DNA from: Candidatus Scalindua japonica
Lineage (GTDB): Bacteria; Planctomycetota; Brocadiia; Brocadiales; Scalinduaceae
Assembly (NCBI RefSeq): GCF_002443295.1
Contig: NZ_BAOS01000029.1
Location: 1-64,000 of the forward strand
Direction of reading: 5' to 3'
Length of the DNA stretch: 64,000 bases
The notes beneath the pieces were generated by a model. The model saw only the letters and a program-made list of their open reading frames with translations. It was not told the origin of the DNA and searched no databases. Shown one piece after another: positions 1-64,000 of the stretch (position 1 is its first letter; the number at the start of each line of letters is the position of its first letter). The position numbers were made by a program, and so were the translations under genes.

Positions 1-98
1 CCATTGAGGGGTACTCATAAGATCATTATGCATTTATCCAGTGGATTGCGCAGTTTTTTCGTAATGTACTGGACAAGATTAACCGGCAATTAAATACA

Positions 99-126
99 TT
101 GAAATTTTCTCTGGATATGTTATAAT
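99..126 (+). promoter_or_regulatory. Transposase promoter, probably giving a leaderless mRNA
   Basis: TTGAAA (99-104) and a perfect TATAAT (121-126) are separated by 16 bases. The transposase ATG begins at 133, only six bases after the -10 box. Transcription would therefore start at or next to the A of the start codon, and no ribosome-binding site is possible. The promoter lies just inside the left inverted repeat, so it moves with the element. Confidence 0.6.
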
Positions 127-132
127 TGCTGC

Positions 133-1167
133 ATGGAAAATATCGATGCACGAAAACTTTCAACAGAAACCCAGCAACAGATACGTAACCAATCAATTCG
201 ACTCAGAAAGTCTGGAAAAACTTACAGAGAAATATCAGAGATTACCGGTATTCATCTAAATACTATTGCCAGATGGTGTAAAGCTTATCAGCGTAAAGGT
301 GCTAAAGCTATTCAAATTAAGAGAAGGGGTAGACGAGTGGGTAACTGCCGAACATTGACCCCGGAGCGAGAAAGAGAAATCCAGAAAATTATTTATGAGA
401 AGTGTCCTGATCAGCTTAAATTTTCTTTTGCATTGTGGACTCGTAAAGCAGTTCAGCAGTTAATCAAACAACTCTGTTGCTTTGATATGCCGGTACGAAC
501 TGTAGGTGAATATTTAAAACGATGGGGTTTTACGCCTCAAAAGCCATTACGCAGAGCTTACAAGCAGAATTCTAAAGCCGTTAATGAATGGCTGGATAAA
601 GAGTATCCTGCAATTGCACAAAAAGCTAAAAAAGAAAAAGCAGAAATCCACTGGGGAGATGAAACGGGACTTTGTAATGACAGTTATCACGGCAGAAGCT
701 ATGCACCACGAGGGCAAACACCCGCGATTCGCCTTCACCCCAGGTGCAAACGGGTGAATTTGATTTCTACAGTTACGAATCAAGGCAAGGTAAGATTTAT
801 GGTATATAAGGATAAAATGAATTCTAGTACTCTTATAAAATTTATGAAACGCCTTATCAAAGATTCAACAAGAAAGATATTTCTGGTTCTTGATAATTTA
901 AAGGTTCATCATAGTCACATTGTAAGGAATTGGCGACAAAAGCATAAAGAGCAAATAGAGGTTTTCTTTTTACCCTCTTACTCCCCGGAGTTAAATCCAG
1001 ATGAGTATTTAAATTGTGATTTAAAAGCAGGTGTACATTCCAAAACGCCTGCAAGAACAAAAGAGCAACTCAAGAATAAGGCAATATCTCATCTGAGAAA
1101 ACTTCAAAAGTCTCCGGGCAGAGTAAGGAAATACTTTAAACATCCAAAAATTGCGTATGCTGCATAG
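133..1167 (+). CDS. IS630 family transposase
   Basis: This 344-residue DDE transposase would catalyse cut-and-paste movement of the surrounding element. The N-terminal third is a helix-turn-helix DNA-binding region of the Tc1/IS630 type (residues about 10-70, containing GKTYREISEITGIHLNTIARW). The catalytic domain shows all three acidic sites: Asp in IHWGDETGLC, Asp in FLVLDNLKVHHS and Glu in SPELNPDEYLN. The frame is intact, and terminal inverted repeats lie about 37 bases before the start codon and 6 bases after the stop codon. The ATG at 133 is favoured because it sits directly behind a strong promoter. Codon use is not strikingly different from the neighbours. Confidence 0.9.
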   Translation: MENIDARKLSTETQQQIRNQSIRLRKSGKTYREISEITGIHLNTIARWCKAYQRKGAKAIQIKRRGRRVGNCRTLTPEREREIQKIIYEKCPDQLKFSFALWTRKAVQQLIKQLCCFDMPVRTVGEYLKRWGFTPQKPLRRAYKQNSKAVNEWLDKEYPAIAQKAKKEKAEIHWGDETGLCNDSYHGRSYAPRGQTPAIRLHPRCKRVNLISTVTNQGKVRFMVYKDKMNSSTLIKFMKRLIKDSTRKIFLVLDNLKVHHSHIVRNWRQKHKEQIEVFFLPSYSPELNPDEYLNCDLKAGVHSKTPARTKEQLKNKAISHLRKLQKSPGRVRKYFKHPKIAYAA

Positions 1168-1193
1168 TCAATCTATTTAATTGCCGGGTTAAT

Positions 1194-1480
1194 AAGTGTA
1201 ATGTTTGTATTATTACGAAACTTTCGAGAGAATTATTCTGTGTTGCATGTTTAGCGTTGACACAACTCCCCTTTCAAACTATACAATTCGCTTAAAATTG
1301 GTTTTTCATAAAGTTAAAGTAAAAATGAATCTGCCTGTTCCGTATTAATCTTCATTTTTACTTTGGTATTTCTATGGCTATATGGTATTTTTTACTCAAA
1401 TATTAAACATAGATATACTTGACAAGAATGGGAGAAAATGAGAAACTTCTTTTTGGATTGTTATTCTTTCTAAATATTAC
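1194..1480. other. Intergenic region with a 14-bp perfect inverted repeat
   Basis: No gene is seen here. A perfect 14-bp inverted repeat (arms 1316-1329 and 1351-1364, 21-base loop) could fold as a long AT-rich hairpin. It has no GC-rich core, so it is not a classical terminator, although T-rich sequence follows. A TTGACA box at 1419-1424 could be the -35 element for the radical SAM cluster, but no convincing -10 box follows it. Confidence 0.45.
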
Positions 1481-3061
1481 ATGAATTCTGATATTAAAAA
1501 CAGTTTATTAGTTAATCCTCTTTATACCCCTGTTTCATTTTCCAACCACTACAAAACCTGTAAGATGTTTGGGGCTCGCTATCTAACCCCTCCTCTTGGG
1601 TTAATTACCGTAGCATCATTATTACCTGATAACTGGAATGTGAGACTTATTGATTGTAATGTCAGTTCACTTACTACTGCGGATATCGAATGGTCAGACA
1701 TTGTATTCAGTAGTGGAATGGTGACACAGCAAGATGATCATCTTGCGCTAATTAAACAAGTTAAAGATCTCAATAAGTTTCACGTAATTGGTGGCCCTGA
1801 TCCTACTGCCCGTCCGGATGTATATGAAAACTGCGATTCTTTAGTCCTTGGAGAAGCGGAAGTCAGTCTGCCTTTATTCCTGAAAGATTATTTTTATTCT
1901 ACTCCAGAATCTATTTACAAATCTTCTAACCTACAGGCAGATATGAAGAAGAGCCCCGCACCAAGATTCGATCTTCTAGAATTTGAAAGATACTTGTATT
2001 TGAACATTCAGACTTCAAGAGGCTGTCCTTTTTCATGTGAATATTGCAATATCTCAATGTTAAATGGAGTTGGACATCGGGCAAAAAGTATTAAACAGGT
2101 TTTGTTAGAGCTTCAACAAATATATGATTTGGGATATAGGGGGGTTATGCACGTGGTAGACAGCAATTTTATTGGAAATGAGCAACATGCCAAGGAAATC
2201 CTTTTGGGACTTAAAGATTGGCAGGATGCGAGACGCAGGCCTTACCTGTTTAGTACAGATGTTTCTATAAATCTTGCGGATGATAAGGAATTGCTTATAA
2301 TGATGCGTGAAGCCGGTTTTAATAGCGTAAATATTGGAATAGAAACGCCCAATAGAAAGACATTACTCTCTTCGTACAAAAAGGTTAACGTAAATCGCTC
2401 TATGCCTCAAAATATTCGTGAAATTTATAAAAACGGAATAAGTGTTATACCTTATTACGTTTTAGGATTTGATAATGACGATAAAGATGCTTTTGTAGAG
2501 ATTATGGATTGTATAGAAAAATCAGATACACCTCTTAATTATATAAGACTTTTAGTGGCTATTCCGGAAACAGCTCTTGCCGAGAGACTAAAGAAGGAGG
2601 GACGTCTGCATAAAAATTTTGATGTCTTTCCTGAGAATGGAGATGTTCTGGATTACTTCTTGAACTTTGAAACACTTAGACCAAGGGAAGAGATTCTGGA
2701 AGAGTATATGAGTTTATTTAAAAAAGTGTATAGCCCTGCCAATTTCTTCAGGAGGTTGAGAAATTCAGTGACAATGTTAGGATTTTTTCAGAAGGCCCCC
2801 AGGTTGCCTAAGAAAAAGATGTTCCTTTTTCTCAAAGGAGCTATACAAATGTTTGCTATTTCTGGCATTCTTTCCTCTTACAAGTACGAGTACTGGAAGA
2901 CTCTTTTCTATTGCTCTTTTGTAAACTACAGGGCATTGCCTTATACGATTGGGCTTATAGCGTGTTACCATCAAATAAAATTATTCGAGAGTTTAATGTC
3001 AGAACGATTTAATAATGAAATTTTTCTTTTAAAAAAGGAAATGAAAAGTCTTGCTAATTGA
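1481..3061 (+). CDS. B12-binding radical SAM enzyme, HpnP-like (DUF4070 architecture)
   Basis: The 526-residue protein has a cobalamin-binding-like N-terminal domain (about 5-140), a radical SAM core with the [4Fe-4S] motif C182-x3-C186-x2-C189 in TSRGCPFSCEYCN, and a C-terminal DUF4070-like region. The stretches TPPLGLITVASLLPD, HVIGGPDPTA and VDSNFIGNEQHAKE closely resemble HpnP, the hopanoid C-2 methylase, and its relatives. The family methylates or rearranges unactivated carbons using S-adenosylmethionine and cobalamin. The substrate here is unknown. It heads a same-strand cluster with a carrier protein, a thioesterase and an acyl-AMP ligase, so a lipid or acyl substrate is likely, while hopanoid is only one alternative. 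It starts with ATG and no strong ribosome-binding site is visible. Confidence 0.85.
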   Translation: MNSDIKNSLLVNPLYTPVSFSNHYKTCKMFGARYLTPPLGLITVASLLPDNWNVRLIDCNVSSLTTADIEWSDIVFSSGMVTQQDDHLALIKQVKDLNKFHVIGGPDPTARPDVYENCDSLVLGEAEVSLPLFLKDYFYSTPESIYKSSNLQADMKKSPAPRFDLLEFERYLYLNIQTSRGCPFSCEYCNISMLNGVGHRAKSIKQVLLELQQIYDLGYRGVMHVVDSNFIGNEQHAKEILLGLKDWQDARRRPYLFSTDVSINLADDKELLIMMREAGFNSVNIGIETPNRKTLLSSYKKVNVNRSMPQNIREIYKNGISVIPYYVLGFDNDDKDAFVEIMDCIEKSDTPLNYIRLLVAIPETALAERLKKEGRLHKNFDVFPENGDVLDYFLNFETLRPREEILEEYMSLFKKVYSPANFFRRLRNSVTMLGFFQKAPRLPKKKMFLFLKGAIQMFAISGILSSYKYEYWKTLFYCSFVNYRALPYTIGLIACYHQIKLFESLMSERFNNEIFLLKKEMKSLAN

Positions 3062-3204
3062 CTATTAATAATCAATATCAATGTACAAGGTAAGCGTAAA
3101 ATATTATCATCTCTACAAGCAGGAGAAGCCCGATAGAAAATTTATTATTTACTACTATATACGATCCAACACCCCTGCTTGATAGATGGGCGGCGACAGA
3201 TCAG

Positions 3205-4803
3205 ATGGCATATCGACTCACACGTGGCCAGGGTATTTTTACCCTTCAGGAACATGCCCACTCTTATCCATTACATATTCTTGCACAGAACATAGACAAC
3301 CCTTCGGTTGTTCTTGAATGGCCTAGTTTGGATGGGTTAATAAATGAGTTGAAAAGTGGGAACTATGATTATGTTTGTATTACTTTCATGACCAGGGATT
3401 TAAACAAACTTCGTGAGATGTCTGAGCTTATCAGGGAATATTCTCCAGAATCAAAAATAGTTATAGGTGGTTATGGTGTTGTCTGTATGGTTGACGAAGT
3501 GGAAAAAGAGTTTGAAGATACTTATGATTATATTTGCCGTGAAGAAGGTATCTTGTATATGCGTAACTTGTTAAAAGAAAAAACAGATGCACCTGTCTGT
3601 TGCCGTTTACCGCAGGGAGGCAGCACTATTCCCTGGCTTTCCGCTCGTTCACGAGGAAATATAGGAGCCTTGCTTGCCGGTTTAGGTTGTACAAATCGTT
3701 GCCCTTTCTGTATTACAAGCTTTTATACAAAAGGCAACTATGTCCCGGTAATGAATGTTGATCAACTTTACAAGGGTATGGTTAAGTATTGGGAAACAAA
3801 TCCATTTACGATCTCTGTAAATATATATGGCGAGAATTTTCTGGATTATAAGGAAGACGTTAAAAAGTTGGGACGACTGATTAGGGATGATAATAAATTT
3901 GGTCTCAAGAGGCTCAATTATTTTACTTTTGGTACTGTCAACGCCATCAGCAAATTTGACCCTGAAGAGTTACTATTAAATGGTTTGGATACGGTATGGA
4001 TTGGTGTAGAATCACTCTATGCTAACCTGGAAAAGCTTAATGGATACGATGTGAAAAAAGTGTTTCAAGGCATGAACGAGATTGGAATCAAGACTATTGG
4101 CTCATGGATGTGTGGCCTTGAAACTCAAGATCAAAATAACATAGCAAATGATGAAGATTATCTCATCTCGCTTAATCCATCATTTCAACAAATATCTATC
4201 TTGACAGACGAGACAAGTATGCCCTGGGTAAACAAAAACAATCAAAACAGTGGAAGATCGTATCCCTGGGAAAACTTCCATTTATATGGCAAAACATTTG
4301 AACCAAAAAATTTTTCTTATGAACAGTTACTGGATAGGATTGAAAACGTTTATGACAAGATGTATAAAGTGAATGGGCCCTCAATAATGCGTATGTTGAA
4401 AACTAACATGAACGGTTACAAATTCTGTAAAAAATCCAAACATACACTTTTGAAAAATGACAAAGCTAGTTTTTTTCGACAGAGGGTTAACGCCTATTCG
4501 TCACTATTAAAGGCATGTATGGAATTTGCGCCAAGTGAGCGTGTAAAGAATTTGTTAGCAGAATTGGAGTCTGAAATTGTTGAACACTTTGGGCCTTTTA
4601 CCATTAGGCAAAAAGAGTTTAATGAGCTTATATTACGAAAAGCAGTACGAGAACAGAAGGTGAGAGAAAACGATGAACATTCAATTAAAGCAGATGATTT
4701 TCGCCGTTATGTTTATCCCTCAGGATCAAAAAACCGTTTTAGGAAAAAGCCTTATACGGTTGCCTATCCTGATCTTAAATTAACCGCTCCATCTCTCGTT
4801 TAG
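3205..4803 (+). CDS. B12-type radical SAM enzyme, start codon uncertain
   Basis: This second radical SAM enzyme carries C162-x3-C166-x2-C169 (GCTNRCPFC, numbered from the first ATG) after an N-terminal Rossmann-like domain of the cobalamin-binding type (IVIGGYG near 86-91). Its C-terminal 200 residues are charged and not recognised. The frame stays open and protein-like upstream of the ATG at 3205, back to a stop at 3097-3099, and encodes NLLFTTIYDPTPLLDRWAAT. The mature protein therefore probably starts further upstream. No ATG, GTG or TTG exists there, but AGGAG (3121-3125) lies seven bases before an in-frame ATA at 3133. Its function is unknown; the cluster context suggests action on an acyl-carrier-bound substrate. 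Confidence 0.8.
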   Translation: MAYRLTRGQGIFTLQEHAHSYPLHILAQNIDNPSVVLEWPSLDGLINELKSGNYDYVCITFMTRDLNKLREMSELIREYSPESKIVIGGYGVVCMVDEVEKEFEDTYDYICREEGILYMRNLLKEKTDAPVCCRLPQGGSTIPWLSARSRGNIGALLAGLGCTNRCPFCITSFYTKGNYVPVMNVDQLYKGMVKYWETNPFTISVNIYGENFLDYKEDVKKLGRLIRDDNKFGLKRLNYFTFGTVNAISKFDPEELLLNGLDTVWIGVESLYANLEKLNGYDVKKVFQGMNEIGIKTIGSWMCGLETQDQNNIANDEDYLISLNPSFQQISILTDETSMPWVNKNNQNSGRSYPWENFHLYGKTFEPKNFSYEQLLDRIENVYDKMYKVNGPSIMRMLKTNMNGYKFCKKSKHTLLKNDKASFFRQRVNAYSSLLKACMEFAPSERVKNLLAELESEIVEHFGPFTIRQKEFNELILRKAVREQKVRENDEHSIKADDFRRYVYPSGSKNRFRKKPYTVAYPDLKLTAPSLV

Positions 4804-4875
4804 TGGATAGAGTATGGAAAATTAATATATCATTAAAAGAACAGTTCCAGCCAGTCATTAGAAAGGAAAGCACAT

Positions 4876-5151
4876 TTGGACAAGTCTGAAATATGCGATA
4901 AAATTTACAGGGTATTACGAGAAGTTAATCCAAATCTGGAGCAGTCGAAGATTTCGGAAGAAGCATCTTTTTTTGACTATGACATTGACTCGCTTAAACT
5001 TATAGAGCTAGGCCTGCGAATTGAGTCAGAATTCGATCAAGAGTTAAACCTTGACGACTGGGTAGACTGGGAATCACAAAAGGAAAACAGTGCTTTTTCT
5101 ATTTCTTCTTTCATTGAGTATGTTCAGAATACCGTTGATAGAGAAAAGTAG
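4876..5151 (+). CDS. Acyl carrier protein
   Basis: This small acidic four-helix protein of 91 residues carries the phosphopantetheine attachment motif DYDIDSLKLIELG, with Ser39 as the expected modified serine. After activation by a phosphopantetheinyl transferase, which is not encoded in the window, it would tether an acyl chain as a thioester. It is more divergent than a housekeeping AcpP and stands apart from any fab genes, so a dedicated role in the surrounding cluster is likely. The fatty acyl-AMP ligase downstream is the obvious loading enzyme and the hotdog thioesterase the obvious release enzyme. The start is TTG, preceded by a GGAAAG ribosome-binding site. Confidence 0.88.
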   Translation: MDKSEICDKIYRVLREVNPNLEQSKISEEASFFDYDIDSLKLIELGLRIESEFDQELNLDDWVDWESQKENSAFSISSFIEYVQNTVDREK

Positions 5152-5169
5152 TTTTATGTGTAAAGAAAC

Positions 5170-6165
5170 ATGAATAATATAAGGGTTGTCAGTTCATATC
5201 TTGAAGAACAGAGGAGTGTGGCTTATGCGGATTTTGTCGGTAAGAAATGGATTAAAGGGTTTGTTTCTACCTTAATCAAAAATGGATATAGTTTAAACGA
5301 TTTTGATTTTCAATTTATTGAATTGCCTGACTCTATAAATGATACAGAAACTTTATTTCAAGAATTTGTTAATGATAATGTTCAATTAATTATATGTGCG
5401 GGTAATGATTCTGTTTACCGTCTGGCAGCAATTAATAGAACAATCCCAATGCTATATTTTGGAACACACCCGGAAAATAACGGATTGGAAATTATAGATA
5501 AGCAAAACATTTCGGGTGTCAGATTAAACCTGCCGTTAATATGGAGCTTGAAAAATTTTTCAATATTAAAGAGATTACTCCCTGATTTAGAGGAAATCTA
5601 TATACCAATTTATCTGTTATCGGAGTTTGATACTCCTAACGTCCGGGTAAATCATGAACTCTTTCGCGCCCAAAAGAAAGGTTTTTGGATTCCCGGGCAT
5701 TCAAGCTATATCGGTTATAAAAGCATACATTTCCTGTCAGAAAGTTTAGGCTGTCGATATTACGAATGTCCATATATTACACGGGATGAATTAGAAACAT
5801 GCCTTGGTCAGATCAATCCTGAAAAAACCGCCCTGATTGGGTTTAACGATACTACGTTATTAAAAGGAGGAGTCGATCTGGTTCTAAATAATACGCGTAG
5901 AAATGGGATTCCAGTTTTTTGGGTAAACAATTTTTCAATAGTTAAAGCTGGAGGAGTAGCGGATTTCTCCAGTGATTTTGAAAGAGTGGGAAAACTGATT
6001 GGTTCGATGAGTTTACAATTATTACGTGATAATATCCCAATTGAAAAGATAATGTTTAGAGAAGATCCGGCTGAAAAATTTAGCCTAAACCTGAAAACCT
6101 GTAGGGAGATGTCTATTCACGTTTCTCAGGAAATTTTAGATAGTTTTCATGTGATTGAGGAATAA
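5170..6165 (+). CDS. Signal-less periplasmic-binding-fold protein (ABC_sub_bind-like)
   Basis: The 331-residue protein resembles the ABC_sub_bind (PF04392-like) branch of type I periplasmic-binding proteins. The repeated alpha/beta pattern includes LIICAGNDSVYRLAAINR and IPMLYFGTHPENN, and a second half starts near residue 130. No signal peptide or lipobox is visible at the N-terminus (MNNIRVVSSYLEEQ), and no permease or ATPase is adjacent, so it is unlikely to serve transport. It begins 18 bases after the carrier protein gene and ends 12 bases before the thioesterase gene, which indicates co-transcription. It may bind a cluster intermediate or act as a sensor, but this is inference. The fold assignment is moderately secure and the function is unknown. 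Confidence 0.6.
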   Translation: MNNIRVVSSYLEEQRSVAYADFVGKKWIKGFVSTLIKNGYSLNDFDFQFIELPDSINDTETLFQEFVNDNVQLIICAGNDSVYRLAAINRTIPMLYFGTHPENNGLEIIDKQNISGVRLNLPLIWSLKNFSILKRLLPDLEEIYIPIYLLSEFDTPNVRVNHELFRAQKKGFWIPGHSSYIGYKSIHFLSESLGCRYYECPYITRDELETCLGQINPEKTALIGFNDTTLLKGGVDLVLNNTRRNGIPVFWVNNFSIVKAGGVADFSSDFERVGKLIGSMSLQLLRDNIPIEKIMFREDPAEKFSLNLKTCREMSIHVSQEILDSFHVIEE

Positions 6166-6177
6166 GGATTAAATTGA

Positions 6178-6633
6178 ATGGATACAATGCTGGGCTACCA
6201 CGAAACACCTGTTCGTGTTCAATTCAAAGACATTGACCGATATGGCCAGCTTTGGCATGGCCATGCCGCTTCTTATTTCGAGATTGGACGCGTGGATATT
6301 GTTAGAAAATTTGATTTATCTGTATCTGCCCTATTAAAAGAAAAGGTTATGGCGCCAATAATTGAATTGTCGTGTGAATATAAAAGCCCTGCTTTTGATG
6401 ACGAGTTGCTTATCGTTCAAACAACGTTATTAAAACCCGAGAAACCCTTGCCATACTTAACATTCCATTATCATATTGTAAAAAACGGTAATGATATAAT
6501 ATTAACCGGCAAAACGAAGCAGGTTATTGTACGAAATGATGGACAAATACGTTTTCGTATACCCTCAACAATCCAGGAAAGGCTTGAAAGGATTTGGGAA
6601 TATCTTGCGGAGCAGAAAAGTTGGAAAGAGTGA
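6178..6633 (+). CDS. Hotdog-fold acyl thioesterase (4HBT/YbgC-like)
   Basis: This 151-residue protein has the 4HBT family signature near its N-terminus: VQFKDIDRYGQLWHGHAASYFEIGR is equivalent to the usual D-x-D-x2-G-x3-H-x2-Y-x2-Y-x-E pattern. The catalytic aspartate is expected at Asp18 or Asp20. Such enzymes hydrolyse acyl-CoA or acyl-carrier thioesters in the cytoplasm. Its place between the carrier protein and the acyl-AMP ligase suggests that it releases or proofreads the acyl product. Its last codons overlap the start of the ligase gene, so the two are translationally coupled. Length is normal for the family. Confidence 0.85.
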   Translation: MDTMLGYHETPVRVQFKDIDRYGQLWHGHAASYFEIGRVDIVRKFDLSVSALLKEKVMAPIIELSCEYKSPAFDDELLIVQTTLLKPEKPLPYLTFHYHIVKNGNDIILTGKTKQVIVRNDGQIRFRIPSTIQERLERIWEYLAEQKSWKE

Positions 6634-8264
6634 AGACTGAGAACAAGTTACTCTACCAATTTAATGAGCTTGCCCAGAGTCATCCGGATGACCTTGCGGT
6701 TCGCTTTTACAACTCCTCCACAAACATTCAGGAAGTTACTTATGGGTGGCTATATAGAGAAGCTGCCAGAGTATCAAATACATTGACAAATAAATATAGA
6801 TTGCCTTCCGGGGAGGGAGTAGGAATATTTTTAGAAACATCTCTCAGTGCTATTTCGTCAATCTATGGTATATGGCTTGCGCATGGTGTTATCGTTTCCC
6901 TTCCTCTTCCAACTCGAAAAAATGATTTAGATTATTACCTGTTCAGATTAAGAACAATAATAAACCAGACTAATCTCCGTTTTATTATTGCCGGTAATGT
7001 AAGTGAGCGGATGTTAAGTAAACTGGACGTTAAGGTGACGGTAATTCAAAGTGACCAGATGGTCAAAAAAAACAAAATATTGGTAAATAACAATTATATA
7101 AATAATAGCGATGAAGTATCACTGATTCAATACACTTCAGGAAGTACATCATCTCCAAAGGGCGTCCGGCTTTCCCATAATGCTGTTGCCAATAATGTTG
7201 AAAGTATCAAAGAATGTTTGGACTTAAATAATAAATCAAAAGCATTAGGCTGGTTGCCATTGTCCCATGACATGGGGTTAATAGGAACAGTGTTATTACC
7301 TGTATATTCAAAGTGCGAGGTGACACTTTTCCCCCCAATGAGATTTATCTTGAACCCGAAAATATGGGTGCAGCTTCTTTCTAAATATAAAATTACCGTT
7401 ACCATCGGGCCAAATTTTGCTTACAATTTATGCGCGCGTAAGTTTCCTGAAGAGCTTCTTTCAACGATTGATCTTCGTTCATTGCAACATTGTTTGGTAG
7501 GTTCGGAGCCTGTCAAAAGTAAAACCTTGGAAGATTTTATCCATAAGTTTAAAAAAGCAGGATTAAGGGCCGAGTCATTGAAACCGTGTTATGGGTTAGC
7601 AGAAAATGTTGTTGCCGTGTCAATATTTAAACAAGAGTGTGCTTTTATAGAAGAACCCCACCCAGGCAGTAACGGAAATGGAAACCGAAATCAATTTGTA
7701 TCAATGGGAAAGCCCCTGCAGGGTATCTTAGTGGCAATTATGGATAATTCAGGTAAGCTACTTTCAGATAACCAGCTTGGTGAAATTGCTATTAAGGGCC
7801 ATAGTCTTATGAGTGGATATGTTGGAAAAAACCCTGAATATACATTTACTAAAGACGGCTGGTACCTGACTGGTGATCTTGGATGGAAGATCAACGGACA
7901 ACTCTATATTGCGGGAAGAAAAAGTGATGTAATAATTCGTAGCGGTGTCAATTATTATGCTCATGATATTGAAAACGAGTTAAATGATCTGGAAGGCTTA
8001 CGACAGGGAGGTATTGTCTGTTTTGGTGTAACAGATGATGAGATCGGAACAGAGCGAATAATTATATGGGTTGAAATTCATTTGTCCAGAAAAGCAGGTA
8101 AATATGAGTTAGAAAATGAAATAAACAATCGCGTGTTTAAACGTTTTGGCTTTAAACCAGATAGAATTGAAATTTTCCATAAACGTGTTATACCAAAAAC
8201 ATCCAGTGGGAAAATTAGAAGGTTTCATTGTAAAGATATTTATTTGAAAAACCAACGTACATAG
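6630..8264 (+). CDS. Fatty acyl-AMP ligase (FAAL-type adenylating enzyme)
   Basis: The ANL-superfamily enzyme (about 544 residues) should activate a fatty acid with ATP and pass the acyl-adenylate to the nearby carrier protein. The ATP-binding loop QYTSGSTSSPKG lies at about 167-178. FAAL-style signatures follow: PCYGLAENV, WYLTGDLGW, YIAGRKSDVIIRSGVNYYAHDIE (central and hinge regions) and PKTSSGKIRR near the C-terminus with the catalytic lysine. The GTG at 6630 is chosen because it overlaps the thioesterase stop codon (GTGA) and follows GGAAAGA. A longer reading from ATG 6594 would only retranslate the thioesterase tail. Its identity as FAAL rather than acyl-CoA ligase rests on the PCYGLAE and NYYAHDIE motifs. 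Confidence 0.88.
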   Translation: MKTENKLLYQFNELAQSHPDDLAVRFYNSSTNIQEVTYGWLYREAARVSNTLTNKYRLPSGEGVGIFLETSLSAISSIYGIWLAHGVIVSLPLPTRKNDLDYYLFRLRTIINQTNLRFIIAGNVSERMLSKLDVKVTVIQSDQMVKKNKILVNNNYINNSDEVSLIQYTSGSTSSPKGVRLSHNAVANNVESIKECLDLNNKSKALGWLPLSHDMGLIGTVLLPVYSKCEVTLFPPMRFILNPKIWVQLLSKYKITVTIGPNFAYNLCARKFPEELLSTIDLRSLQHCLVGSEPVKSKTLEDFIHKFKKAGLRAESLKPCYGLAENVVAVSIFKQECAFIEEPHPGSNGNGNRNQFVSMGKPLQGILVAIMDNSGKLLSDNQLGEIAIKGHSLMSGYVGKNPEYTFTKDGWYLTGDLGWKINGQLYIAGRKSDVIIRSGVNYYAHDIENELNDLEGLRQGGIVCFGVTDDEIGTERIIIWVEIHLSRKAGKYELENEINNRVFKRFGFKPDRIEIFHKRVIPKTSSGKIRRFHCKDIYLKNQRT

Positions 8265-8383
8265 ATTTTGTTAAAAAATACCAATTTAGGCGTGTCTGGA
8301 CTCAACATCTGCATAGTTTGTCAACCCGGCAGGTTTTCATACAATGAGATAAGGAGTAAATTTTTCTTCTATACGTAAAATTC

Positions 8384-9730
8384 TTATAAAATTCTGTCAC
8401 TTCCTCCTGAGTAGGGATGCTCTAACGTCATAACTTTTTTTCGTGAATACAGCTGAGAAATAAGGCTAAGCAAAAAAGCATCCACTGGTTTTTTGGAAAT
8501 CGAGACATTGCGGAATATACGAATTGCAATGTTGACAAGTGAAAAATATTTTTCATAACACTTCCAATAGACCAGCCTCAGTTCTTCTGGGCTATACCCA
8601 TTGGGTTCAAAAACAACATTGCTCATATCATACAGTGACCAATCATTGTTCAATATCCTTCCCTCTTTTTCCATTTCAGCGTACGTATCAGTTCCTGGAA
8701 GAGGAGTCAGAATAGAAAAAAGGGCTAGCCCCGCCTTGATTTTATCAAGAAACTCTAAAGTAACCTGGAATTGATCAAGAGGGTCTTCGTCAAAGCCAAT
8801 AATGATAGCAGCCATAGGTACAATTCCAGCCCCTCGGAGTTGTCTGAAAAGTTCTTCATAATCATCAACATTGTTGAAGTCTTTGCGAGCTGATTTCAGG
8901 CTACGACGATTGATAGATTCTATGCCAATATACAATCCCGTACATCCAGCGTGAGCGGCCAATCCTATAAGTTCCGGATTCTTCAAAATTCTTGTGCTAA
9001 CCTGTGAAAGCCATTGAATGTTATAGGGCTTCAGAGCCTTGAATAGCTCCTTACAGTAATCTGGATTGACCGTAATATTATCATCAACAAAAAAGAAAAA
9101 ATTATTTGGAGCAGCTTCAATTTCTGCTAATACATTAGAAATTGGTTTTAACCTGAAAGTTTTTCCAAAATATTTTGTGACGGAGCAGAACTTGCATCCA
9201 TATGGACAACCTCGTGTTGTAAATAGAGGTACTACGGGTTTCCCTCCCTGTCCATAGATTTTCATATTCATGTTGTTCCATTTGGGAATTACCAATGTTT
9301 GTAGGTCTGGTGGGGCAGTATCCTGATATAGTTTCTGAAGCTTACCCATTTCAACATCTTGCAAGATTTTGGCCCATATATTTTCCGCTTCTCCCACAAC
9401 CACAGCATCTGAATGTTGTAAAACTTCCTGTGGAAGTACTGTCGCATGCATTCCTCCAATCATAACCTTAACACCCATCTCTCGAAACGTCTGTGCAATT
9501 TGATAAGCCCTTAAGCTTTGATTAGTAAGAGCGGTAATTGCAACCAAATCATAATTACTTGAAAACGGGATTTCCTCTACCAAATCATTAACTACAGTAA
9601 CTTTGTGCCTGTCCGGCGTTAGACTATTTAAAATAGCCAATGACAAAGGTGGAAATAATGCCCTTTTGTATTTGACAGGCTTATTGTTTTTATCAAGCTT
9701 GGTCGGAAATATCATCAAAATATTCATCAC
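8384..9730 (-). CDS. B12-binding radical SAM protein, DUF4070 type
   Basis: The 448-residue protein has a cobalamin-binding-like N-terminal domain (about 1-130, with IGGMHATVLP and VVGEAE) and a radical SAM core with C175-x3-C179-x2-C182 in TTRGCPYGCKFC. The following FVDDNITVN, YIGIESINRRSLKSARK and ILTPLPGTDTYAEM motifs are typical of the large B12-radical SAM family that acts on lipids and natural products. It lies convergent to the acyl-ligase cluster with 119 bases between the two stop codons, so it is not in the same transcript. The substrate is unknown. The start lies at a pair of ATG codons; the upstream one is used here. Confidence 0.82.
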   Translation of the reverse strand: MMNILMIFPTKLDKNNKPVKYKRALFPPLSLAILNSLTPDRHKVTVVNDLVEEIPFSSNYDLVAITALTNQSLRAYQIAQTFREMGVKVMIGGMHATVLPQEVLQHSDAVVVGEAENIWAKILQDVEMGKLQKLYQDTAPPDLQTLVIPKWNNMNMKIYGQGGKPVVPLFTTRGCPYGCKFCSVTKYFGKTFRLKPISNVLAEIEAAPNNFFFFVDDNITVNPDYCKELFKALKPYNIQWLSQVSTRILKNPELIGLAAHAGCTGLYIGIESINRRSLKSARKDFNNVDDYEELFRQLRGAGIVPMAAIIIGFDEDPLDQFQVTLEFLDKIKAGLALFSILTPLPGTDTYAEMEKEGRILNNDWSLYDMSNVVFEPNGYSPEELRLVYWKCYEKYFSLVNIAIRIFRNVSISKKPVDAFLLSLISQLYSRKKVMTLEHPYSGGSDRIL

Positions 9731-9987
9731 TTAACCATCCTGCCTATATGTTGGTATTTATAAGTTAAAATATAATTGTAGGAGTAATATTTTTTACTAC
9801 TCTTAATTGATTTTTTTTTACAAAAATTTGAATATGGTAGTAGCACAAAAAGAATGCCTAATTTTTACCTTAAAAGCATAGGGGGGCTTTAAACACCTAA
9901 ACAACAAAGAAATAAACAATAGTTAAACCAGTATCGATAGTGAATTGTTATAAATCAATAGCATTTACCGGTAGTAACACCTTTTCA
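9731..9987. other. Intergenic region, no gene seen
   Basis: This AT-rich stretch lies between two minus-strand genes. A small interrupted inverted repeat is present around 9780-9805 (AGTAA followed by TTACT across a T-rich loop). On the minus strand it could contribute to the promoter or leader of the radical SAM gene. I see no recognisable cobalamin riboswitch. Confidence 0.3.
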
Positions 9988-10698
9988 TCACAATAATAAA
10001 GTGCTGAGAAAACCGATAAATGCTCCAAATACTCCTCCCCAGACGACCAGCCAGCCAAGGTGCTGGCGAATCATATCTTCAATAATACTCTTTACATGCT
10101 TTGGTGTCAGTTCGTCCAGCCTGGTATCTACCATATCTCCTATCTTGGACTTGAATGTCTTAAAATCCGTTTCCCGCTGTAGGACTGAAGATATATCAAT
10201 ATTTTGTAATATACCGGATATCCGCTTTTCGAATTCTTTTTTAAACGGGTCTCTCAGAGGTTCAAGAGCTTCTGTCCCTCCAAACATATCCAACATGCCG
10301 CCAAAGGGAGAAGCTTTGACTACCGATATAAAACCATCAAACATCTTGTCAAGGTCTATCTTGCCCATAACCAGATCCGGATCTATCTCATGAGGCAATG
10401 CTTCCTTAGAAACTTTGGCAAAATTCTCTTCCGTAAAAAAATTTTCCATAATTAAAGAACGGATACCTGCCTTAAATTCCTCAAACCTCAATGTGATTAT
10501 GCCGGAACCGTAAAACCCCGGAATCTTTTCAAATAACATATGAACTGCAAGCCAGTTAGTCAGTGCACCTGAAAGCGCGAACAAACCGGATAAAAAAAGT
10601 GCCTGCTTACCGGTAAACTCAGGGCATGCATAAGTACCCCCGCACACGGCAGCGGCTATTAAATTGGTTAATAAACTTTTATTCATCATTGTCCTCAA
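9988..10698 (-). CDS. DUF445 family membrane protein
   Basis: This 236-residue protein has hydrophobic segments at both ends (about 6-50 and 213-235) and a long helical, charged middle. The motif ALTNWLAVHMLFEKIPGFYGSG, followed by a conserved phenylalanine-rich MENFFTEENF region, marks the DUF445 (YheB/YjiN-like) family. The biochemical role of that family is poorly understood, though a membrane-anchored structural role has been proposed. The protein is shorter than full-length DUF445 members, which often exceed 370 residues. It is divergent from maf and stands alone. Several in-frame ATG codons exist at the start (10698, 10689, 10686). Confidence 0.72.
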   Translation of the reverse strand: MRTMMNKSLLTNLIAAAVCGGTYACPEFTGKQALFLSGLFALSGALTNWLAVHMLFEKIPGFYGSGIITLRFEEFKAGIRSLIMENFFTEENFAKVSKEALPHEIDPDLVMGKIDLDKMFDGFISVVKASPFGGMLDMFGGTEALEPLRDPFKKEFEKRISGILQNIDISSVLQRETDFKTFKSKIGDMVDTRLDELTPKHVKSIIEDMIRQHLGWLVVWGGVFGAFIGFLSTLLL

Positions 10699-10908
10699 TT
10701 CATTTTCATAAAATGCAAAGTAAAAGCTTTACAAATATACCGTCTACTTAAAAGGTTGTAAAGATACAAAAACGTGTTTGATCAAATACAAAAAACATCA
10801 TTGCCAGCGCAGTTGTTTGAATATAAAATTACTACTTCTTTACAAGTAAATAGTTTTGTTAAATAACTATAGTCCTGAAGGGGCGAGAAAAACTGAAAAA
10901 ATTGATTT

Positions 10909-11481
10909 ATGAACATGAGAAATATATGTCTTGCATCTTCCTCACCGAGAAGGCAACAAATTTTAAAAGAGATGGGGTTGGATTTTATAGTCTGCTATCC
11001 TGAGAAATATAAAGAAATAATTTGTGGTTTAGATCCGGAGGTACTGGTCTGTCATAATGCTCTTGGTAAAGCAAAAGAAGTAGGAGAAAAGTATAAAGGT
11101 TTAATCATAATCGGTTGTGATACCATAGTGGTATTTAATAATGAAATTTTTGGAAAGCCATTAACTCCTGATAATGCAAATGCAATGCTAACGAAACTGA
11201 GTGGTAATTATCATACGGTTATTTCCGGTTTGGCGGTCATTGATATACAAAAAAACAGAAAATTAGTTGGATACGATAAAACGGAAGTTAAGTTTAAAGA
11301 TGTGTCAGAAAAAGAGATAAATGATTATGTTGCATCAGGTGAGCCTCTGGATAAAGCAGGAGCGTATGGAATACAGGGGTCCGGCGGGGTGTTTGTTAAA
11401 AGTATTAAGGGTTGTTTCTCAAATGTGGTTGGTCTGCCAAAAGAGCTGCTGAAAAAATTTCTTGAGGAACTCACAAATTAA
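10909..11481 (+). CDS. maf: Maf-like nucleoside triphosphate pyrophosphatase
   Basis: The 190-residue protein starts with the diagnostic ICLASSSPRRQQILKEMG loop, followed by GCDTIVVFNNEIFGKP with the catalytic aspartate and by EPLDKAGAYGIQG near the C-terminus. Maf proteins hydrolyse non-canonical or modified nucleoside triphosphates such as dTTP, UTP and m5UTP, and are linked to division arrest in some bacteria. Length matches the family. A second ATG lies two codons downstream. It is expressed divergently from the DUF445 gene. Confidence 0.92.
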   Translation: MNMRNICLASSSPRRQQILKEMGLDFIVCYPEKYKEIICGLDPEVLVCHNALGKAKEVGEKYKGLIIIGCDTIVVFNNEIFGKPLTPDNANAMLTKLSGNYHTVISGLAVIDIQKNRKLVGYDKTEVKFKDVSEKEINDYVASGEPLDKAGAYGIQGSGGVFVKSIKGCFSNVVGLPKELLKKFLEELTN

Positions 11482-11483
11482 GA

Positions 11484-11497
11484 GAGCCTTAAGGCTC
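11484..11497. terminator. Perfect 14-bp palindrome after maf
   Basis: GAGCCTTAAGGCTC begins three bases after the maf stop codon, between convergent genes. It could end transcription from either side. No clear T-run follows, so this is a weak terminator call. Confidence 0.35.
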
Positions 11498-11519
11498 CAA
11501 TTCGAACAAGAGGGTGTCT

Positions 11520-11783
11520 TTAACTGCAAGTAGAAACAGTAATACCGTGTTCTTCCAGAAACACCTTTGTCTTGCTGCAGACGGGGGCTGATGTTTTTAA
11601 GCTTACTTTTGCATCTGTGACATGATGTGTGATTTTGTTTGCCTTTGCCAGTATGCCTTCACTGTCTTTCATGATAATGCGACTTTTACGTTGAATGACA
11701 ATGTCAAACTGATTGATACCTGTCTGTTTTAATTTTGTAGAAGGAGGTAAACCATACAGTTTTGGATCAATAAACTTGTTCAT
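11520..11783 (-). CDS. Small hypothetical protein
   Basis: This 87-residue, lysine-rich, soluble-looking protein has no recognised domain. It has one internal cysteine (APVCSKTK) and a second two residues from the C-terminus (STCS). It lies 64 bases downstream of the antiporter gene on the same strand and could be co-transcribed with it. The frame is intact and the composition protein-like, but no function can be proposed. Confidence 0.5.
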   Translation of the reverse strand: MNKFIDPKLYGLPPSTKLKQTGINQFDIVIQRKSRIIMKDSEGILAKANKITHHVTDAKVSLKTSAPVCSKTKVFLEEHGITVSTCS

Positions 11784-11847
11784 TTTATGAATAATAGAGT
11801 TTTTGAAAAAGTTAAAAAAGAATTACAACTTTAGCTCAATTCAAACT

Positions 11848-12993
11848 CTAGGCACTTTCAAATTTCCTTGACGTTGCCAGTCGTTCAATTGTCAAGCCCT
11901 GCACAAGTATAGAAAATACTACAATAATGTAAGTGATGGTTAATAGCGCTTCTCTTTCCGGTCCAGTTGGAATGGAAAGGGCAAGTGCAACTGAGATGCC
12001 TCCTCGTAAACCTCCCCATGTCATGATTTTTACGGCATCAGGGCTGAAATCCCTTACACGTCGCATGAAGGTGACAGGTATGCCGACACTAATGAAACGC
12101 GCAAACAGCACAACCGGTATCATCGCGAGGCCGGCGATTAAATATCTTTCCTTAATAGTAAGGACTAATACCTCCAGGCCAATTAGCAGAAAAAGGACGG
12201 CATTTAATATTTCGTCCATTAGTTCCCAGAAGGAATCCAGGTGTTTCCTGGTCTCTTCACTCATGGCAAAAAGACGTCCTCTGTTGCCGATAAACATCCC
12301 GGCAACTACCATGGCAATCGGGCCGGAGACGTGAATGGCGCGTGCGAGAGAGTAACCGCCCATGACCAGTGCTAAAGTCAGAAGTACTTCAACCTGATAA
12401 TTGTCTAAACTCTTCAGCATCAGGTAAGTCAGCCAGCCAATGAGGAGTCCGAAAAATATCCCACCTATTGCTTCTTCAATAAACAGGAACATTATGTGTT
12501 CGGCTGTGACGTCATGACCCCCTGCGGCAATACCAGTAATAACCAGAAACACAACAACGGCGACACCATCATTAAAAAGACTTTCACCAGTAATTTTAGT
12601 CTCAAGGCTCTTAGGTACTCCCGCTTTATTAAGAATTCCAATTACAGCTATTGGATCAGTTGGTGCTATAAGACTTCCAAATAACAAGCAGTAAATAAAT
12701 GGTAATTTGATGCCAACTATTAAGAAAACAACCCAGGCAGAACCGCCCACGATTAAAGTGCTAAATATCACACCGAATGTTGCCAGTGTGCTGATGATCC
12801 ATTTGTGTTTGGCCAGGTCGTCTAGATTTACATGTAAGGCCCCGGAGAACAGGAGGAAGCTTAGCATGCCGTGCATCAGGGTTTTGTTGAAATCGATTCC
12901 TTCCAGAGTTACCGTTGCTCTGTTCTGAATGCCTTCAAAGCCACAATGGCCCAGTATTACCAGGCTCACAGAGATAAACATTGCGATCAGCAT
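11848..12993 (-). CDS. CPA1-family Na+/H+ antiporter, N-terminus probably extends upstream
   Basis: This polytopic membrane protein has the CPA1/NhaP hallmarks GSLIAPTDPIAV, ITGESLFNDGVAVVVF and ESLF-type ion-binding Asp residues, plus GGLRGGISVALALS near the C-terminus. It exchanges Na+ or K+ for protons across a membrane. The coordinates use the first ATG, but the frame upstream encodes another 34 residues back to a stop codon at 13096-13098, including LLLSLAAIFSYLNFRF, that match the usual first transmembrane helix of the family. That extension has no ATG, GTG or TTG codon. GGAG (reverse strand of 13099-13102) sits six bases before an ATC and three bases before an ATT. Translation may therefore begin at a non-canonical codon near 13092. 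Confidence 0.88.
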   Translation of the reverse strand: MLIAMFISVSLVILGHCGFEGIQNRATVTLEGIDFNKTLMHGMLSFLLFSGALHVNLDDLAKHKWIISTLATFGVIFSTLIVGGSAWVVFLIVGIKLPFIYCLLFGSLIAPTDPIAVIGILNKAGVPKSLETKITGESLFNDGVAVVVFLVITGIAAGGHDVTAEHIMFLFIEEAIGGIFFGLLIGWLTYLMLKSLDNYQVEVLLTLALVMGGYSLARAIHVSGPIAMVVAGMFIGNRGRLFAMSEETRKHLDSFWELMDEILNAVLFLLIGLEVLVLTIKERYLIAGLAMIPVVLFARFISVGIPVTFMRRVRDFSPDAVKIMTWGGLRGGISVALALSIPTGPEREALLTITYIIVVFSILVQGLTIERLATSRKFESA

Positions 12994-13116
12994 TATCCCG
13001 ATAGTAGTCGGTAACTTGATAAATCGGAAATTTAGATAACTGAAAATCGCTGCCAGGCTTAAGAGCAGGGCGGAAAGATCAAGGATTTCGATAATTTACT
13101 CCATGTTTATTAGATA

Positions 13117-13650
13117 TCACATATTTATTTCTTTTGGCTTAAGCCACATTTCATACATTGGTATAGATATAAATGCAACAAAGCAAATACCGAGAAGAAA
13201 ATATGATGCAATTATGGATATTGAAAACACGTCTGATGTGAATCTTACCAGCAATGGGCCTGAAAGGTTCATTATTATTCCTGTGAAGGCAGTGCCATAA
13301 ATCGTTATTTTTATCCAGTCACGTATCTGTGTCATGGAAAGTATGCGAGACATTACGAATATGATCAGTGGAATTGTAAACGCGTGTACATGAGTTATAT
13401 CCAGGAGTTCTCTATACGATTTAGGGAAGTAAAATCCCTCCTGTAAAAGAGTCTCGTCGTACTCGTAATTTTCTTTATTCTCAGATTCTTCTTCATCACC
13501 ACAGTAATGACGCACGGTGTATCCGGTGGTAAAATTTGTCCTTTCGTGAAAGCCTACACATGAGATGTAAAATGCAAACCCCATGAGTAAAAGGAAAAAA
13601 GTTACAGATAATTTGTTACTCGTTGGAGATTTTGAAAGACCTCTGGCCAT
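13117..13650 (-). CDS. Hypothetical membrane protein with four predicted helices
   Basis: This 177-residue protein has hydrophobic segments near residues 15-33, 88-106, 115-133 and 140-165. Between the first two is an acidic loop rich in Glu and Asn. The segment DITHVHAFTIPLIIFVMSRIL carries two closely spaced histidines at a membrane edge, which could bind heme or a metal, but this is speculative. It lies upstream of the antiporter gene on the same strand with a gap of about 20 bases, so the two are probably co-transcribed. No known family was recognised. Confidence 0.6.
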   Translation of the reverse strand: MARGLSKSPTSNKLSVTFFLLLMGFAFYISCVGFHERTNFTTGYTVRHYCGDEEESENKENYEYDETLLQEGFYFPKSYRELLDITHVHAFTIPLIIFVMSRILSMTQIRDWIKITIYGTAFTGIIMNLSGPLLVRFTSDVFSISIIASYFLLGICFVAFISIPMYEMWLKPKEINM

Positions 13651-13816
13651 TTTTTATAAGATTTTCCTGATTATTTAATACGTTAAATTGCAAAAAATAG
13701 TAATAAGGATTATATACAAATAGCTTACTAAAAAGAAGAATAAAAATATTCAGATATGGGCAGGGTTCTTGTGAGAGTGCCATGGACAAGCTTATTTGAC
13801 CCTGTCTTCAACCGTA

Positions 13817-15436
13817 CTATTCTTTTTTTCTCCTGAACGAAGCGTAGAGATACCTTAATTCTTCTGATTTAAGTAGAAGTGATACGGTAAAAAATGTTAT
13901 GAGCGCAGAAGCTAATGGAATAAGGAGCCGCATGAGTTTTATCATAAGTTTGCCATTACTGTCTGGCATTGCCTTCAGCATTATCCAACATGTGACGTAC
14001 ATCAGAAAGGTTGCAATTAATGTCTTGAAAGCTGATGTGATGATCTGTTTGTGTCCGGTAATATTGAGTTTCTTATGGAGCAGGATAAACATGATTATTA
14101 TCTGAATTGTTGCGCTGATTGCTGTTGCCAGTGCAAGTCCACCTTCATGAAGAAACCAGATTAGAGTTAGATTGAGAACGAGGTTCAGGCTCACCATACT
14201 CGCGCCGACTTTTACCGGTGTTTTTGTGTCCTGAATAGAGTAGAAAGCCCTTATAATTACGTGAGAGGCTGAGTATGCCCATACGCCAATAGAGTAGAAG
14301 AGTATAACTGTAGCGGTTCTAAAGGTTGATTCTGCCGTAAAAGCGTTTCTTTCGTAAAATAACTCAACAAGCGGCCTTCGTAATAATATTAAGCCTGCAG
14401 ATGCTGGTATTCCAATAAATAATACAACCCTTACCGCCTGATTAAATGTGTTGGTGAAATTTGTCCAATCTTTTCGGGCGGCATATGTAGAAAAGAACGG
14501 AAATACTGCAGTTGCCATTGCAATTCCAAAGACGCCCAGGGGAAATTGAATCAACCTGTCACCATAATATAACACTGACGCAGCGCCTGTTTCCAGCGGA
14601 TATGGTATTGTCATTCCCGCAAAAGAGAAACTCTCATTACCTCCAGGATGTTTCGCAAATGCAATTGCAATAAAACTGTCCATGAGTACATTGATCTGGA
14701 CAACTGCCAGGCCGAATATAATGGGAAGCATCAGTGCCATGATACGTTTGAGGCCTGGATGTGAAAAGCTGAATGAAGGTTTGAAAGTTATTCCCTCTTT
14801 TTTTAAAACAGGTATCTGCATTGCCAATTGGACCATACCTCCGATGAGAATTGCTGCCGCAAGCCCAAAAATCTTTTTCTCCAATGTATTTCCGAAAATG
14901 GGAGTAAGTAAGAATACCCCCATTATCCAGCAGATGTTCAGCATGACAGGAGCAAGAGCAGGCGTAAGGAAGTGTTTGAGCGAATTCAGGACTGCCATTG
15001 CAAGCGCAACCATACAAATAAAAAGTACGTATGGGAAGGTTATAAGCAGCAGATTTAATACTAAATCCCATTTGTGATTCAGGGATACGACTGAGGGTAC
15101 AACGGAGAATGATATCTCTGCCAGTACAACCAGGCTTCCAAGGATTATAAACAGCAATGTTCCTGTTATATTTACTAGTTCCCATGCATCTTTTCTGTCT
15201 TTGGTTTCAAGATATTCTGTAAATACGGGAATAAAGGCGGCACTCAATGCACCTTCACCAAAAAGCCGCCTGAAGAGATTCGGTATCTTGAAGGCCACTA
15301 CAAAGGCGTCCCAGGCCAGACTGGTGCCGAAATAGCTTGCGCATATTATGTCTCGTGCCAGTCCCAATGCCCTACTCATCAGTGTGCATAGGCTGACTGT
15401 CTTCGCAGATTTTAGGAAACTTTCTTTTTTTTGCAT
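13817..15436 (-). CDS. murJ: Lipid II flippase MurJ
   Basis: The 539-residue protein has about 14 transmembrane segments and the MurJ/MviN opening pattern: SRALGLARDIICASYFGTS, DAFVVAFKIPNLFRRLFGEGALSAAFIPVF. It would flip lipid-linked peptidoglycan precursors across the membrane. Its presence supports some form of peptidoglycan synthesis, consistent with reports of cell-wall material in planctomycetes and anammox bacteria. It starts 10 bases after the thiE stop codon on the same strand, so the two form an operon. Confidence 0.95.
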   Translation of the reverse strand: MQKKESFLKSAKTVSLCTLMSRALGLARDIICASYFGTSLAWDAFVVAFKIPNLFRRLFGEGALSAAFIPVFTEYLETKDRKDAWELVNITGTLLFIILGSLVVLAEISFSVVPSVVSLNHKWDLVLNLLLITFPYVLFICMVALAMAVLNSLKHFLTPALAPVMLNICWIMGVFLLTPIFGNTLEKKIFGLAAAILIGGMVQLAMQIPVLKKEGITFKPSFSFSHPGLKRIMALMLPIIFGLAVVQINVLMDSFIAIAFAKHPGGNESFSFAGMTIPYPLETGAASVLYYGDRLIQFPLGVFGIAMATAVFPFFSTYAARKDWTNFTNTFNQAVRVVLFIGIPASAGLILLRRPLVELFYERNAFTAESTFRTATVILFYSIGVWAYSASHVIIRAFYSIQDTKTPVKVGASMVSLNLVLNLTLIWFLHEGGLALATAISATIQIIIMFILLHKKLNITGHKQIITSAFKTLIATFLMYVTCWIMLKAMPDSNGKLMIKLMRLLIPLASALITFFTVSLLLKSEELRYLYASFRRKKE

Positions 15437-15446
15437 AGCATATAAA

Positions 15447-16091
15447 TTAACTCTCTTCAGTTGTTAATTTATTATTAAATTGCTTTGTAGTTGAAAGGAT
15501 ATCTTGTGCACATATAATTGCAGAACAAATTGCTACTCTTGGTGCTCCGGCTTTTAGTACTTCATTGAGGTTCTCCAGGGTTATGGCACCTATGGCAATA
15601 ATTGGGATATTTACTGCTCCCGAGATTTTTGGAATAGCGTCAATTCCTATTGATGGTTCATACTCTTTTGTCTTAGTTGGATAGATCGGGCCAATTGCAA
15701 TATAATCTGCGCCATCTTTTTGTGCTTGCATTGCTTGTATAATGCTATGTGTAGATACTCCGATAATTTTTTCATGGCCAATAATGTCTCGTGCTTCTGA
15801 GACACTCATATCCTGTTGGCCTAAATGAACACCATCTGCATCAATTTCCCTGGCAACATGTACGCGGTCATTGATAATCAATAAAGTCCCGCTTTTAGCA
15901 GTGATTTCACGTACTTCTCGGGCAAGAGATATGAAATCACTATCAGATACTATCTTTTCACGCAATTGAATGGCATCCGCTCCACCATCTATGACAAGTC
16001 TTACAGTTTCTTTAATCGGTTTTGCCGCAATATTACTGCTTATTAATACATATAGCCTGGTTTTGTGAAGAAAGTCTCTCTTTGTAGTCAT
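15447..16091 (-). CDS. thiE: Thiamine phosphate synthase
   Basis: This 214-residue TIM-barrel enzyme couples hydroxymethylpyrimidine diphosphate with thiazole phosphate to make thiamine phosphate. Family motifs are DAIQLREKIVSD, LIINDRVHVAREIDADGVHLGQQDM, IGVSTHS, DYIAIGPIYPTKTK and a C-terminal glycine-rich phosphate-binding region (IPIIAIGAITLENL). Length is typical. No other thiamine gene is nearby. It is the first gene of the thiE-murJ transcript and reads divergently from purF. Confidence 0.94.
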   Translation of the reverse strand: MTTKRDFLHKTRLYVLISSNIAAKPIKETVRLVIDGGADAIQLREKIVSDSDFISLAREVREITAKSGTLLIINDRVHVAREIDADGVHLGQQDMSVSEARDIIGHEKIIGVSTHSIIQAMQAQKDGADYIAIGPIYPTKTKEYEPSIGIDAIPKISGAVNIPIIAIGAITLENLNEVLKAGAPRVAICSAIICAQDILSTTKQFNNKLTTEES

Positions 16092-16184
16092 ATATTATTG
16101 GATTCTACAATGTTCCATTCTAAGGGAAAGAAGTAAGATTCTTAACATAATAGTCCATGCACTTCAAGTTTTATCTAATTTGAT

Positions 16185-16212
16185 TTGACACGTTATGTTG
16201 TCTTGCTATAAT
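16185..16212 (+). promoter_or_regulatory. Consensus sigma70-type promoter for purF-purM
   Basis: Perfect TTGACA (16185-16190) and TATAAT (16207-16212) boxes are separated by 16 bases. They lie 43 bases upstream of the purF start codon. This is the best promoter match in the window. Confidence 0.75.
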
Positions 16213-16254
16213 CCACTTTGAATAACTATTAGCCTTCTCAAGAAGAGATTTACC

Positions 16255-17670
16255 TTGGCAAAAGCACGAGAATATTGTGGTTTATTTGGGATTTTTGATT
16301 GCGATGATGCAGCAGAGAAGGTTTATTATGGCCTTTATTCTTTACAACATCGTGGTGAAGAGAGTGCTGGCATTGCGTCTACTGATGGTAAGCACGTAAT
16401 TTATCATAAAAACTTTGGGTTGGTAAGTGATGTTTTCTCGCCTGAGAGTTTACAAAAAATAAAAAACCCACATGCCATTGGTCATGTTCGTTATTCTACA
16501 TTTGGATCAAGTGATAGTATCGACAATGTGCAGCCAATGGTAGTATTGTATGCCAAGGGTGAAGTTGCTATTGCGCACAATGGTCAACTGCTGGGTGCCG
16601 GTAAGCTGAGATATGATTACGAACTGCATGGTTCAATCTTTCACACAACTTCTGATACAGAAGTTATTGTTCATTTAATGGCGAAACCAAGTCATTTGGA
16701 AAAACCAAATCTTTCTCATGTATTAAATCATTTAAGAGGCGCCTTTTCTCTCCTGTTCCTGACAAAAGATGAAATGGTAGGAGTACGTGACCCAAACGGC
16801 TTTCGACCCCTTTCAATAGGAAAACTGAACGGTAGTTATGTCTTGTCTTCTGAAACCTGCGCTCTGAACCAGATTGGTGCTGAATTTATAAGAGATGTTA
16901 AACCCGGAGAAGTGGTTTATATTAACAAGGATGGTATTAAAAGTGAAATATTTTGTTCACCAAGGCGAATTCGTCCGGCGTATTGTATATTTGAGTTAAT
17001 CTATTTTGCCCGTCCTGATAGTAATGTTTTTGGAGAAAACGTCCACTTATTCCGGAAACAGCTTGGGGTAAAACTTGCAAAAGAGTTTCCTGTGGATGCT
17101 GATGTTGTGATTGCTGTGCCAGAGGGGGGAAATTCAGCCGCAATGGGTTTTTCGGAAGAGTCGGGTATACCACTGGATCGTGGGTTCATAAGGAATCACT
17201 ATGTTGGAAGGACATTTATACAACCTGAGCAGGGAAACCGGCATAAGAAGGTTGAGCTTAAACTTAATGCGGTTGCGGAAGTTGTTAGAGGCAAAAGGGT
17301 TGTAGTGGTAGATGACTCTATTGTACGTGGGACTACATCAAAGTCGAGGATTAAGCTTTTGCGGAAGGCGGGTGCTACTGAGGTGCATTTGAGGATCAGC
17401 TGTCCTCCACATCGTTTCCCCTGTTACTACGGAATTGATTTTCAGAGCAAGGATGAACTTATTGCTGCCAACCACACAATTGAAGAAATAATTGATTTTT
17501 TAAAAGCGGATAGTTTGGGTTATCTGAGCCAGGAAGGGATGTTGGGTTGTGCGGCTTCTCCGCGTAATCATTATTGTACAGCATGTTTTTCCGGAAACTA
17601 TCCTGTGACTGATAAAAAAATTGCTAAGAAAATACGTAAAAAAAGACCAAAAAATAAAATTACGGTATAG
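16255..17670 (+). CDS. purF: Amidophosphoribosyltransferase
   Basis: PurF catalyses the first committed step of purine synthesis, converting PRPP and glutamine to phosphoribosylamine. The class II glutaminase nucleophile is Cys8 in YCGLFGIF, so a seven-residue leader must be removed, as in B. subtilis-type enzymes. The PRPP-binding motif VVVVDDSIVRGTT lies at 349-361. Cys244, Cys390, Cys441 and Cys444 match the four ligands of the [4Fe-4S] cluster of that subtype. The start is TTG. purM begins two bases after the stop codon. The protein has 471 residues. Confidence 0.95.
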   Translation: MAKAREYCGLFGIFDCDDAAEKVYYGLYSLQHRGEESAGIASTDGKHVIYHKNFGLVSDVFSPESLQKIKNPHAIGHVRYSTFGSSDSIDNVQPMVVLYAKGEVAIAHNGQLLGAGKLRYDYELHGSIFHTTSDTEVIVHLMAKPSHLEKPNLSHVLNHLRGAFSLLFLTKDEMVGVRDPNGFRPLSIGKLNGSYVLSSETCALNQIGAEFIRDVKPGEVVYINKDGIKSEIFCSPRRIRPAYCIFELIYFARPDSNVFGENVHLFRKQLGVKLAKEFPVDADVVIAVPEGGNSAAMGFSEESGIPLDRGFIRNHYVGRTFIQPEQGNRHKKVELKLNAVAEVVRGKRVVVVDDSIVRGTTSKSRIKLLRKAGATEVHLRISCPPHRFPCYYGIDFQSKDELIAANHTIEEIIDFLKADSLGYLSQEGMLGCAASPRNHYCTACFSGNYPVTDKKIAKKIRKKRPKNKITV

Positions 17671-17672
17671 AA

Positions 17673-18734
17673 ATGGCAGGATATAGTTATAAAGATGCGG
17701 GAGTCGATATTAAAGCTAAGGGTAAGTTTACCTCTGAGATTTATGGGCAGTTACACAGGACTTTTGGCCCGAGGGTTATAGAAAATCCAGGTGGTTTTGC
17801 CGGCCTGTTTTCGTTAAATCATAACTCGAAACTGTTCTCAAAAAATTACAAACAACCCGTGTTAGTAGCGTCTACAGATGGTGTAGGGACGAAACTGAAA
17901 ATTGCCTTTATGATGGATCGGCACGATACGATAGGCATAGATTTGGTTGCTATGTGTGTTAATGATATTTTGGTGCTGGGAGCTGAACCTCTCTTTTTTT
18001 TAGATTATATGGCCAGTAGCAGGATGATTCCCGGTAAAATGAAGGATGTCCTTCACGGTATTTCTTATGGATGTTGTGAAGCGGAATGTGCTCTCCTGGG
18101 AGGCGAAACACCGGAAATGCCAGGGTTTTACCATGATGGCGAGTACGATTTAGCTGGATTCGCAGTCGGAGTTGTAGAAAAAAATAAGATTATAAATGGG
18201 AAGGGTATAGTTGCAGGTGATATAGTGATCGGTTTGAGATCAAACGGGCTTCATAGTAACGGTTTTTCTTTGGTGCGAAAAGTTCTATTTGAAAAAGCAA
18301 AACTGGATGTAAATAGTAAGATTAAAACGATAGATGGGACTATAGGCGATGAACTTCTTAAACCGACCAGAATATATGTTAAGTCGATTAGGGCTCTTTT
18401 ACGTCATTATCAAACGAAAAAAGTTGTTAAGGGTATGGCGCATATTACTGGAGGTGGTTTGATAGAGAATATCCCCCGTGTTTTACCGGAAGGGTGCTCG
18501 GTACGGATCAAAAAATGTACTTGGCCTGTTCCGGAGATTTTTGGAGAAATACAGAAACGGGGAAAAATAGATGAGGATGAGATGTACAATGTTCTTAACA
18601 TGGGAATAGGAATGGTGTTAATTGTATCAAAGCATTATGTATCCTCTATAATGAAAAAGCTAAAACTGATTAAAGAAGATTCATTTATTATAGGAAAGGT
18701 TATAAAAGGTAATAAAAAGGTTGAAATAATGTAG
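17673..18734 (+). CDS. purM: Phosphoribosylformylglycinamidine cyclo-ligase (AIR synthetase)
   Basis: The 353-residue PurM closes the imidazole ring using ATP. It opens with SYKDAGVDIKAK and contains ASTDGVGTKLKIAF, GIDLVAMCVNDILVLGAEPLFFLDY, GGETPEMPGFY and GMAHITGGGLIENIPRVLP, all typical of the family. It lies two bases after purF and is therefore co-transcribed and probably translationally coupled. Length is normal. Confidence 0.96.
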   Translation: MAGYSYKDAGVDIKAKGKFTSEIYGQLHRTFGPRVIENPGGFAGLFSLNHNSKLFSKNYKQPVLVASTDGVGTKLKIAFMMDRHDTIGIDLVAMCVNDILVLGAEPLFFLDYMASSRMIPGKMKDVLHGISYGCCEAECALLGGETPEMPGFYHDGEYDLAGFAVGVVEKNKIINGKGIVAGDIVIGLRSNGLHSNGFSLVRKVLFEKAKLDVNSKIKTIDGTIGDELLKPTRIYVKSIRALLRHYQTKKVVKGMAHITGGGLIENIPRVLPEGCSVRIKKCTWPVPEIFGEIQKRGKIDEDEMYNVLNMGIGMVLIVSKHYVSSIMKKLKLIKEDSFIIGKVIKGNKKVEIM

Positions 18735-18865
18735 TTTAGGGTTTAGCGTACAAATGTTGATGTTTTTCTCTTAAGCAGGTGTTCCTGTTAGCCGATAAGT
18801 GAATGAGAGTTATCCTGAATTGTAAAACCTGAAAATACGGCTATAATTAATCTCTTAAATTTGGC

Positions 18866-19660
18866 TTAAGTGATATGAATCGCTCTTCTCCTGTGTATGC
18901 CATGTTTGCCGAGGCCGATAAGAATGTATACACAAAAACCGAGTGCCAGCATAATACTTGGGTAAAGAATGAAGAACACAAGGAGCGTGAAGAAAAGAAC
19001 AGATGTGATTAATAAAGAAACCGGATCGCGTTTGCTACCTACAAGATCGATAATCCTTATGTACGGGACCTTGCTCAACATTAACATTCCTAAGATAAAG
19101 ATAACACATGGAAGGCATGTAGAAACAGCTTGAATGTTAAGTGTGGTTTTGAGATATGAATCTAGCAAAATCAGTGAGGCAGCGGTTCCGCCAGCAAGTG
19201 TAGAAGGCAGGCCCGTAAAATATTTACTTCGTGTTTTGCCGGAAGAGTTACTCTTTTCTGATTCAAATTCGAATTTTGCTAACCTGATTGCTGCGCTCAA
19301 GGTATAAAAGAAACATACAAACCAGATAGCAATGGGCGCATCGAAAGCTCCCTGTTTGCCGATCAGGAATGCTGGAACAAACCCGAAGGTAATCATGTCT
19401 GCAAGAGTGTCTAAGTGAGCGCCCCAGGTAATTGTCGTTTTTGTTAATCGGGCAACTTGACCATCAAGTCCGTCGAATATCATGGCCAGGATAACAAGCC
19501 ATGCTGCGTAAGCCTGCTCGTTATTCATGATAAATACAATTGCGCCAAAACCACAGGCGAGGTTGCCTATACTAACAATCGTAGGCGAATAATTTTTTAA
19601 TTGGTTCATCATTTTTTGAAAATATCGTAGATCTTTCATGGCTAAATATTTATACAACAA
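18866..19660 (-). CDS. pssA: CDP-alcohol phosphatidyltransferase, probably phosphatidylserine synthase
   Basis: This 264-residue membrane protein carries the CDP-alcohol phosphatidyltransferase signature D66-G-x2-A-R71-x8-G80-x3-D84-x3-D88. It transfers a phosphatidyl group from CDP-diacylglycerol to an alcohol. The SIGNLACGFGAIVF start and the total length of about eight membrane helices fit the phosphatidylserine synthase subgroup (PssA, type II) best, though the alcohol cannot be proved from sequence. It is convergent with purM. An internal ATG at residue 8 could be the true start. Confidence 0.85.
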   Translation of the reverse strand: MLYKYLAMKDLRYFQKMMNQLKNYSPTIVSIGNLACGFGAIVFIMNNEQAYAAWLVILAMIFDGLDGQVARLTKTTITWGAHLDTLADMITFGFVPAFLIGKQGAFDAPIAIWFVCFFYTLSAAIRLAKFEFESEKSNSSGKTRSKYFTGLPSTLAGGTAASLILLDSYLKTTLNIQAVSTCLPCVIFILGMLMLSKVPYIRIIDLVGSKRDPVSLLITSVLFFTLLVFFILYPSIMLALGFCVYILIGLGKHGIHRRRAIHIT

Positions 19661-19925
19661 AAATTATGCCGATTCAATAGATTTATTAAAAAAGTAGACA
19701 GGTGTTTGTATAAGTCATAATTATTCAATGCATTATCTCTGTTTTTTTATTTTCTTGCATTTTGATTATTCATAAACAAATAAATTGCAAATGCAGTAAA
19801 ATTACTGCAACGAACTAAAACAATACTGCATTTGAAAGAAAAATTCACTACCTGGGTGAGCCGGAACATATATAGTACGATATCTGTTTGTGTCAATCCG
19901 TGTCTTGTTATGAGAGGAGGAAACA
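19661..19925. promoter_or_regulatory. Divergent control region with overlapping hairpins
   Basis: This is the intergenic region between pssA (minus) and nth (plus). TGCAGTAA (19792-19799) is followed after two bases by its inverse TTACTGCA (19802-19809). A longer alternative pairing joins AAATGCAGTA (19789-19798) to TACTGCATTT (19824-19833). The two structures share their left arm and so exclude each other. This could be a repressor-binding site or a structured leader. A GAGGAGG ribosome-binding site precedes nth. Confidence 0.45.
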
Positions 19926-20573
19926 TTGGAAAAAATAGATGACATAGTGTCTGTTCTTAAACGAGAAAACAAAAAATATGTTGTTCCTATTGTTACGATA
20001 GTTTCGATGACAAAAGGTCCATTTGCGGTGCTTGTTTCATGTCTTCTCAGTTTAAGGACTAAAGATAAAGTTACTGGTGACGCCTCAAGCAGGCTGTTTG
20101 GCCTTGCAGATAATCCTGAAAAGATGCTTGATTTAAGTATAAAGAGTATTGAAAAGGCTATTTATCCTGTCGGGTTTTATAAAACGAAAGCAAAGAGAAT
20201 AAAAGAGATATGTAAGGTCTTGCTTGATGATTATGGAGGTGTAGTTCCTGATGAAATTGATGAACTCTTAAAACTGAATGGTGTTGGTAGAAAAACCGCA
20301 AACCTTGTGGTTACTTTGGGTTATGGTAAATTGGGGATATGTGTAGATACGCATGTACACAGGATTTCGAACAGACTTGGCCTGGTAAAAACAAAAACCC
20401 CGGAACAGACAGAATTCGCTCTAAGAAAGACATTGCCCCAAAAATACTGGCTAATCTACAATGATCTCTTGGTAACATACGGCCAGAATCTCTGTGTGCC
20501 GATTTCACCTTGGTGCAGCAAATGTAAGATATTCAAATATTGCAAAAGGGTTGGTGTAGAGAAATGCAGATAA
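19926..20573 (+). CDS. nth: Endonuclease III, DNA glycosylase/AP lyase
   Basis: The 215-residue base-excision repair enzyme removes oxidised pyrimidines. The helix-hairpin-helix LLKLNGVGRKTANLVV contains catalytic Lys123, and Asp141 lies in VDTHVHRISNRLG. Cys190, Cys197, Cys200 and Cys206 form the C-x6-C-x2-C-x5-C iron-sulfur loop. All key residues are present. The start is TTG behind a strong GAGGAGG site. It is convergent with purC. Confidence 0.95.
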   Translation: MEKIDDIVSVLKRENKKYVVPIVTIVSMTKGPFAVLVSCLLSLRTKDKVTGDASSRLFGLADNPEKMLDLSIKSIEKAIYPVGFYKTKAKRIKEICKVLLDDYGGVVPDEIDELLKLNGVGRKTANLVVTLGYGKLGICVDTHVHRISNRLGLVKTKTPEQTEFALRKTLPQKYWLIYNDLLVTYGQNLCVPISPWCSKCKIFKYCKRVGVEKCR

Positions 20574-20651
20574 AAATGAATAAGCTCCCATGAGATCATT
20601 TCTCTGTAATAGGGGGGTAGTTTATTCAAAATGTTATTCTTGTGTGTGAAG

Positions 20652-21554
20652 TTATTCTGGTATCTTTTCTCCAGTGAGTTTTGCATATGCCTCAAGATAT
20701 TTTTCGGATGTAATCCGGATTACCTCTTCGGGGAGTGAAGGTGGTGAGGATTGTTTGTCCCATCCTGATTGTTCCAGATGGTCTCTGACAAATTGTTTAT
20801 CAAAAGATGGTTGTGGTTTTCCGGGCGAATAGCTTTCAAGTGGCCAGAAACGTGAAGAGTCTGGAGTCAAGACTTCATCGATCAGGATTATTTTATCTTC
20901 ATATTTGCCCCATTCAAATTTAGTATCACTGATTATTATTCCTTTTGTCAGGGCATATTCACTTGCTTTTTTGTATATCGCAATACTTTTTTGTCTTACT
21001 TCTTCTGAGAGTTCTCTGCCCGCAATCTTAACGGCTTCTTCGAAAGAGATATTTTCGTCGTGCCCGGATTCTGCTTTTGTTGATGGTGTAAAGATAGGTT
21101 CAGGCAACTTGTCACTCTCTTTCAAGTTGTCAGGTAGTTTCATCTTGCAGACAGTTCCGTTCTCTTTATACTCCTTCCAGCCGGAACCGGCAAGATAGCC
21201 TCTAACTATACATTCAATGGGAATCACTTCAACTTTCTTTACGAGCATGGAGCGCCCTCTAAGCATCTCCATGTCCTCCTTGATTATTTTATCAATTTCG
21301 TCTATTGAAGTTGTGATTAAGTGATTTTCCGTTAACTCTCTTGTAAAGTTGAACCAGAACTCTGACATGAGTGTAAGGACCTTGCCTTTATTTGGAATAC
21401 CATTTGGCAGGATATAGTCAAAGGCTGAAATTCTATCAGTTGCTACAAGCAAGAGATTATTATCAATCTCAAATATTTCTCTAACCTTCCCTTTATTGTG
21501 CAGCTTTAAGTAAGGTATGTCTGTTTTTAATAAAACCGTATTGTGAGATGCCAT
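20652..21554 (-). CDS. purC: SAICAR synthetase
   Basis: The 300-residue PurC joins aspartate to CAIR in purine synthesis. Family motifs include LHNKGKVREIFEID, LLLVATDRISAFDYILPNGIPNKG, PIECIVRGYLAGSGWKEY, ISDTKFEWG and DEVLTPDSSRFWP. The long form of about 300 residues is the type found in many planctomycetes and eukaryote-like homologues. It begins 21 bases after the J-domain gene and is probably its downstream operon partner. It lies several genes away from purF and purM. Confidence 0.95.
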   Translation of the reverse strand: MASHNTVLLKTDIPYLKLHNKGKVREIFEIDNNLLLVATDRISAFDYILPNGIPNKGKVLTLMSEFWFNFTRELTENHLITTSIDEIDKIIKEDMEMLRGRSMLVKKVEVIPIECIVRGYLAGSGWKEYKENGTVCKMKLPDNLKESDKLPEPIFTPSTKAESGHDENISFEEAVKIAGRELSEEVRQKSIAIYKKASEYALTKGIIISDTKFEWGKYEDKIILIDEVLTPDSSRFWPLESYSPGKPQPSFDKQFVRDHLEQSGWDKQSSPPSLPEEVIRITSEKYLEAYAKLTGEKIPE

Positions 21555-21575
21555 TATTTTCTGTAGTAGTAAAAA

Positions 21576-22403
21576 TTAAATGAAATAGTGTTCTTGCGAA
21601 AAATGTTTATTTAGTTTATTTTTTAACGTTTGAGTGCCTTTTAGATTTGGGCAAAATGACATTGCCGTATTGAAACTTGTCAATGCATTATCCCATTCAC
21701 CTGAAGTTGCATAAATATCAGCAATTTTTTTGTATACGAAGGCTTTTTCGTTTTTACTTACTTTCAAATTTATAACTCTTGTCAGGTAAGTTATTGCCTT
21801 ATCCGGCGGTACAAGTTTAGCGAGCTTTTTACAAGACAGGCGAATAATCCTGTCTTTGATTTCCTCCAGTAAAAGCTTACGTGCGGGATTGCCATCTTCA
21901 TTCTGATAAACATACTCATACAACTCAAAGGCCATCTCATAATTCCCCTGTTCTTCGTACTCTTCAGCAAGGAGAAATTTGCAATCAAGATAATCCTTTA
22001 TATCTAAAAAATTCAGTAGTTTAAAGTTTTTGTTTTCTTCTTTTAAACGTTCATAGTTTCTGACTGCCTGGTGTCCATTTTTATTTAGGAGGTCATTTAA
22101 GACAATTTTTGCCTGGGCCTTCAAATCATATTTGTTCTTCTCTCTTTCTACTTCAACTCTTTCATTGTAGTAAAAATCTCTAATATTTTCATTTTGCAGG
22201 AGATTATCGTAATGGACTCTTTTCTCCGAGTCGGTCAGGGTTTTATAAGCTTTGATCAGTAATTTGATTTTATCTTCCGAAGAGAAACCGTTTGTCTTGT
22301 TTTTGTCCGGATGGTATTTCTTTACAAGTTTTCTAAATGAGTTTTTGATTTCATCTCTATCTGAACCCTCCCGTACATGTAAAACTTGATAGTAGTTAAT
22401 CAA
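21576..22403 (-). CDS. J-domain protein with TPR-like C-terminal half
   Basis: The first 70 residues form a DnaJ domain with the HPD motif at 31-33, so the protein should recruit and stimulate an Hsp70. It lacks the Gly/Phe and zinc-finger regions of DnaJ. The remaining 200 residues are helical and contain at least two tetratricopeptide-like units (CKFLLAEEYEEQGNYEMAFELYE and YKKIADIYATSGEWDNALTSFNTAM). It is a specialised co-chaperone of unknown client, co-transcribed with purC. The 275-residue length and the domain order are clear, but the specific role is not. Confidence 0.85.
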   Translation of the reverse strand: MINYYQVLHVREGSDRDEIKNSFRKLVKKYHPDKNKTNGFSSEDKIKLLIKAYKTLTDSEKRVHYDNLLQNENIRDFYYNERVEVEREKNKYDLKAQAKIVLNDLLNKNGHQAVRNYERLKEENKNFKLLNFLDIKDYLDCKFLLAEEYEEQGNYEMAFELYEYVYQNEDGNPARKLLLEEIKDRIIRLSCKKLAKLVPPDKAITYLTRVINLKVSKNEKAFVYKKIADIYATSGEWDNALTSFNTAMSFCPNLKGTQTLKNKLNKHFSQEHYFI

Positions 22404-22702
22404 TGCGGTGTTACCTCTTTTCTGTTCTATATAGAAAGCTTTATGCTGATTGCATCCTCATTTAAGCATAAAAGCCTGAGTGCAAAACAAATTGAGAAAA
22501 TTTCTAGTTCAACTCATACTATCATCCGTATACTTGCAAGTCAAACTTTTTGAATTTGCCAGAAGTTAATAATACGGATGGTTTAACTTAAGTGGCTTTA
22601 TAATATAGCCTTATACTTTTATTGTGATTTCAGTAGATGTTTTTCGGTTTAATAAAGGCTAGTCAGGAGGGAGAAGAACAGGTGTGGTCAGGCCTCATTA
22701 TA
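22404..22702. other. Intergenic region with a spaced inverted repeat
   Basis: No gene is seen between the J-domain gene and the permease gene. CATCCGTAT (22523-22531) and ATACGGATG (22572-22580) form a 9-bp perfect inverted repeat 40 bases apart. A smaller hairpin (GGCT...AGCC) lies around 22590-22610. Either could end the permease transcript or regulate the J-domain gene. Confidence 0.35.
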
Positions 22703-23959
22703 CTACTCATACCTAAGTGTCTCGATCGGGTCTAAACGTGCGGCTTTCAGTGCCGGATATATGCTGAATAAAACACCGCATGCAACAGAGAAGGAGATAA
22801 TAATAACTATACTCTTGATGTCAACAACGGTTGGTATTTCGTTAAAATAATAAACTTCAGGCGGAAATGGTCTCCAGCCAGAAAGATTGTATACTGTTTT
22901 CTCGATCCAATTAATTCTATTTATAAACGCAAGTCCAACCCCTGTCCCTATTGCAGAGCCGAAGAGGCCAATAAACAGGCCATTCATAAGGAAAATAAGC
23001 ATTATGCCTTTGGTTGTTGCTCCTAACGCTTTAAGGATACCAATATCTTTTGATTTTTCAAATACGATCATTGTTAAGATTGCGAGTATGTTGAACCCTG
23101 CTACGATAATAATAAAAAACAGGATAAAAGCCATAACACGTTTTTCAAGAGCGACAGCTTTCAGGAAAGTACCACGTACTTCTTCCCATGTCTGAATGTA
23201 ATAACCAGGTCCAAGTTCCCTTTGAAGCTGTTCTCGCACTATCGGTGCATTTTTATAATCATCCAGTCTGACACTTATTCCTGTAGCGGAGTCCTTTGTC
23301 CCGGCTAAGTCCTGTGCGATTTCTAGTGGAATATAAACATAGTTTTTGTCAACGTCATACATGCCGGATTTAAATTTTCCCGAAAGAATAAACGGTTTAA
23401 CGTTGATCTTATCCCACCCCTTTATTGATACTAATACAATTTTTTCTCCATTCGGTACGAAGCTTTCAGGGTTGGTTTCAGGATCGCCTTCTCTGATACG
23501 AAGTAGTTCAATGCCACCAAAAGCACTGGGAGTTTCTCTCTCTCCATGAACAGCTAGTAAGTCTTGAGGTTTGTTGCCAAACTGTTTTATGTAGTTTTCA
23601 AAATCTCCTACTTTTGCTTCCGCAACAGGGTCTATTCCTTTAAAATAGGTGAATTCCTTTGCGCCTCTTACGTTGAGTAATGCGGGTCCTTCAATATACG
23701 GGGCACACGCATTAACATGTTCAAGAGACTCTACTTTTTTAAGGACCTCTTTGTAATTGTCTAAGCCGTAGATACCTCTTTTTTGAACAATAAGATGTGC
23801 TAAAGTACCTCTTATTTTTGAGCGTAATTCTTTATCAAAACCGCTCATTACAGATAATACTACTACTAAAGTCATCACTCCTACGGCAACACCAGCAACC
23901 GCAAAAAAGGTAATTTTCTTTCTTCGAAGATATCTCAGGCTTACAAATAATTTGTACAT
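22703..23959 (-). CDS. LolC/LolE-type ABC transporter permease
   Basis: The 418-residue protein has the lipoprotein-releasing permease layout. An N-terminal helix follows FVSLRYLRRKKITFFAVAGVAVG, then a large periplasmic MacB-like domain (about 45-270), then three C-terminal helices with an FtsX domain (KDIGILKALGATTKGIMLIFL). It would extract lipoproteins from the inner membrane for transport outward. The partner ATPase LolD is not next to it, since the gene is flanked by a J-domain gene and aroC. Whether it is LolC, LolE or a combined LolF-like protein cannot be decided here. Confidence 0.87.
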   Translation of the reverse strand: MYKLFVSLRYLRRKKITFFAVAGVAVGVMTLVVVLSVMSGFDKELRSKIRGTLAHLIVQKRGIYGLDNYKEVLKKVESLEHVNACAPYIEGPALLNVRGAKEFTYFKGIDPVAEAKVGDFENYIKQFGNKPQDLLAVHGERETPSAFGGIELLRIREGDPETNPESFVPNGEKIVLVSIKGWDKINVKPFILSGKFKSGMYDVDKNYVYIPLEIAQDLAGTKDSATGISVRLDDYKNAPIVREQLQRELGPGYYIQTWEEVRGTFLKAVALEKRVMAFILFFIIIVAGFNILAILTMIVFEKSKDIGILKALGATTKGIMLIFLMNGLFIGLFGSAIGTGVGLAFINRINWIEKTVYNLSGWRPFPPEVYYFNEIPTVVDIKSIVIIISFSVACGVLFSIYPALKAARLDPIETLRYE

Positions 23960-24093
23960 TTTAATTAATTCAATAATTTGTGTGTTTGAAAAATACTATC
24001 ATAAGCGTATGGGTATTAGCAATTAAAAATCCGTGTATGCGGTCGCAGTCCACTTCTGTTTTGTGCTGAAACAAAGTGATATTTAAAAAAAGC

Positions 24094-24121
24094 TTGAAGA
24101 AGTTATATTTAAATATAGAAT
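24094..24121 (+). promoter_or_regulatory. Probable aroC promoter
   Basis: TTGAAG (24094-24099) and TAGAAT (24116-24121) are 16 bases apart and end about 40 bases before the aroC ATG. The spacer is a short AT palindrome. Confidence 0.45.
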
Positions 24122-24162
24122 AGCCGAATTATCTAATATTTAAAAGGTTTTTAGGGTTTTTA

Positions 24163-25293
24163 ATGCTGACTTTTACTACAGCTGGTGAATCGCATGGGAA
24201 GTGTCTGGTTGTGATAGTAAATGGATTTCCTGCGGGGGTCCGTTTGGATGAATCCGCTATAAATCAGGATTTGAGAAGGCGCCAGGGCGGTTACGGTAGA
24301 GGCGGAAGGATGAAGATTGAAAGTGACTGTGTGTCCGTTTTGTCTGGAATAAGGAAAAATATAACTATTGGAAGCCCTATTTGTTTTAAAATAGAGAATA
24401 AAGATTACAAAATAGATAAATTGCCAGATGTTACAAGGCCAAGGCCGGGGCATGCCGATTTGCCGGGGGCTATTAAGTTTGGCCACAGGGATGTTAGGAA
24501 TATCCTTGAAAGGGCAAGCGCTAGAGAAACTGCAGCTAGAGTTGCTGCGGGGTCTTTAGCAAAAATATTGCTCGCTAATTTTGAAATCAATGTTTTGGGC
24601 TATGTCAAAAGTATCGGTGGTATAAATTCCAAAAAAACAATTAAAAACCCGGAAGAAATATATAAGGCTAGGAATAAAAGTAAGGTCTATTGCCTGGATA
24701 AAGCGGCTGAATCGAAAATGATTGAAAAAATCAAGAAGGCAAAGGCGGATGGCGATTCTCTTGGGGGTGTTATAGAAATAATTGCTTTTGGGGTTCCAGC
24801 TGGACTGGGGAGCCACGTACAATGGAATCTGCGATTAGATGGGGTCCTGGCTGGTGCTTTGATGTCTATACAGGCGATAAAAGGAGTAGAAATCGGCCTT
24901 GGGTTTGGTTTTTCTAAAAAATTTGGTTCTCAGGTGCATGATGAGATATTTTATTGCGAAGAAGAAGGTGTTTTTAACCGGACAACTAATAATGCCGGTG
25001 GAATCGAAGGTGGCATTACGAATGGTGAGGTTTTAATCGCAAGAGCTGCGATGAAGCCCATTCCAACCCTCATGAAGCCATTGAGGTCTGTGGATATTGT
25101 TACAAAGAAGCCGGTAGATGCATCAACTGAGCGTTCTGATGTTTGTGCAGTGCCTGCTGTTTCTGTTGTTGGCGAGTCTGTTGTAGCTTTTGAAATAGCC
25201 AGGTGTTTCATGGAAAAATTTGGCGGTGATAGTCTCGGTGAAGTAACCAGGAATTATAAGGGCTATTTAGAGCAGTCCTGTCGTATAATTTAA
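24163..25293 (+). CDS. aroC: Chorismate synthase
   Basis: The 376-residue AroC makes chorismate from EPSP with reduced FMN, completing the shikimate pathway. Signatures include TAGESHGKCLVVIVNGFPAG at the N-terminus, RRQGGYGRGGRM, RPRPGHADLPGAIKFGHRDVRNILERASARETAARVA and NNAGGIEGGITNG. All signature regions are intact. The start at ATG 24163 is unambiguous because the family begins within a few residues of TAGESHG. No other aromatic biosynthesis gene is adjacent. Confidence 0.97.
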   Translation: MLTFTTAGESHGKCLVVIVNGFPAGVRLDESAINQDLRRRQGGYGRGGRMKIESDCVSVLSGIRKNITIGSPICFKIENKDYKIDKLPDVTRPRPGHADLPGAIKFGHRDVRNILERASARETAARVAAGSLAKILLANFEINVLGYVKSIGGINSKKTIKNPEEIYKARNKSKVYCLDKAAESKMIEKIKKAKADGDSLGGVIEIIAFGVPAGLGSHVQWNLRLDGVLAGALMSIQAIKGVEIGLGFGFSKKFGSQVHDEIFYCEEEGVFNRTTNNAGGIEGGITNGEVLIARAAMKPIPTLMKPLRSVDIVTKKPVDASTERSDVCAVPAVSVVGESVVAFEIARCFMEKFGGDSLGEVTRNYKGYLEQSCRII

Positions 25294-25357
25294 TAATAAA
25301 TTATGTAGTTTTATCTTGAAAAAATAAAATATTCTGATAACATTCAAAGGCTTCGTG

Positions 25358-25429
25358 GCTAGCGTAGCTCAACGGCAGAGCAGCTGATTTGTAATCAGCA
25401 GGTTGCGGGTTCGAATCCCACCGCTAGCT
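25358..25429 (+). tRNA. tRNA-Thr (anticodon TGT)
   Basis: The acceptor stem GCTAGCG pairs with CGCTAGC. The anticodon stem-loop GCTGA-TTTGTAA-TCAGC places TGT at 25390-25392. The T-loop TTCGAAT is canonical. CCA is not encoded. A weak TTGAAA/TAACAT promoter lies at 25316-25343. Confidence 0.95.
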
Positions 25430-25484
25430 CATACTTATTCTGCATAGAATAAATTCTTGAGTTTGGGGTTTATCTGAATATTGT

Positions 25485-25566
25485 GGGGAGGTACCCGAGT
25501 GGCCAAAGGGGACAGACTGTAAATCTGTTGGCATAGCCTTCGGAGGTTCGAATCCTCCTCTCCCCA
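25485..25566 (+). tRNA. tRNA-Tyr (anticodon GTA)
   Basis: The acceptor stem GGGGAGG pairs with TCTCCCC, with one G-T pair. The anticodon loop CTGTAAA gives GTA. A long variable arm (type II) and the T-loop TTCGAAT are present. CCA is not encoded. Confidence 0.95.
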
Positions 25567-25766
25567 TTTTTTATTAGGTTTATCTGATCTTTTGGTGTGA
25601 TAGTAAAGTGCTGGTTGTGGGCAAATGTTTTAAATGTTGGCTCTAAAGTTGTTTTTTGTTTTCAAGAAATCATCACTGGGGTGTCCCAATTCAAAGGAAA
25701 AATACAGGAACATGGATCATTTTGTTTCTGCATACCTAATTGTAAGCGATAGTTCAGGCTGGATAA

Positions 25767-25837
25767 GCGGGCGTAGCTTAATGGTAAAGCCCTAGCCTTC
25801 CAAGCTAGCCATGCGGGTTCGATTCCCGCCGCCCGCT
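25767..25837 (+). tRNA. tRNA-Gly (anticodon TCC)
   Basis: The acceptor stem GCGGGCG pairs with CGCCCGC. The anticodon loop CTTCCAA gives TCC, and the T-loop is TTCGATT. CCA is not encoded. About 200 bases without a visible gene separate it from tRNA-Tyr. Confidence 0.95.
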
Positions 25838-25943
25838 CTTATTTAAAGCAGGCAAGGTAGATTCTATAATTATCAATCATTATGCGTCTTTTGTTCTGTT
25901 ATTGTGAGGATTGATATTTTTTTTATATTATTAAAAAAAGTTT

Positions 25944-25971
25944 TTGACATCTACTGTATTTGTGTTAAACT
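25944..25971 (+). promoter_or_regulatory. Probable promoter for tRNA-Thr(GGT)-tuf
   Basis: TTGACA (25944-25949) is followed after 16 bases by TAAACT (25966-25971). It lies about 50 bases before tRNA-Thr(GGT) and so could drive the tRNA-tuf-rpmG-secE-nusG transcript. The -10 box is imperfect. Confidence 0.5.
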
Positions 25972-26020
25972 AAAATGCTTTCCGCTATATCCTAAATCTT
26001 TTGGCAGTTTTGCGTTACAT

Positions 26021-26092
26021 GCTGCTGTGGCTCAGGGGTAGAGCACGTCCTTGGTAAGGACGAGGTCATGGGTTCAAATCCCATCAGCAGCT
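26021..26092 (+). tRNA. tRNA-Thr (anticodon GGT)
   Basis: The acceptor stem GCTGCTG pairs with CAGCAGC. The anticodon stem-loop CGTCC-TTGGTAA-GGACG places GGT at 26053-26055, and the T-loop is TTCAAAT. CCA is not encoded. It directly precedes tuf, as thrT precedes tufB in E. coli. Confidence 0.95.
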
Positions 26093-26193
26093 ATCATTCG
26101 TGCGAGTGGATTCCGTAAATAAAAAATGTCTTTTGCGTTGTTAATATATAGTTGAATTTACAGTAAATTTGAAATTTGTAGGAGTTGAGTGTT

Positions 26194-27396
26194 ATGGCCA
26201 AGGAAGTATTTGAAAGGACTAAGCCACATGTAAATGTTGGCACGATAGGTCATGTGGACCATGGTAAGACTACGTTGACGTCGGTGATTACAAATACAAT
26301 GGCGGTGAGTGGGCAAGCCAAGGCGAGGGCCTTTGATTCAATAGACAATGCGCCGGAGGAGAGGGAGAGGGGTATAACGATAGCGATAGCGCATGTTGAA
26401 TATGAGACAGAGAAGAGGCATTATGCTCATGTTGATTGTCCTGGCCATGCTGATTATGTAAAGAATATGATAACCGGTGCTGCTCAGATGGATGGTGCGA
26501 TATTGGTGGTGAGTGCGCCGGATGGTCCTATGCCTCAGACGCGAGAGCACATCTTCCTTGCGAGGCAGGTGGGTGTTCCCAGGATAGTTGTATTTATGAA
26601 TAAGATGGACCAGTTGGAAGATCCCGAGTTGGTGGAGTTGGTAGAGATGGAGATTCGGGAGTTGTTGAGTAAATATGAGTTTCCGGGGGATGATATTCCT
26701 GTGATCAAGGGTTCGGCGATAAAGGCCGCAGAATGTGGCTGTGCGAAGACGGAGTGTGAGCATTGTGGTCCAATACAGCAGTTGATGGATGCGTTGGATA
26801 GTTACATACCGGATCCGGTTAGTGAGATGGACAAACCTTTTTTGATGTCAATGGAAGATGTGTTTAGTATAAAAGGTCGAGGGACCGTGGGCACAGGCCG
26901 AATGGAACGGGGAATATTAAAGGTTGGAGACGAGGTAGATATCGTTGGTATGGTCAAGGAGATAAGCAAGACGATGGTAACCGGGGTTGAGATGTTTAAT
27001 AAGACTCTTGAAGAGGGTATGGCTGGTGACAATGTTGGCGTGTTGCTGAGAGGGGTTGAGAAGGATGATTTGGAGCGAGGTCAGGTGTTGGCGAAACCAG
27101 GCAGTATAACACCGCATACCAAGTTTGAGGCGGAGGCATATATATTGACGAAAGAAGAGGGTGGCAGGCATACGCCTTTTTTTAATGGATACAGGCCTCA
27201 GTTTTATTTCAGGACAACGGATGTAACAGGAGTGGCGACTTTATTGGGTGGTGCGGAGATGGTGATGCCCGGTGACAATGCTAATTTGCAGATAGAGTTG
27301 ATAACACCGATAGCGATGGATAAGGAGTTGCGGTTTGCCATAAGAGAAGGTGGAAAGACCGTAGGCGCTGGTGTTGTTACTAAAATTATTGAATAA
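26194..27396 (+). CDS. tuf: Elongation factor Tu, first copy
   Basis: The 400-residue EF-Tu delivers aminoacyl-tRNA to the ribosome. It has [11 protein letters not shown] (P-loop), [17 protein letters not shown] (guanine-binding) and the complete beta-barrel domains. Between domain I and domain II it carries C181-x-C183-x4-C188-x2-C191, where E. coli EF-Tu has no cysteines. The ATG at 26194 follows AGGAG by nine bases. A TTG three codons upstream is a less likely start. It is almost identical to the second copy at 42017, except for a cluster of changes in the middle. Confidence 0.96.
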
Positions 27397-27417
27397 TAAA
27401 AATAGAATTAAAGTGTA

Positions 27418-27567
27418 ATGGCGAACTATATAACTTTAGCATGTACAGAGTGTAGCAACAGGAATTATAGAACAAGTAAGAAGGTGAAGCAGGTAGAGCG
27501 CCTGGAATTAAAAAAGTTCTGTAAATTTTGCAGGACGCATACGCCACATAAAGAGCAAAAAAAATAG
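27418..27567 (+). CDS. rpmG: Ribosomal protein L33
   Basis: This 49-residue zinc-ribbon protein of the large subunit reads [20 protein letters not shown] at its start. Cys9, Cys12, Cys35 and Cys38 form two CxxC pairs, the zinc-binding form of L33. It sits between tuf and tRNA-Trp, a common arrangement. The stop is TAG at 27565-27567. Confidence 0.93.
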
Positions 27568-27575
27568 AAAGAGAA

Positions 27576-27653
27576 AGGTCTGTAGCTCTAATCGGCTAGA
27601 GCACCGGATTCCAAATCCGGGTGTTGGGGGTTCGAATCCCTCCAGACCTGCCA
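27576..27653 (+). tRNA. tRNA-Trp (anticodon CCA), with encoded 3' CCA
   Basis: The acceptor stem AGGTCTG pairs with CAGACCT. The anticodon stem-loop CCGGA-TTCCAAA-TCCGG gives CCA, and the T-loop is TTCGAAT. After discriminator G27650 the bases CCA are encoded, unlike the four other tRNAs in the window. Confidence 0.95.
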
Positions 27654-27686
27654 GAATGTTTTTTTTAGATTTGATGGGTTGAAGTT

Positions 27687-28145
27687 ATGACATTTAACAT
27701 TTATAGGAAGGGTCTAGGTGTATACGCAAGAAGTGCAGTAGCAGGTCTTTTTGGGCTTGCTGCAATATTTGCGGCATACTCTCTATATGGGGCAATGATA
27801 GACCTTCCGGAGTTGTATGCTGGCTCAAGGGTGCCAATATTAGGAATTAGCTTGACGTGGGGTGGGGTAGGGGCATGTTCCCTTTTTGTTGTCTGTTGTA
27901 TGCTTATCTGTGTTTTTACTACCGGTTTCGAGGTGGGGCTTAAAGGGTTGGATAATAAGTCCAAAAAGGCGGTTGAGTTTTTTATAGAAACACAAACAGA
28001 GCTTCAAAAGGTTTCGTGGCCAGCTAGAAGCGAATTAATCGGGTCTACAATTGTTGTTATTGTCTGCTTGGTTGTCTTGGGGGTTTATGTTTTCTGTGTT
28101 GACTGGGTAGTTTCGACTTTTATGAAGGCTATAGATATATTGTAA
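27687..28145 (+). CDS. secE: Preprotein translocase subunit SecE
   Basis: The 152-residue SecE stabilises SecY in the Sec channel. The conserved region FFIETQTELQKVSWPARSEL precedes the last transmembrane helix (about 112-135). Two further hydrophobic segments lie near residues 15-35 and 50-75, giving three helices as in E. coli rather than the single helix of short SecE proteins. Its place before nusG is the usual one. Confidence 0.93.
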   Translation: MTFNIYRKGLGVYARSAVAGLFGLAAIFAAYSLYGAMIDLPELYAGSRVPILGISLTWGGVGACSLFVVCCMLICVFTTGFEVGLKGLDNKSKKAVEFFIETQTELQKVSWPARSELIGSTIVVIVCLVVLGVYVFCVDWVVSTFMKAIDIL

Positions 28146-28326
28146 AGATGTTGTTGTGTTCAGGGCTGAAAGCGTTAAGTTTTTGTGTTGGGTTCATGTC
28201 TATTCTAACATCATTAATTAATTCCAAATTAGCTGTGTAGTGCCAACCGTTTTTCTGCTGCGTGTGTTATAGCAATATTTGGTTGTATTGTATTTTAGTT
28301 TTGGATAAGCCTTTTGATATTGGATT

Positions 28327-28875
28327 ATGGCAAAAAAGTGGTTTGTTCTTCGTGTTCAAAGCAACAAAGAAGATAAGGTCAAAGGTGATCTGGAAAAACG
28401 GATTAAGATGCAGGGGATTGAAGGTCTTATACCGCAGATATTAGTTCCGAGTGAAAAGGTGTCTGAGATTAAAGGCGGTAAGAAGAGGGTTGCTGAAAGA
28501 AAGATGTATCCTGGCTATGTAATGGCAGAAATAGAGGTTGATGAAAAAGGGGAGATTCCGGAAAATGTTTGGTATATGATTCGTGATGTGCCAGGCGCAG
28601 GGGATCTTATCGGTGGCGATACCAGGCCGATAGCAATGGAGAGTAGCGAGGTTGAGCGATTATTGAAAGAGGCGGAACGGGCGGAAGAAAAGCCGAAAGC
28701 GAAAATAGAGTTTCACATTGGGGATCGTGTGCGGGTTAAAGAGGGTCCTTTTGAGAATTATGAAGGGGTGGTTGAAGAGGTTTTGCCTACTAGTGGGTGT
28801 TTGAAGCTGATGCTTACGATATTTGGTAGGCCAACTCCTGTGGAGTTGGAATACTGGCAGGTAGAAGCCTTATAG
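28327..28875 (+). CDS. nusG: Transcription elongation/antitermination factor NusG
   Basis: The 182-residue NusG has the N-terminal NGN domain ([34 protein letters not shown]) that binds RNA polymerase and a C-terminal KOW domain ([21 protein letters not shown]) that contacts ribosomal S10 or Rho. A 181-base gap without a visible gene separates it from secE and may hold a promoter. rplK follows after 28 bases. Confidence 0.96.
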
Positions 28876-28903
28876 ATGTTTTTTTGGTAATAGGAGTTTT
28901 TTA

Positions 28904-29329
28904 ATGGCAAAAGAAGCTGACGCTAAGATAAAATTACAAATTCCTGGAGGGCAGGCAACGCCAGCTCCTCCGGTTGGTCCGGCTTTAGGACAGCATGGGG
29001 TTAATATAGGCCAGTTTGTAACTCAGTTTAACGAGAAGACTAAAGATTCCCAGGGGATGATATTGCCTGTTGAAATCTCTGTTTTCAGGGATAAGTCTTT
29101 TACTTTTATTATTAAGTCGCCTCCTGCTGCTGTATTGCTCAAGAAAGCGGCAGGTATAGCAAAGGGCTCTTCTGAGCCTAACAAGGAAAAGATTGGCAAG
29201 GTTACTAAGGCCCAGATTGAAGAGATTGCAAAAATAAAGCTACAGGATCTTAACGTGAATAAACTTGATATGGCCGGAAAGGTTATTGAAGGTACTGCTC
29301 AGTCTATGGGTATAAAGGTAGAAGATTAG
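28904..29329 (+). CDS. rplK: Ribosomal protein L11
   Basis: The 141-residue L11 belongs to the GTPase-associated centre and binds 23S rRNA. It shows [27 protein letters not shown], proline-rich [13 protein letters not shown] and the C-terminal [15 protein letters not shown] lies before the start. It begins the rplKAJL group. Confidence 0.97.
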
Positions 29330-29359
29330 AATTATTTTGAATTGTGAAGGAAATTAATA

Positions 29360-30049
29360 ATGAAGTTTAGAAGCAAGCGATATGTTGAATCTGGCAAACT
29401 GGTTGACAAGTCAAAGGAATACGGGGTAAAAGAGGCAGTGTCGATCGTAAAGGCGTGTAAGCAGGCTAAGTTCGATGAGATGGTTGATATTGTTATGAAG
29501 CTGGGCGTGGATCCTAAGCACTCAGATCAATTAGTTCGTGGGTCGTTCTCGTTGCCGAAGGGAATTGGTAAAGAGGTAAGAGTGGTTGTTTTCGCTAGCG
29601 GAGAGGATAAGTTAGGGCTGGCGAGAACGGCAGGTGCCGTAGAGGCTGGTAGTGATGATTTGCTTAAAAAAGTTGAAGGGGGTTGGCTGGATTTCGATGT
29701 GGCAATTGCTACGCCTGATATGATGGGAAAAGTAGGTAAGCTGGGTAGGGTTCTGGGGCCGCAGGGTAAGATGCCATCTCCAAAATCCGGTACTGTAACT
29801 AACGATATTCTTAATGCAGTAAAGGAGTTTAAGGAGGGGAAGATTGAGTATAGGACAGACGCTGGTGGAAATGTTCATGTTCCGGTGGGCAAAGTCTCCT
29901 TTCATGATGAAGATTTGATTGAGAATATCGAATCGTTTATAAAGCATATTGTGGGCAATAGGCCACCTGCGGCAAAAGGTACTTTTGTGCAGAAAATATC
30001 AATTTCGTCTTCTATGGGTCCAGGTGTAAGGGTTGCTCTGGCAGCATAG
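29360..30049 (+). CDS. rplA: Ribosomal protein L1
   Basis: The 229-residue L1 forms the mobile L1 stalk near the E site. Key motifs are DEMVDIVMKLGVDPKHSDQ, GRVLGPQGKMPSPKSGTVT and EYRTDAGGNVHVPVGKVSF. In many bacteria L1 represses its own operon. GAAGGAAA precedes the ATG. Confidence 0.97.
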   Translation: MKFRSKRYVESGKLVDKSKEYGVKEAVSIVKACKQAKFDEMVDIVMKLGVDPKHSDQLVRGSFSLPKGIGKEVRVVVFASGEDKLGLARTAGAVEAGSDDLLKKVEGGWLDFDVAIATPDMMGKVGKLGRVLGPQGKMPSPKSGTVTNDILNAVKEFKEGKIEYRTDAGGNVHVPVGKVSFHDEDLIENIESFIKHIVGNRPPAAKGTFVQKISISSSMGPGVRVALAA

Positions 30050-30078
30050 TTAAACTATTTATTAAAAAGTAATAAAAA

Positions 30079-30600
30079 ATGTCTAAAGCATTAAAAAAAT
30101 TAATTGTTGAAGAACTTGTAACTGATTATAGAGATAAGAAAAACTTCGTTTTGGTGAATTTTAAGGGAATAGATGCTCAGCAGACTAATGTACTCAAGAG
30201 GGATTTGAGTGATAAAAATATCAATTCGAGGGTTGTAAAAAATTCTCTAGCTGCCATTGCTTTCGAAGAAATAGGTATTTCCGGGCTGGGTAAGATGCTT
30301 GAGTTGCCAACGGTTGTTGCGACAAATGAAGACGATCCGGTAGAGTTGGCTAAAACATTAAAAGGATACTCTGAGGAGATATCGGGGTTTGACATTGTAG
30401 GTGGATGTGTGGATGGTGAGTTGATGTCGATTGAAGATATTGGTACCTTGGCGTCTATTCCGTCTAGAGAAGTAGTTCTAACGCAAATAGTGTTTGCAAT
30501 AAATGCCCCTGCCGTTCAACTGGCAAACGTGTTCAATGCCACGGCTAATAATCTTTGTCAGGTCTTGCGCGCGATAAAGGAAAAAAAGAGTGAAGTTTAA
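30079..30600 (+). CDS. rplJ: Ribosomal protein L10
   Basis: The 173-residue L10 anchors L7/L12 dimers to the stalk base. NFKGIDAQQTNVLKRDLSDKNINSRVVKNSLAAIAF matches the N-terminal domain, and the C-terminal helix (LANVFNATANNLCQVLRAIKEKK) binds L12. It is followed 36 bases later by rplL. Confidence 0.95.
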   Translation: MSKALKKLIVEELVTDYRDKKNFVLVNFKGIDAQQTNVLKRDLSDKNINSRVVKNSLAAIAFEEIGISGLGKMLELPTVVATNEDDPVELAKTLKGYSEEISGFDIVGGCVDGELMSIEDIGTLASIPSREVVLTQIVFAINAPAVQLANVFNATANNLCQVLRAIKEKKSEV

Positions 30601-30636
30601 CATATAATAAAGATTGAAAGGTAAAAGGAGGAAACT

Positions 30637-31056
30637 ATGACAACAGATACAGAATTGGAGAAGGCTGAGTATACTGAAAAAATTACCCAGGTGCTAGATC
30701 TGGTTGAGGGAATGAGTTTGCTTGAGGCTTCTCAATTAGTGAAGGCATTTGAGGAAAAATTTGGAGTTTCTGCTTCTGCTGCAATGGCTGTTCCTGTTGC
30801 GGGTATGGCGCCAGCTGCGGGTGATGCGGCTGCTGCAGAAGAAAAAAGTGAATTTGATGTTGTGCTGAAAGAGGTTGGCGCAAACAAAATTCAGGTTATT
30901 AAGGCAGTTCGTGCGGAAACTGCGCTTGGGTTAAAAGAGGCAAAGGCATTGGTGGATGCTGCTCCTAAACCGATAAAAGAGGGTGTTGCAAAAGATGACG
31001 CAGAGAAGATTAAGAAGGCCTTAGAAGATGCAGGTGCAGTTGTTGAGCTTGTGTAA
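30637..31056 (+). CDS. rplL: Ribosomal protein L7/L12
   Basis: The 139-residue stalk protein recruits translation factors. It has an N-terminal dimerisation helix, an Ala-rich hinge (about 50-67) and the C-terminal domain [40 protein letters not shown]. It is slightly longer than the E. coli protein because of the N-terminal leader. GGAGG precedes the ATG. Confidence 0.97.
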
Positions 31057-31092
31057 GCCGTTTTTTTGAAATATACGTATCTAGAAAAAAGT

Positions 31093-34000
31093 ATGAAAAA
31101 GATGAAAATAAGGAATTATGGTAAGGTTGCAGATGTGATCGAGTTTCCTGATTTAATTAGGACACAGACTAAATCATATTCTTCTTTCCTGCAGGAAGAT
31201 GTTCTTCCGCACAAGCGTAAAGATTACGGACTGGAAGCTATTTTACGTGAGACTTTTCCGATTAAAAACTATGACGAAACGGTTGCTCTGGAGTATTTGA
31301 AATACGAAGTAGGAAAGCCTAGATACACTCCGGATGAGTGTAGGAAGTTGAAGTTGATTTACGGTAAGCCTCTTCGGGTATGGTTAAGGCTGAATATGGA
31401 GGAGCCAGTAGAGGAGGCCGTTTACCTTGGAGAAATTCCTGTGATGATTGGCGGCGGTGAGTTCATAATAAATGGAACAGAGAGGGTTATAGTAACTCAG
31501 CTTCATAGGTCGCCAGGTGTTGATTTTGTTGAGGAGTTACAGGCGGAAAAGAGGCTGCATTCCTGTAGAATTATTCCGGAAAGAGGAAGTTGGATTGAGA
31601 TGGAAGTTGGTAAAAAAGGCTTATTGACCACAAGGGTGGATCAAAGTGGTAAATTTCCTGCGACTTGTTTTCTCAGGGCTATGTCGGAAAAATACTCAAA
31701 GGATGAAGATATTATCAGGCTTTTTTATGAAACGGAAACTGTTGATATTAAAGATTCGGCTTCAATAAGTGCGCTAAAAGAAAAATACATAGTGGGTCGG
31801 TTGATAAATCCGGAAACAGGTGAGATTATATTGGAAGCAGGTCGGCAAATAACGGAGGATATGGTTAGCGTAATATCAAGTTCAAATCTAAAGAAGATTG
31901 AAGTTATTACAAAAATGGATGATCCGTTGGTGCTTAATACCTTGGAAACTGATTATACAGAGTCACATGAAGATGCGTTATTAAAAGTGTATACGAGGTT
32001 TAGACCTGGAAATCCTCAGCAGTTAGATAAGGCAAGGCAGCTGTTTCATGATAAATTTTTTGATTCTAAAAGATACAAGCTTGGACTCGTTGGGCGTTTC
32101 AGGTTGAACAGAAAGCTGGGACAAGAGGTGTCTATAAATGAGATGACATTGAAGCCTGAAGATTATATAAATTCTATAAAATACATAACTACACTTAGAA
32201 AAGATGAAGGAAGTATAGATGATATAGACCATCTTGGCAATAGACGTCTTCGGACCATTGATGAGTTGTTTGGGGAGGAGTTGCGTAAAGGTTTTCTGAA
32301 GCTTAGAAGGACGGTGCAGGAAAGAATGAATATTAAAGACCATGATCAGTTGACACCAAGAATACTCATAAACTCCAGGACAATATTCTCAGCGATAGAA
32401 TATTTTTTCAGTCGTGGTGAGCTCTCTCAGGTTTTAGATCAAACAAATCCTCTGGCACAGCTTACACATGAACGGCGTCTTAGCGCCTTAGGGCCAGGTG
32501 GTCTGAATAGAAAGAGGGCTGGCTTTGAAGTTAGAGATGTTCATATTTCTCATTATGGTCGTATCTGCCCTATTGAGACGCCGGAGGGAACAAATATTGG
32601 CTTGATTGCATCATTAAGTATATATGCGTCAACGGACGATTATGGTTTTTTGATATCACCTTACTTAAAGATTAAAAATGGTAAATTGACGAAGGAAATC
32701 GTATATCTGCGTGCTGATGAAGAAGAGGGTAAGGCACTTGCGCCTGCTGATACAGCAGCATATTTTGAAGATAATGCTTTAAGTACTGAACTGCTGGCAC
32801 GATTTAGTGGAGATTTCAAACTTGTCAATGTAAAGGATGTAGATTACATGGATGTATCTCCGAAGCAGTTGGTAGGCGTATCTACCAGTTTGATCCCGTT
32901 TCTTGAACATAGTGATGCTAATAGGGCGCTTATGGGATCGAATATGCAGAGGCAGGCTGTGCCGCTATTGTGTACGGAGCCGCCTCTTATTGCTACAGGT
33001 ATGGAAAAAGTTGTTGCGCAGAACTCCAGTATGGTTGTGCGTGCAGAAAACGCGGGTACGATTACTAAAGTAGAGGGTGAACAGATAATTATAAATGAAA
33101 ATGATGTATATAATTTAAGAAAATATGTTGGTTTGAATGAGGGCACATGTTTGAATCAGAAGCCTATTGTGGTAGAGGGACAAAAGGTTAAGAAAAATGA
33201 GATAATAGCGGACGGAGCCGCCACTTGTAACGGTGAATTAAGCCTGGGTAAGAATGTGCTTGTAGCTTTTATGACATGGGATGGCTATAATTTTGAGGAT
33301 GCTATTGTAGTCAGCGAAAGTTTGCTTAAGAGGGACAGCTATACGTCAATACATAGGGATGAGTTTGAAGTTGAGATCAGGGAGACGACGCTTGGTAGGG
33401 AAGAATTTACCAGAGATATACCTAATGTATCAGAAAAGGCTCTCAGTAATTTAGATGAGAATGGTATTATTCGTATTGGGACACATGTTAAACAGGGAGA
33501 TATACTTGTGGGGAAAATTGCTCCGAAGAGCAGAAGTGAATTGTCCCCGGAAGAGAAACTGCTGTATGCGATTTTTGGTAGAGCAGGAGAAGACGTTAAG
33601 AATGTTTCTCTGGAAGTGCCTTCTGGAGTTGAAGGTATTGTAATAAATACGCAGCTGTTTTCTCGTAAGGCTAACCTTTCGGATGAAAAAAAGAAGAAAA
33701 TTGCGAGTGAGGCGATCAATGTAGAAGAAAAATTTGATAATGCGATATCAAAAGAGTTTGTCACTATGATCGGGGAGTTGGAGCAAGTCTTTGGTGGCGT
33801 TCTTGTAAATTTGGAAACTGGCAGCCAATTAATGCTGTCAAATGCAACTGATGTTGCACAAATTCTAGAACTGCAAGATCAATTTGACGTTCGGGCATAT
33901 GACCCAGGTAGTAATAAAAAAAATAGTGACAAGGCGCTGAATATATGCGATGAATACAATGGTCGAATTGAATCATTGCGGGAAGATAAAAACTCGAAGA

Positions 34001-34779
34001 TTAGCCAATTAAAAAGAGGTGATGAGTTACCAAGTGGTGTGTTGGAAGTAGCAAAGATTTCAATTGCAACGAAAAGAAAACTGTCTGTAGGCGATAAAAT
34101 GGCGGGAAGACATGGTAACAAAGGAGTTATTGCTAAAATACTGCCTGTGGAAGATATGCCGTGCTTAGATGATGGAACGCCGGTTGAAATGATATTGAAC
34201 CCATTAGGTGTTCCTTCCAGGATGAACGTTGGGCAGATATTGGAAACACACTTGGGGTGGGCGGCAAAAAAATTAGATTTCCAGGCGGTTACCCCAATTT
34301 TCGATGGAGCCAAGGAATCAGAGGTAAGAGATACCTTAATAGAGGCAGGGCTTCCGGAGGACGGTAAAACTGTTTTATTTAACGGGCGCACTGGAGAACC
34401 ATTTGAGCAGATGGTGGCAGTTGGCTATATGTACATGCTGAAATTGCATCACCTGGTTGACGAGAAGGTACATGCCAGGGCAACGGGTCCATATTCACTG
34501 ATAACGCAGCAACCTCTAGGGGGAAAGGCAAGATTTGGTGGGCAAAGATTTGGAGAGATGGAAGTGTGGGCATTAGAAGCTTACGGTGCAGCTTACAATC
34601 TACAGGAGCTTTTAACGGTAAAAAGTGACGATGTAGAAGGGCGTACAAGGATTTATGAGTCGATGGTAAAGGGAAAAAATACACTGGAAGCAGGAACTCC
34701 TGCTTCGTTTGAAGTGCTTTCAAAGGAGGTTGAGGGGCTTGGGCTCTCTTTGACACTGGAGAAAGAAGAAGTATTATAA
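31093..34779 (+). CDS. rpoB: RNA polymerase beta subunit
   Basis: This is the complete beta subunit of about 1228 residues. Markers include the rifampicin region ([32 protein letters not shown]), [46 protein letters not shown] and the C-terminal [17 protein letters not shown]. The Asp and His of the [14 protein letters not shown] segment match rifampicin-sensitive enzymes. Neither candidate start, TTG 31066 or ATG 31093, has a clear ribosome-binding site; the ATG is used here. It lies 36 bases after rplL. Confidence 0.96.
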
Positions 34780-34870
34780 TCATATTATGATGTGGTTGTG
34801 GAGTAGCCGTTAAGCGAGAGTCTGAACTTTTTAATTCTGCCTGTTATTTTTATTGATATAAGGATAGGTT

Positions 34871-37800
34871 ATGACAGCTGGTACATATGAAAAAATAAAT
34901 GAGTATAGCTCTGTAAAAATATCCCTGGCATCAACTGAGGATGTTAAGAGTAGGTCATATGGTGAGGTAAAAAAACCGGAAACAATAAATTATCGTACAT
35001 ATCGTGCAGAGAAGGACGGTTTGTTTTGTGAAAGAATTTTTGGACCTGAGCGTAATTGGGAATGCTTCTGTGGGAAATATAAAGGGATAAAGCATAAAGG
35101 TGTTGTATGCGATAGGTGCGGGGTTAAAGTTACTCATTCTCGTGTAAGAAGGAAAAGGATGGGCCACATAGGATTGGCGGCACCGGTAGTACATATATGG
35201 TTTTTTAAGGCAATGCCTTCGAGAATAGGAACGCTATTAGGTATGAAAACTAATGTCTTGGAGAGGATAATTTATTTCCAGGGCTATGTTGTTATAGATG
35301 CTGGGACTACACCTCTTAAAGAATATCAATTGTTGACGGTAGATGAGTTTGCGGAAGCTCAGGAAAAATATGGAGTAGGTAGTTTTAGTGCAGATATGGG
35401 GGCCGAGGCAATACGGACCATACTTAGAAATCTCGATTTAGAGAAAACATCAAAGGATCTCAGGATAGCACTTAAAGAAACAAAATCAAAACAAAGAACA
35501 AAGGATATAATAAAACGGCTTGCTATTGTTGAATCTTTTAAAGATTCTGGAAATGAACCAGAGTGGATGGTAATGGATGCAGTGCCTGTGATTCCTCCTG
35601 ATTTAAGGCCTTTGGTATTGTTGGAGAGTGGGGACTTTGCAAGTTCTGATCTTAATGATCTTTACAGACGAATAATAAACCGAAACAATCGGCTTAAAAA
35701 ACTCATAGATCTTAATGCTCCAGAGGTAATAATACGTAATGAAAAGAGGATGTTGCAGCAGGCGGTGGATGCCCTGTTTGATAATGGGAGGGGAAAGCGT
35801 CCTATTTTAGGGAGCAATAGCCGGCCTTTAAAGTCTCTTACTGATATGATTAAGGGAAAGCAAGGGCGTTTTAGGGAAAATCTGCTGGGTAAAAGAGTTG
35901 ATTATTCGGCACGTTCTGTAATAGTTGTAGGTCCGGAACAAAAGCTAAGTCAATGTGGTATTCCTAAAAAAATTGCATTGGAACTGTTTCAACCATTTAT
36001 CATTAGACGTTTAAGAGAAATCGGGTTGGCAGATACGATAAAAAGTGCAAAAAAAATGTTGGTGAGACAGGATGAAGAAGTATGGGACATCCTCGACGAT
36101 GTGGTAAGAAAACATCTTGTTTTGCTTAATAGAGCTCCTACATTACACCGTATGGGAATACAGGCATTTGAGCCGATTCTTGTAGAAGGGAATGCAATTA
36201 AGCTTCATCCTTTAGTCTGTCGTGGTTTTAATGCTGACTTTGATGGAGATCAAATGGCAGTTCACTTGCCTCTTTCTGTTGAGGCACAGATTGAAGCAAG
36301 AACGTTGATGTTGTCGACTAACAATATTTTTTCTCCTGCGTCCGGTGAACCTGTGATTACTCCTTCACAGGATATTGTTCTGGGTATATATTATCTAACC
36401 ACTATGATAGGTAGTAAAGAAAGCGAAGAAAAACTAAAAAGTTTTAGTCATTATGATGAAGTGTTAATGGCTTATGCGTTGAATAAAGTCAGAGTTCATA
36501 CTCAAATCAAACTCAGGTTGGACAATGGTAAAATTGTCAGAAATGAAGCTGGAGAGCTGGTTCAGAAAGGGTTATGTGCAACTACTGTTGGTCGCGTTGT
36601 TTTTAATGAGACGCTGCCTCCTGAGATGCCGTTTTATAACTATCCTCTTGACCATCAGTCAATAAAAAGTGTAATCCAGGATTGTTATAAAATACTTGGG
36701 AAAAAAGCAACTATCGACCTGCTAGACAAAGTAAAAGAGATCGGATTTAAGGAGTGTACAAAGGCTGGTCTCTCCCTTTCAATAATGGATTTAAGAATGC
36801 CTAAGAAGAAGTCTCAAATATTGGAGAAGACCCAGAAAGAGGTTGAAAAGACACAGAAATTATACCATAGAGGTATAATAACGGAGGGTGAGAGGTATAA
36901 TCAGGTAATTGATACTTGGACATATGCGGGAGAAATGGTAGCAGAAGAGATGCTTGATGAACTTAAAAACGATATAAGAGATGGGAAACCGTATGTGAAC
37001 CCGGTTTATTTAATGTCTGCATCTGGTGCCAGGGGCAGCACGCAGCAGTTAAGGCAGCTTGCGGGTATGAGGGGCCTGATGGCGAAACCTTCGGGAAAGA
37101 TAATAGAGATGCCAATTAAAGCAAACTTTCGCGAGGGATTAAGTGTATTAGAGTATTTCAGTTCAACTCATGGTGCGAGGAAAGGCTTGGCAGATACTGC
37201 TTTGAAAACAGCAGATTCTGGGTATTTAACCAGGAAACTAGCGGATGTAGCACAAAACGTTATCATAACCCGTTATGATTGTGGGACAGTTAATGGGATT
37301 AGTAAGAGTGCGGTATATAGAGGGGATCGTGTAGAGGTTCCTCTTTACAGAATAATAACAGGAAGAGTTTCCTTGAACAATATTGTTGATTTAATTAAAG
37401 ACGAAGAAATTGTAAAGGAAAATGAGCTAATTACTGAAGAGAAAGCAAAGAGAATTGAAGCGCTGGGATATGAAAAGATTCGTGTGCGTTCTCCATTAAC
37501 GTGTGAAGTTGCGCAGGGCATGTGTGTCAAATGTTTTGGTATGGATCTCTCTAAAGGCAAAATGATAGAAGAGGGTACAGCAGCAGGAATAATTGCTGCT
37601 GAGTCTATCGGGGAGCCTGGTACTCAGCTAACGATGAAAACATTTCATATTGGTGGAACTGCGACACGCTCAATTGAGGAGTCAGAGATTAAGGTCAGGA
37701 GGGCGGGTAGGGTCAACTATAGCGATGGTCTGAATGTGGTAGAGAATCCGGACGGCGAAAATATTACTCTCAGCGGTAATGGAGAAATTTATATTGTTAA

Positions 37801-38989
37801 CGATAAAGGTCGTCAGATTGAAAAGCATGTTGTGCCGCTTGGTGCATCGATTCTGGTAAAAGATAACGAAAAAATAGCAGTGAATCGAGCAATTGTCAAA
37901 TGGGATCCTCATATGACTCCAATTCTGGCTGAGATGTCGGGAAAGGCCCGTTTTGAAGATATAATAGAAAATAAAACGATGCGGAAAGAATATGACTCTG
38001 TAACGCGTATTAAAAGAAAAGTGATTGTAGAGCATAAAGGTGACCTTCATCCTCAAATAATTATTGAGGACAGTACCGGGAAGATTCAGGGGCTTTACCC
38101 GATACCGGAAAAAGCGCATATCGAAGTAGAAGAGAATACAAAGGTTGTTGCTGGAACACTTCTTGCCAAGACACCCAGGGAGATTACAAGGACGGAAGAT
38201 ATTACTGGTGGATTGCCACGAGTATCAGAGATTTTTGAGGCAAGAAGACCAAAGGATCCTGCAGTGATGAGTGAGATAGATGGTACGGTTGAACTTGGTG
38301 AAAAGAAGAGGGGTAAAAGGACAATAATAGTAAAAGGTGAATCAGGAATGGAGGTAGACCATCTTGTACCTCGTGGTAAGCACTTGCGGGTTCATAGGGG
38401 AGATCGTGTAAAAGCGGGAGATGCATTAGTTGAAGGTCCTCTTGTTCTTCAAGATATTTTGAGGATATGTGGTGAAGAGGAGTTGCAGCAGTATACGTTA
38501 AAAGAGGTTCAAAATGTTTACCGCTCGCAGAATGTGCCAATCGATGATAAGCATGTTGAGATAATTATTGCGCAAATGTTAAGAAAAGTGGAGGTAAGCG
38601 AACCCAATGATACGGATTTGTTGCCGGGAACAGTTCTTGATAAATTTAAATTTAAAGCAATAAATATGGAAGTTACGCAAAAAGGAGGCAAGCCTGCCGC
38701 AGCAGAGCCACTGTTGTTGGGAATTACCAAGGCGTCCGTTCAATCTGAAAGCTTTATTTCTGCTGCATCATTCCAGGAAACAACTAAGGTGCTGACTAAG
38801 GCTGCTTTGGAAGGGAGCAGGGACAAGCTTGTGGGGTTAAAGGAAAATGTGATTCTTGGGCATTTGGTTCCAACTGGCACAGGGTATAAACCGTACCACA
38901 AGATGCTTATGAAGAAAGATGAAATAGAAACAACAACAGATGATAAAATAGAAGAGAAGGGTGAGTTGTTGTCAACATTGTCCAATTGA
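34871..38989 (+). CDS. rpoC: RNA polymerase beta' subunit
   Basis: The 1372-residue beta' subunit contains the catalytic [12 protein letters not shown] motif near residues 454-461. The N-terminal zinc site ([23 protein letters not shown]) and the second zinc-binding region ([10 protein letters not shown] and [13 protein letters not shown]) are intact. The trigger loop and bridge helix regions ([13 protein letters not shown]) are conserved. It follows rpoB with a gap of 91 bases, and rpsL begins 16 bases downstream. Confidence 0.97.
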
Positions 38990-39005
38990 GATAGGGGAAT
39001 AACAA

Positions 39006-39377
39006 ATGCCTACCATAAATCAGTTAGTAAGAAAAGGTAGAAAAAAAATAAAAAGTAAAAGTAAAAGCCTTGATTTGGAAAGATGTCCACAAAAGAAAGG
39101 CGTTTGCCTTCAGGTCATGACGCGGACACCAAAAAAACCAAACTCTGCTTTAAGGAAAGTGGCCCGCGTTAGATTGACTAACGGAAAGGAAGTTACGGCT
39201 TATATTCCGGGTGAAGGTCACAACCTGCAGGAACATTCTATCGTGTTGCTGAGGGGTGGGAGAGTGCGAGACCTGCCGGGTGTAAAATATCATATAATAA
39301 GAGGTAGATTGGACACGGCTGGTGTAGAAGGTAGAAAGCGTGGTAGGTCTAAATATGGGTCTAAGAGTCCTAAATAA
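39006..39377 (+). CDS. rpsL: Ribosomal protein S12
   Basis: The 123-residue decoding-centre protein carries [20 protein letters not shown] and [29 protein letters not shown]. The lysines in PKKPNS and GRVRDLPG that influence streptomycin sensitivity are in wild-type context at the first site. It starts 16 bases after rpoC, linking the rif and str gene groups. Confidence 0.97.
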
Positions 39378-39419
39378 TTTCTGAATTAATTTGTTAAATA
39401 GTGAAGTGGGAGGCAATAC

Positions 39420-39893
39420 ATGGCGCTGGAATATAGAAGTACAGAATCTTTTCTTAAGCCTGACGTACGTTTTGGAAGTATGTTAGTAACTAAGTTTATT
39501 AATAACTTAATGCATAAAGGAAAGAAGAGTGTTGCGGAGAAGCTGTTTTATAAAGCCATGGATGTGATAAAAACTAGATTTGAAGATAAAGAACCGCTAG
39601 AGATATTTGAAACAGCTGTTGGTAATGTGAAGCCGTTGGTTGAAGTGAAATCAAAGCGTGTTGGTGGAGCCACTTATCAGGTGCCGATTGAGGTGTCAAA
39701 AAAGAGACAGATGTCACTGTCGATAAGGTGGATTCTCGCTGCAATGCGAAGCAAAAAGGGTAAGGCGACATATCTAAAACTTGCAGATGAGCTTACTGAC
39801 GCATATAAAAAGCAAGGTGTATCAATTACAAAAAGGGAAAATACACACAAAATGGCGGAAGCAAACAAGGCTTTTGCTCATTTTGCATGGTAG
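39420..39893 (+). CDS. rpsG: Ribosomal protein S7
   Basis: The 157-residue S7 nucleates assembly of the 30S head. Motifs are SMLVTKFINNLMHKGKKSVAEKLFYKAMD, VGGATYQVPIEVSKKRQMSLSIRW and THKMAEANKAFAHFAW. GGGAGG precedes the start. fusA follows after 18 bases. Confidence 0.97.
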   Translation: MALEYRSTESFLKPDVRFGSMLVTKFINNLMHKGKKSVAEKLFYKAMDVIKTRFEDKEPLEIFETAVGNVKPLVEVKSKRVGGATYQVPIEVSKKRQMSLSIRWILAAMRSKKGKATYLKLADELTDAYKKQGVSITKRENTHKMAEANKAFAHFAW

Positions 39894-39911
39894 TGTTTAA
39901 TTGAGTATATT

Positions 39912-41975
39912 ATGGGAAAAGATAAACTAACTAACCTTAGAAATATTGGAATTGCCGCTCACATAGATGCGGGGAAAACAACAACTACGGAACGTATACT
40001 CTTCTATACCGGAAAGAATTTTAAATTGGGTGAGGTTCACGAAGGTACTGCAACCATGGACTGGATGGAGGAGGAACAAAAACGTGGTATTACTATTACG
40101 TCCGCCGCAACCACATGTTTCTGGAATGATTATCAGATAAACGTAATAGATACTCCGGGACACGTAGATTTTACCATCGAAGTTGAAAGATCTCTGAGGG
40201 TTCTTGACGGTGCAATATGTGTTTTTTGTGGCGTTGGGGGTGTTGAAGCGCAAACTGAGACCGTGTGGAGACAAGCTAATAAATATAAAGTACCACGGAT
40301 CTGTTTCGTTAATAAAATGGATAGAATGGGTGCTGATTTTATAAAAGTATTTAATGATATCAAAGAAAAATTAAACAAGAACATTGTTCCAATACAACTT
40401 CCCGTTGGTAAAGAAAAAAACTTTGATGGTATGGTTGATTTAATAAAAATGAAGGCTATAATAACTACCCGTGATGATGACAAATCTGGCTCAGAGTTTG
40501 AAGAGCGTGAAATACCTGAGAATTTGTTGGAGGATGCAAAGGTATATAGAGAAATGATGCTGGAGGGCATTGCTGACAAGGTAGATTGGTTTATGGACAA
40601 ATATTTAAGTGAGAATGCCTTCAGTGAAGAAGAAATTATGAGTGCTTTGCGTGAAGGGACTATAAAGTATGGTTTAATGCCGGTATTGTGTGGGTCAGCT
40701 TTTAAAAACAGGGGAGTTCAGCAGCTGCTTGATGCAGTGTGTAGTTATTTACCATCACCTTTGGATATTCCTCCTGTAAAAGGTATAAATGTAAAAGATG
40801 ATTCTGACACAGAAATGAAGCCTGCTGTAGACGAGCATTTAAGCGCTCTCGCTTTCAAGATAGCATCAGACAAACATGGGGATCTAACATATTTACGTGT
40901 TTATTCCGGTACGCTTACATCAGGTCAAAGGCTTTATAATCCAAGGGCAAGAAAGAAAGAACTGGCAAGTCGTCTCTACAGTATGCATGCGGATAAACGT
41001 GAGCAACTGGAGAGTGCTTCGGCAGGTGATATTGTGGCAGTAGTGGGGTTTAAAGATACTGGTACGGGAGATACGATATGTGAAGAAGCTCATCCTGTAA
41101 TTCTGGAGAAAATAGAATTCCCGGAAACAGTTATCTCTATGGCGATAGAGCCTAAGACAGAAGCAGAAAAAGAGAAATTGGCCCTTGTTCTGGCTAAATT
41201 GGCTAAAGAGGATCCCACTTTTAAGGTCCATACTGATAATGAAACAAGCCAATTGATTATTTCTGGAATGGGTGAGTTGCATCTTGAGGTCTTAAAAAAC
41301 AGGATGCTGAGTGAATATAAAGTGAATGCAAATGTTGGGGCTCCTCGGGTTTCATATAGAGAAACAATAGGTCGAGAAGCAGAGATAGACGAAAAATTTG
41401 TAAAGCAGACAGGTGGGCGTGGACAATACGCACGTATAGAAATTAAGCTTGAACCGCATAAAGGAGAAAAGTCAGTTGAATTTGTAGACCTGATAAAAGG
41501 CGGTGCTATTACTAAGCCTTATATAAAATCTATAGAAAAGGGTATCATAGACACGGCAAAGAGTGGTGTGTCTGGTGGTTATCCTCTTGTAGATATAAAA
41601 GTGACGTTGTTGGATGGAGATATGCACACTGTTGATTCGTCAGAGTTTGCCTTTTATAATGTTGCGGGTATTGCCTTGAGGAAGGCAGTAGAGAAGGCAA
41701 AGTCTATATTGCTAGAGCCAATAATGAAAATAGAGGTAACAGTTCCTGAGAGTTATCTTGGTGATGTTCTTGGCGATTTTAATAGTAGAAGAGCTATAGT
41801 CGACGAGATGGTTAATGATGGAGATCTAAGGATAGTTAAAGGCAAGATACCGCTAGCTGAAACGTTTGGATATTCGAGCGTTATTAGGTCGATTACTCAA
41901 GGCAGGGGAACGTATACTATGGAGCCTTGCGAGTATAAACCGGCACCGGCTAAAGTTTTTAGCAATGTAACATAA
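39912..41975 (+). CDS. fusA: Elongation factor G
   Basis: The 687-residue translocase has five domains. GTP-binding motifs are [33 protein letters not shown] and NKMDRMGAD. Domain IV ([12 protein letters not shown]) and domain V (SRRAIVDEM...EMFGYSS-like [12 protein letters not shown]) are intact. It is a canonical EF-G in str operon position between rpsG and tuf. Confidence 0.96.
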
Positions 41976-42016
41976 TTTTAGATAATTAATAAGCTGTTTT
42001 AGGAGGTGAAAGAGGT

Positions 42017-43219
42017 ATGGCGAAGGAAGTATTTGAAAGGACTAAGCCACATGTAAATGTTGGCACGATAGGTCATGTGGACCATGGTAAGACTACGTTG
42101 ACGTCGGTGATTACAAATACAATGGCGGCGAGTGGGCAAGCCAAGGCGAGGGCCTTTGATTCAATAGACAATGCGCCGGAGGAGAGGGAGAGGGGTATAA
42201 CGATAGCGATAGCGCATGTTGAATATGAGACAGAGAAGAGGCATTATGCTCATGTTGATTGTCCTGGCCATGCTGATTATGTAAAGAATATGATAACCGG
42301 TGCTGCTCAGATGGATGGTGCAATATTGGTGGTGAGTGCGCCGGATGGTCCTATGCCTCAGACGCGAGAGCACATATTGCTTGCGAGGCAGGTGGGTGTT
42401 CCGAGGATAGTTGTATTTATGAATAAGATGGACCAGTTGGAAGATCCCGAGCTGGTGGAGTTGGTAGAGATGGAGATTCGGGAGTTGTTGTGTAAATATG
42501 AGTTTCCGGGTGACGATATACCTGTGATCAAGGGCTCTGCGATAAAGGCTGCAGAATGTGCCTGTGGGAAGAGGGAGTGTGAGCATTGTGGTCGTATACA
42601 CGAGTTGATGGATGCGCTTGATAGTTATATACCTGATCCGGTTCGTGAGACGGACAAACCGTTTTTGATGTCAATAGAAGATGTGTTTAGTATAAAGGGT
42701 CGAGGGACTGTGGGCACAGGCCGAATGGAACGTGGTGTGTTAAAGGTTGGAGACGAGGTAGATATCGTTGGTATGGTCAAGGAGATAAGAAAGACGACTT
42801 GTACAGGGGTTGAGATGTTTAATAAGACTCTTGAAGAGGGTATGGCTGGTGACAATGTTGGCGTGTTGCTGAGAGGGGTTGAGAAGGATGATTTGGAGCG
42901 AGGTCAGGTGTTGGCGAAACCAGGCAGTATAACACCGCATACCAAGTTTGAGGCGGAGGCATATATATTGACGAAAGAAGAGGGTGGCAGGCATACGCCT
43001 TTTTTTAATGGATACAGGCCTCAGTTTTATTTCAGGACAACGGATGTAACAGGAGTGGCGACGTTATTGGGTGGTGCGGAGATGGTGATGCCCGGTGACA
43101 ATGCTAATTTGCAGATAGAGTTGATAACGCCGATAGCGATGGATAAGGAGTTGCGGTTTGCCATAAGAGAAGGTGGAAAGACCGTAGGCGCTGGTGTTGT
43201 TACTAAAATTATTGAATAA
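42017..43219 (+). CDS. tuf: Elongation factor Tu, second copy
   Basis: This 400-residue EF-Tu duplicates the gene at 26194. Residues 1-119 and 258-400 are nearly identical in both copies. Most substitutions fall between residues 120 and 257, including C-A-C-G-K-R-E-C around 181-188 in place of C-G-C-A-K-T-E-C. The four cysteines 181, 183, 188 and 191 are kept. A strong AGGAGGTGA site precedes the ATG. It sits in the str operon position after fusA and before rpsJ. Confidence 0.96.
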
Positions 43220-43234
43220 ATAGAATATTAAGCC

Positions 43235-43552
43235 ATGGGAAACAATATAGATTATAAAATCAGGATTAGGATGGAAGCTTACGATCATAGGATACTCGAT
43301 CAATCTGCTGCGGAAATAATGGATACTGCCAAACGCACGGGAGCAAAAGTGTCTGGCCCGATTCCTTTGCCAACCCGTATGGAGAGGTATACGGTTCTTC
43401 GCTCACCGCATGTGGATAAAAAGTCCAGAGAACAATTTGAAATTAGAACTCACAAGCGGCTGATAGATATCATTGAGCCAACTCCGAAAACAGTTGATGC
43501 ATTGAATAAACTTAATATGCCTGCTGGGATCGAGATAAAGATAAAAGCATAG
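43235..43552 (+). CDS. rpsJ: Ribosomal protein S10 (NusE)
   Basis: The 105-residue S10 shows [29 protein letters not shown] and [36 protein letters not shown]. It also acts with NusB and NusG in antitermination; both partners are encoded in this window. It begins the S10 group 15 bases after tuf. Confidence 0.96.
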
Positions 43553-43607
43553 GGCTTTGTTGAGTTTTAAAGAAAGAATTTTTGGTAAAATTTTATAGGT
43601 GCTTTAT

Positions 43608-44243
43608 ATGATTGCAGGATTACTCGGAAAAAAATTAGGTATGACTCAGATTTTTAGTAAGGAGGGCGGGTTGATACCGGTAACGTTATTGCAGGCAGGT
43701 CCTTGTGATCTCTTGCAAATAAAAACCAATGAAAATGATGGATATTCAGCCTTACAGCTTGGATTTGATGAGAGGAAGAAAAAGAGGTCTTCGAAAGCAG
43801 AGATAGGGCATTGTTCAAAGGTAAAGACAGGGGTGAAAAGATTAATAAGGGAGTTTCGTACCGATACAATAGGTGAAGAATATAAGCAAGGACAGGCTCT
43901 GACAGTTGCTGTTTTTGATGATGTGAAGTCGATAGATGTTACTGGTACCAGTAAAGGTAAAGGCTTTGCGGGTGCTATGAAGAGGTGGGGTTTTCGTGGA
44001 GGTCCAGCTACACACGGGTGTACTACGCCAAGGAGTGCTGGTTCCGTTGGTGCTGGTACAAGCCCAGGACATGTGCATAAAGGTAAAAAGATGGCGGGGA
44101 GAATGGGTGGTAAGAGAATTACAGTGAAAAACCTGAATGTAATAAAGGTAGATACGGATAGGAATCTTCTTGTAGTTAAAGGGGCGGTGCCTGGTCCAAA
44201 TGGTGGATATATAATTATACGAAAGAGTAGAAGCGAATTATGA
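43608..44243 (+). CDS. rplC: Ribosomal protein L3
   Basis: The 211-residue L3 opens with IAGLLGKKLGMTQIF and has the central GKGFAGAMKRWGFRGGPATHG loop that reaches the peptidyl transferase centre, and the glutamine-free GTSPGHVHKGKKMAGRMGG segment. ATG 43608 is preferred over GTG 43599, because the family starts two or three residues before GLLGKK. It overlaps rplD by four bases. Confidence 0.95.
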   Translation: MIAGLLGKKLGMTQIFSKEGGLIPVTLLQAGPCDLLQIKTNENDGYSALQLGFDERKKKRSSKAEIGHCSKVKTGVKRLIREFRTDTIGEEYKQGQALTVAVFDDVKSIDVTGTSKGKGFAGAMKRWGFRGGPATHGCTTPRSAGSVGAGTSPGHVHKGKKMAGRMGGKRITVKNLNVIKVDTDRNLLVVKGAVPGPNGGYIIIRKSRSEL

Positions 44244-44857
44244 TAAAAGTGCCAGTTTTTGATAGTGATGGAAATTCTTTGGAAGATGCGTCTTTTTCAG
44301 AAGAAAGTTTTGGTGGTAAGGTGCGTATGGGGCTATTGAGAGATGTGGTTATTATGCACGAGGCAAATCATAGGAGGGGGACGGCATCGACTAAAACTCG
44401 TGGAGAAGTCAAGGGTGGTGGTAAGAAGCCGTGGAAGCAGAAACATACGGGCAGAGCAAGGGTAGGTGATATTCGTTCTCCGATATGGAAAGGTGGTGGA
44501 GTTGTTTTCGGGCCTAGACCAAGAGATTACTCTTTTTCTATGCATCGTAAGGCTAAAAAGGTTGCTTTGCAATCTGCGATTTTGTCTAAATTGAAAGATA
44601 ATGAAGTGGTATTGGTTGATAAGCTTGAATTGGATTCGCCAAGTACAAAGAAAATGGCAAATTTATTAAAAAGTTTGGAAATCAGAGAAGGTTGTCTTCT
44701 CGTGATTCGAGAGTTCGATGAAACGATTTGGAAATCTACCAGAAATATTTATAACGTGAAGGTCAGGGTTTCTTCTGACTTGAATGCGTATGATGTGGTA
44801 AAATACAAGAAACTGCTAGTGGTTAAAGATGTTTTAGATAATCTGAAATTTGAATAA
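44240..44857 (+). CDS. rplD: Ribosomal protein L4
   Basis: The 205-residue L4 lines the exit tunnel. It has RRGTASTKTRGEVKGGGKKPWKQKHTGRARVGDIRSPIWKGGGVVFGP, the extended tunnel loop. It starts within the rplC stop region (ATGATAA overlap). In enterobacteria L4 regulates the S10 operon; no such leader was identified here. Confidence 0.95.
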   Translation: MIKVPVFDSDGNSLEDASFSEESFGGKVRMGLLRDVVIMHEANHRRGTASTKTRGEVKGGGKKPWKQKHTGRARVGDIRSPIWKGGGVVFGPRPRDYSFSMHRKAKKVALQSAILSKLKDNEVVLVDKLELDSPSTKKMANLLKSLEIREGCLLVIREFDETIWKSTRNIYNVKVRVSSDLNAYDVVKYKKLLVVKDVLDNLKFE

Positions 44858-44889
44858 ATTAATCGAAGGTAAATTAAGAAAATATTATT

Positions 44890-45171
44890 ATGGATTATTA
44901 TCAGATAGTTAAAAAGCCTTTGTCTTCAGAAAAAAGTGTGGGAGATAGAGAATCGTCAAATTCATATCACTTTGAGGTAGATAAAAAGGCAAATAAAATC
45001 CAGGTGAAAGAGGCGATAGAGAAGCTGTTTGAAGTAAATGTTTTAACTGTTCGTACTTTAAACAGAATTGGAAAGACAAGGAAATATAGAAATAAAATAT
45101 ACAAAACAAGTGGGTGGAAAAAGGCAATAGTGACTTTGAAAGAAGGAGACCGGATTGACCTTGGTTACTAA
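44890..45171 (+). CDS. rplW: Ribosomal protein L23
   Basis: The 93-residue L23 sits at the exit tunnel and docks the signal recognition particle. Motifs are IVKKPLSSEKS, HFEVDKKANKIQVKEAIEKLFEVNVLTVRTLN and WKKAIVTLKEGDRIDL. Length and order are canonical. Confidence 0.94.
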   Translation: MDYYQIVKKPLSSEKSVGDRESSNSYHFEVDKKANKIQVKEAIEKLFEVNVLTVRTLNRIGKTRKYRNKIYKTSGWKKAIVTLKEGDRIDLGY

Positions 45172-45202
45172 AAAGTTATGAAAATTTGAAAGTGTGATAT
45201 AA

Positions 45203-46039
45203 ATGGGAATAAAACGATACAAACCTACGACTAATGGAAGGCGGCTTGGAACTGTCTCTGATTTTTCAGAGATAACAAGAGTTGCTCCTGAGAAAAAATT
45301 ATTGCTTCCTGTTAATAAAAAGGGGGGAAGAAATAATGAGGGTAAAATTACCGTCAGGCATCGAGGTGGTGGGAGCAAGAGAAAGTATAGAATTGTTGAC
45401 TTTAAAAGAGATAAGCATGGGGTTCCGGCTAAAGTTGCCACGATAGAGTACGACCCTAATCGTTCTGCCAACATCGCATTGCTGCATTATCTCGATGGCG
45501 AAAAACGTTATATATTGGCACCTGTTGGTTTGGTTGTTGGAAATCAAGTAATATCTGGTGAAAAAGTAGAGCTTCAAACGGGGAATAGTATGCCTCTAAA
45601 AAATATTCATTTGGGGATAGAAGTTCACAATATTGAATTAAGGCCTGGAGAGGGTGGAAAAATTGTTAAATCAGCAGGAAGTGTTGCTCGTGTTTTAGCT
45701 AAAGATGGTAAATACGTACAAATAGTGCTTCCTTCCGGTGAAGTCAGAAAGATTTTCCATGAATGTAGAGCTACTGTGGGTCGTGTTGGTAATACCGATC
45801 ATATGGGCAATAGACTTGGAAAGGCTGGTAGGAGCAGATGGAAAGGGCGCAGGCCGCATGTAAGAGGTACGGCAATGAATCCTGTAGCACATCCTCTGGG
45901 TGGTGGTGAGGGTAGGAGCCACGGTGGTAGGCATCCATGTTCTCCGACAGGCGTTTTGGCAAAGGGTGGAAAGACAAGAAAGAGGAAGGCTACAAGTAAT
46001 AAATTCATAGTAAGAAAAAGAAAGTCTAGGCGTAATTAA
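45203..46039 (+). CDS. rplB: Ribosomal protein L2
   Basis: The 278-residue L2 binds 23S rRNA near the peptidyl transferase centre. It contains [36 protein letters not shown] and the C-terminal [29 protein letters not shown] with the conserved histidine. This is the normal length. Confidence 0.97.
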
Positions 46040-46077
46040 TTCTAGTTAATATTAATTTATAAAAAAGAGTTTAAATT

Positions 46078-46347
46078 ATGGGACGTTCAGTTAAAAAAGG
46101 CCCTTATGTAGATAGTAAATTACTTAAGAAAGTATTAAAGCAGAGGGATTCTGGTGTTAAAGACCCAATACGTACATGGTCTCGAAGTTGTATAATTATT
46201 CCGGAATTTGTGTCGCATACATTTATGGTACATAATGGTAAGATTTTCCAAAAACTGTTTATTATGGAAGATATGGTTGGACACAAACTTGGAGAATTTG
46301 CACCAACGAGGACTTATAGGGGTCATGGTGGAACAAAGAAGAAGTAA
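46078..46347 (+). CDS. rpsS: Ribosomal protein S19
   Basis: The 89-residue head protein shows [42 protein letters not shown] and [18 protein letters not shown]. It is canonical in size and position between rplB and rplV. Confidence 0.96.
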
Positions 46348-46391
46348 AAGTTTTAACGTAGATTGAATTTATATAATAATTAAATATTAAA

Positions 46392-46730
46392 ATGAATTTT
46401 AAAGCAAGCTGTAGATATGTTAAGATGTCTCCGACAAAAACTAGATATGTTGTTGATCTAATAAGGGGAAAGTCAGTAAATCATGCTTTAGAGGCATTGA
46501 GATTGACAAATAAAAGGGCGTCTTTCTTTGTCGATAAAACGCTGAGGGCGGCAATTGCAGGTGCCAGTGAAAACCAGAGTATAGATATTGATTCTTTGTA
46601 TGTAAAAGAAGTATATGTAGACGGTGGTCCGGCACGTAAATGGTTTAGGCCAAGGGCAAGAGGCGTTTCGTCAATGATAAAAAAACGTACAAGTCATATA
46701 TCTCTGGTATTGTCTGACGAGAAGGAATAG
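46392..46730 (+). CDS. rplV: Ribosomal protein L22
   Basis: The 112-residue L22 has KMSPTKTRYVVDLIRGKSVNHALEAL, the tunnel hairpin VDGGPARKWFRPRARGVSSMIKKRTSHI and a short C-terminal tail. A 79-base gap without a visible gene separates it from rpsC. Confidence 0.95.
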   Translation: MNFKASCRYVKMSPTKTRYVVDLIRGKSVNHALEALRLTNKRASFFVDKTLRAAIAGASENQSIDIDSLYVKEVYVDGGPARKWFRPRARGVSSMIKKRTSHISLVLSDEKE

Positions 46731-46809
46731 GTATAGGTTCTTTGTTTGCAGAAGAGGCTTGTATTTATATAATTTCATTTTTTCTGAATTATAGTTTAGA
46801 AAGGCAAAA

Positions 46810-47481
46810 ATGGGTCAAAAAGTTTGTCCAATAGGATTCAGGCTGGGAATAACAGAAAGCTGGCGTTCGCGGTGGTATGCAGATAAGAAGAAATTTGGCA
46901 AATTGCTTGTCGAAGATCAAAGAATAAGAAAATACATTAAAAAAAATTACCGTTTCACAGGAATTCCGAAAGTAGAAATTGAAAGAACGCGCGACGAAGG
47001 TGCTAAGATTATTATCTATTCTACAAGGCCTGGTTTAATTATTGGTCGTAAAGGCTCTGAAATTGAAAAATTAAAAAACGGTATTGAAAAAATAGTTGAG
47101 AAAAGTGTAGAGATCAAGGTTCAGGAAGTTGACAAACCGGAGTTGGAGGCTCAGTTGGTAGCGGAGAACATCGCTGAACAATTACAAAAAAGAGCAGCTT
47201 TTAGAAGAACAATAAAAAAAGCTATAGATGGGACAATAGGACTGGGTGCGAAAGGTATAAAAGTTCAGGTTTCAGGGCGTTTAGCCGGGGCTGAGATAGC
47301 TAGAACGGAAGGTGCTACCAAAGGAAGTATCCCTTTACATACGTTAAGGGCAAATATTGATTATGGATTTGCAGAATCTATGACTACTTATGGTACGATC
47401 GGTGTTAAAGTATGGATATATAAAGGGTTGGTTGATTTGGAAAAAGGAGTAAATTATGCGGTTGATGCCAAAAAGAGTTAA
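46810..47481 (+). CDS. rpsC: Ribosomal protein S3
   Basis: The 223-residue S3 opens with [14 protein letters not shown] and carries the KH domain ([21 protein letters not shown]) and the C-terminal [35 protein letters not shown]. It overlaps the rplP start by 26 bases. Confidence 0.96.
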
Positions 47482-47875
47482 ATTTAGAAAGACTCAAAGG
47501 GGAAAAATAAAAGGTAATGCTACAAGGGGAAACACTGTATGTTTTGGTGAGTTTGGTTTGCAGGCTATTGAACAGGGCTGGATTACAGCTCAACATATTG
47601 AGGCAGGTAGGGTTGCAGCTACACAATATATTTCAAGGGAAGGGAAATTAGTTATAAGAATATTCCCTCACAAACCGGTTACTGCAAAACCTATTGAAAC
47701 CAGGATGGGCAAGGGTAAAGGTGAGCCTGATAAATGGGTAGCTGTTGTTAAACCGGGTACTATTCTATATGAGCTGGGAGGCGTGACAGAGGAGATGGCA
47801 AGACAAGCGTTTAATAGAATTGCTTACAAGATGCCAGTGAGGGTTGTTTTTGTTAAGAGGAGAGTGGCGATTTGA
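47456..47875 (+). CDS. rplP: Ribosomal protein L16
   Basis: The 139-residue L16 begins [17 protein letters not shown] and contains the functional loop [23 protein letters not shown] and [22 protein letters not shown] 47456 is chosen because AAAAGGAG lies six bases upstream, inside rpsC. The gene therefore overlaps rpsC by 26 bases, with coupled translation. Confidence 0.95.
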
Positions 47876-48096
47876 AGGCGAGTGAGATTAGAGAAAAATC
47901 GCATCAGGAAATGCTGGATGAGCTTGAGGCTTGCAAAAGAGAGTTGTTAAACTTCAGGTTTCAATGGCAAGCGGGCGAAATACGTAATTCGGCACAATAC
48001 AAACAGATAAGAAAAGATATTGCAAGATTAAAGACCGTTTTGAGGGAAGTAGAATTAAGAAATAATACAGATCATACTAAGAAGAAAGAGGAATAA
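47872..48096 (+). CDS. rpmC: Ribosomal protein L29
   Basis: The 74-residue two-helix protein has the conserved [36 protein letters not shown] pattern. The TTG start overlaps the rplP stop codon by four bases (TTGA) and AGGAG lies about 13 bases upstream. It is slightly longer than E. coli L29 at its charged C-terminus. Confidence 0.93.
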
Positions 48097-48105
48097 GAGT
48101 ACATA

Positions 48106-48363
48106 ATGGAAACTGAAAATAATAAAAAACACCGGAAGGCTGTAATAGGTGTAGTTTCAAGTAACAAGATGTTAAAAACGATTACGGTAAAAGCAGAAAG
48201 GCGTGTAAAGCATCCCAAATACGGAAAATATGTTAAAAGAGTAACTGTTTACAAGGCGCATGATGAAGAAAACAAAGCGGTTAACGGAGATAGGGTGGAG
48301 ATTGTAGAGTCACGGCCAATAAGTAAGGATAAGCGCTGGCGATTAGTACGTATTGTGAAATAA
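48106..48363 (+). CDS. rpsQ: Ribosomal protein S17
   Basis: The 85-residue OB-fold protein shows [55 protein letters not shown]. This is the normal position between rpmC and rplN. Confidence 0.95.
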
Positions 48364-48382
48364 ATATAAGGAAGTTGATAAA

Positions 48383-48751
48383 ATGATAATGGAACAAACC
48401 ATGTTAGATGTTGCCGATAACTCGGGAGCAAAAATGGCAAAATGTATTAAGGTGCTTGGAGGATCAAGACGTGTTTATGCATCAGTTGGTGATATCATTG
48501 TGGTTGCGGTAAAGAAAGCTATTCCAAATGGTGTTGTAAAAAAGGGTGATGTTGCTAAAGGTGTGATTGTTAGGACTAAGAAAAATATAAGACGTGAGGA
48601 TGGTTCTTATTTAAAGTTTGATAGAAATGCGATTGTGATTGTAGATGATGATGGAAGCCCAAAGGGTACCAGAATATTTGGTGCCGTTGCCAGGGAGTTA
48701 AGGCAAAAAAATTTCATGAGAATTATTTCATTAGCTCCTGAAGTAGTTTAA
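48383..48751 (+). CDS. rplN: Ribosomal protein L14
   Basis: The 122-residue L14 has [62 protein letters not shown] and [13 protein letters not shown]. The start may be either of two ATG codons two codons apart. Confidence 0.96.
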
Positions 48752-48784
48752 ATATAATAATATGAAAGGGATTTTTTAAAAGAT

Positions 48785-49120
48785 ATGCATGTAAGAAGAA
48801 ATGATATTATACAGGTTACTGCTGGTGATGACGCTGGAAAAACTGGTAAAATATTGAATGTTATGACAAAGCAGAACCGTGTTGTTGTAGAAGGTGTAAA
48901 TTACATCCAAAAGCACGTAAAGCGTAGCGAGAAAAACCCTCAGGGGGGTCGTGTGCAAAAGGAGGCTCCTATATCAGCATCTAATGTGTTGTTAATATGT
49001 CAAAATAAAAATTGTGAGAAAAATGGGAAGGGTGTGCGAACCGGAAGCAAGTTTCTTGAGAATGGTGATAAGATCAGGGTTTGTTATAAATGTGGAAGCG
49101 AGATTGTTGCTTCCGAGTAA
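48785..49120 (+). CDS. rplX: Ribosomal protein L24 with a zinc-ribbon C-terminus
   Basis: The 111-residue L24 has an N-terminal KOW domain (RRNDIIQVTAGDDAGKTGKILNV and NRVVVEGVNYIQKHVK). Its C-terminal part carries Cys72-x4-Cys77 and Cys100-x2-Cys103, which should bind zinc. The E. coli protein lacks these cysteines. Confidence 0.93.
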   Translation: MHVRRNDIIQVTAGDDAGKTGKILNVMTKQNRVVVEGVNYIQKHVKRSEKNPQGGRVQKEAPISASNVLLICQNKNCEKNGKGVRTGSKFLENGDKIRVCYKCGSEIVASE

Positions 49121-49148
49121 AATTTAAAAAACAGAAATATAAAAAAGA

Positions 49149-49688
49149 ATGGCGCGATTAATAGAAAAATACAAAGAGGAAATTGTACCTAAGTTGATGG
49201 AAAAGTACAGTTTGAAGAACAAGCTGGAAGTACCAAAACTAGAGAAAATTGTTATAAATATGGGCGTTGGGAGGGCAAAAGAAAATAAAAAGCTTCTTCA
49301 GGATGCGATGAAGCATCTTGCAATACTTTCATGTCAGAAACCTTGTATGACTAGGGCTCGTAAGGATATTGCCGGTTTTAAGTTGAGAAAGGGTGATCCT
49401 GTTGGATGTAAAGTTACACTTCGTGATGTAATGGCATATGAATTTATGGATCGGTTGATAAGCATTGTTTTACCAAGAATTAAAGATTTTCGTGGCCTTT
49501 CGGCTAAGTCATTTGATGGTAGAGGCTGCTACACTTTGGGTATAAGCGAATTAGCAGTATTTCCAGAGATAGATATCGACGATATTGAATTTGTTCAGGG
49601 TATGGATATTACCTTTGTGGTATCTGTTAAGTCAGATGAACAGTCACGTGAAATGTTGAGGCTATTTGGAATGCCTTTTAGATCATAA
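49149..49688 (+). CDS. rplE: Ribosomal protein L5
   Basis: The 179-residue L5 binds 5S rRNA. It shows VPKLEKIVINMGVGRA, KPCMTRARKDIAGFKLRKGDPVGCKVTLR and FRGLSAKSFDGRGCYTLGI. Length and context are canonical. Confidence 0.96.
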   Translation: MARLIEKYKEEIVPKLMEKYSLKNKLEVPKLEKIVINMGVGRAKENKKLLQDAMKHLAILSCQKPCMTRARKDIAGFKLRKGDPVGCKVTLRDVMAYEFMDRLISIVLPRIKDFRGLSAKSFDGRGCYTLGISELAVFPEIDIDDIEFVQGMDITFVVSVKSDEQSREMLRLFGMPFRS

Positions 49689-49740
49689 TTTTTTTGATAA
49701 TTTTAAATTAATAATAGATTTATAAACACACGGAGTATAT

Positions 49741-49926
49741 ATGGCAAGAAAAGCATTGATAGTAAAATCTAAGAGGGAACCAAAATACAAAACTCGAAGG
49801 TATAATAGGTGCCAGCTTTGTGGGAGGCCAAGGGCATATTACAGAAAATTTCAAATATGTAGGTTGTGCTTCAGGGGCCTTGCTTCCAAAGGTGAGATTC
49901 CTGGTGTGAAGAAGGCAAGTTGGTAG
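49741..49926 (+). CDS. rpsN: Ribosomal protein S14, zinc-binding type
   Basis: The 61-residue short S14 (type Z) carries Cys24, Cys27, Cys40 and Cys43 in [16 protein letters not shown] and [10 protein letters not shown]. It is the zinc-dependent form rather than the long zinc-free form. Confidence 0.95.
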
Positions 49927-49972
49927 AGTAAGAAATAAAAGATTTTTTAAAAGTGCATAGGGGTTTACTAAA

Positions 49973-50371
49973 ATGAGTATGACTGATCCGGTTGCAGACA
50001 TGTTGACGAGAATACGTAATGGTATTATGGTTGGTAGAGAAGCAGTAAATATTCCATCATCACGTATTAAGATAGGTATAGCAAAAGTTTTGAAAGAGGA
50101 AGGTTTTATAAACGATTTTAAGGAAATTCCTGACGAAAAACAAGGCGTGCTGAGGGTATATCTGAAATACGGGCAATTAAACCAGAAAGTAATTAGCTAT
50201 ATAAAAAGAGAAAGTAAGCCAGGCAAGAGAATATATAAGGGTGTTGAAGATATCGGTAAGGTTCTTAATGGTATTGGAATATCAATATTTTCGACTTCAA
50301 AGGGAATTTTGAGCAATAAAGAGTGTAGAGCACAGAATATAGGCGGAGAGCATATTTGTACAGTGTGGTAA
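49973..50371 (+). CDS. rpsH: Ribosomal protein S8
   Basis: The 132-residue S8 shows DPVADMLTRIRNGIMVGREAVNIPSSRIKIGIAKVLKEEGFI and the C-terminal ISIFSTSKGILSNKECRAQNIGGEHICTVW. S8 is the usual translational repressor of the spc operon in E. coli; no target site was looked for successfully here. Confidence 0.95.
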   Translation: MSMTDPVADMLTRIRNGIMVGREAVNIPSSRIKIGIAKVLKEEGFINDFKEIPDEKQGVLRVYLKYGQLNQKVISYIKRESKPGKRIYKGVEDIGKVLNGIGISIFSTSKGILSNKECRAQNIGGEHICTVW

Positions 50372-50450
50372 ATAAGATTATTAATTGCTTTTTTTAGACA
50401 CGGAGTTAACTTTACTAAATTTATTAATTTTTAGCAATACAGAAAGACAT

Positions 50451-51011
50451 ATGTCACGAATAGGAAAAAAACCCATCGCGATACCAGACGGTGTCAGAAT
50501 AAAGTGTGATAAAGATACTGTAACAATTGAAGGTCCTAAAGGAAAAATAGTGCAACCCATTCATTCGCTGATGAAAATTGAGGTAGATGAAGGGGCGAAA
50601 CTTTTCAGCGTAGTACGTCCTTCTGAAGAGAGGCAGTGTAAAGAACTCCATGGTTTGACGCGTACGCTTTTGGCAAATAATGTTATTGGTGTTACAAATG
50701 GTTTTTCTAAGAGTCTGGAGATAATAGGATTAGGTTACAATATAAAAATGCAGGGCCAGGAACTAGTGTTACAATTAGGGTTTTCACATCCTATAAAAGT
50801 AAAAATTCCTGAGGATATAAATATTGAGATTCAAAACCAGACAAATCCAGGCAAATTTACGGTTGCTGGTATTGATAAGCAACAAGTTGGTCAGTTTGCG
50901 GCAAATATTAGGCGTTTACGTCCACCTGAACCATACAAGGGGAAGGGTGTGAAATATGCTGACGAGATTATCCGCAGAAAGGCAGGCAAAGCGGTGGCTT
51001 CTTCATCGTAG
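50451..51011 (+). CDS. rplF: Ribosomal protein L6
   Basis: The 186-residue L6 opens with [14 protein letters not shown] and shows [32 protein letters not shown] and [27 protein letters not shown] 50451 is chosen since it matches the universal L6 start. An in-frame upstream codon at 50385 would add 22 non-conserved residues. Confidence 0.95.
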
Positions 51012-51043
51012 TTTTAGCATTCTTTTTATTAAAAAACAAGTCT

Positions 51044-51412
51044 ATGGATATTATTAAGAAAAAAAACAAACAGCGACTAAGACGTCGTAAAGGAATAAGA
51101 AAAAAAATCCTTGGTCATAAAGAACGGCCGAGATTGAGTGTGTTCAGAAGCTCAAAGAATATTTATTGTCAATTAATAGATGACACTACCGGCAGGACAC
51201 TGGCTAGCGCCTCAACATTGGAAAAAGATATTAAAGGTAAGGCTCCATATGGTGGAAATGTAAAGGCTGCGGAACTGGTAGGCCAGAAAATAGCCGAGGA
51301 AGCAACAAGACTGGGAATTACAAAAATAGTCTTTGATAGAGGTGGATACAAATATCATGGTAGGGTTAAGGCTTTAGCTGATAGCGCAAGAAATAATAGT
51401 CTTGTTTACTAA
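51044..51412 (+). CDS. rplR: Ribosomal protein L18
   Basis: The 122-residue 5S rRNA-binding protein has [35 protein letters not shown] and [21 protein letters not shown]. Size and position are canonical. Confidence 0.95.
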
Positions 51413-51453
51413 AGTGGTCATAAAGAAATATTGTAAATAATAGGGGGGTTCTT

Positions 51454-51939
51454 TTGGCGTATAAAAAAGATACTGATCAATTAGAAGAGACAGTTGTAAA
51501 AATCAATAGATGTACTAATGTGACAAAAGGTGGGAAAAGTATGAGCTTTAGCGCGTTAGTAGTTGTTGGTGATAAAAATGGGACTGTTGGATATGGTTTT
51601 GGTAAAGCAAGGGAAGTTCCAAATGCGGTTGGAAAGGCAGTAAAAGATGCGAATAGATATACATATTCAATTCCTGTTATAAATGGAACTATTCCGCACG
51701 AAGTGTGGGGATGTTATAAAACTGCAAAGGTGTTTATGAAACCGGCGGCACCCGGTACTGGAATTAAAGCGGGAACTTCGGCGAGATCAGTGCTGGAAGC
51801 TGTAGGCATTACTGATATTTTAACAAAATGTTATGGAACGAGAAATCCTTTGAATGTGGTTAAGGCTACAGCTGAGGGGCTTAAGTCGTTAAGAACCAAG
51901 CAGGAAATCGAATTATTGAGAGGTGTAAAGATAGAATGA
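51454..51939 (+). CDS. rpsE: Ribosomal protein S5
   Basis: The 161-residue S5 shows VKINRCTNVTKGGKSMSFSALVVVGDKNGTVGYGFGKAREVPNAVGKA and KPAAPGTGIKAGTSARSVLEAVGI. The TTG start follows GGGGGGTT. It overlaps rplO by four bases, so rpmD (L30), normally found between them, is absent. Confidence 0.96.
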   Translation: MAYKKDTDQLEETVVKINRCTNVTKGGKSMSFSALVVVGDKNGTVGYGFGKAREVPNAVGKAVKDANRYTYSIPVINGTIPHEVWGCYKTAKVFMKPAAPGTGIKAGTSARSVLEAVGITDILTKCYGTRNPLNVVKATAEGLKSLRTKQEIELLRGVKIE

Positions 51940-52379
51940 ATTTGATAGATGCTAAAAAAACATTCCAAAAAGCAAAGAAAAGAAAACGTGTTGGACGTGG
52001 ACCGGGATCGGGTCACGGCAAAACAAGTTGTAAGGGATTTAAAGGACAAAAATCACGTTCAGGTGGCAATCTGAGAACAATATTTGAAGGTGGTCAGATG
52101 CCTCTGTTCCGTAGGATTCCGAAAAGAGGTTTTAATAATCCGTTTAAAAAGAAGTATATAATACTAAACGTTAAGGATTTTGAAAATTTTGATTCTGGTA
52201 CTCGTGTTGATTTGAGCAAACTAAAAGATTGTGGTATGATAAAGAACATAAAATATGATTTAAAAGTTCTCGGTGAAGGAGTACTGACTAAATCACTTAC
52301 TGTCGCAGCGCACAAATTTAGTGGAGCGGCAATTAATAAGATTAAAGAAGCGGGAGGAGAAGCAGAAACACTATCATGA
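51936..52379 (+). CDS. rplO: Ribosomal protein L15
   Basis: The 147-residue L15 has KRVGRGPGSGHGKTSCKGFKGQKSRSGG and GGQMPLFRRIPKRGFNNPFKK at its N-terminus. It overlaps rpsE and secY by four bases each (ATGA junctions). Confidence 0.95.
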   Translation: MNLIDAKKTFQKAKKRKRVGRGPGSGHGKTSCKGFKGQKSRSGGNLRTIFEGGQMPLFRRIPKRGFNNPFKKKYIILNVKDFENFDSGTRVDLSKLKDCGMIKNIKYDLKVLGEGVLTKSLTVAAHKFSGAAINKIKEAGGEAETLS

Positions 52380-53758
52380 TAGAGAAGTTTACTAATATGT
52401 TTAAAATTCCTGAGTTGAGGAATAAGTTACTGATAACTCTTGGGTTGCTGGCTGTGTGTAGGTTAGGAGTATTTATTCCTATGCCGGGTATCGATACGAC
52501 AGTATTAAAGACCTATTTTCAACAGTTTACACAATCAGGTGTCGGACAGTTATTGGGAATGGTTGATTTATTTGCTGGTGGGGCGATGAGTTCGGGAGCA
52601 ATATTTGGATTGGGAATTATGCCTTATATCAGCGCCTCAATTATTTTTCAACTACTAGTAGGTGTTGTTCCATTTCTTGAAAGATTACAAAAAGAAGGCG
52701 ATGCCGGTAGAAAAAAGATAAATCAATATACACGGTTGACCACTGTAGGTTTATGCCTTTTTCAGGCTTTTATAATGATACGTACTCTGTACGCAATTGA
52801 GATTAACGGTGTATCTGTTGTGCCTATACATATTCAGGGTGTACAGTTTCAGCTTATGGCAGCTGTTCTCTTGACAACAGGGACTGTGTTATTAATGTGG
52901 ATAGGAGAGCAGATTGACGCGCATGGTATAGGTAGTGGTATCTCTTTAATAATCATGATTGGTATTATTGATAGGTTGCCATGGGCATTTAGTCAGATCT
53001 TGCAAAACTTTACTTTCTCGGTTGCTCCTGCTGAGCATGAGATAGGTATAGCGAAATTACTTTTGCTGATAGGTATGTTCCTTGCGATAATAGCTGGAGT
53101 TGTATATATTACTCAAGGGCAGAGGCGTATTCCTGTACAGCAGGCCAAACATACAAGGGGTAGAAAAGTATATGGCGGTCAGAAACATTTTCTTCCTCTT
53201 AAAGTAAATCAAGCTGGAGTAATGCCGATAATATTTGCACAATCTCTTCTGATTTTTCCTGCAGCTATAACTAAAGGATTACAGGTCAGATTTGAACCAG
53301 GGACATTTTGGTTCTGGATTACATCTAGAGTAACGGAAGCATTTCAAGGTGGCTTTGTATATGTGGTTATGTATATAGTACTAATTGCTTTCTTTTGTTA
53401 TTTTTGGACAGCAATACAATTTAACCCCAAGGAGATGTCAAATAATATGAGAGACTATGGTAGCTTTATTCCCGGTATAAGACCTGGTCATCGTACAGCC
53501 GACTATCTCGAAGGTGTTATGAGCAGAATTACACTAGCAGGAGCTGCATTTTTGTCTTTGATTGCAATCTTGCCGATGATTATAGCTGGCGGGTTTGAGT
53601 TAAACAGGGCTGTTGCCAGTTTTTATGGTGGAACCGGTCTTTTGATTGTCGTTGGCGTAGCTCTTGATTTGGTTCAAAAGATAGAATCTCACTTGATTAT
53701 GAGGCATTATGATGGCTTTCTGGGAGGAGGCAATAAAGTAAGAGGCAGAAGGGCTTGA
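52376..53758 (+). CDS. secY: Preprotein translocase subunit SecY
   Basis: The 460-residue channel subunit has ten hydrophobic segments. Motifs are LGVFIPMPGIDTTV, SGAIFGLGIMPYISASIIFQLL, RRIPVQQAKHTRGRKVYGGQKHFLPLKVNQAGVMPIIFAQS and FNPKEMSNNMRDYGSFIPGIRPG. Overlapping junctions with rplO and adk indicate coupled translation. Confidence 0.96.
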   Translation: MIEKFTNMFKIPELRNKLLITLGLLAVCRLGVFIPMPGIDTTVLKTYFQQFTQSGVGQLLGMVDLFAGGAMSSGAIFGLGIMPYISASIIFQLLVGVVPFLERLQKEGDAGRKKINQYTRLTTVGLCLFQAFIMIRTLYAIEINGVSVVPIHIQGVQFQLMAAVLLTTGTVLLMWIGEQIDAHGIGSGISLIIMIGIIDRLPWAFSQILQNFTFSVAPAEHEIGIAKLLLLIGMFLAIIAGVVYITQGQRRIPVQQAKHTRGRKVYGGQKHFLPLKVNQAGVMPIIFAQSLLIFPAAITKGLQVRFEPGTFWFWITSRVTEAFQGGFVYVVMYIVLIAFFCYFWTAIQFNPKEMSNNMRDYGSFIPGIRPGHRTADYLEGVMSRITLAGAAFLSLIAILPMIIAGGFELNRAVASFYGGTGLLIVVGVALDLVQKIESHLIMRHYDGFLGGGNKVRGRRA

Positions 53759-54426
53759 GGCTTATATTTCATGGTCCTCCTGGTGTCGGTAAAGGAACAC
53801 AGGCAGAAAGGATTAGCATAGCGGAAAATTTAAATCACGTTTCATCCGGTGATCTTTTACGGACTGCGGTCGATGCCAAAACAGAGATAGGGCTTAAAGC
53901 AAGAGAATATATCGAGAACGGTTTGTTAGTTCCGGACGAGCTGATAGTAAATATAGTTGCAGAAAAGATAAATTCAGCAGAGTGTAAAAATGGATTTATT
54001 TTAGATGGGTTTCCTAGAAATCTGTCACAGGCTAAAGTTCTTGATAGTACCCTTGAAAAAGTAGAAAAAAAAATAGATAGAGTTTTCAGCTTTACAGCTT
54101 CTGAAGAAGTTATCATTACACGTATCGCAGGTAGGAGAATCTGTAAATCATGTGGAGCGCAATATCACGAGTTATTCAGTCCTCCCTTAAAAGAGAATGT
54201 GTGTGATAAATGTAGCTCTAAGCTGTATCAGCGCAAAGATGATTATCCGGAAACAATAAAAGTAAGACTAAAAGTATATAAAGAGCAGACTGAAACATTG
54301 ATTGATTACTATAATCAAAAAGGGATATTGATAGAAGTAAATTGTAATGGAGGAAAAAAAGAAATTCAGCAAAATATCCTTACCGGGTTACATTCTATGT
54401 CTGAAAAAGAGAGGGATACGGAATAG
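53755..54426 (+). CDS. adk: Adenylate kinase
   Basis: The 223-residue enzyme interconverts ATP, AMP and ADP. It has RLIFHGPPGVGKGTQAERI (P-loop), DGFPRNLSQA and a LID domain with C-x2-C...C-x2-C (CKSCGAQYHELF, CDKCSSKLYQRKDD), the zinc-binding long form. The TTG start overlaps the secY stop codon by four bases. Confidence 0.95.
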   Translation: MRLIFHGPPGVGKGTQAERISIAENLNHVSSGDLLRTAVDAKTEIGLKAREYIENGLLVPDELIVNIVAEKINSAECKNGFILDGFPRNLSQAKVLDSTLEKVEKKIDRVFSFTASEEVIITRIAGRRICKSCGAQYHELFSPPLKENVCDKCSSKLYQRKDDYPETIKVRLKVYKEQTETLIDYYNQKGILIEVNCNGGKKEIQQNILTGLHSMSEKERDTE

Positions 54427-54429
54427 AGT

Positions 54430-55185
54430 GTGGTGATAAAACGCAAATCTGATCGAGAAATTGAAATTATGCGTAGCGCAGGGAGGATAGTTGCAGGCGC
54501 ACTTGCAATGGCGAGGGAAATTGCAAAGGAAAATGTATCTACAGAAGATTTAAATACGCGGTTGGAAAGGTATGTTTTGCAAAAAGGTGGGATACCCGTA
54601 TTCAAGGGTTATAGAGGGTACCCCAAAAGTATATGTACATCTGTTAACGAGGAAATAGTTCACGGAATTCCAGATCAGAGAAAACTCCGTATTGGTGATA
54701 TACTTAGCGTAGATATAGGGGTTGAATTTAATAAATATGTTGCAGATGCAGCGATAACTATTCCAATTGGAGAGATTTCTGAAGAAGCGAGGTCTTTATT
54801 ACAAGTATGTGAAGAATCGTTAAATAAGGCTATTGAAAAAGTAAGTGCAAACAACAAATTATCAGAAATTTCCAGATCAATACAAGAATATGTCGAGAGT
54901 AAAGGCCTCTCTGTAATACGGGATTATACCGGGCATGGAATTGGAAGGCAGATGCACGAAGATCCGCAAATCCCAAACTTTGTTAGCAAAGAGTTGTTAA
55001 GGGCCGATGAAATACTTTTACAGGGAATGGCGTTAGCAATAGAACCTATGATATGTGTAGGTAAATATGATACGGAAGTTCTAAAAAATAAATGGACAGT
55101 TGTAACAAAAGATAGAAAACTTTCAGCACATTTTGAACATACAGTTGTAGTTACAGAAAATGGGGCTGAAATACTTACTATTTAG
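54430..55185 (+). CDS. map: Methionine aminopeptidase, type I
   Basis: The 251-residue enzyme removes N-terminal methionine. Metal ligands are in DILSVDIGVEFNKYVADAAIT (two Asp), TGHGIGRQMHE (His), EPMICVG (Glu) and FEHTVVVTENG (Glu-His). The start is GTG three bases after adk. Confidence 0.95.
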   Translation: MVIKRKSDREIEIMRSAGRIVAGALAMAREIAKENVSTEDLNTRLERYVLQKGGIPVFKGYRGYPKSICTSVNEEIVHGIPDQRKLRIGDILSVDIGVEFNKYVADAAITIPIGEISEEARSLLQVCEESLNKAIEKVSANNKLSEISRSIQEYVESKGLSVIRDYTGHGIGRQMHEDPQIPNFVSKELLRADEILLQGMALAIEPMICVGKYDTEVLKNKWTVVTKDRKLSAHFEHTVVVTENGAEILTI

Positions 55186-55233
55186 AGAAAGTGTATCTTG
55201 CTTTTATAAGAAAGTAGATGCTAAAGTTTATCT

Positions 55234-55452
55234 ATGGCCAAAGAAGAACCTATAAGAGTAGAAGCAGTGGTAAAAGAGGCATTACCTAATGCAAAATTTC
55301 GTGTTGGGCTGGAAAATGGTCATGAAGTGCTTGCTCATGTGTCTGGAAAAATGAGAATGCATTTTATTCGTATTCTTCCAGGTGACAAGGTTACTATAGA
55401 AATGTCACCGTATGACCTTAGCAAAGGAAGAATCATTTATCGTCAGGGTTGA
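55234..55452 (+). CDS. infA: Translation initiation factor IF-1
   Basis: The 72-residue OB-fold protein shows [60 protein letters not shown]. Size and position are canonical between map and rpmJ. Confidence 0.97.
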
Positions 55453-55466
55453 TAGGGGAAAGAGCT

Positions 55467-55583
55467 ATGAAAGTTAAGGCATCTGTAAAAAGAATTTGTG
55501 AAAATTGCAAAGTAATAAAACGTAAAAATGTTGTGCGGGTTATATGTACTAATCCAAGGCATAAACAGAGGCAAGGTAAGTGA
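55467..55583 (+). CDS. rpmJ: Ribosomal protein L36
   Basis: This 38-residue protein starts [20 protein letters not shown]. Cys11, Cys14, Cys27 and His32 form the zinc site, as in the C+ form of L36. A GGGGAAAGAG site precedes the ATG. It lies between infA and rpsM as usual. Confidence 0.95.
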
Positions 55584-55643
55584 TATACAGCGTTAATTCT
55601 TTGTGACCTAAGATGATTTATTATTTTGAAAGGATTATATTAA

Positions 55644-56030
55644 ATGCCAAGAATTGCAGGAGTTGATATCCCTGGAGACAAAAGGATAGTTATTTCATTA
55701 ACTTACATTTATGGTATAAGTAAACATATATCGCAAAAAGCATTAAAAGCTCTTGGAATGGATGAGAATATTCGAGCAAAGGATATTTCTGAGGACGAAC
55801 TGAGCACCCTTGGTGTATATCTGGATAAGAACTTTGCTATTGAAGGTCAATTGAGAAGGCAGGAATCACAGAATATAACAAGATTAAAGAATATTGGCTG
55901 TTACAGAGGATTGCGCCATAGACTTGGATTACCTGCGAGAGGGCAGAGAACTAAAACTAATGCGCGTACACGAAAGGGGAAGAAGAGGACAGTATCAGTG
56001 AAGAAGGGTGTTAAGGATATGAAGGGATAA
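55644..56030 (+). CDS. rpsM: Ribosomal protein S13
   Basis: The 128-residue S13 has [24 protein letters not shown] and the C-terminal [28 protein letters not shown]. Unlike the usual layout, the next gene is not rpsK but an inserted methyltransferase gene 18 bases later. Confidence 0.96.
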
Positions 56031-56048
56031 CATATATCTTCAACAAAA

Positions 56049-56885
56049 ATGAAAATTATTAATAAAGCGGAAATCGTTGATCTTTTAGAGCAGGAAAAGA
56101 GTTTATCAGGTCCACTTGGATTCAGGCATAGTAACGGATTATTGAAAAAAGGTATGAACAAGAAGATTAATGAAATTGCCGGATTTTCTGAACAAATCCT
56201 GAAGATGATTAGAAAGTTTGGCAAGAAAAAAGAGATTGTTTTTCTTGAGTGTTCATGTGGTAAATCATATCTTTCATTTGTGTTAAGTTATATTTTTGAA
56301 AGAGAATCTAATACAATACCATATTTCTTTGGTGTAGATACAAATAGAGGTCTTATCCAAAAATGTGAAGAGACCAGGGATGTAATGGGTTATAATAATA
56401 TGGTCTTTAATCATGGAAGAACGATTGATTTTTCTGCAGATAGAAAAATTGATATGGTTATTGCTCTACATGCGTGTAATACTGCTACTGACGAAGCAAT
56501 CGCAAAAGGTATCAAGGTTGGTGCAAAGTATATTATGGTGGTGCCATGTTGTCAGGGACAATTACGCTCTCAGATTAAGAACCACCATCCGCTGACCAGT
56601 GTAACTCAATTTGGTTTGCTGCGAAGTAAATTTGCGGATATATTGACAGATGCCTTGAGATCACAATTTCTTATGGGGAATGGGTATTATGTTGAACTCT
56701 TAGAAATAGTACCTCCAAAATTAACACCGAAGAACATATTGATATCAGCAAGAAAGATTAAGAATACTAGTAAAAGGAATTTAGAAGAATATTATCAATT
56801 AAACAACATATTTAAAACTAACTTTAGCTTACAAGAATATTTCTGTGAACAGCCCTTAAATGATGATCGGGCTTGTGCTTGTTAG
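56049..56885 (+). CDS. Class I methyltransferase (Methyltransf_32/METTL25-like), inserted in the alpha operon
   Basis: The 278-residue protein has a SAM-binding core. FLECSCGKSYLSFVLSYIF (around 65-83) is the glycine-poor motif I, GVDTNRGLIQKC (Asp97) is motif II, and MVIALHACNTATDEAI plus MVVPCCQGQL (Cys167-Cys168) match the Methyltransf_32 pattern of LHaCG and PCC. That family includes METTL25/RRNAD1-like proteins and bacterial proteins of unknown target. It lies between rpsM and rpsK in the same direction with short gaps, so it is co-expressed with ribosomal proteins. An rRNA or ribosomal protein substrate is a reasonable inference but not shown. Confidence 0.78.
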   Translation: MKIINKAEIVDLLEQEKSLSGPLGFRHSNGLLKKGMNKKINEIAGFSEQILKMIRKFGKKKEIVFLECSCGKSYLSFVLSYIFERESNTIPYFFGVDTNRGLIQKCEETRDVMGYNNMVFNHGRTIDFSADRKIDMVIALHACNTATDEAIAKGIKVGAKYIMVVPCCQGQLRSQIKNHHPLTSVTQFGLLRSKFADILTDALRSQFLMGNGYYVELLEIVPPKLTPKNILISARKIKNTSKRNLEEYYQLNNIFKTNFSLQEYFCEQPLNDDRACAC

Positions 56886-56935
56886 CTTTTTTATGAAAAA
56901 TGGACTTCACTTTTGAAAAAGGCAGGATAATATAA

Positions 56936-57310
56936 ATGGGTAAAAAAAAGGCGAAACGAAGTGTTGCTAAAGCAGTTGTACATGTTAAGGCAACTTTTAA
57001 TAATACATATATTACGGTAGCTGATATCTATGGTGAAACTTTATGTTGGGCAAGTGCGGGGACAGTTGGTTTCAAAGGGTCAAGAAAGAGTACCCCTTTT
57101 GCTGCACAGAGAGCTGCGAGGAACGTTGCAGAGAGAGCGAGAAAGAGATTCGGGGTTCAGGAGGTTGAAGTTAGAGTTAAAGGGCCTGGCCCGGGAAGAG
57201 AATCGGCTATCACTGCTTTGCAGGAAGCGGGCCTTGTTGTTAGAGCTATTGAGGATGTTACACCTTTACCTCACAATGGATGTCGTCCAAGAAAAAAGAG
57301 AAGAGTTTAG
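56936..57310 (+). CDS. rpsK: Ribosomal protein S11
   Basis: The 124-residue S11 shows [57 protein letters not shown] and [16 protein letters not shown]. It follows the methyltransferase gene after 50 bases. Confidence 0.97.
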
Positions 57311-57389
57311 TACATTTTTCTTCTTTTGAAATAAAAAAAGTGGGAAATGATAATTTAGTATAAATTTTGGTTTATGGAAAAGGAATAAG

Positions 57390-58013
57390 ATGGCAAGACA
57401 TGTAGACCCTAAATGTAGATTATGCAGAAGAGAAGGCGTAAAGCTGTATCTTAAAGGATATCGTTGTGAGACTGCAAAATGTAGTATAGCGAAAAGAAGA
57501 GGTGTGCCTGGTGGTAGAATGTCCAAGAGGGTTAGGAAGTTGTCTTCATATGGAATCCATTTTAGGGAAAAGCAGAAACTGAAGCGATTTTATGGTGTCT
57601 TTGAAAAACAGTTTAGAAATTACTATTATAAGGCAGAAAGAAAAGAGGGTAATACAGGAGAGAATTTACTTATACTGTTAGAAAGAAGGCTTGATAATGT
57701 ATTGTGCCATTTCGGATATGGACATTCTCGAAGCCACGCTAGGCAGGTTATTAATCACGGCCATATAACAGTAAACGGTAAAAAGGTTGATATCCCTTCT
57801 TTTTTGGTTAAACAGGGGGATGTGATTAAACCTGCTAACAAGGAAAACGATATAAATATGATAAAAATGAATGTGGAAGCAAATAAAGACCGCAAGCAGC
57901 CATCTTGGTTAGAGCGAGATGAATTAGATGGTCGTGTTCTACAGCTTCCTAACAGGGATGAAGTATCTATAGACATACAGGAACAGCTGGTTGTTGAGCT
58001 TTGTTCAAAATAA
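57390..58013 (+). CDS. rpsD: Ribosomal protein S4, zinc-binding form
   Basis: The 207-residue S4 carries Cys9, Cys12, Cys26 and Cys31 in its N-terminal domain, the zinc-binding C+ form. The S4 RNA-binding domain (LERRLDNVLCHFGYGHSRSHARQVINHGHITVNGKKVDIPS) follows. S4 represses the alpha operon in E. coli. The 184 bases to rpoA hold no visible gene and may contain a control site. Confidence 0.96.
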   Translation: MARHVDPKCRLCRREGVKLYLKGYRCETAKCSIAKRRGVPGGRMSKRVRKLSSYGIHFREKQKLKRFYGVFEKQFRNYYYKAERKEGNTGENLLILLERRLDNVLCHFGYGHSRSHARQVINHGHITVNGKKVDIPSFLVKQGDVIKPANKENDINMIKMNVEANKDRKQPSWLERDELDGRVLQLPNRDEVSIDIQEQLVVELCSK

Positions 58014-58197
58014 ACTAATTATTCATTTTATATTAAAGTTTCAGAGTACACATTTTATTTATGAAATCCTACCTTGAGTGTCTTACCCAAACGAAAGGCT
58101 TTTTTAAAGTTCATAATGGTTCATTCTAATCAAAATAAAAGGTCTTCTGCTGGAGACTATTGTCAGAGAGATTTAATGGTAGGAAGGGGGATTATGT

Positions 58198-59229
58198 ATG
58201 CGTATTAGATGGAGGGAATTTGAACTACCAAATAGAGTTAGTGTAGAAAAGGAAACATATACTGATTCTTATGGAAAGTTTATTGCTGAACCTTTTGAAC
58301 GAGGTTTTGGGATTACTGTAGGAAATGGTTTGAGGAGGATCTTGCTTTCTTCAATAGAAGGAAGTGCTGTGACATCTGCTAAGATTGAAGGTGTAGAACA
58401 CGAATTCAGTACTATTCCGAATGTGGTAGAAGATACAATTGATATTATTCTTAATATTAAGAATCTTGTTGTAAAATTACATACAGATAAGCCTAGAAAA
58501 ATAAAAATTGAAACGAATAAAAAAGGAATAGTTACAGCAGCAGATATTATTACAGACGACGGTGTGGACGTCATCAACAAAGATCTTCATATAGCAACTA
58601 TTTCAGAAAATATAGATTTTAAAGTTGAGATGGAGGTTAAAAAAGGCAGAGGCTACAAAACAGCGGAAGAAAACGGAGTAGGAAGCAGCGAAGTTGGAGT
58701 AATTCCTATAGATGCAATTTTCTCTCCTGTTCGAAAGACAAAGATACGTGTTGAAGAGACTCGAGTAGGCAGAAGAACAAATTATGATAAGTTGATAATT
58801 GAAATCTGGACAAATGGTGTTATTACTCCTAAAATGGCACTGACAGAAGCATCAAAGGTTTTCAGGAAGCACTTAAATCCATTTGTGCATTACTTTGAAC
58901 TGGGTAGAGAACTACCGAGTGCAGGAGAAAAACAGATTGAACAAGTAGATGAAAAAGAGGAAGATCCTGAAACCGAAATAAAAAAGAAGGCGGTGGTCTC
59001 AGTTGCTGAGCTGGATCTATCTGTCAGGGCTTCAAACTGCCTGGAGTATGCTAATATAAAAACTGTTAATGAGCTTATCACAAAAGAAGAAGATGAGTTG
59101 TTAGAATTGAAGAATTTTGGAAAAACAACGCTGGTTGAAATTAAGAAAAAGCTTAATCAGTTGGGTTTATCATTCAAGAATCCCGGGGATGTAAACCGAG
59201 AAGGAAAGGAATTGTCTCATGAGGCATAG
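58198..59229 (+). CDS. rpoA: RNA polymerase alpha subunit
   Basis: The 343-residue alpha subunit has the N-terminal assembly domain (FERGFGITVGNGLRRILLSSIEGSAVTSAKIEGVEHEFSTI) and a C-terminal domain (ELDLSVRASNCLEYANIKTVNELITKEEDELLELKNFGKTTLVEIKKKL) with the usual UP-element-binding arginine and asparagine context. A charged linker joins them. Its stop overlaps rplQ by 11 bases. Confidence 0.96.
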   Translation: MRIRWREFELPNRVSVEKETYTDSYGKFIAEPFERGFGITVGNGLRRILLSSIEGSAVTSAKIEGVEHEFSTIPNVVEDTIDIILNIKNLVVKLHTDKPRKIKIETNKKGIVTAADIITDDGVDVINKDLHIATISENIDFKVEMEVKKGRGYKTAEENGVGSSEVGVIPIDAIFSPVRKTKIRVEETRVGRRTNYDKLIIEIWTNGVITPKMALTEASKVFRKHLNPFVHYFELGRELPSAGEKQIEQVDEKEEDPETEIKKKAVVSVAELDLSVRASNCLEYANIKTVNELITKEEDELLELKNFGKTTLVEIKKKLNQLGLSFKNPGDVNREGKELSHEA

Positions 59230-59782
59230 GAGAAAAGATAAACATTTGGGCAGAACGTCAAGCCACAGAAAAGCGTTGCGGAGTAATCTGGCTAATAGTC
59301 TTTTCACATATGGTCGAATTATTACGACGAAGGAAAAAGCTAAACATGTTCGTCCGTTTGTGGAAAAGTTGATTACAACGGCAAAAAAAGGTTTTATAAA
59401 GAAAGAAGCTGATAAAGCTGCTTATATCCACTATTATAGACAGGTGTTGACAAAACTAAACAATAAAGAGGTGGTAAGAAAGTTATTTGGTGAGGGTAAA
59501 TGGCGTGAGACCGGAGGGATTGCGGAGAGATATTTGGAACGTAATGGCGGCTATACCAGAATACTCAAACTTTCAGGGAGCAGAATGGGTGTCTTGTCAG
59601 GAAGTAGCGTTGGAGATGTGCCGGAATTAGAGTATAAAATGGAAGGTTTTGAGCGAAAACTGCGACTGATAGGAAATCGCCTTGGAGACAACGCCAGTAG
59701 GGTTATCTTTGAATTAATAGAGGAAGTTCAAGAGGAAAAAGATATAGCACCTACAGTTTCAGTAGCGGAAGAAAATAAATAA
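59219..59782 (+). CDS. rplQ: Ribosomal protein L17
   Basis: The L17 core (RHRRKDKHLGRTSSHRKALRSNLANSLFTYGRIITTKEKAKHVRPFVEKLIT and GGYTRILKLSGSRMG) is clear. At 187 residues it is longer than E. coli L17 (about 127) because of an extended acidic C-terminus ending in EEVQEEKDIAPT. The ATG lies within the last codons of rpoA. Confidence 0.94.
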   Translation: MRHRRKDKHLGRTSSHRKALRSNLANSLFTYGRIITTKEKAKHVRPFVEKLITTAKKGFIKKEADKAAYIHYYRQVLTKLNNKEVVRKLFGEGKWRETGGIAERYLERNGGYTRILKLSGSRMGVLSGSSVGDVPELEYKMEGFERKLRLIGNRLGDNASRVIFELIEEVQEEKDIAPTVSVAEENK

Positions 59783-59810
59783 ATTATAACCTGATTGTTG
59801 TAATATAAAA

Positions 59811-60251
59811 ATGATTAGGAATTTTAGTTGGTTAATAGAAGGCGAAATAGCGGGTATGGGTAAGCCGGCCTCTTCTGTGAATGATTTTGAATTTCTCAAG
59901 GGTAAAGGTGTTGAGGCGATTGTAACACTTACGGAGTATCCTCTAAGTGAAGTCCTGATAGAGGAATTTGGCTTTAACGTTAAGCACATTCCGGTTAAAG
60001 ATTTTGAGGCCCCAGCGCTGGAGCAAATTGAAGATTTTGTAACATTTGCAGTGGATCAACTGTCTAAGCATAAAAGGCTGGTTGTCCATTGTGAAGCGGG
60101 TATAGGGAGGACAGGGACTATGCTGGCATGTTACCTGGTTAGCCAAGGATACAGTGCGCTGGATGCGATAGAAGAAGTGAGAGCAAGAAGGCCTGGTTCT
60201 ATCGAAACGATAGAACAGGAAGAGGTGGTTCTCATGTACGAACGTAAATAG
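59811..60251 (+). CDS. VHZ/DUSP23-like dual-specificity phosphatase
   Basis: The 146-residue protein has the cysteine phosphatase loop H93-C94-E-A-G-I-G-R100-T with CX5R, and a candidate general acid Asp64 in VKDFEAPA. NFSWLIEGEIAGMGKP at the start, TMLACYLVSQGYSALDAI and RRPGSIETIEQE near the end closely resemble eukaryotic VHZ (DUSP23) and related small prokaryotic phosphatases. It begins 28 bases after rplQ, the last gene of the ribosomal array, and is probably co-transcribed. The substrate is unknown and could be a phosphoprotein or another phosphoester. Confidence 0.85.
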   Translation: MIRNFSWLIEGEIAGMGKPASSVNDFEFLKGKGVEAIVTLTEYPLSEVLIEEFGFNVKHIPVKDFEAPALEQIEDFVTFAVDQLSKHKRLVVHCEAGIGRTGTMLACYLVSQGYSALDAIEEVRARRPGSIETIEQEEVVLMYERK

Positions 60252-60533
60252 TACTTAGTTGCTTTATTATTAGACTGAAGCATGTTAGATTATATAGTAG
60301 ATAAACGCACTACAGAGAAAAGAGTGACGTGTTTAATCCATTGATATATTATAATAGAATCCCACCTTCGATATTAGGTTAAATTATTAAAACATTCTGC
60401 TGCATAGGATACTGTTAATTAACTGTTTCGCCTGTAGTTTAGGTATGGAATGAGGCATTTTCTTTCGTGAAGCTTTATTTGCTCTCACGCATTTTTTATG
60501 TACATCAGTATGTATTATTTATAAAGCTATTTT
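60252..60533. other. Intergenic region between convergent genes
   Basis: No gene is seen. It separates the plus-strand ribosomal array from tatC on the minus strand. No clear intrinsic terminator with a GC stem and T-run was recognised. Confidence 0.3.
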
Positions 60534-61886
60534 TTACAGGCTTATATTGCGTCTGTCTTGTTCATTAAGCTTCTTCTGCATTTCCTTAGCCCATTTGATA
60601 ACTTTGTTTATATCTGTCGTTTTACCTCCGGTTGTAAACTTTAATTGTCTTCCCTCAAAAATTTTCTTCTTTTGGCCATTTGCGACAACTGTTGCTTCGC
60701 CCTTTGTTACGGTAACATAGACCGTGTGCTTAGAGACCTTTATATCAATATTACTATCGCTTGAAGTTACAACGTTTTCTTTGGCTGCTATCATAAACGG
60801 TTTATCATCCGCCTTTATAGCAATTAGTATTTGTCCCTCTATAAGTTTGATGTTTCTGCTTTTTACAAACTTGACTTCTGTATTAACATCCATTATGACA
60901 TAGGTTCCGTCCTTAAGGAGGAAGGATGCCTTGCTGTCTCTTTCTGTCTTCAGCGTGGCGCCATTGTTGATTTTATATTCAGATGATAAGGGCTGCCAGC
61001 TTGTACCGGCGTTCGGAAGTATTTTGACGGTACCAGTTGACTCAAGAAAATCTGCTTTTGTTGGAAGAGTGAAAATTAGATAAACAATATAAATCAGTAA
61101 AACACCGATCGCTAATAAAGTGCCAAATCTTTGGACCGCTTTCTTAGTAGGTTTCATTGTAAGAATGCCTACCTCATAAAGAATTATCATTGGTAAAGCT
61201 GTCATGACCTGTGTAAAAGGATCTGGAGGTGTTATTACCGCAGCAAGGATGAATATAATGAGAATTGCGTACAAGCGCCACTTAATGAAATCATCTGCCT
61301 GAAGCATTCCGATCTTGGAAATAAATAACATTACAAGTGGAAGCTGAAAAACAATTCCAAGTGCGAGCGTCAGCAATGTTACCAATGATATATACTGGCT
61401 CATTGTTATCATTGGTTGCACGCCTCCTCCCAATATTTTTATAAGGAATTGAAGACCATAGGGTATTAAGAAGTAATATCCGAATAATACACCTGTTATG
61501 AATGCAAAGTATGAAACGGGAGCAAAAGTTTTTACATATTTACGCTCTTTTTTAAATAGACCTGCCTCAACAAATCTCCAGACTTGAAATAAGATTAACG
61601 GGTATGCTACGAAAACAGAGGTTATTAAGCAAAGTTTTATATAAGCATAAAAACCTTCCTGATAACTAAGTACCTGAAGCGATTGTGATAGCCCCAGGTT
61701 TTTCATGGTGATACTATGGGGCTTTTTAATAATTTCAAGGATCCTTGCCTTAAAAAACCAGCAGACAAAGAATAACCCTATAACGATGAAGATTGACTTT
61801 ATAATTCGTGATCTTAATTCTTCGAGATGTTCACTTATGGGTACTCTTTTTTCATGAATTTTTTCTTCTTCGGTTGTTTCCGGCAT
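60534..61886 (-). CDS. tatC: TatC translocase subunit fused to a FecR-like domain
   Basis: Residues 1-245 form TatC with six hydrophobic helices, and the family motifs SEHLEELRSRII and QVWRFVEAGLFKKERKY with the conserved glutamate. A seventh hydrophobic segment (about 254-274, FGTLLAIGVLLIYIVYLIFTL) follows. It moves the C-terminus across the membrane. Residues about 282-420 form a FecR-like beta domain (GTVKILPNAGTSWQPL, NNGATLKTERDSKASFLLKDGTYVIMDVNTEVKF). TatC normally ends after helix six, near 250 residues. The frame is continuous, so this is a real fusion unless there is a sequencing error. No tatA or tatB is adjacent. The TatC half is secure; the FecR-like assignment rests on pattern. 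Confidence 0.87.
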   Translation of the reverse strand: MPETTEEEKIHEKRVPISEHLEELRSRIIKSIFIVIGLFFVCWFFKARILEIIKKPHSITMKNLGLSQSLQVLSYQEGFYAYIKLCLITSVFVAYPLILFQVWRFVEAGLFKKERKYVKTFAPVSYFAFITGVLFGYYFLIPYGLQFLIKILGGGVQPMITMSQYISLVTLLTLALGIVFQLPLVMLFISKIGMLQADDFIKWRLYAILIIFILAAVITPPDPFTQVMTALPMIILYEVGILTMKPTKKAVQRFGTLLAIGVLLIYIVYLIFTLPTKADFLESTGTVKILPNAGTSWQPLSSEYKINNGATLKTERDSKASFLLKDGTYVIMDVNTEVKFVKSRNIKLIEGQILIAIKADDKPFMIAAKENVVTSSDSNIDIKVSKHTVYVTVTKGEATVVANGQKKKIFEGRQLKFTTGGKTTDINKVIKWAKEMQKKLNEQDRRNISL

Positions 61887-62257
61887 TTGTTTCTAGTCCT
61901 GTAAATCGTTATTAGTAGTAAATGATTCTATAAAGCGTCTTGTTTGCTTGTTTATAAAGTATCTCAGTTGATACTGTGATAAATGTACTTATTCTAAGGA
62001 GTGATTATAATACTAAGATGCTGTTTAAATTACAAGATTCAATATAATTGGCCGATAACATACAAACCGTGTTACTGCATTAATACGCATCATTGTCGAT
62101 AATCCACTCCATATTTCCCTCTTAATTCAATGACATTGCTTCCAATGGGATTGTATTAGGAGCACGTGTATTAGAAAAGCCTTGCAAGGGTTATTTGTTT
62201 TTGTTACCATTGATCATAAAGCCTTATCACTCTTTCTCTTAATTAGGAGATAAACCC
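61887..62257. other. 371-base intergenic region between tatC and ribH
   Basis: No gene is seen in this divergent control region. A short hairpin AGTATC-TCAGTT-GATACT lies at 61968-61985, a TATAAT box at 62006-62011 without a matching -35 box, and a CCTTGCAAGG palindrome near 62180. No FMN riboswitch-like conserved block was found ahead of ribH. AGGAGA lies seven bases before the ribH start codon. Confidence 0.4.
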
Positions 62258-62725
62258 GTGGGAAAAACTTTTGAAGGCAACCTTGTAGGTAATAACAAAA
62301 CATTCGGAATTGTTGTTAGCAGGTTCAATAGCTTTATTACAAAGAGGTTGTTGGAAGGCGCTCAAGACTGTTTTGTCAGACACGGTGTAAATGCAAATAA
62401 CATCGATGTTTTTTGGGTTCCAGGTGCATGTGAGCTGCCTATTACTGCTATGCGATTGGCTAAGAACGCTAAGCACGATGGGATTATTTGTCTTGGTTCT
62501 GTAATACGTGGTGAAACACCCCATTTTGATTATGTATCCAATGAGTCAGCAAAAGGTATTTCTGAAGTTGGACTTAAAACAGGTATACCAACAATATATG
62601 GTGTTATTACAACTGAGACACTGGAACAAGCCATAGATAGGGCTGGCGCCAGGGTTGGTAACAAAGGTGCTGAGGCCGCACTTACCGCCTTGGAGATGGT
62701 GAATCTCTTTGATGAAATAGATTAG
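62258..62725 (+). CDS. ribH: 6,7-dimethyl-8-ribityllumazine synthase
   Basis: The 155-residue enzyme makes the lumazine precursor of riboflavin. It shows IVVSRFNSFITKRLLEGA, VFWVPGACELPITAMRLA, GSVIRGETPHFDYVSNESAKG and NKGAEAALTALEMVNL, typical of the icosahedral or pentameric enzymes. The start is GTG behind AGGAGA. It precedes nusB, a frequent neighbour in bacteria. Confidence 0.96.
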   Translation: MGKTFEGNLVGNNKTFGIVVSRFNSFITKRLLEGAQDCFVRHGVNANNIDVFWVPGACELPITAMRLAKNAKHDGIICLGSVIRGETPHFDYVSNESAKGISEVGLKTGIPTIYGVITTETLEQAIDRAGARVGNKGAEAALTALEMVNLFDEID

Positions 62726-62733
62726 TGTTTTTT

Positions 62734-62877
62734 GTAAGTTCTCAAGAAATTGGTAAAAATCTGATCCGCTCCGCACAAAAGGCACCGAGGGCTTTAATCC
62801 ACACCTGCACACGTCTGCAAGGAAGGGTATTGATGGTTGAAAATATATAAGCCTTTCTTGATTTATTGAGAACTTAC
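62734..62877. repeat. 144-bp inverted-repeat element flanked by T6 (MITE-like)
   Basis: GTAAGTTCTCAA (62734-62745) and its exact reverse complement TTGAGAACTTAC (62866-62877) bound a 144-base segment without coding capacity. Six Ts lie immediately outside each end (62728-62733 and 62878-62883), which resembles a target-site duplication. The right end is 23 bases before the nusB start codon. It might instead be a long hairpin leader. Confidence 0.5.
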
Positions 62878-62900
62878 TTTTTTATTATGGAGATTTATGG

Positions 62901-64000
62901 ATGCGGAAAAGAACGCGGTCCCGAGAAATTGTATTACAGGTTCTTTATCAATTAGAGGTTCGGGGCAATGACGTTATAGACGAGGTAGACGCGTTCTGTA
63001 TTGAACAGGGTACGGATGCCGAAGTAAGCGATTTTGCCATTAAATTGGTAAATGGCTGTATTCAGAAAATGGGAGAAATAGACCGGAGGATAACCAGTAT
63101 TTCTGAAAATTGGGAACTGCAGAGGATGCCGGTTGTAGATAAAAATATTTTGAGGTTGGCATGTTATGAACTATTTTATGTGGATGACATTCCTCCAAAG
63201 GTATCTATCAACGAGGCGATTGATTTAGCGAAAAAATTCAGTACTGAGAAATCTGGATTATTTGTAAACGGAATATTAGATAAAATATATTCACTAAATA
63301 TAAAGAATGATAATAATCTTCGGAAAACTATAACAAGTGTAAGAGAGGTAAATGCTTCAGGAAAAGGAGGACGTACCGGGGCTGATTTGCATATCCATAC
63401 TGATTTTTCAGATGGGACCATGTCTCCTGAACAAGTGATTAAAGAGGCGTCTAAACTAAATCTTCGTACAATTGCGATAACCGATCATGATACTATTGAT
63501 GCTGTTGAGTTTGCCCAACACATTGGAAACAGGGAAGAGATTGACGTGGTTCCCGCAATAGAGCTTTCTTCGAATTATTGTTCGGCAGATATTCACCTTT
63601 TAGGCTATTTTATTGATATACAGAACAGTGCGCTTCTGGAAAAATTAGCGGAGTTGCGTTCTGAAAGAGTAGAGCGAATTAAGAAGATTACAAAGAAGCT
63701 CAGAACCATAGGTGTAAAAGTGGAGCACCAGGAAGTTTTTGATGTTTCTAAAGAAGGTTCGCCCGGACGGATGCACATAGCTGAGGTTTTGTGTAATAAA
63801 GGTTACTGTAGTGATATTCGGGAATCTTTTCAAAAATATCTCTCTGATAATGGACCGGCTTATGTGTCCAAGGAAGCGTTAGCATTAAAAGACGCTATAG
63901 AACTTATAATTTCTGCTGATGGTGTTCCAGTCCTTTCACATCCTGGTGTTACCAAGAGAGATTCGTTAATACCCAAGATGGTGGAATATGGCCTGCAGGG
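62901..64000 (+). CDS. NusB-PHP fusion protein (3' partial)
   Basis: One uninterrupted frame begins with NusB (about 1-132: RSREIVLQVLYQLEVRG, DKNILRLACYELFYVDDIPPKVSINEAIDLAKKFS) and continues through a lysine-rich linker into a PHP phosphoesterase domain from about 161. That domain carries DLHIHTDFSDGTMSPEQVI, AITDHDTIDAVEFA, the Glu in PAIELSS and SHPGVTKRDS, the metal-binding pattern of the YciV/TrpH group. The coding frame runs off the right edge after 366 codons, so the end is missing. NusB normally has about 140 residues and stands alone. GGAG lies eight bases before the ATG. Confidence 0.9.
   Translation, partial: MRKRTRSREIVLQVLYQLEVRGNDVIDEVDAFCIEQGTDAEVSDFAIKLVNGCIQKMGEIDRRITSISENWELQRMPVVDKNILRLACYELFYVDDIPPKVSINEAIDLAKKFSTEKSGLFVNGILDKIYSLNIKNDNNLRKTITSVREVNASGKGGRTGADLHIHTDFSDGTMSPEQVIKEASKLNLRTIAITDHDTIDAVEFAQHIGNREEIDVVPAIELSSNYCSADIHLLGYFIDIQNSALLEKLAELRSERVERIKKITKKLRTIGVKVEHQEVFDVSKEGSPGRMHIAEVLCNKGYCSDIRESFQKYLSDNGPAYVSKEALALKDAIELIISADGVPVLSHPGVTKRDSLIPKMVEYGLQ

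Follow-up and report, generated by a model that had tools for sequence, protein, structure and literature searches.

A probably horizontally acquired gene cassette in Candidatus Scalindua japonica that joins cobalamin-type radical SAM enzymes to an acyl carrier protein and a FAAL-type ligase

Six genes near the start of a contig from Candidatus Scalindua japonica raise the question of whether one pathway loads, modifies and releases an acyl chain on a carrier protein, and whether such a chain would belong to the ladderane lipids of its host. The DNA analysed (hereafter the window; 64,000 nucleotides, positions 1 to 64,000 of contig NZ_BAOS01000029.1) comes from an anammox genome, as had been guessed from the sequence and as the presence of hydrazine synthase confirms. 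ORF coordinates and family profiles place six plus-strand genes with tight spacing at positions 1481-8264, in the order rSAM1, rSAM2, acyl carrier protein (ACP), binding-fold protein, thioesterase and FAAL; each gene named in the first-pass annotation was recovered at its position, on that strand and with the family signature assigned to it. The genes lie close together and those for the thioesterase and FAAL overlap by 4 bases, which is consistent with one operon, and a promoter and terminator scan of the sequence returned no more signals than shuffles did.

Position 1 of the window is the first base of the contig, and the upstream side of the cassette ends there. On this side the cassette is flanked by an IS630 element (78..1193, plus strand; transposase 133-1167; terminal inverted repeats 78-102 and 1168-1193), whose transposase scored 221 bits against NCBIfam transpos_IS630 (cut-off 100). 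The cassette as a whole is mobile-looking. Because the contig begins at base 1 and the IS630 element occupies 78-1193, the earlier statement that ketosynthase, reductase and glycosyltransferase genes are absent stands for the visible stretch only. Downstream lies a convergent BchE-like B12/radical SAM gene, rSAM3 (8384..9730, minus strand), the third of its kind and inside the accessory stretch, left of a synteny break at 9987; it is a putative pathway member. The right border of the accessory insert is a DUF445-like gene (9987..10698, minus strand) with 87-92% protein identity and kept gene order in same-genus genomes, and genus-wide synteny starts at this gene, with Maf and NhaP-like genes.

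rSAM2 (3133..4803, plus strand; Radical_SAM) is the core cobalamin-type radical SAM enzyme. In place of the listed ATG at 3205, the probable translation start is the ATA at 3133, directly upstream of which lies AGGAG; the 24 residues so added align with homologue N-termini and complete the B12 domain with its first strand. The three cysteines of its CxxxCxxC motif (residues 186-193) are invariant in 42 rSAM2 homologues. B12-binding scored 30.7 bits, slightly below the Pfam cut-off, and the B12-binding Rossmann fold is present in the structure model (pLDDT 88). Structure search matched this model to TsrM, AprD4, MgmA, CysS and TokK, with TsrM, AprD4 and MgmA at the top; no curated radical SAM family matched rSAM2 over its cut-off. 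We classify rSAM2, by sequence and model, as a predicted class B (cobalamin-dependent) radical SAM enzyme with predicted cobalamin binding. Its reaction would most likely be C-methylation, and the resemblance of the model to AprD4 leaves a non-methylating reaction open. CysS and TokK use radical chemistry to methylate unactivated carbon in substrates that are pantetheinylated (PMC12846815). The rSAM2 model belongs to the same fold class, but rSAM2 is about 12% identical in structural alignments and lies beside FAAL and ACP genes rather than in an NRPS or carbapenem cluster.

HpnP is the hopanoid methylase that acts at hopanoid C-2. rSAM1 (1481..3061, plus strand) carries B12-binding (36.0 bits against a Pfam cut-off of 32.1), Radical_SAM and DUF4070 domains, with a CxxxCxxC motif at residues 182-189. 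These are all three domains that define HpnP and HpnP-like proteins (PMC10697835), and as far as domain make-up goes the first-pass label "HpnP-like" holds. NCBIfam matching brought up no HpnP model, and rSAM1 adjoins acyl-carrier genes, not hopanoid genes. HpnP-like proteins are themselves described in the literature as having unknown function. The closest homologue of rSAM1 (42% identity) is found in Anammoxibacter, adjoining a FAAL-NRPS gene.

The ACP gene (4876..5151, plus strand; TTG start) encodes a DSL motif with the phosphopantetheine serine at Ser39 and scored 33.8 bits against Pfam PP-binding (cut-off 20.8). No phosphopantetheinyl transferase was found, a point against an acyl-ACP cassette. 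The next gene (5170..6165, plus strand) encodes a protein with a two-lobed periplasmic-binding fold (ABC_sub_bind/TrpX-like; PF04392, 36.4 bits against a cut-off of 25.9), both lobes of which align with 3lft; a structure model built from two sequences was unusable (pLDDT 44). By sequence it shares this two-lobed fold with ABC substrate-binding proteins of the PF04392, TrpX type, from which it differs in having no export signal or transporter genes and in its fixed place between ACP and thioesterase. A hydrophobic N-terminus is absent both here and from the ortholog in the myxobacterium Paraliomyxa miuraensis, transporter genes are absent from either cassette, and the protein is predicted to be cytosolic. 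The hotdog thioesterase (6178..6633, plus strand; 4HBT/YbgC-type) matched 4HBT_2 at 29.2 bits (cut-off 25.5) and 4HBT at 26.6 bits (cut-off 20.6), and its nearest solved structure is 6fdg, a 4-hydroxybenzoyl-CoA thioesterase, at 55 bits.

FAALs have the core motifs W.P..HD.GL and Y-G-x-A-E, the latter instead of Y-G-x-T-E. The AMP-binding ligase of the cassette (6630..8264, plus strand), whose start is most likely GTG 6630, overlapping the thioesterase stop (GTGA), and not the listed TTG 6594, contains WLPLSHDMGL and CYGLAEN. Against solved structures it scored 203-204 bits to the FAAL chains 7r7e, 3pbk and 3kxw and 85 bits to the best CoA ligase, 5ie0. Its score to the NCBIfam FAAL model PRK09192, 337 bits, is below the 600-bit cut-off, and its FAAL-specific insertion region aligns with that of 7r7e but is about 11 residues shorter. 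The assignment as a FAAL was upheld, the protein grouping with FAALs well apart from CoA ligases, and acyl transfer to the ACP is predicted.

A second instance of the core was found in Paraliomyxa miuraensis, a marine member of the Myxococcota, in which rSAM2, ACP, binding-fold protein and thioesterase genes stand in the same order (55, 36, 39 and 38% identity, respectively) between two FAAL genes. The DSLKL and C-terminal FS motifs of the ACP are kept there, and YGLAE is present in both Paraliomyxa FAALs. This four-gene block, with FAALs beside it in the second genome as well, bears out the proposal of a dedicated acyl-carrier tailoring cluster, although the core is known from two instances only. 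A chance neighbourhood was considered and rejected, four adjacent genes standing in the same order in another phylum. No other relative of the binding-fold protein was found in 392 planctomycetes and 284 myxobacteria (676 genomes) beyond these two, nor in plasmids or viral contigs, so a chance meeting of common genes does not account for the block. Between the two clusters the FAALs share only 28-30% identity and differ in position, and may therefore have been recruited separately in each. No rSAM1 match was found in the Paraliomyxa genome at 1e-25, and we treat rSAM1 as an accessory gene and rSAM2 as the conserved core.

The second cluster also bears on the nature of the acid. The loaded acid could be aryl or short and branched. 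The cassette would then produce a branched acid or an alkylated aromatic one for release as a signal or antibiotic, much as CysS alkylates a carrier-linked aminobenzoate; the substrate of CysS is an aromatic pantetheinyl compound (PMC12846815), and among hotdog enzymes the thioesterase comes nearest to the 4-hydroxybenzoyl-CoA/MenI type. We think this unlikely: the ligase groups with fatty-acyl-AMP ligases, and in Paraliomyxa an acyl-CoA-oxidase-like gene directly 3' of the thioesterase and one desaturase gene near the cassette, on the opposite strand, suit aliphatic chains.

Beyond these two genomes, rSAM2 belongs to a family found at 157 loci in one scan, in many phyla. When the neighbourhoods of about 100 rSAM2 loci were clustered, the neighbours were mostly specific to a clade, and for most of the family ACP, FAAL and thioesterase genes did not recur, so relatives of rSAM2 need not act on carrier-bound chains. 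The same observation lends something to the idea that rSAM1 and rSAM2 act on a target other than the ACP-bound chain (a hopanoid or other free lipid, or a peptide), with FAAL, ACP and thioesterase supplying an acyl group that is joined to the product. The characterised relative of rSAM1, HpnP, is a hopanoid methylase, and Anammoxibacter has an rSAM1/rSAM2 pair surrounded by condensation-like, epimerase and sulfotransferase genes. However, in both phyla it is rSAM2, not rSAM1, that is directly linked with ACP and thioesterase, and neither cassette has an acyltransferase or condensation gene; we rate this idea as rather improbable.

Of 62 Brocadiales genomes, two have rSAM2 and one has the complete cassette. 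Five genomes of the same genus share the right flank but lack the insert, and DNA similarity breaks exactly at 9987; on this evidence the cassette is not a trait of anammox bacteria as a group. In the rSAM2 tree the window and Paraliomyxa sequences are sisters (support 100/100). They fall within a group of mixed Nitrospirota and Wallbacteria sequences, and the Anammoxibacter homologue stands apart from them, a placement that runs against species history. The conserved neighbourhood sought in related genomes was not found there, while the same core order was found in an unrelated myxobacterium; because of the latter synteny we consider the cluster real and probably horizontally acquired. No further cassette was found in viral contigs or plasmids.

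Ladderanes are general to anammox bacteria, and a role in such membrane lipids had been suggested for these genes. The two radical SAM enzymes would then form the cyclobutane rings of anammox membrane lipids while the chains are bound to ACP; the host is an anammox bacterium, and the best NCBIfam match of rSAM1 is the ladderane-associated radical SAM family TIGR04072, at 70 bits, far under the 360-bit cut-off. Against this, rSAM2 in two of 62 Brocadiales and the binding-fold protein in one only do not fit a lipid general to anammox, relatives without the cassette have normal ladderanes, as is known for anammox bacteria, and the same core occurs in a myxobacterium, in which ladderanes are not expected. 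A stronger TIGR04072 match (234 bits; G000:C5, cut by the contig end) lies elsewhere in the genome, adjoining a chalcone-synthase-like gene. Radical SAM enzymes have been proposed for ladderanes, and in Kuenenia the ladderane-associated FASII clusters contain ketosynthases along with further FASII genes (PMC2649909). Like those clusters, the cassette has radical SAM enzymes close to genes of fatty-acid type in an anammox host, but it is without ketosynthases or other FASII genes and is missing from nearly all anammox genomes. On distribution and the better ladderane-type radical SAM gene elsewhere, a ladderane or general membrane-lipid role was rejected, and we regard it as extremely improbable.

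The reading we prefer, and hold to be reasonably probable, is a horizontally acquired, self-contained acyl-ACP tailoring cassette in which FAAL loads, a B12-radical SAM enzyme modifies and the thioesterase releases. We infer a single pathway for the six proteins, with a carrier-bound substrate and the following order of steps. The FAAL would adenylate a free carboxylic acid, most likely a fatty acid, and load it onto Ser39 of the ACP; rSAM2, and here also rSAM1, would attack unactivated carbons of the tethered chain, C-methylation being most likely and cyclisation possible; the thioesterase would free the altered acid; and the cytosolic binding-fold protein may bind substrate, product or an effector in the cell.

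The nearest parallel is with the alkyne and polyyne cassettes (jamABC; protegencin, caryoynencin), in which a FAAL puts a free acid on a stand-alone ACP, where it is changed, and to which polyyne clusters add a thioesterase (PMC8406139). FAAL and ACP are likewise combined here, but the modifiers of those cassettes are fatty-acid desaturases with rubredoxin, whereas here they are B12-type radical SAM enzymes and no fatty-acid desaturase is among the six genes; the binding-fold protein is not named among polyyne core genes. A literature search for radical SAM enzymes with FAALs found nothing relevant, which is weak evidence given its limited coverage. More tentatively, and with some doubt, we suggest that a new B12-radical SAM family methylates or cyclises unactivated carbons of a fatty chain on a stand-alone ACP, that the cytosolic binding-fold protein is a dedicated acyl or product binder, that anammox planctomycetes, which are anaerobic, and marine myxobacteria exchanged the cassette, and that its product is a lipid natural product not yet known.

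The shared core indicates a natural-product pathway not described so far, rather than anammox ladderane lipids. If the preferred reading is true, the cassette would stand as the radical-SAM equivalent of FAAL-ACP cassettes that work with desaturases and would be a compact route, in a handful of genes, to change unactivated carbons of a tethered acyl chain. Paraliomyxa is a cultured, sequenced myxobacterium, so its product can be searched for without growing an anammox bacterium. For the wider rSAM2 family, which is uncharacterised, the cassette would provide the first substrate hypothesis.

Six genes on the forward strand (1481-8264) occupy the positions given in the first-pass annotation, and the named family signature of each was found using Pfam and NCBIfam: an HpnP-like B12-radical SAM enzyme (rSAM1, 1481-3061), a second B12-type radical SAM enzyme (rSAM2, to 4803), an ACP, a periplasmic-binding-fold protein (5170-6165; PF04392), a thioesterase and a FAAL, whose start we revised to ~6630. 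About 72 bases separate rSAM1 from rSAM2, and likewise rSAM2 from the ACP, followed by gaps of 18 bases to the binding protein and 12 bases to the thioesterase, which overlaps the FAAL at GTGA. Translation of rSAM2 very likely starts at ATA 3133, downstream of AGGAG, because residues 1-24 of this longer form align with homologues (‘LLFTTIYDP...DRWAATDQM’ vs ‘ILFTTIYDP...DRWAATDQM’ in Paraliomyxa miuraensis) and hold the first B12-domain strand in the structure model. Translation would then initiate (region 3133-3205) at a rarely used codon preceded by a good Shine-Dalgarno motif; more simply, an assembly error may have turned an ATG into ATA. Base 1 of the window is the first base of the contig, beside an IS630 element (78-1193) that adjoins the cassette, and the upstream side of the cassette is therefore cut off.

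A second instance was found in Paraliomyxa (locus L065), where a FAAL (8114-9949), rSAM2 (9992-11800), ACP (11797-12126), binding protein (12149-13159), thioesterase (13149-13655) and an acyl-CoA-oxidase-like gene (13659-15539) share one strand, followed by a desaturase on the opposite strand and then a second FAAL (16531-18453). Identities to the window proteins are 55% for rSAM2, 36% for ACP, 39% for the binding protein and 38% for the thioesterase; the window FAAL is 28 and 30% identical to the two Paraliomyxa FAALs. Both loci share a core of rSAM2, ACP, binding protein and thioesterase, and each has a FAAL close by. No rSAM1 counterpart was found in the Paraliomyxa genome at 1e-25, and rSAM1 in the window and the oxidase and desaturase in Paraliomyxa look like clade-specific additions. 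The Paraliomyxa genome paper makes no mention of radical SAM enzymes. In a tree of 42 rSAM2 proteins, the window and Paraliomyxa members group together (100/100), next to a Nitrospirae MAG and then Wallbacteria; the Anammoxibacter protein falls elsewhere, on a long branch of unsure placement. Since the same four-gene order occurs in two phyla and the sequence kinship crosses the species tree, these data suggest that a working unit was transferred.

The CxxxCxxC motif of rSAM2 is invariant among 42 homologues, and its structure model is confident (pLDDT 88), with TsrM, AprD4, MgmA, CysS and TokK as the closest structures. AprD4 is a diol dehydratase, and methylation by rSAM2 is therefore not certain. 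CysS, whose substrate is pantetheinylated aminobenzoate (PMC12846815), provides an earlier example of radical methylation on a carrier-type arm. The rSAM2 family (L065-L144) is a large, uncharacterised group of B12-radical SAM proteins from Elusimicrobiota, Verrucomicrobiota, Planctomycetota, Myxococcota, Nitrospinota and others; neither cassette member (window, Paraliomyxa) matched an NCBIfam family over its cut-off. One group of homologues in Myxococcota (L102 7761-11782, L116, L084) adjoins an alpha/beta hydrolase akin to that of an Anammoxibacter cluster, and a nitroreductase lies farther upstream. That cluster, in Anammoxibacter OFTM214 (L013 8506-19146), is unusual: an rSAM1/rSAM2-like pair precedes four tandem condensation-like acyltransferase genes and the hydrolase, with a sulfotransferase, an epimerase and a glycosyltransferase close by.

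rSAM1 carries B12, radical SAM and DUF4070 domains, the architecture of HpnP and HpnP-like proteins, the latter having no known function (PMC10697835). Its closest relative (42%), in Anammoxibacter, adjoins a 2,504-residue FAAL-ACP-condensation-adenylation gene and lies beside a PapA-like acyltransferase and a methyltransferase, a neighbourhood that links the rSAM1 branch to FAAL-fed chemistry. This Anammoxibacter stretch (L164 6682-19361), with its FAAL-ACP-C-A-T-KASIII-like megasynthase, is a natural-product cluster in an anammox relative. Relatives of rSAM1 at 33-38% occur in nearly all Brocadiales genomes sampled.

The host genome contains hydrazine synthase alpha and is therefore that of an anammox bacterium; given its 83 radical SAM matches, two or three such genes side by side are unsurprising per se. 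rSAM2 is present in 2 of 62 Brocadiales genomes, the host and Anammoxibacter (36%; same taxonomic order, different family). It was absent from all 12 same-genus genomes searched, and no other copy of the binding protein was found among 392 planctomycetes. The cassette is not an anammox core trait. A role in ladderane synthesis, raised in the first-pass annotation, falls on this distribution of rSAM2 and on the presence of the core in a myxobacterium. Ladderane candidates in Kuenenia are FASII clusters with ketosynthases (PMC2649909). Against TIGR04072, the ladderane-associated radical SAM family (cut-off 360 bits), rSAM1 scores 70 bits; another host gene, cut by the end of its contig and beside a chalcone-synthase-like gene, scores 234 bits.

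The right flank (DUF445-like, Maf) is kept in five same-genus genomes, most of them also with NhaP-like and further genes; DNA similarity to these genomes starts exactly at 9987, and the genes beyond DUF445 vary among them (G004, G007, G008, G009, G012; L170-L173, L176). All sequence from the contig start up to 9987 thus belongs to an accessory insert, which includes a third B12/radical SAM gene (8384-9730; BchE-like, 105 bits to TIGR02026) convergent to the cassette. The site adjoining the DUF445-like gene is a variable insertion site, with different genes in each same-genus genome.

The closest solved proteins to the window FAAL are FAALs (~203 bits; top CoA ligase, 85 bits), and it contains HDMGL and YGLAE motifs and a seemingly shorter FAAL-specific insertion. 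The DSL serine of the ACP is present and conserved, the thioesterase is of the YbgC/4-hydroxybenzoyl-CoA type, and both lobes of the binding protein match PF04392-type structures, with no signal sequence in either ortholog (window, Paraliomyxa). The gene content, order, conservation and families of the cassette are established. Its proteins would act jointly: the FAAL would load a chain onto the ACP, rSAM2 (and in the window genome rSAM1 too) would alter it there, presumably by C-methylation, and the thioesterase would release it, probably as a free acid, with the binding protein presumed to hold a ligand. The same load-alter-release logic is found in the jamABC/polyyne cassettes, built from FAAL, ACP, desaturases and thioesterase (PMC8406139), whereas the window cassette has radical SAM enzymes in place of the desaturases. 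No paper combining a radical SAM enzyme and a FAAL in a related sense was found among the open-access papers searched. We class the cassette with the known FAAL-ACP tailoring type, as a variant centred on an uncharacterised radical SAM family.
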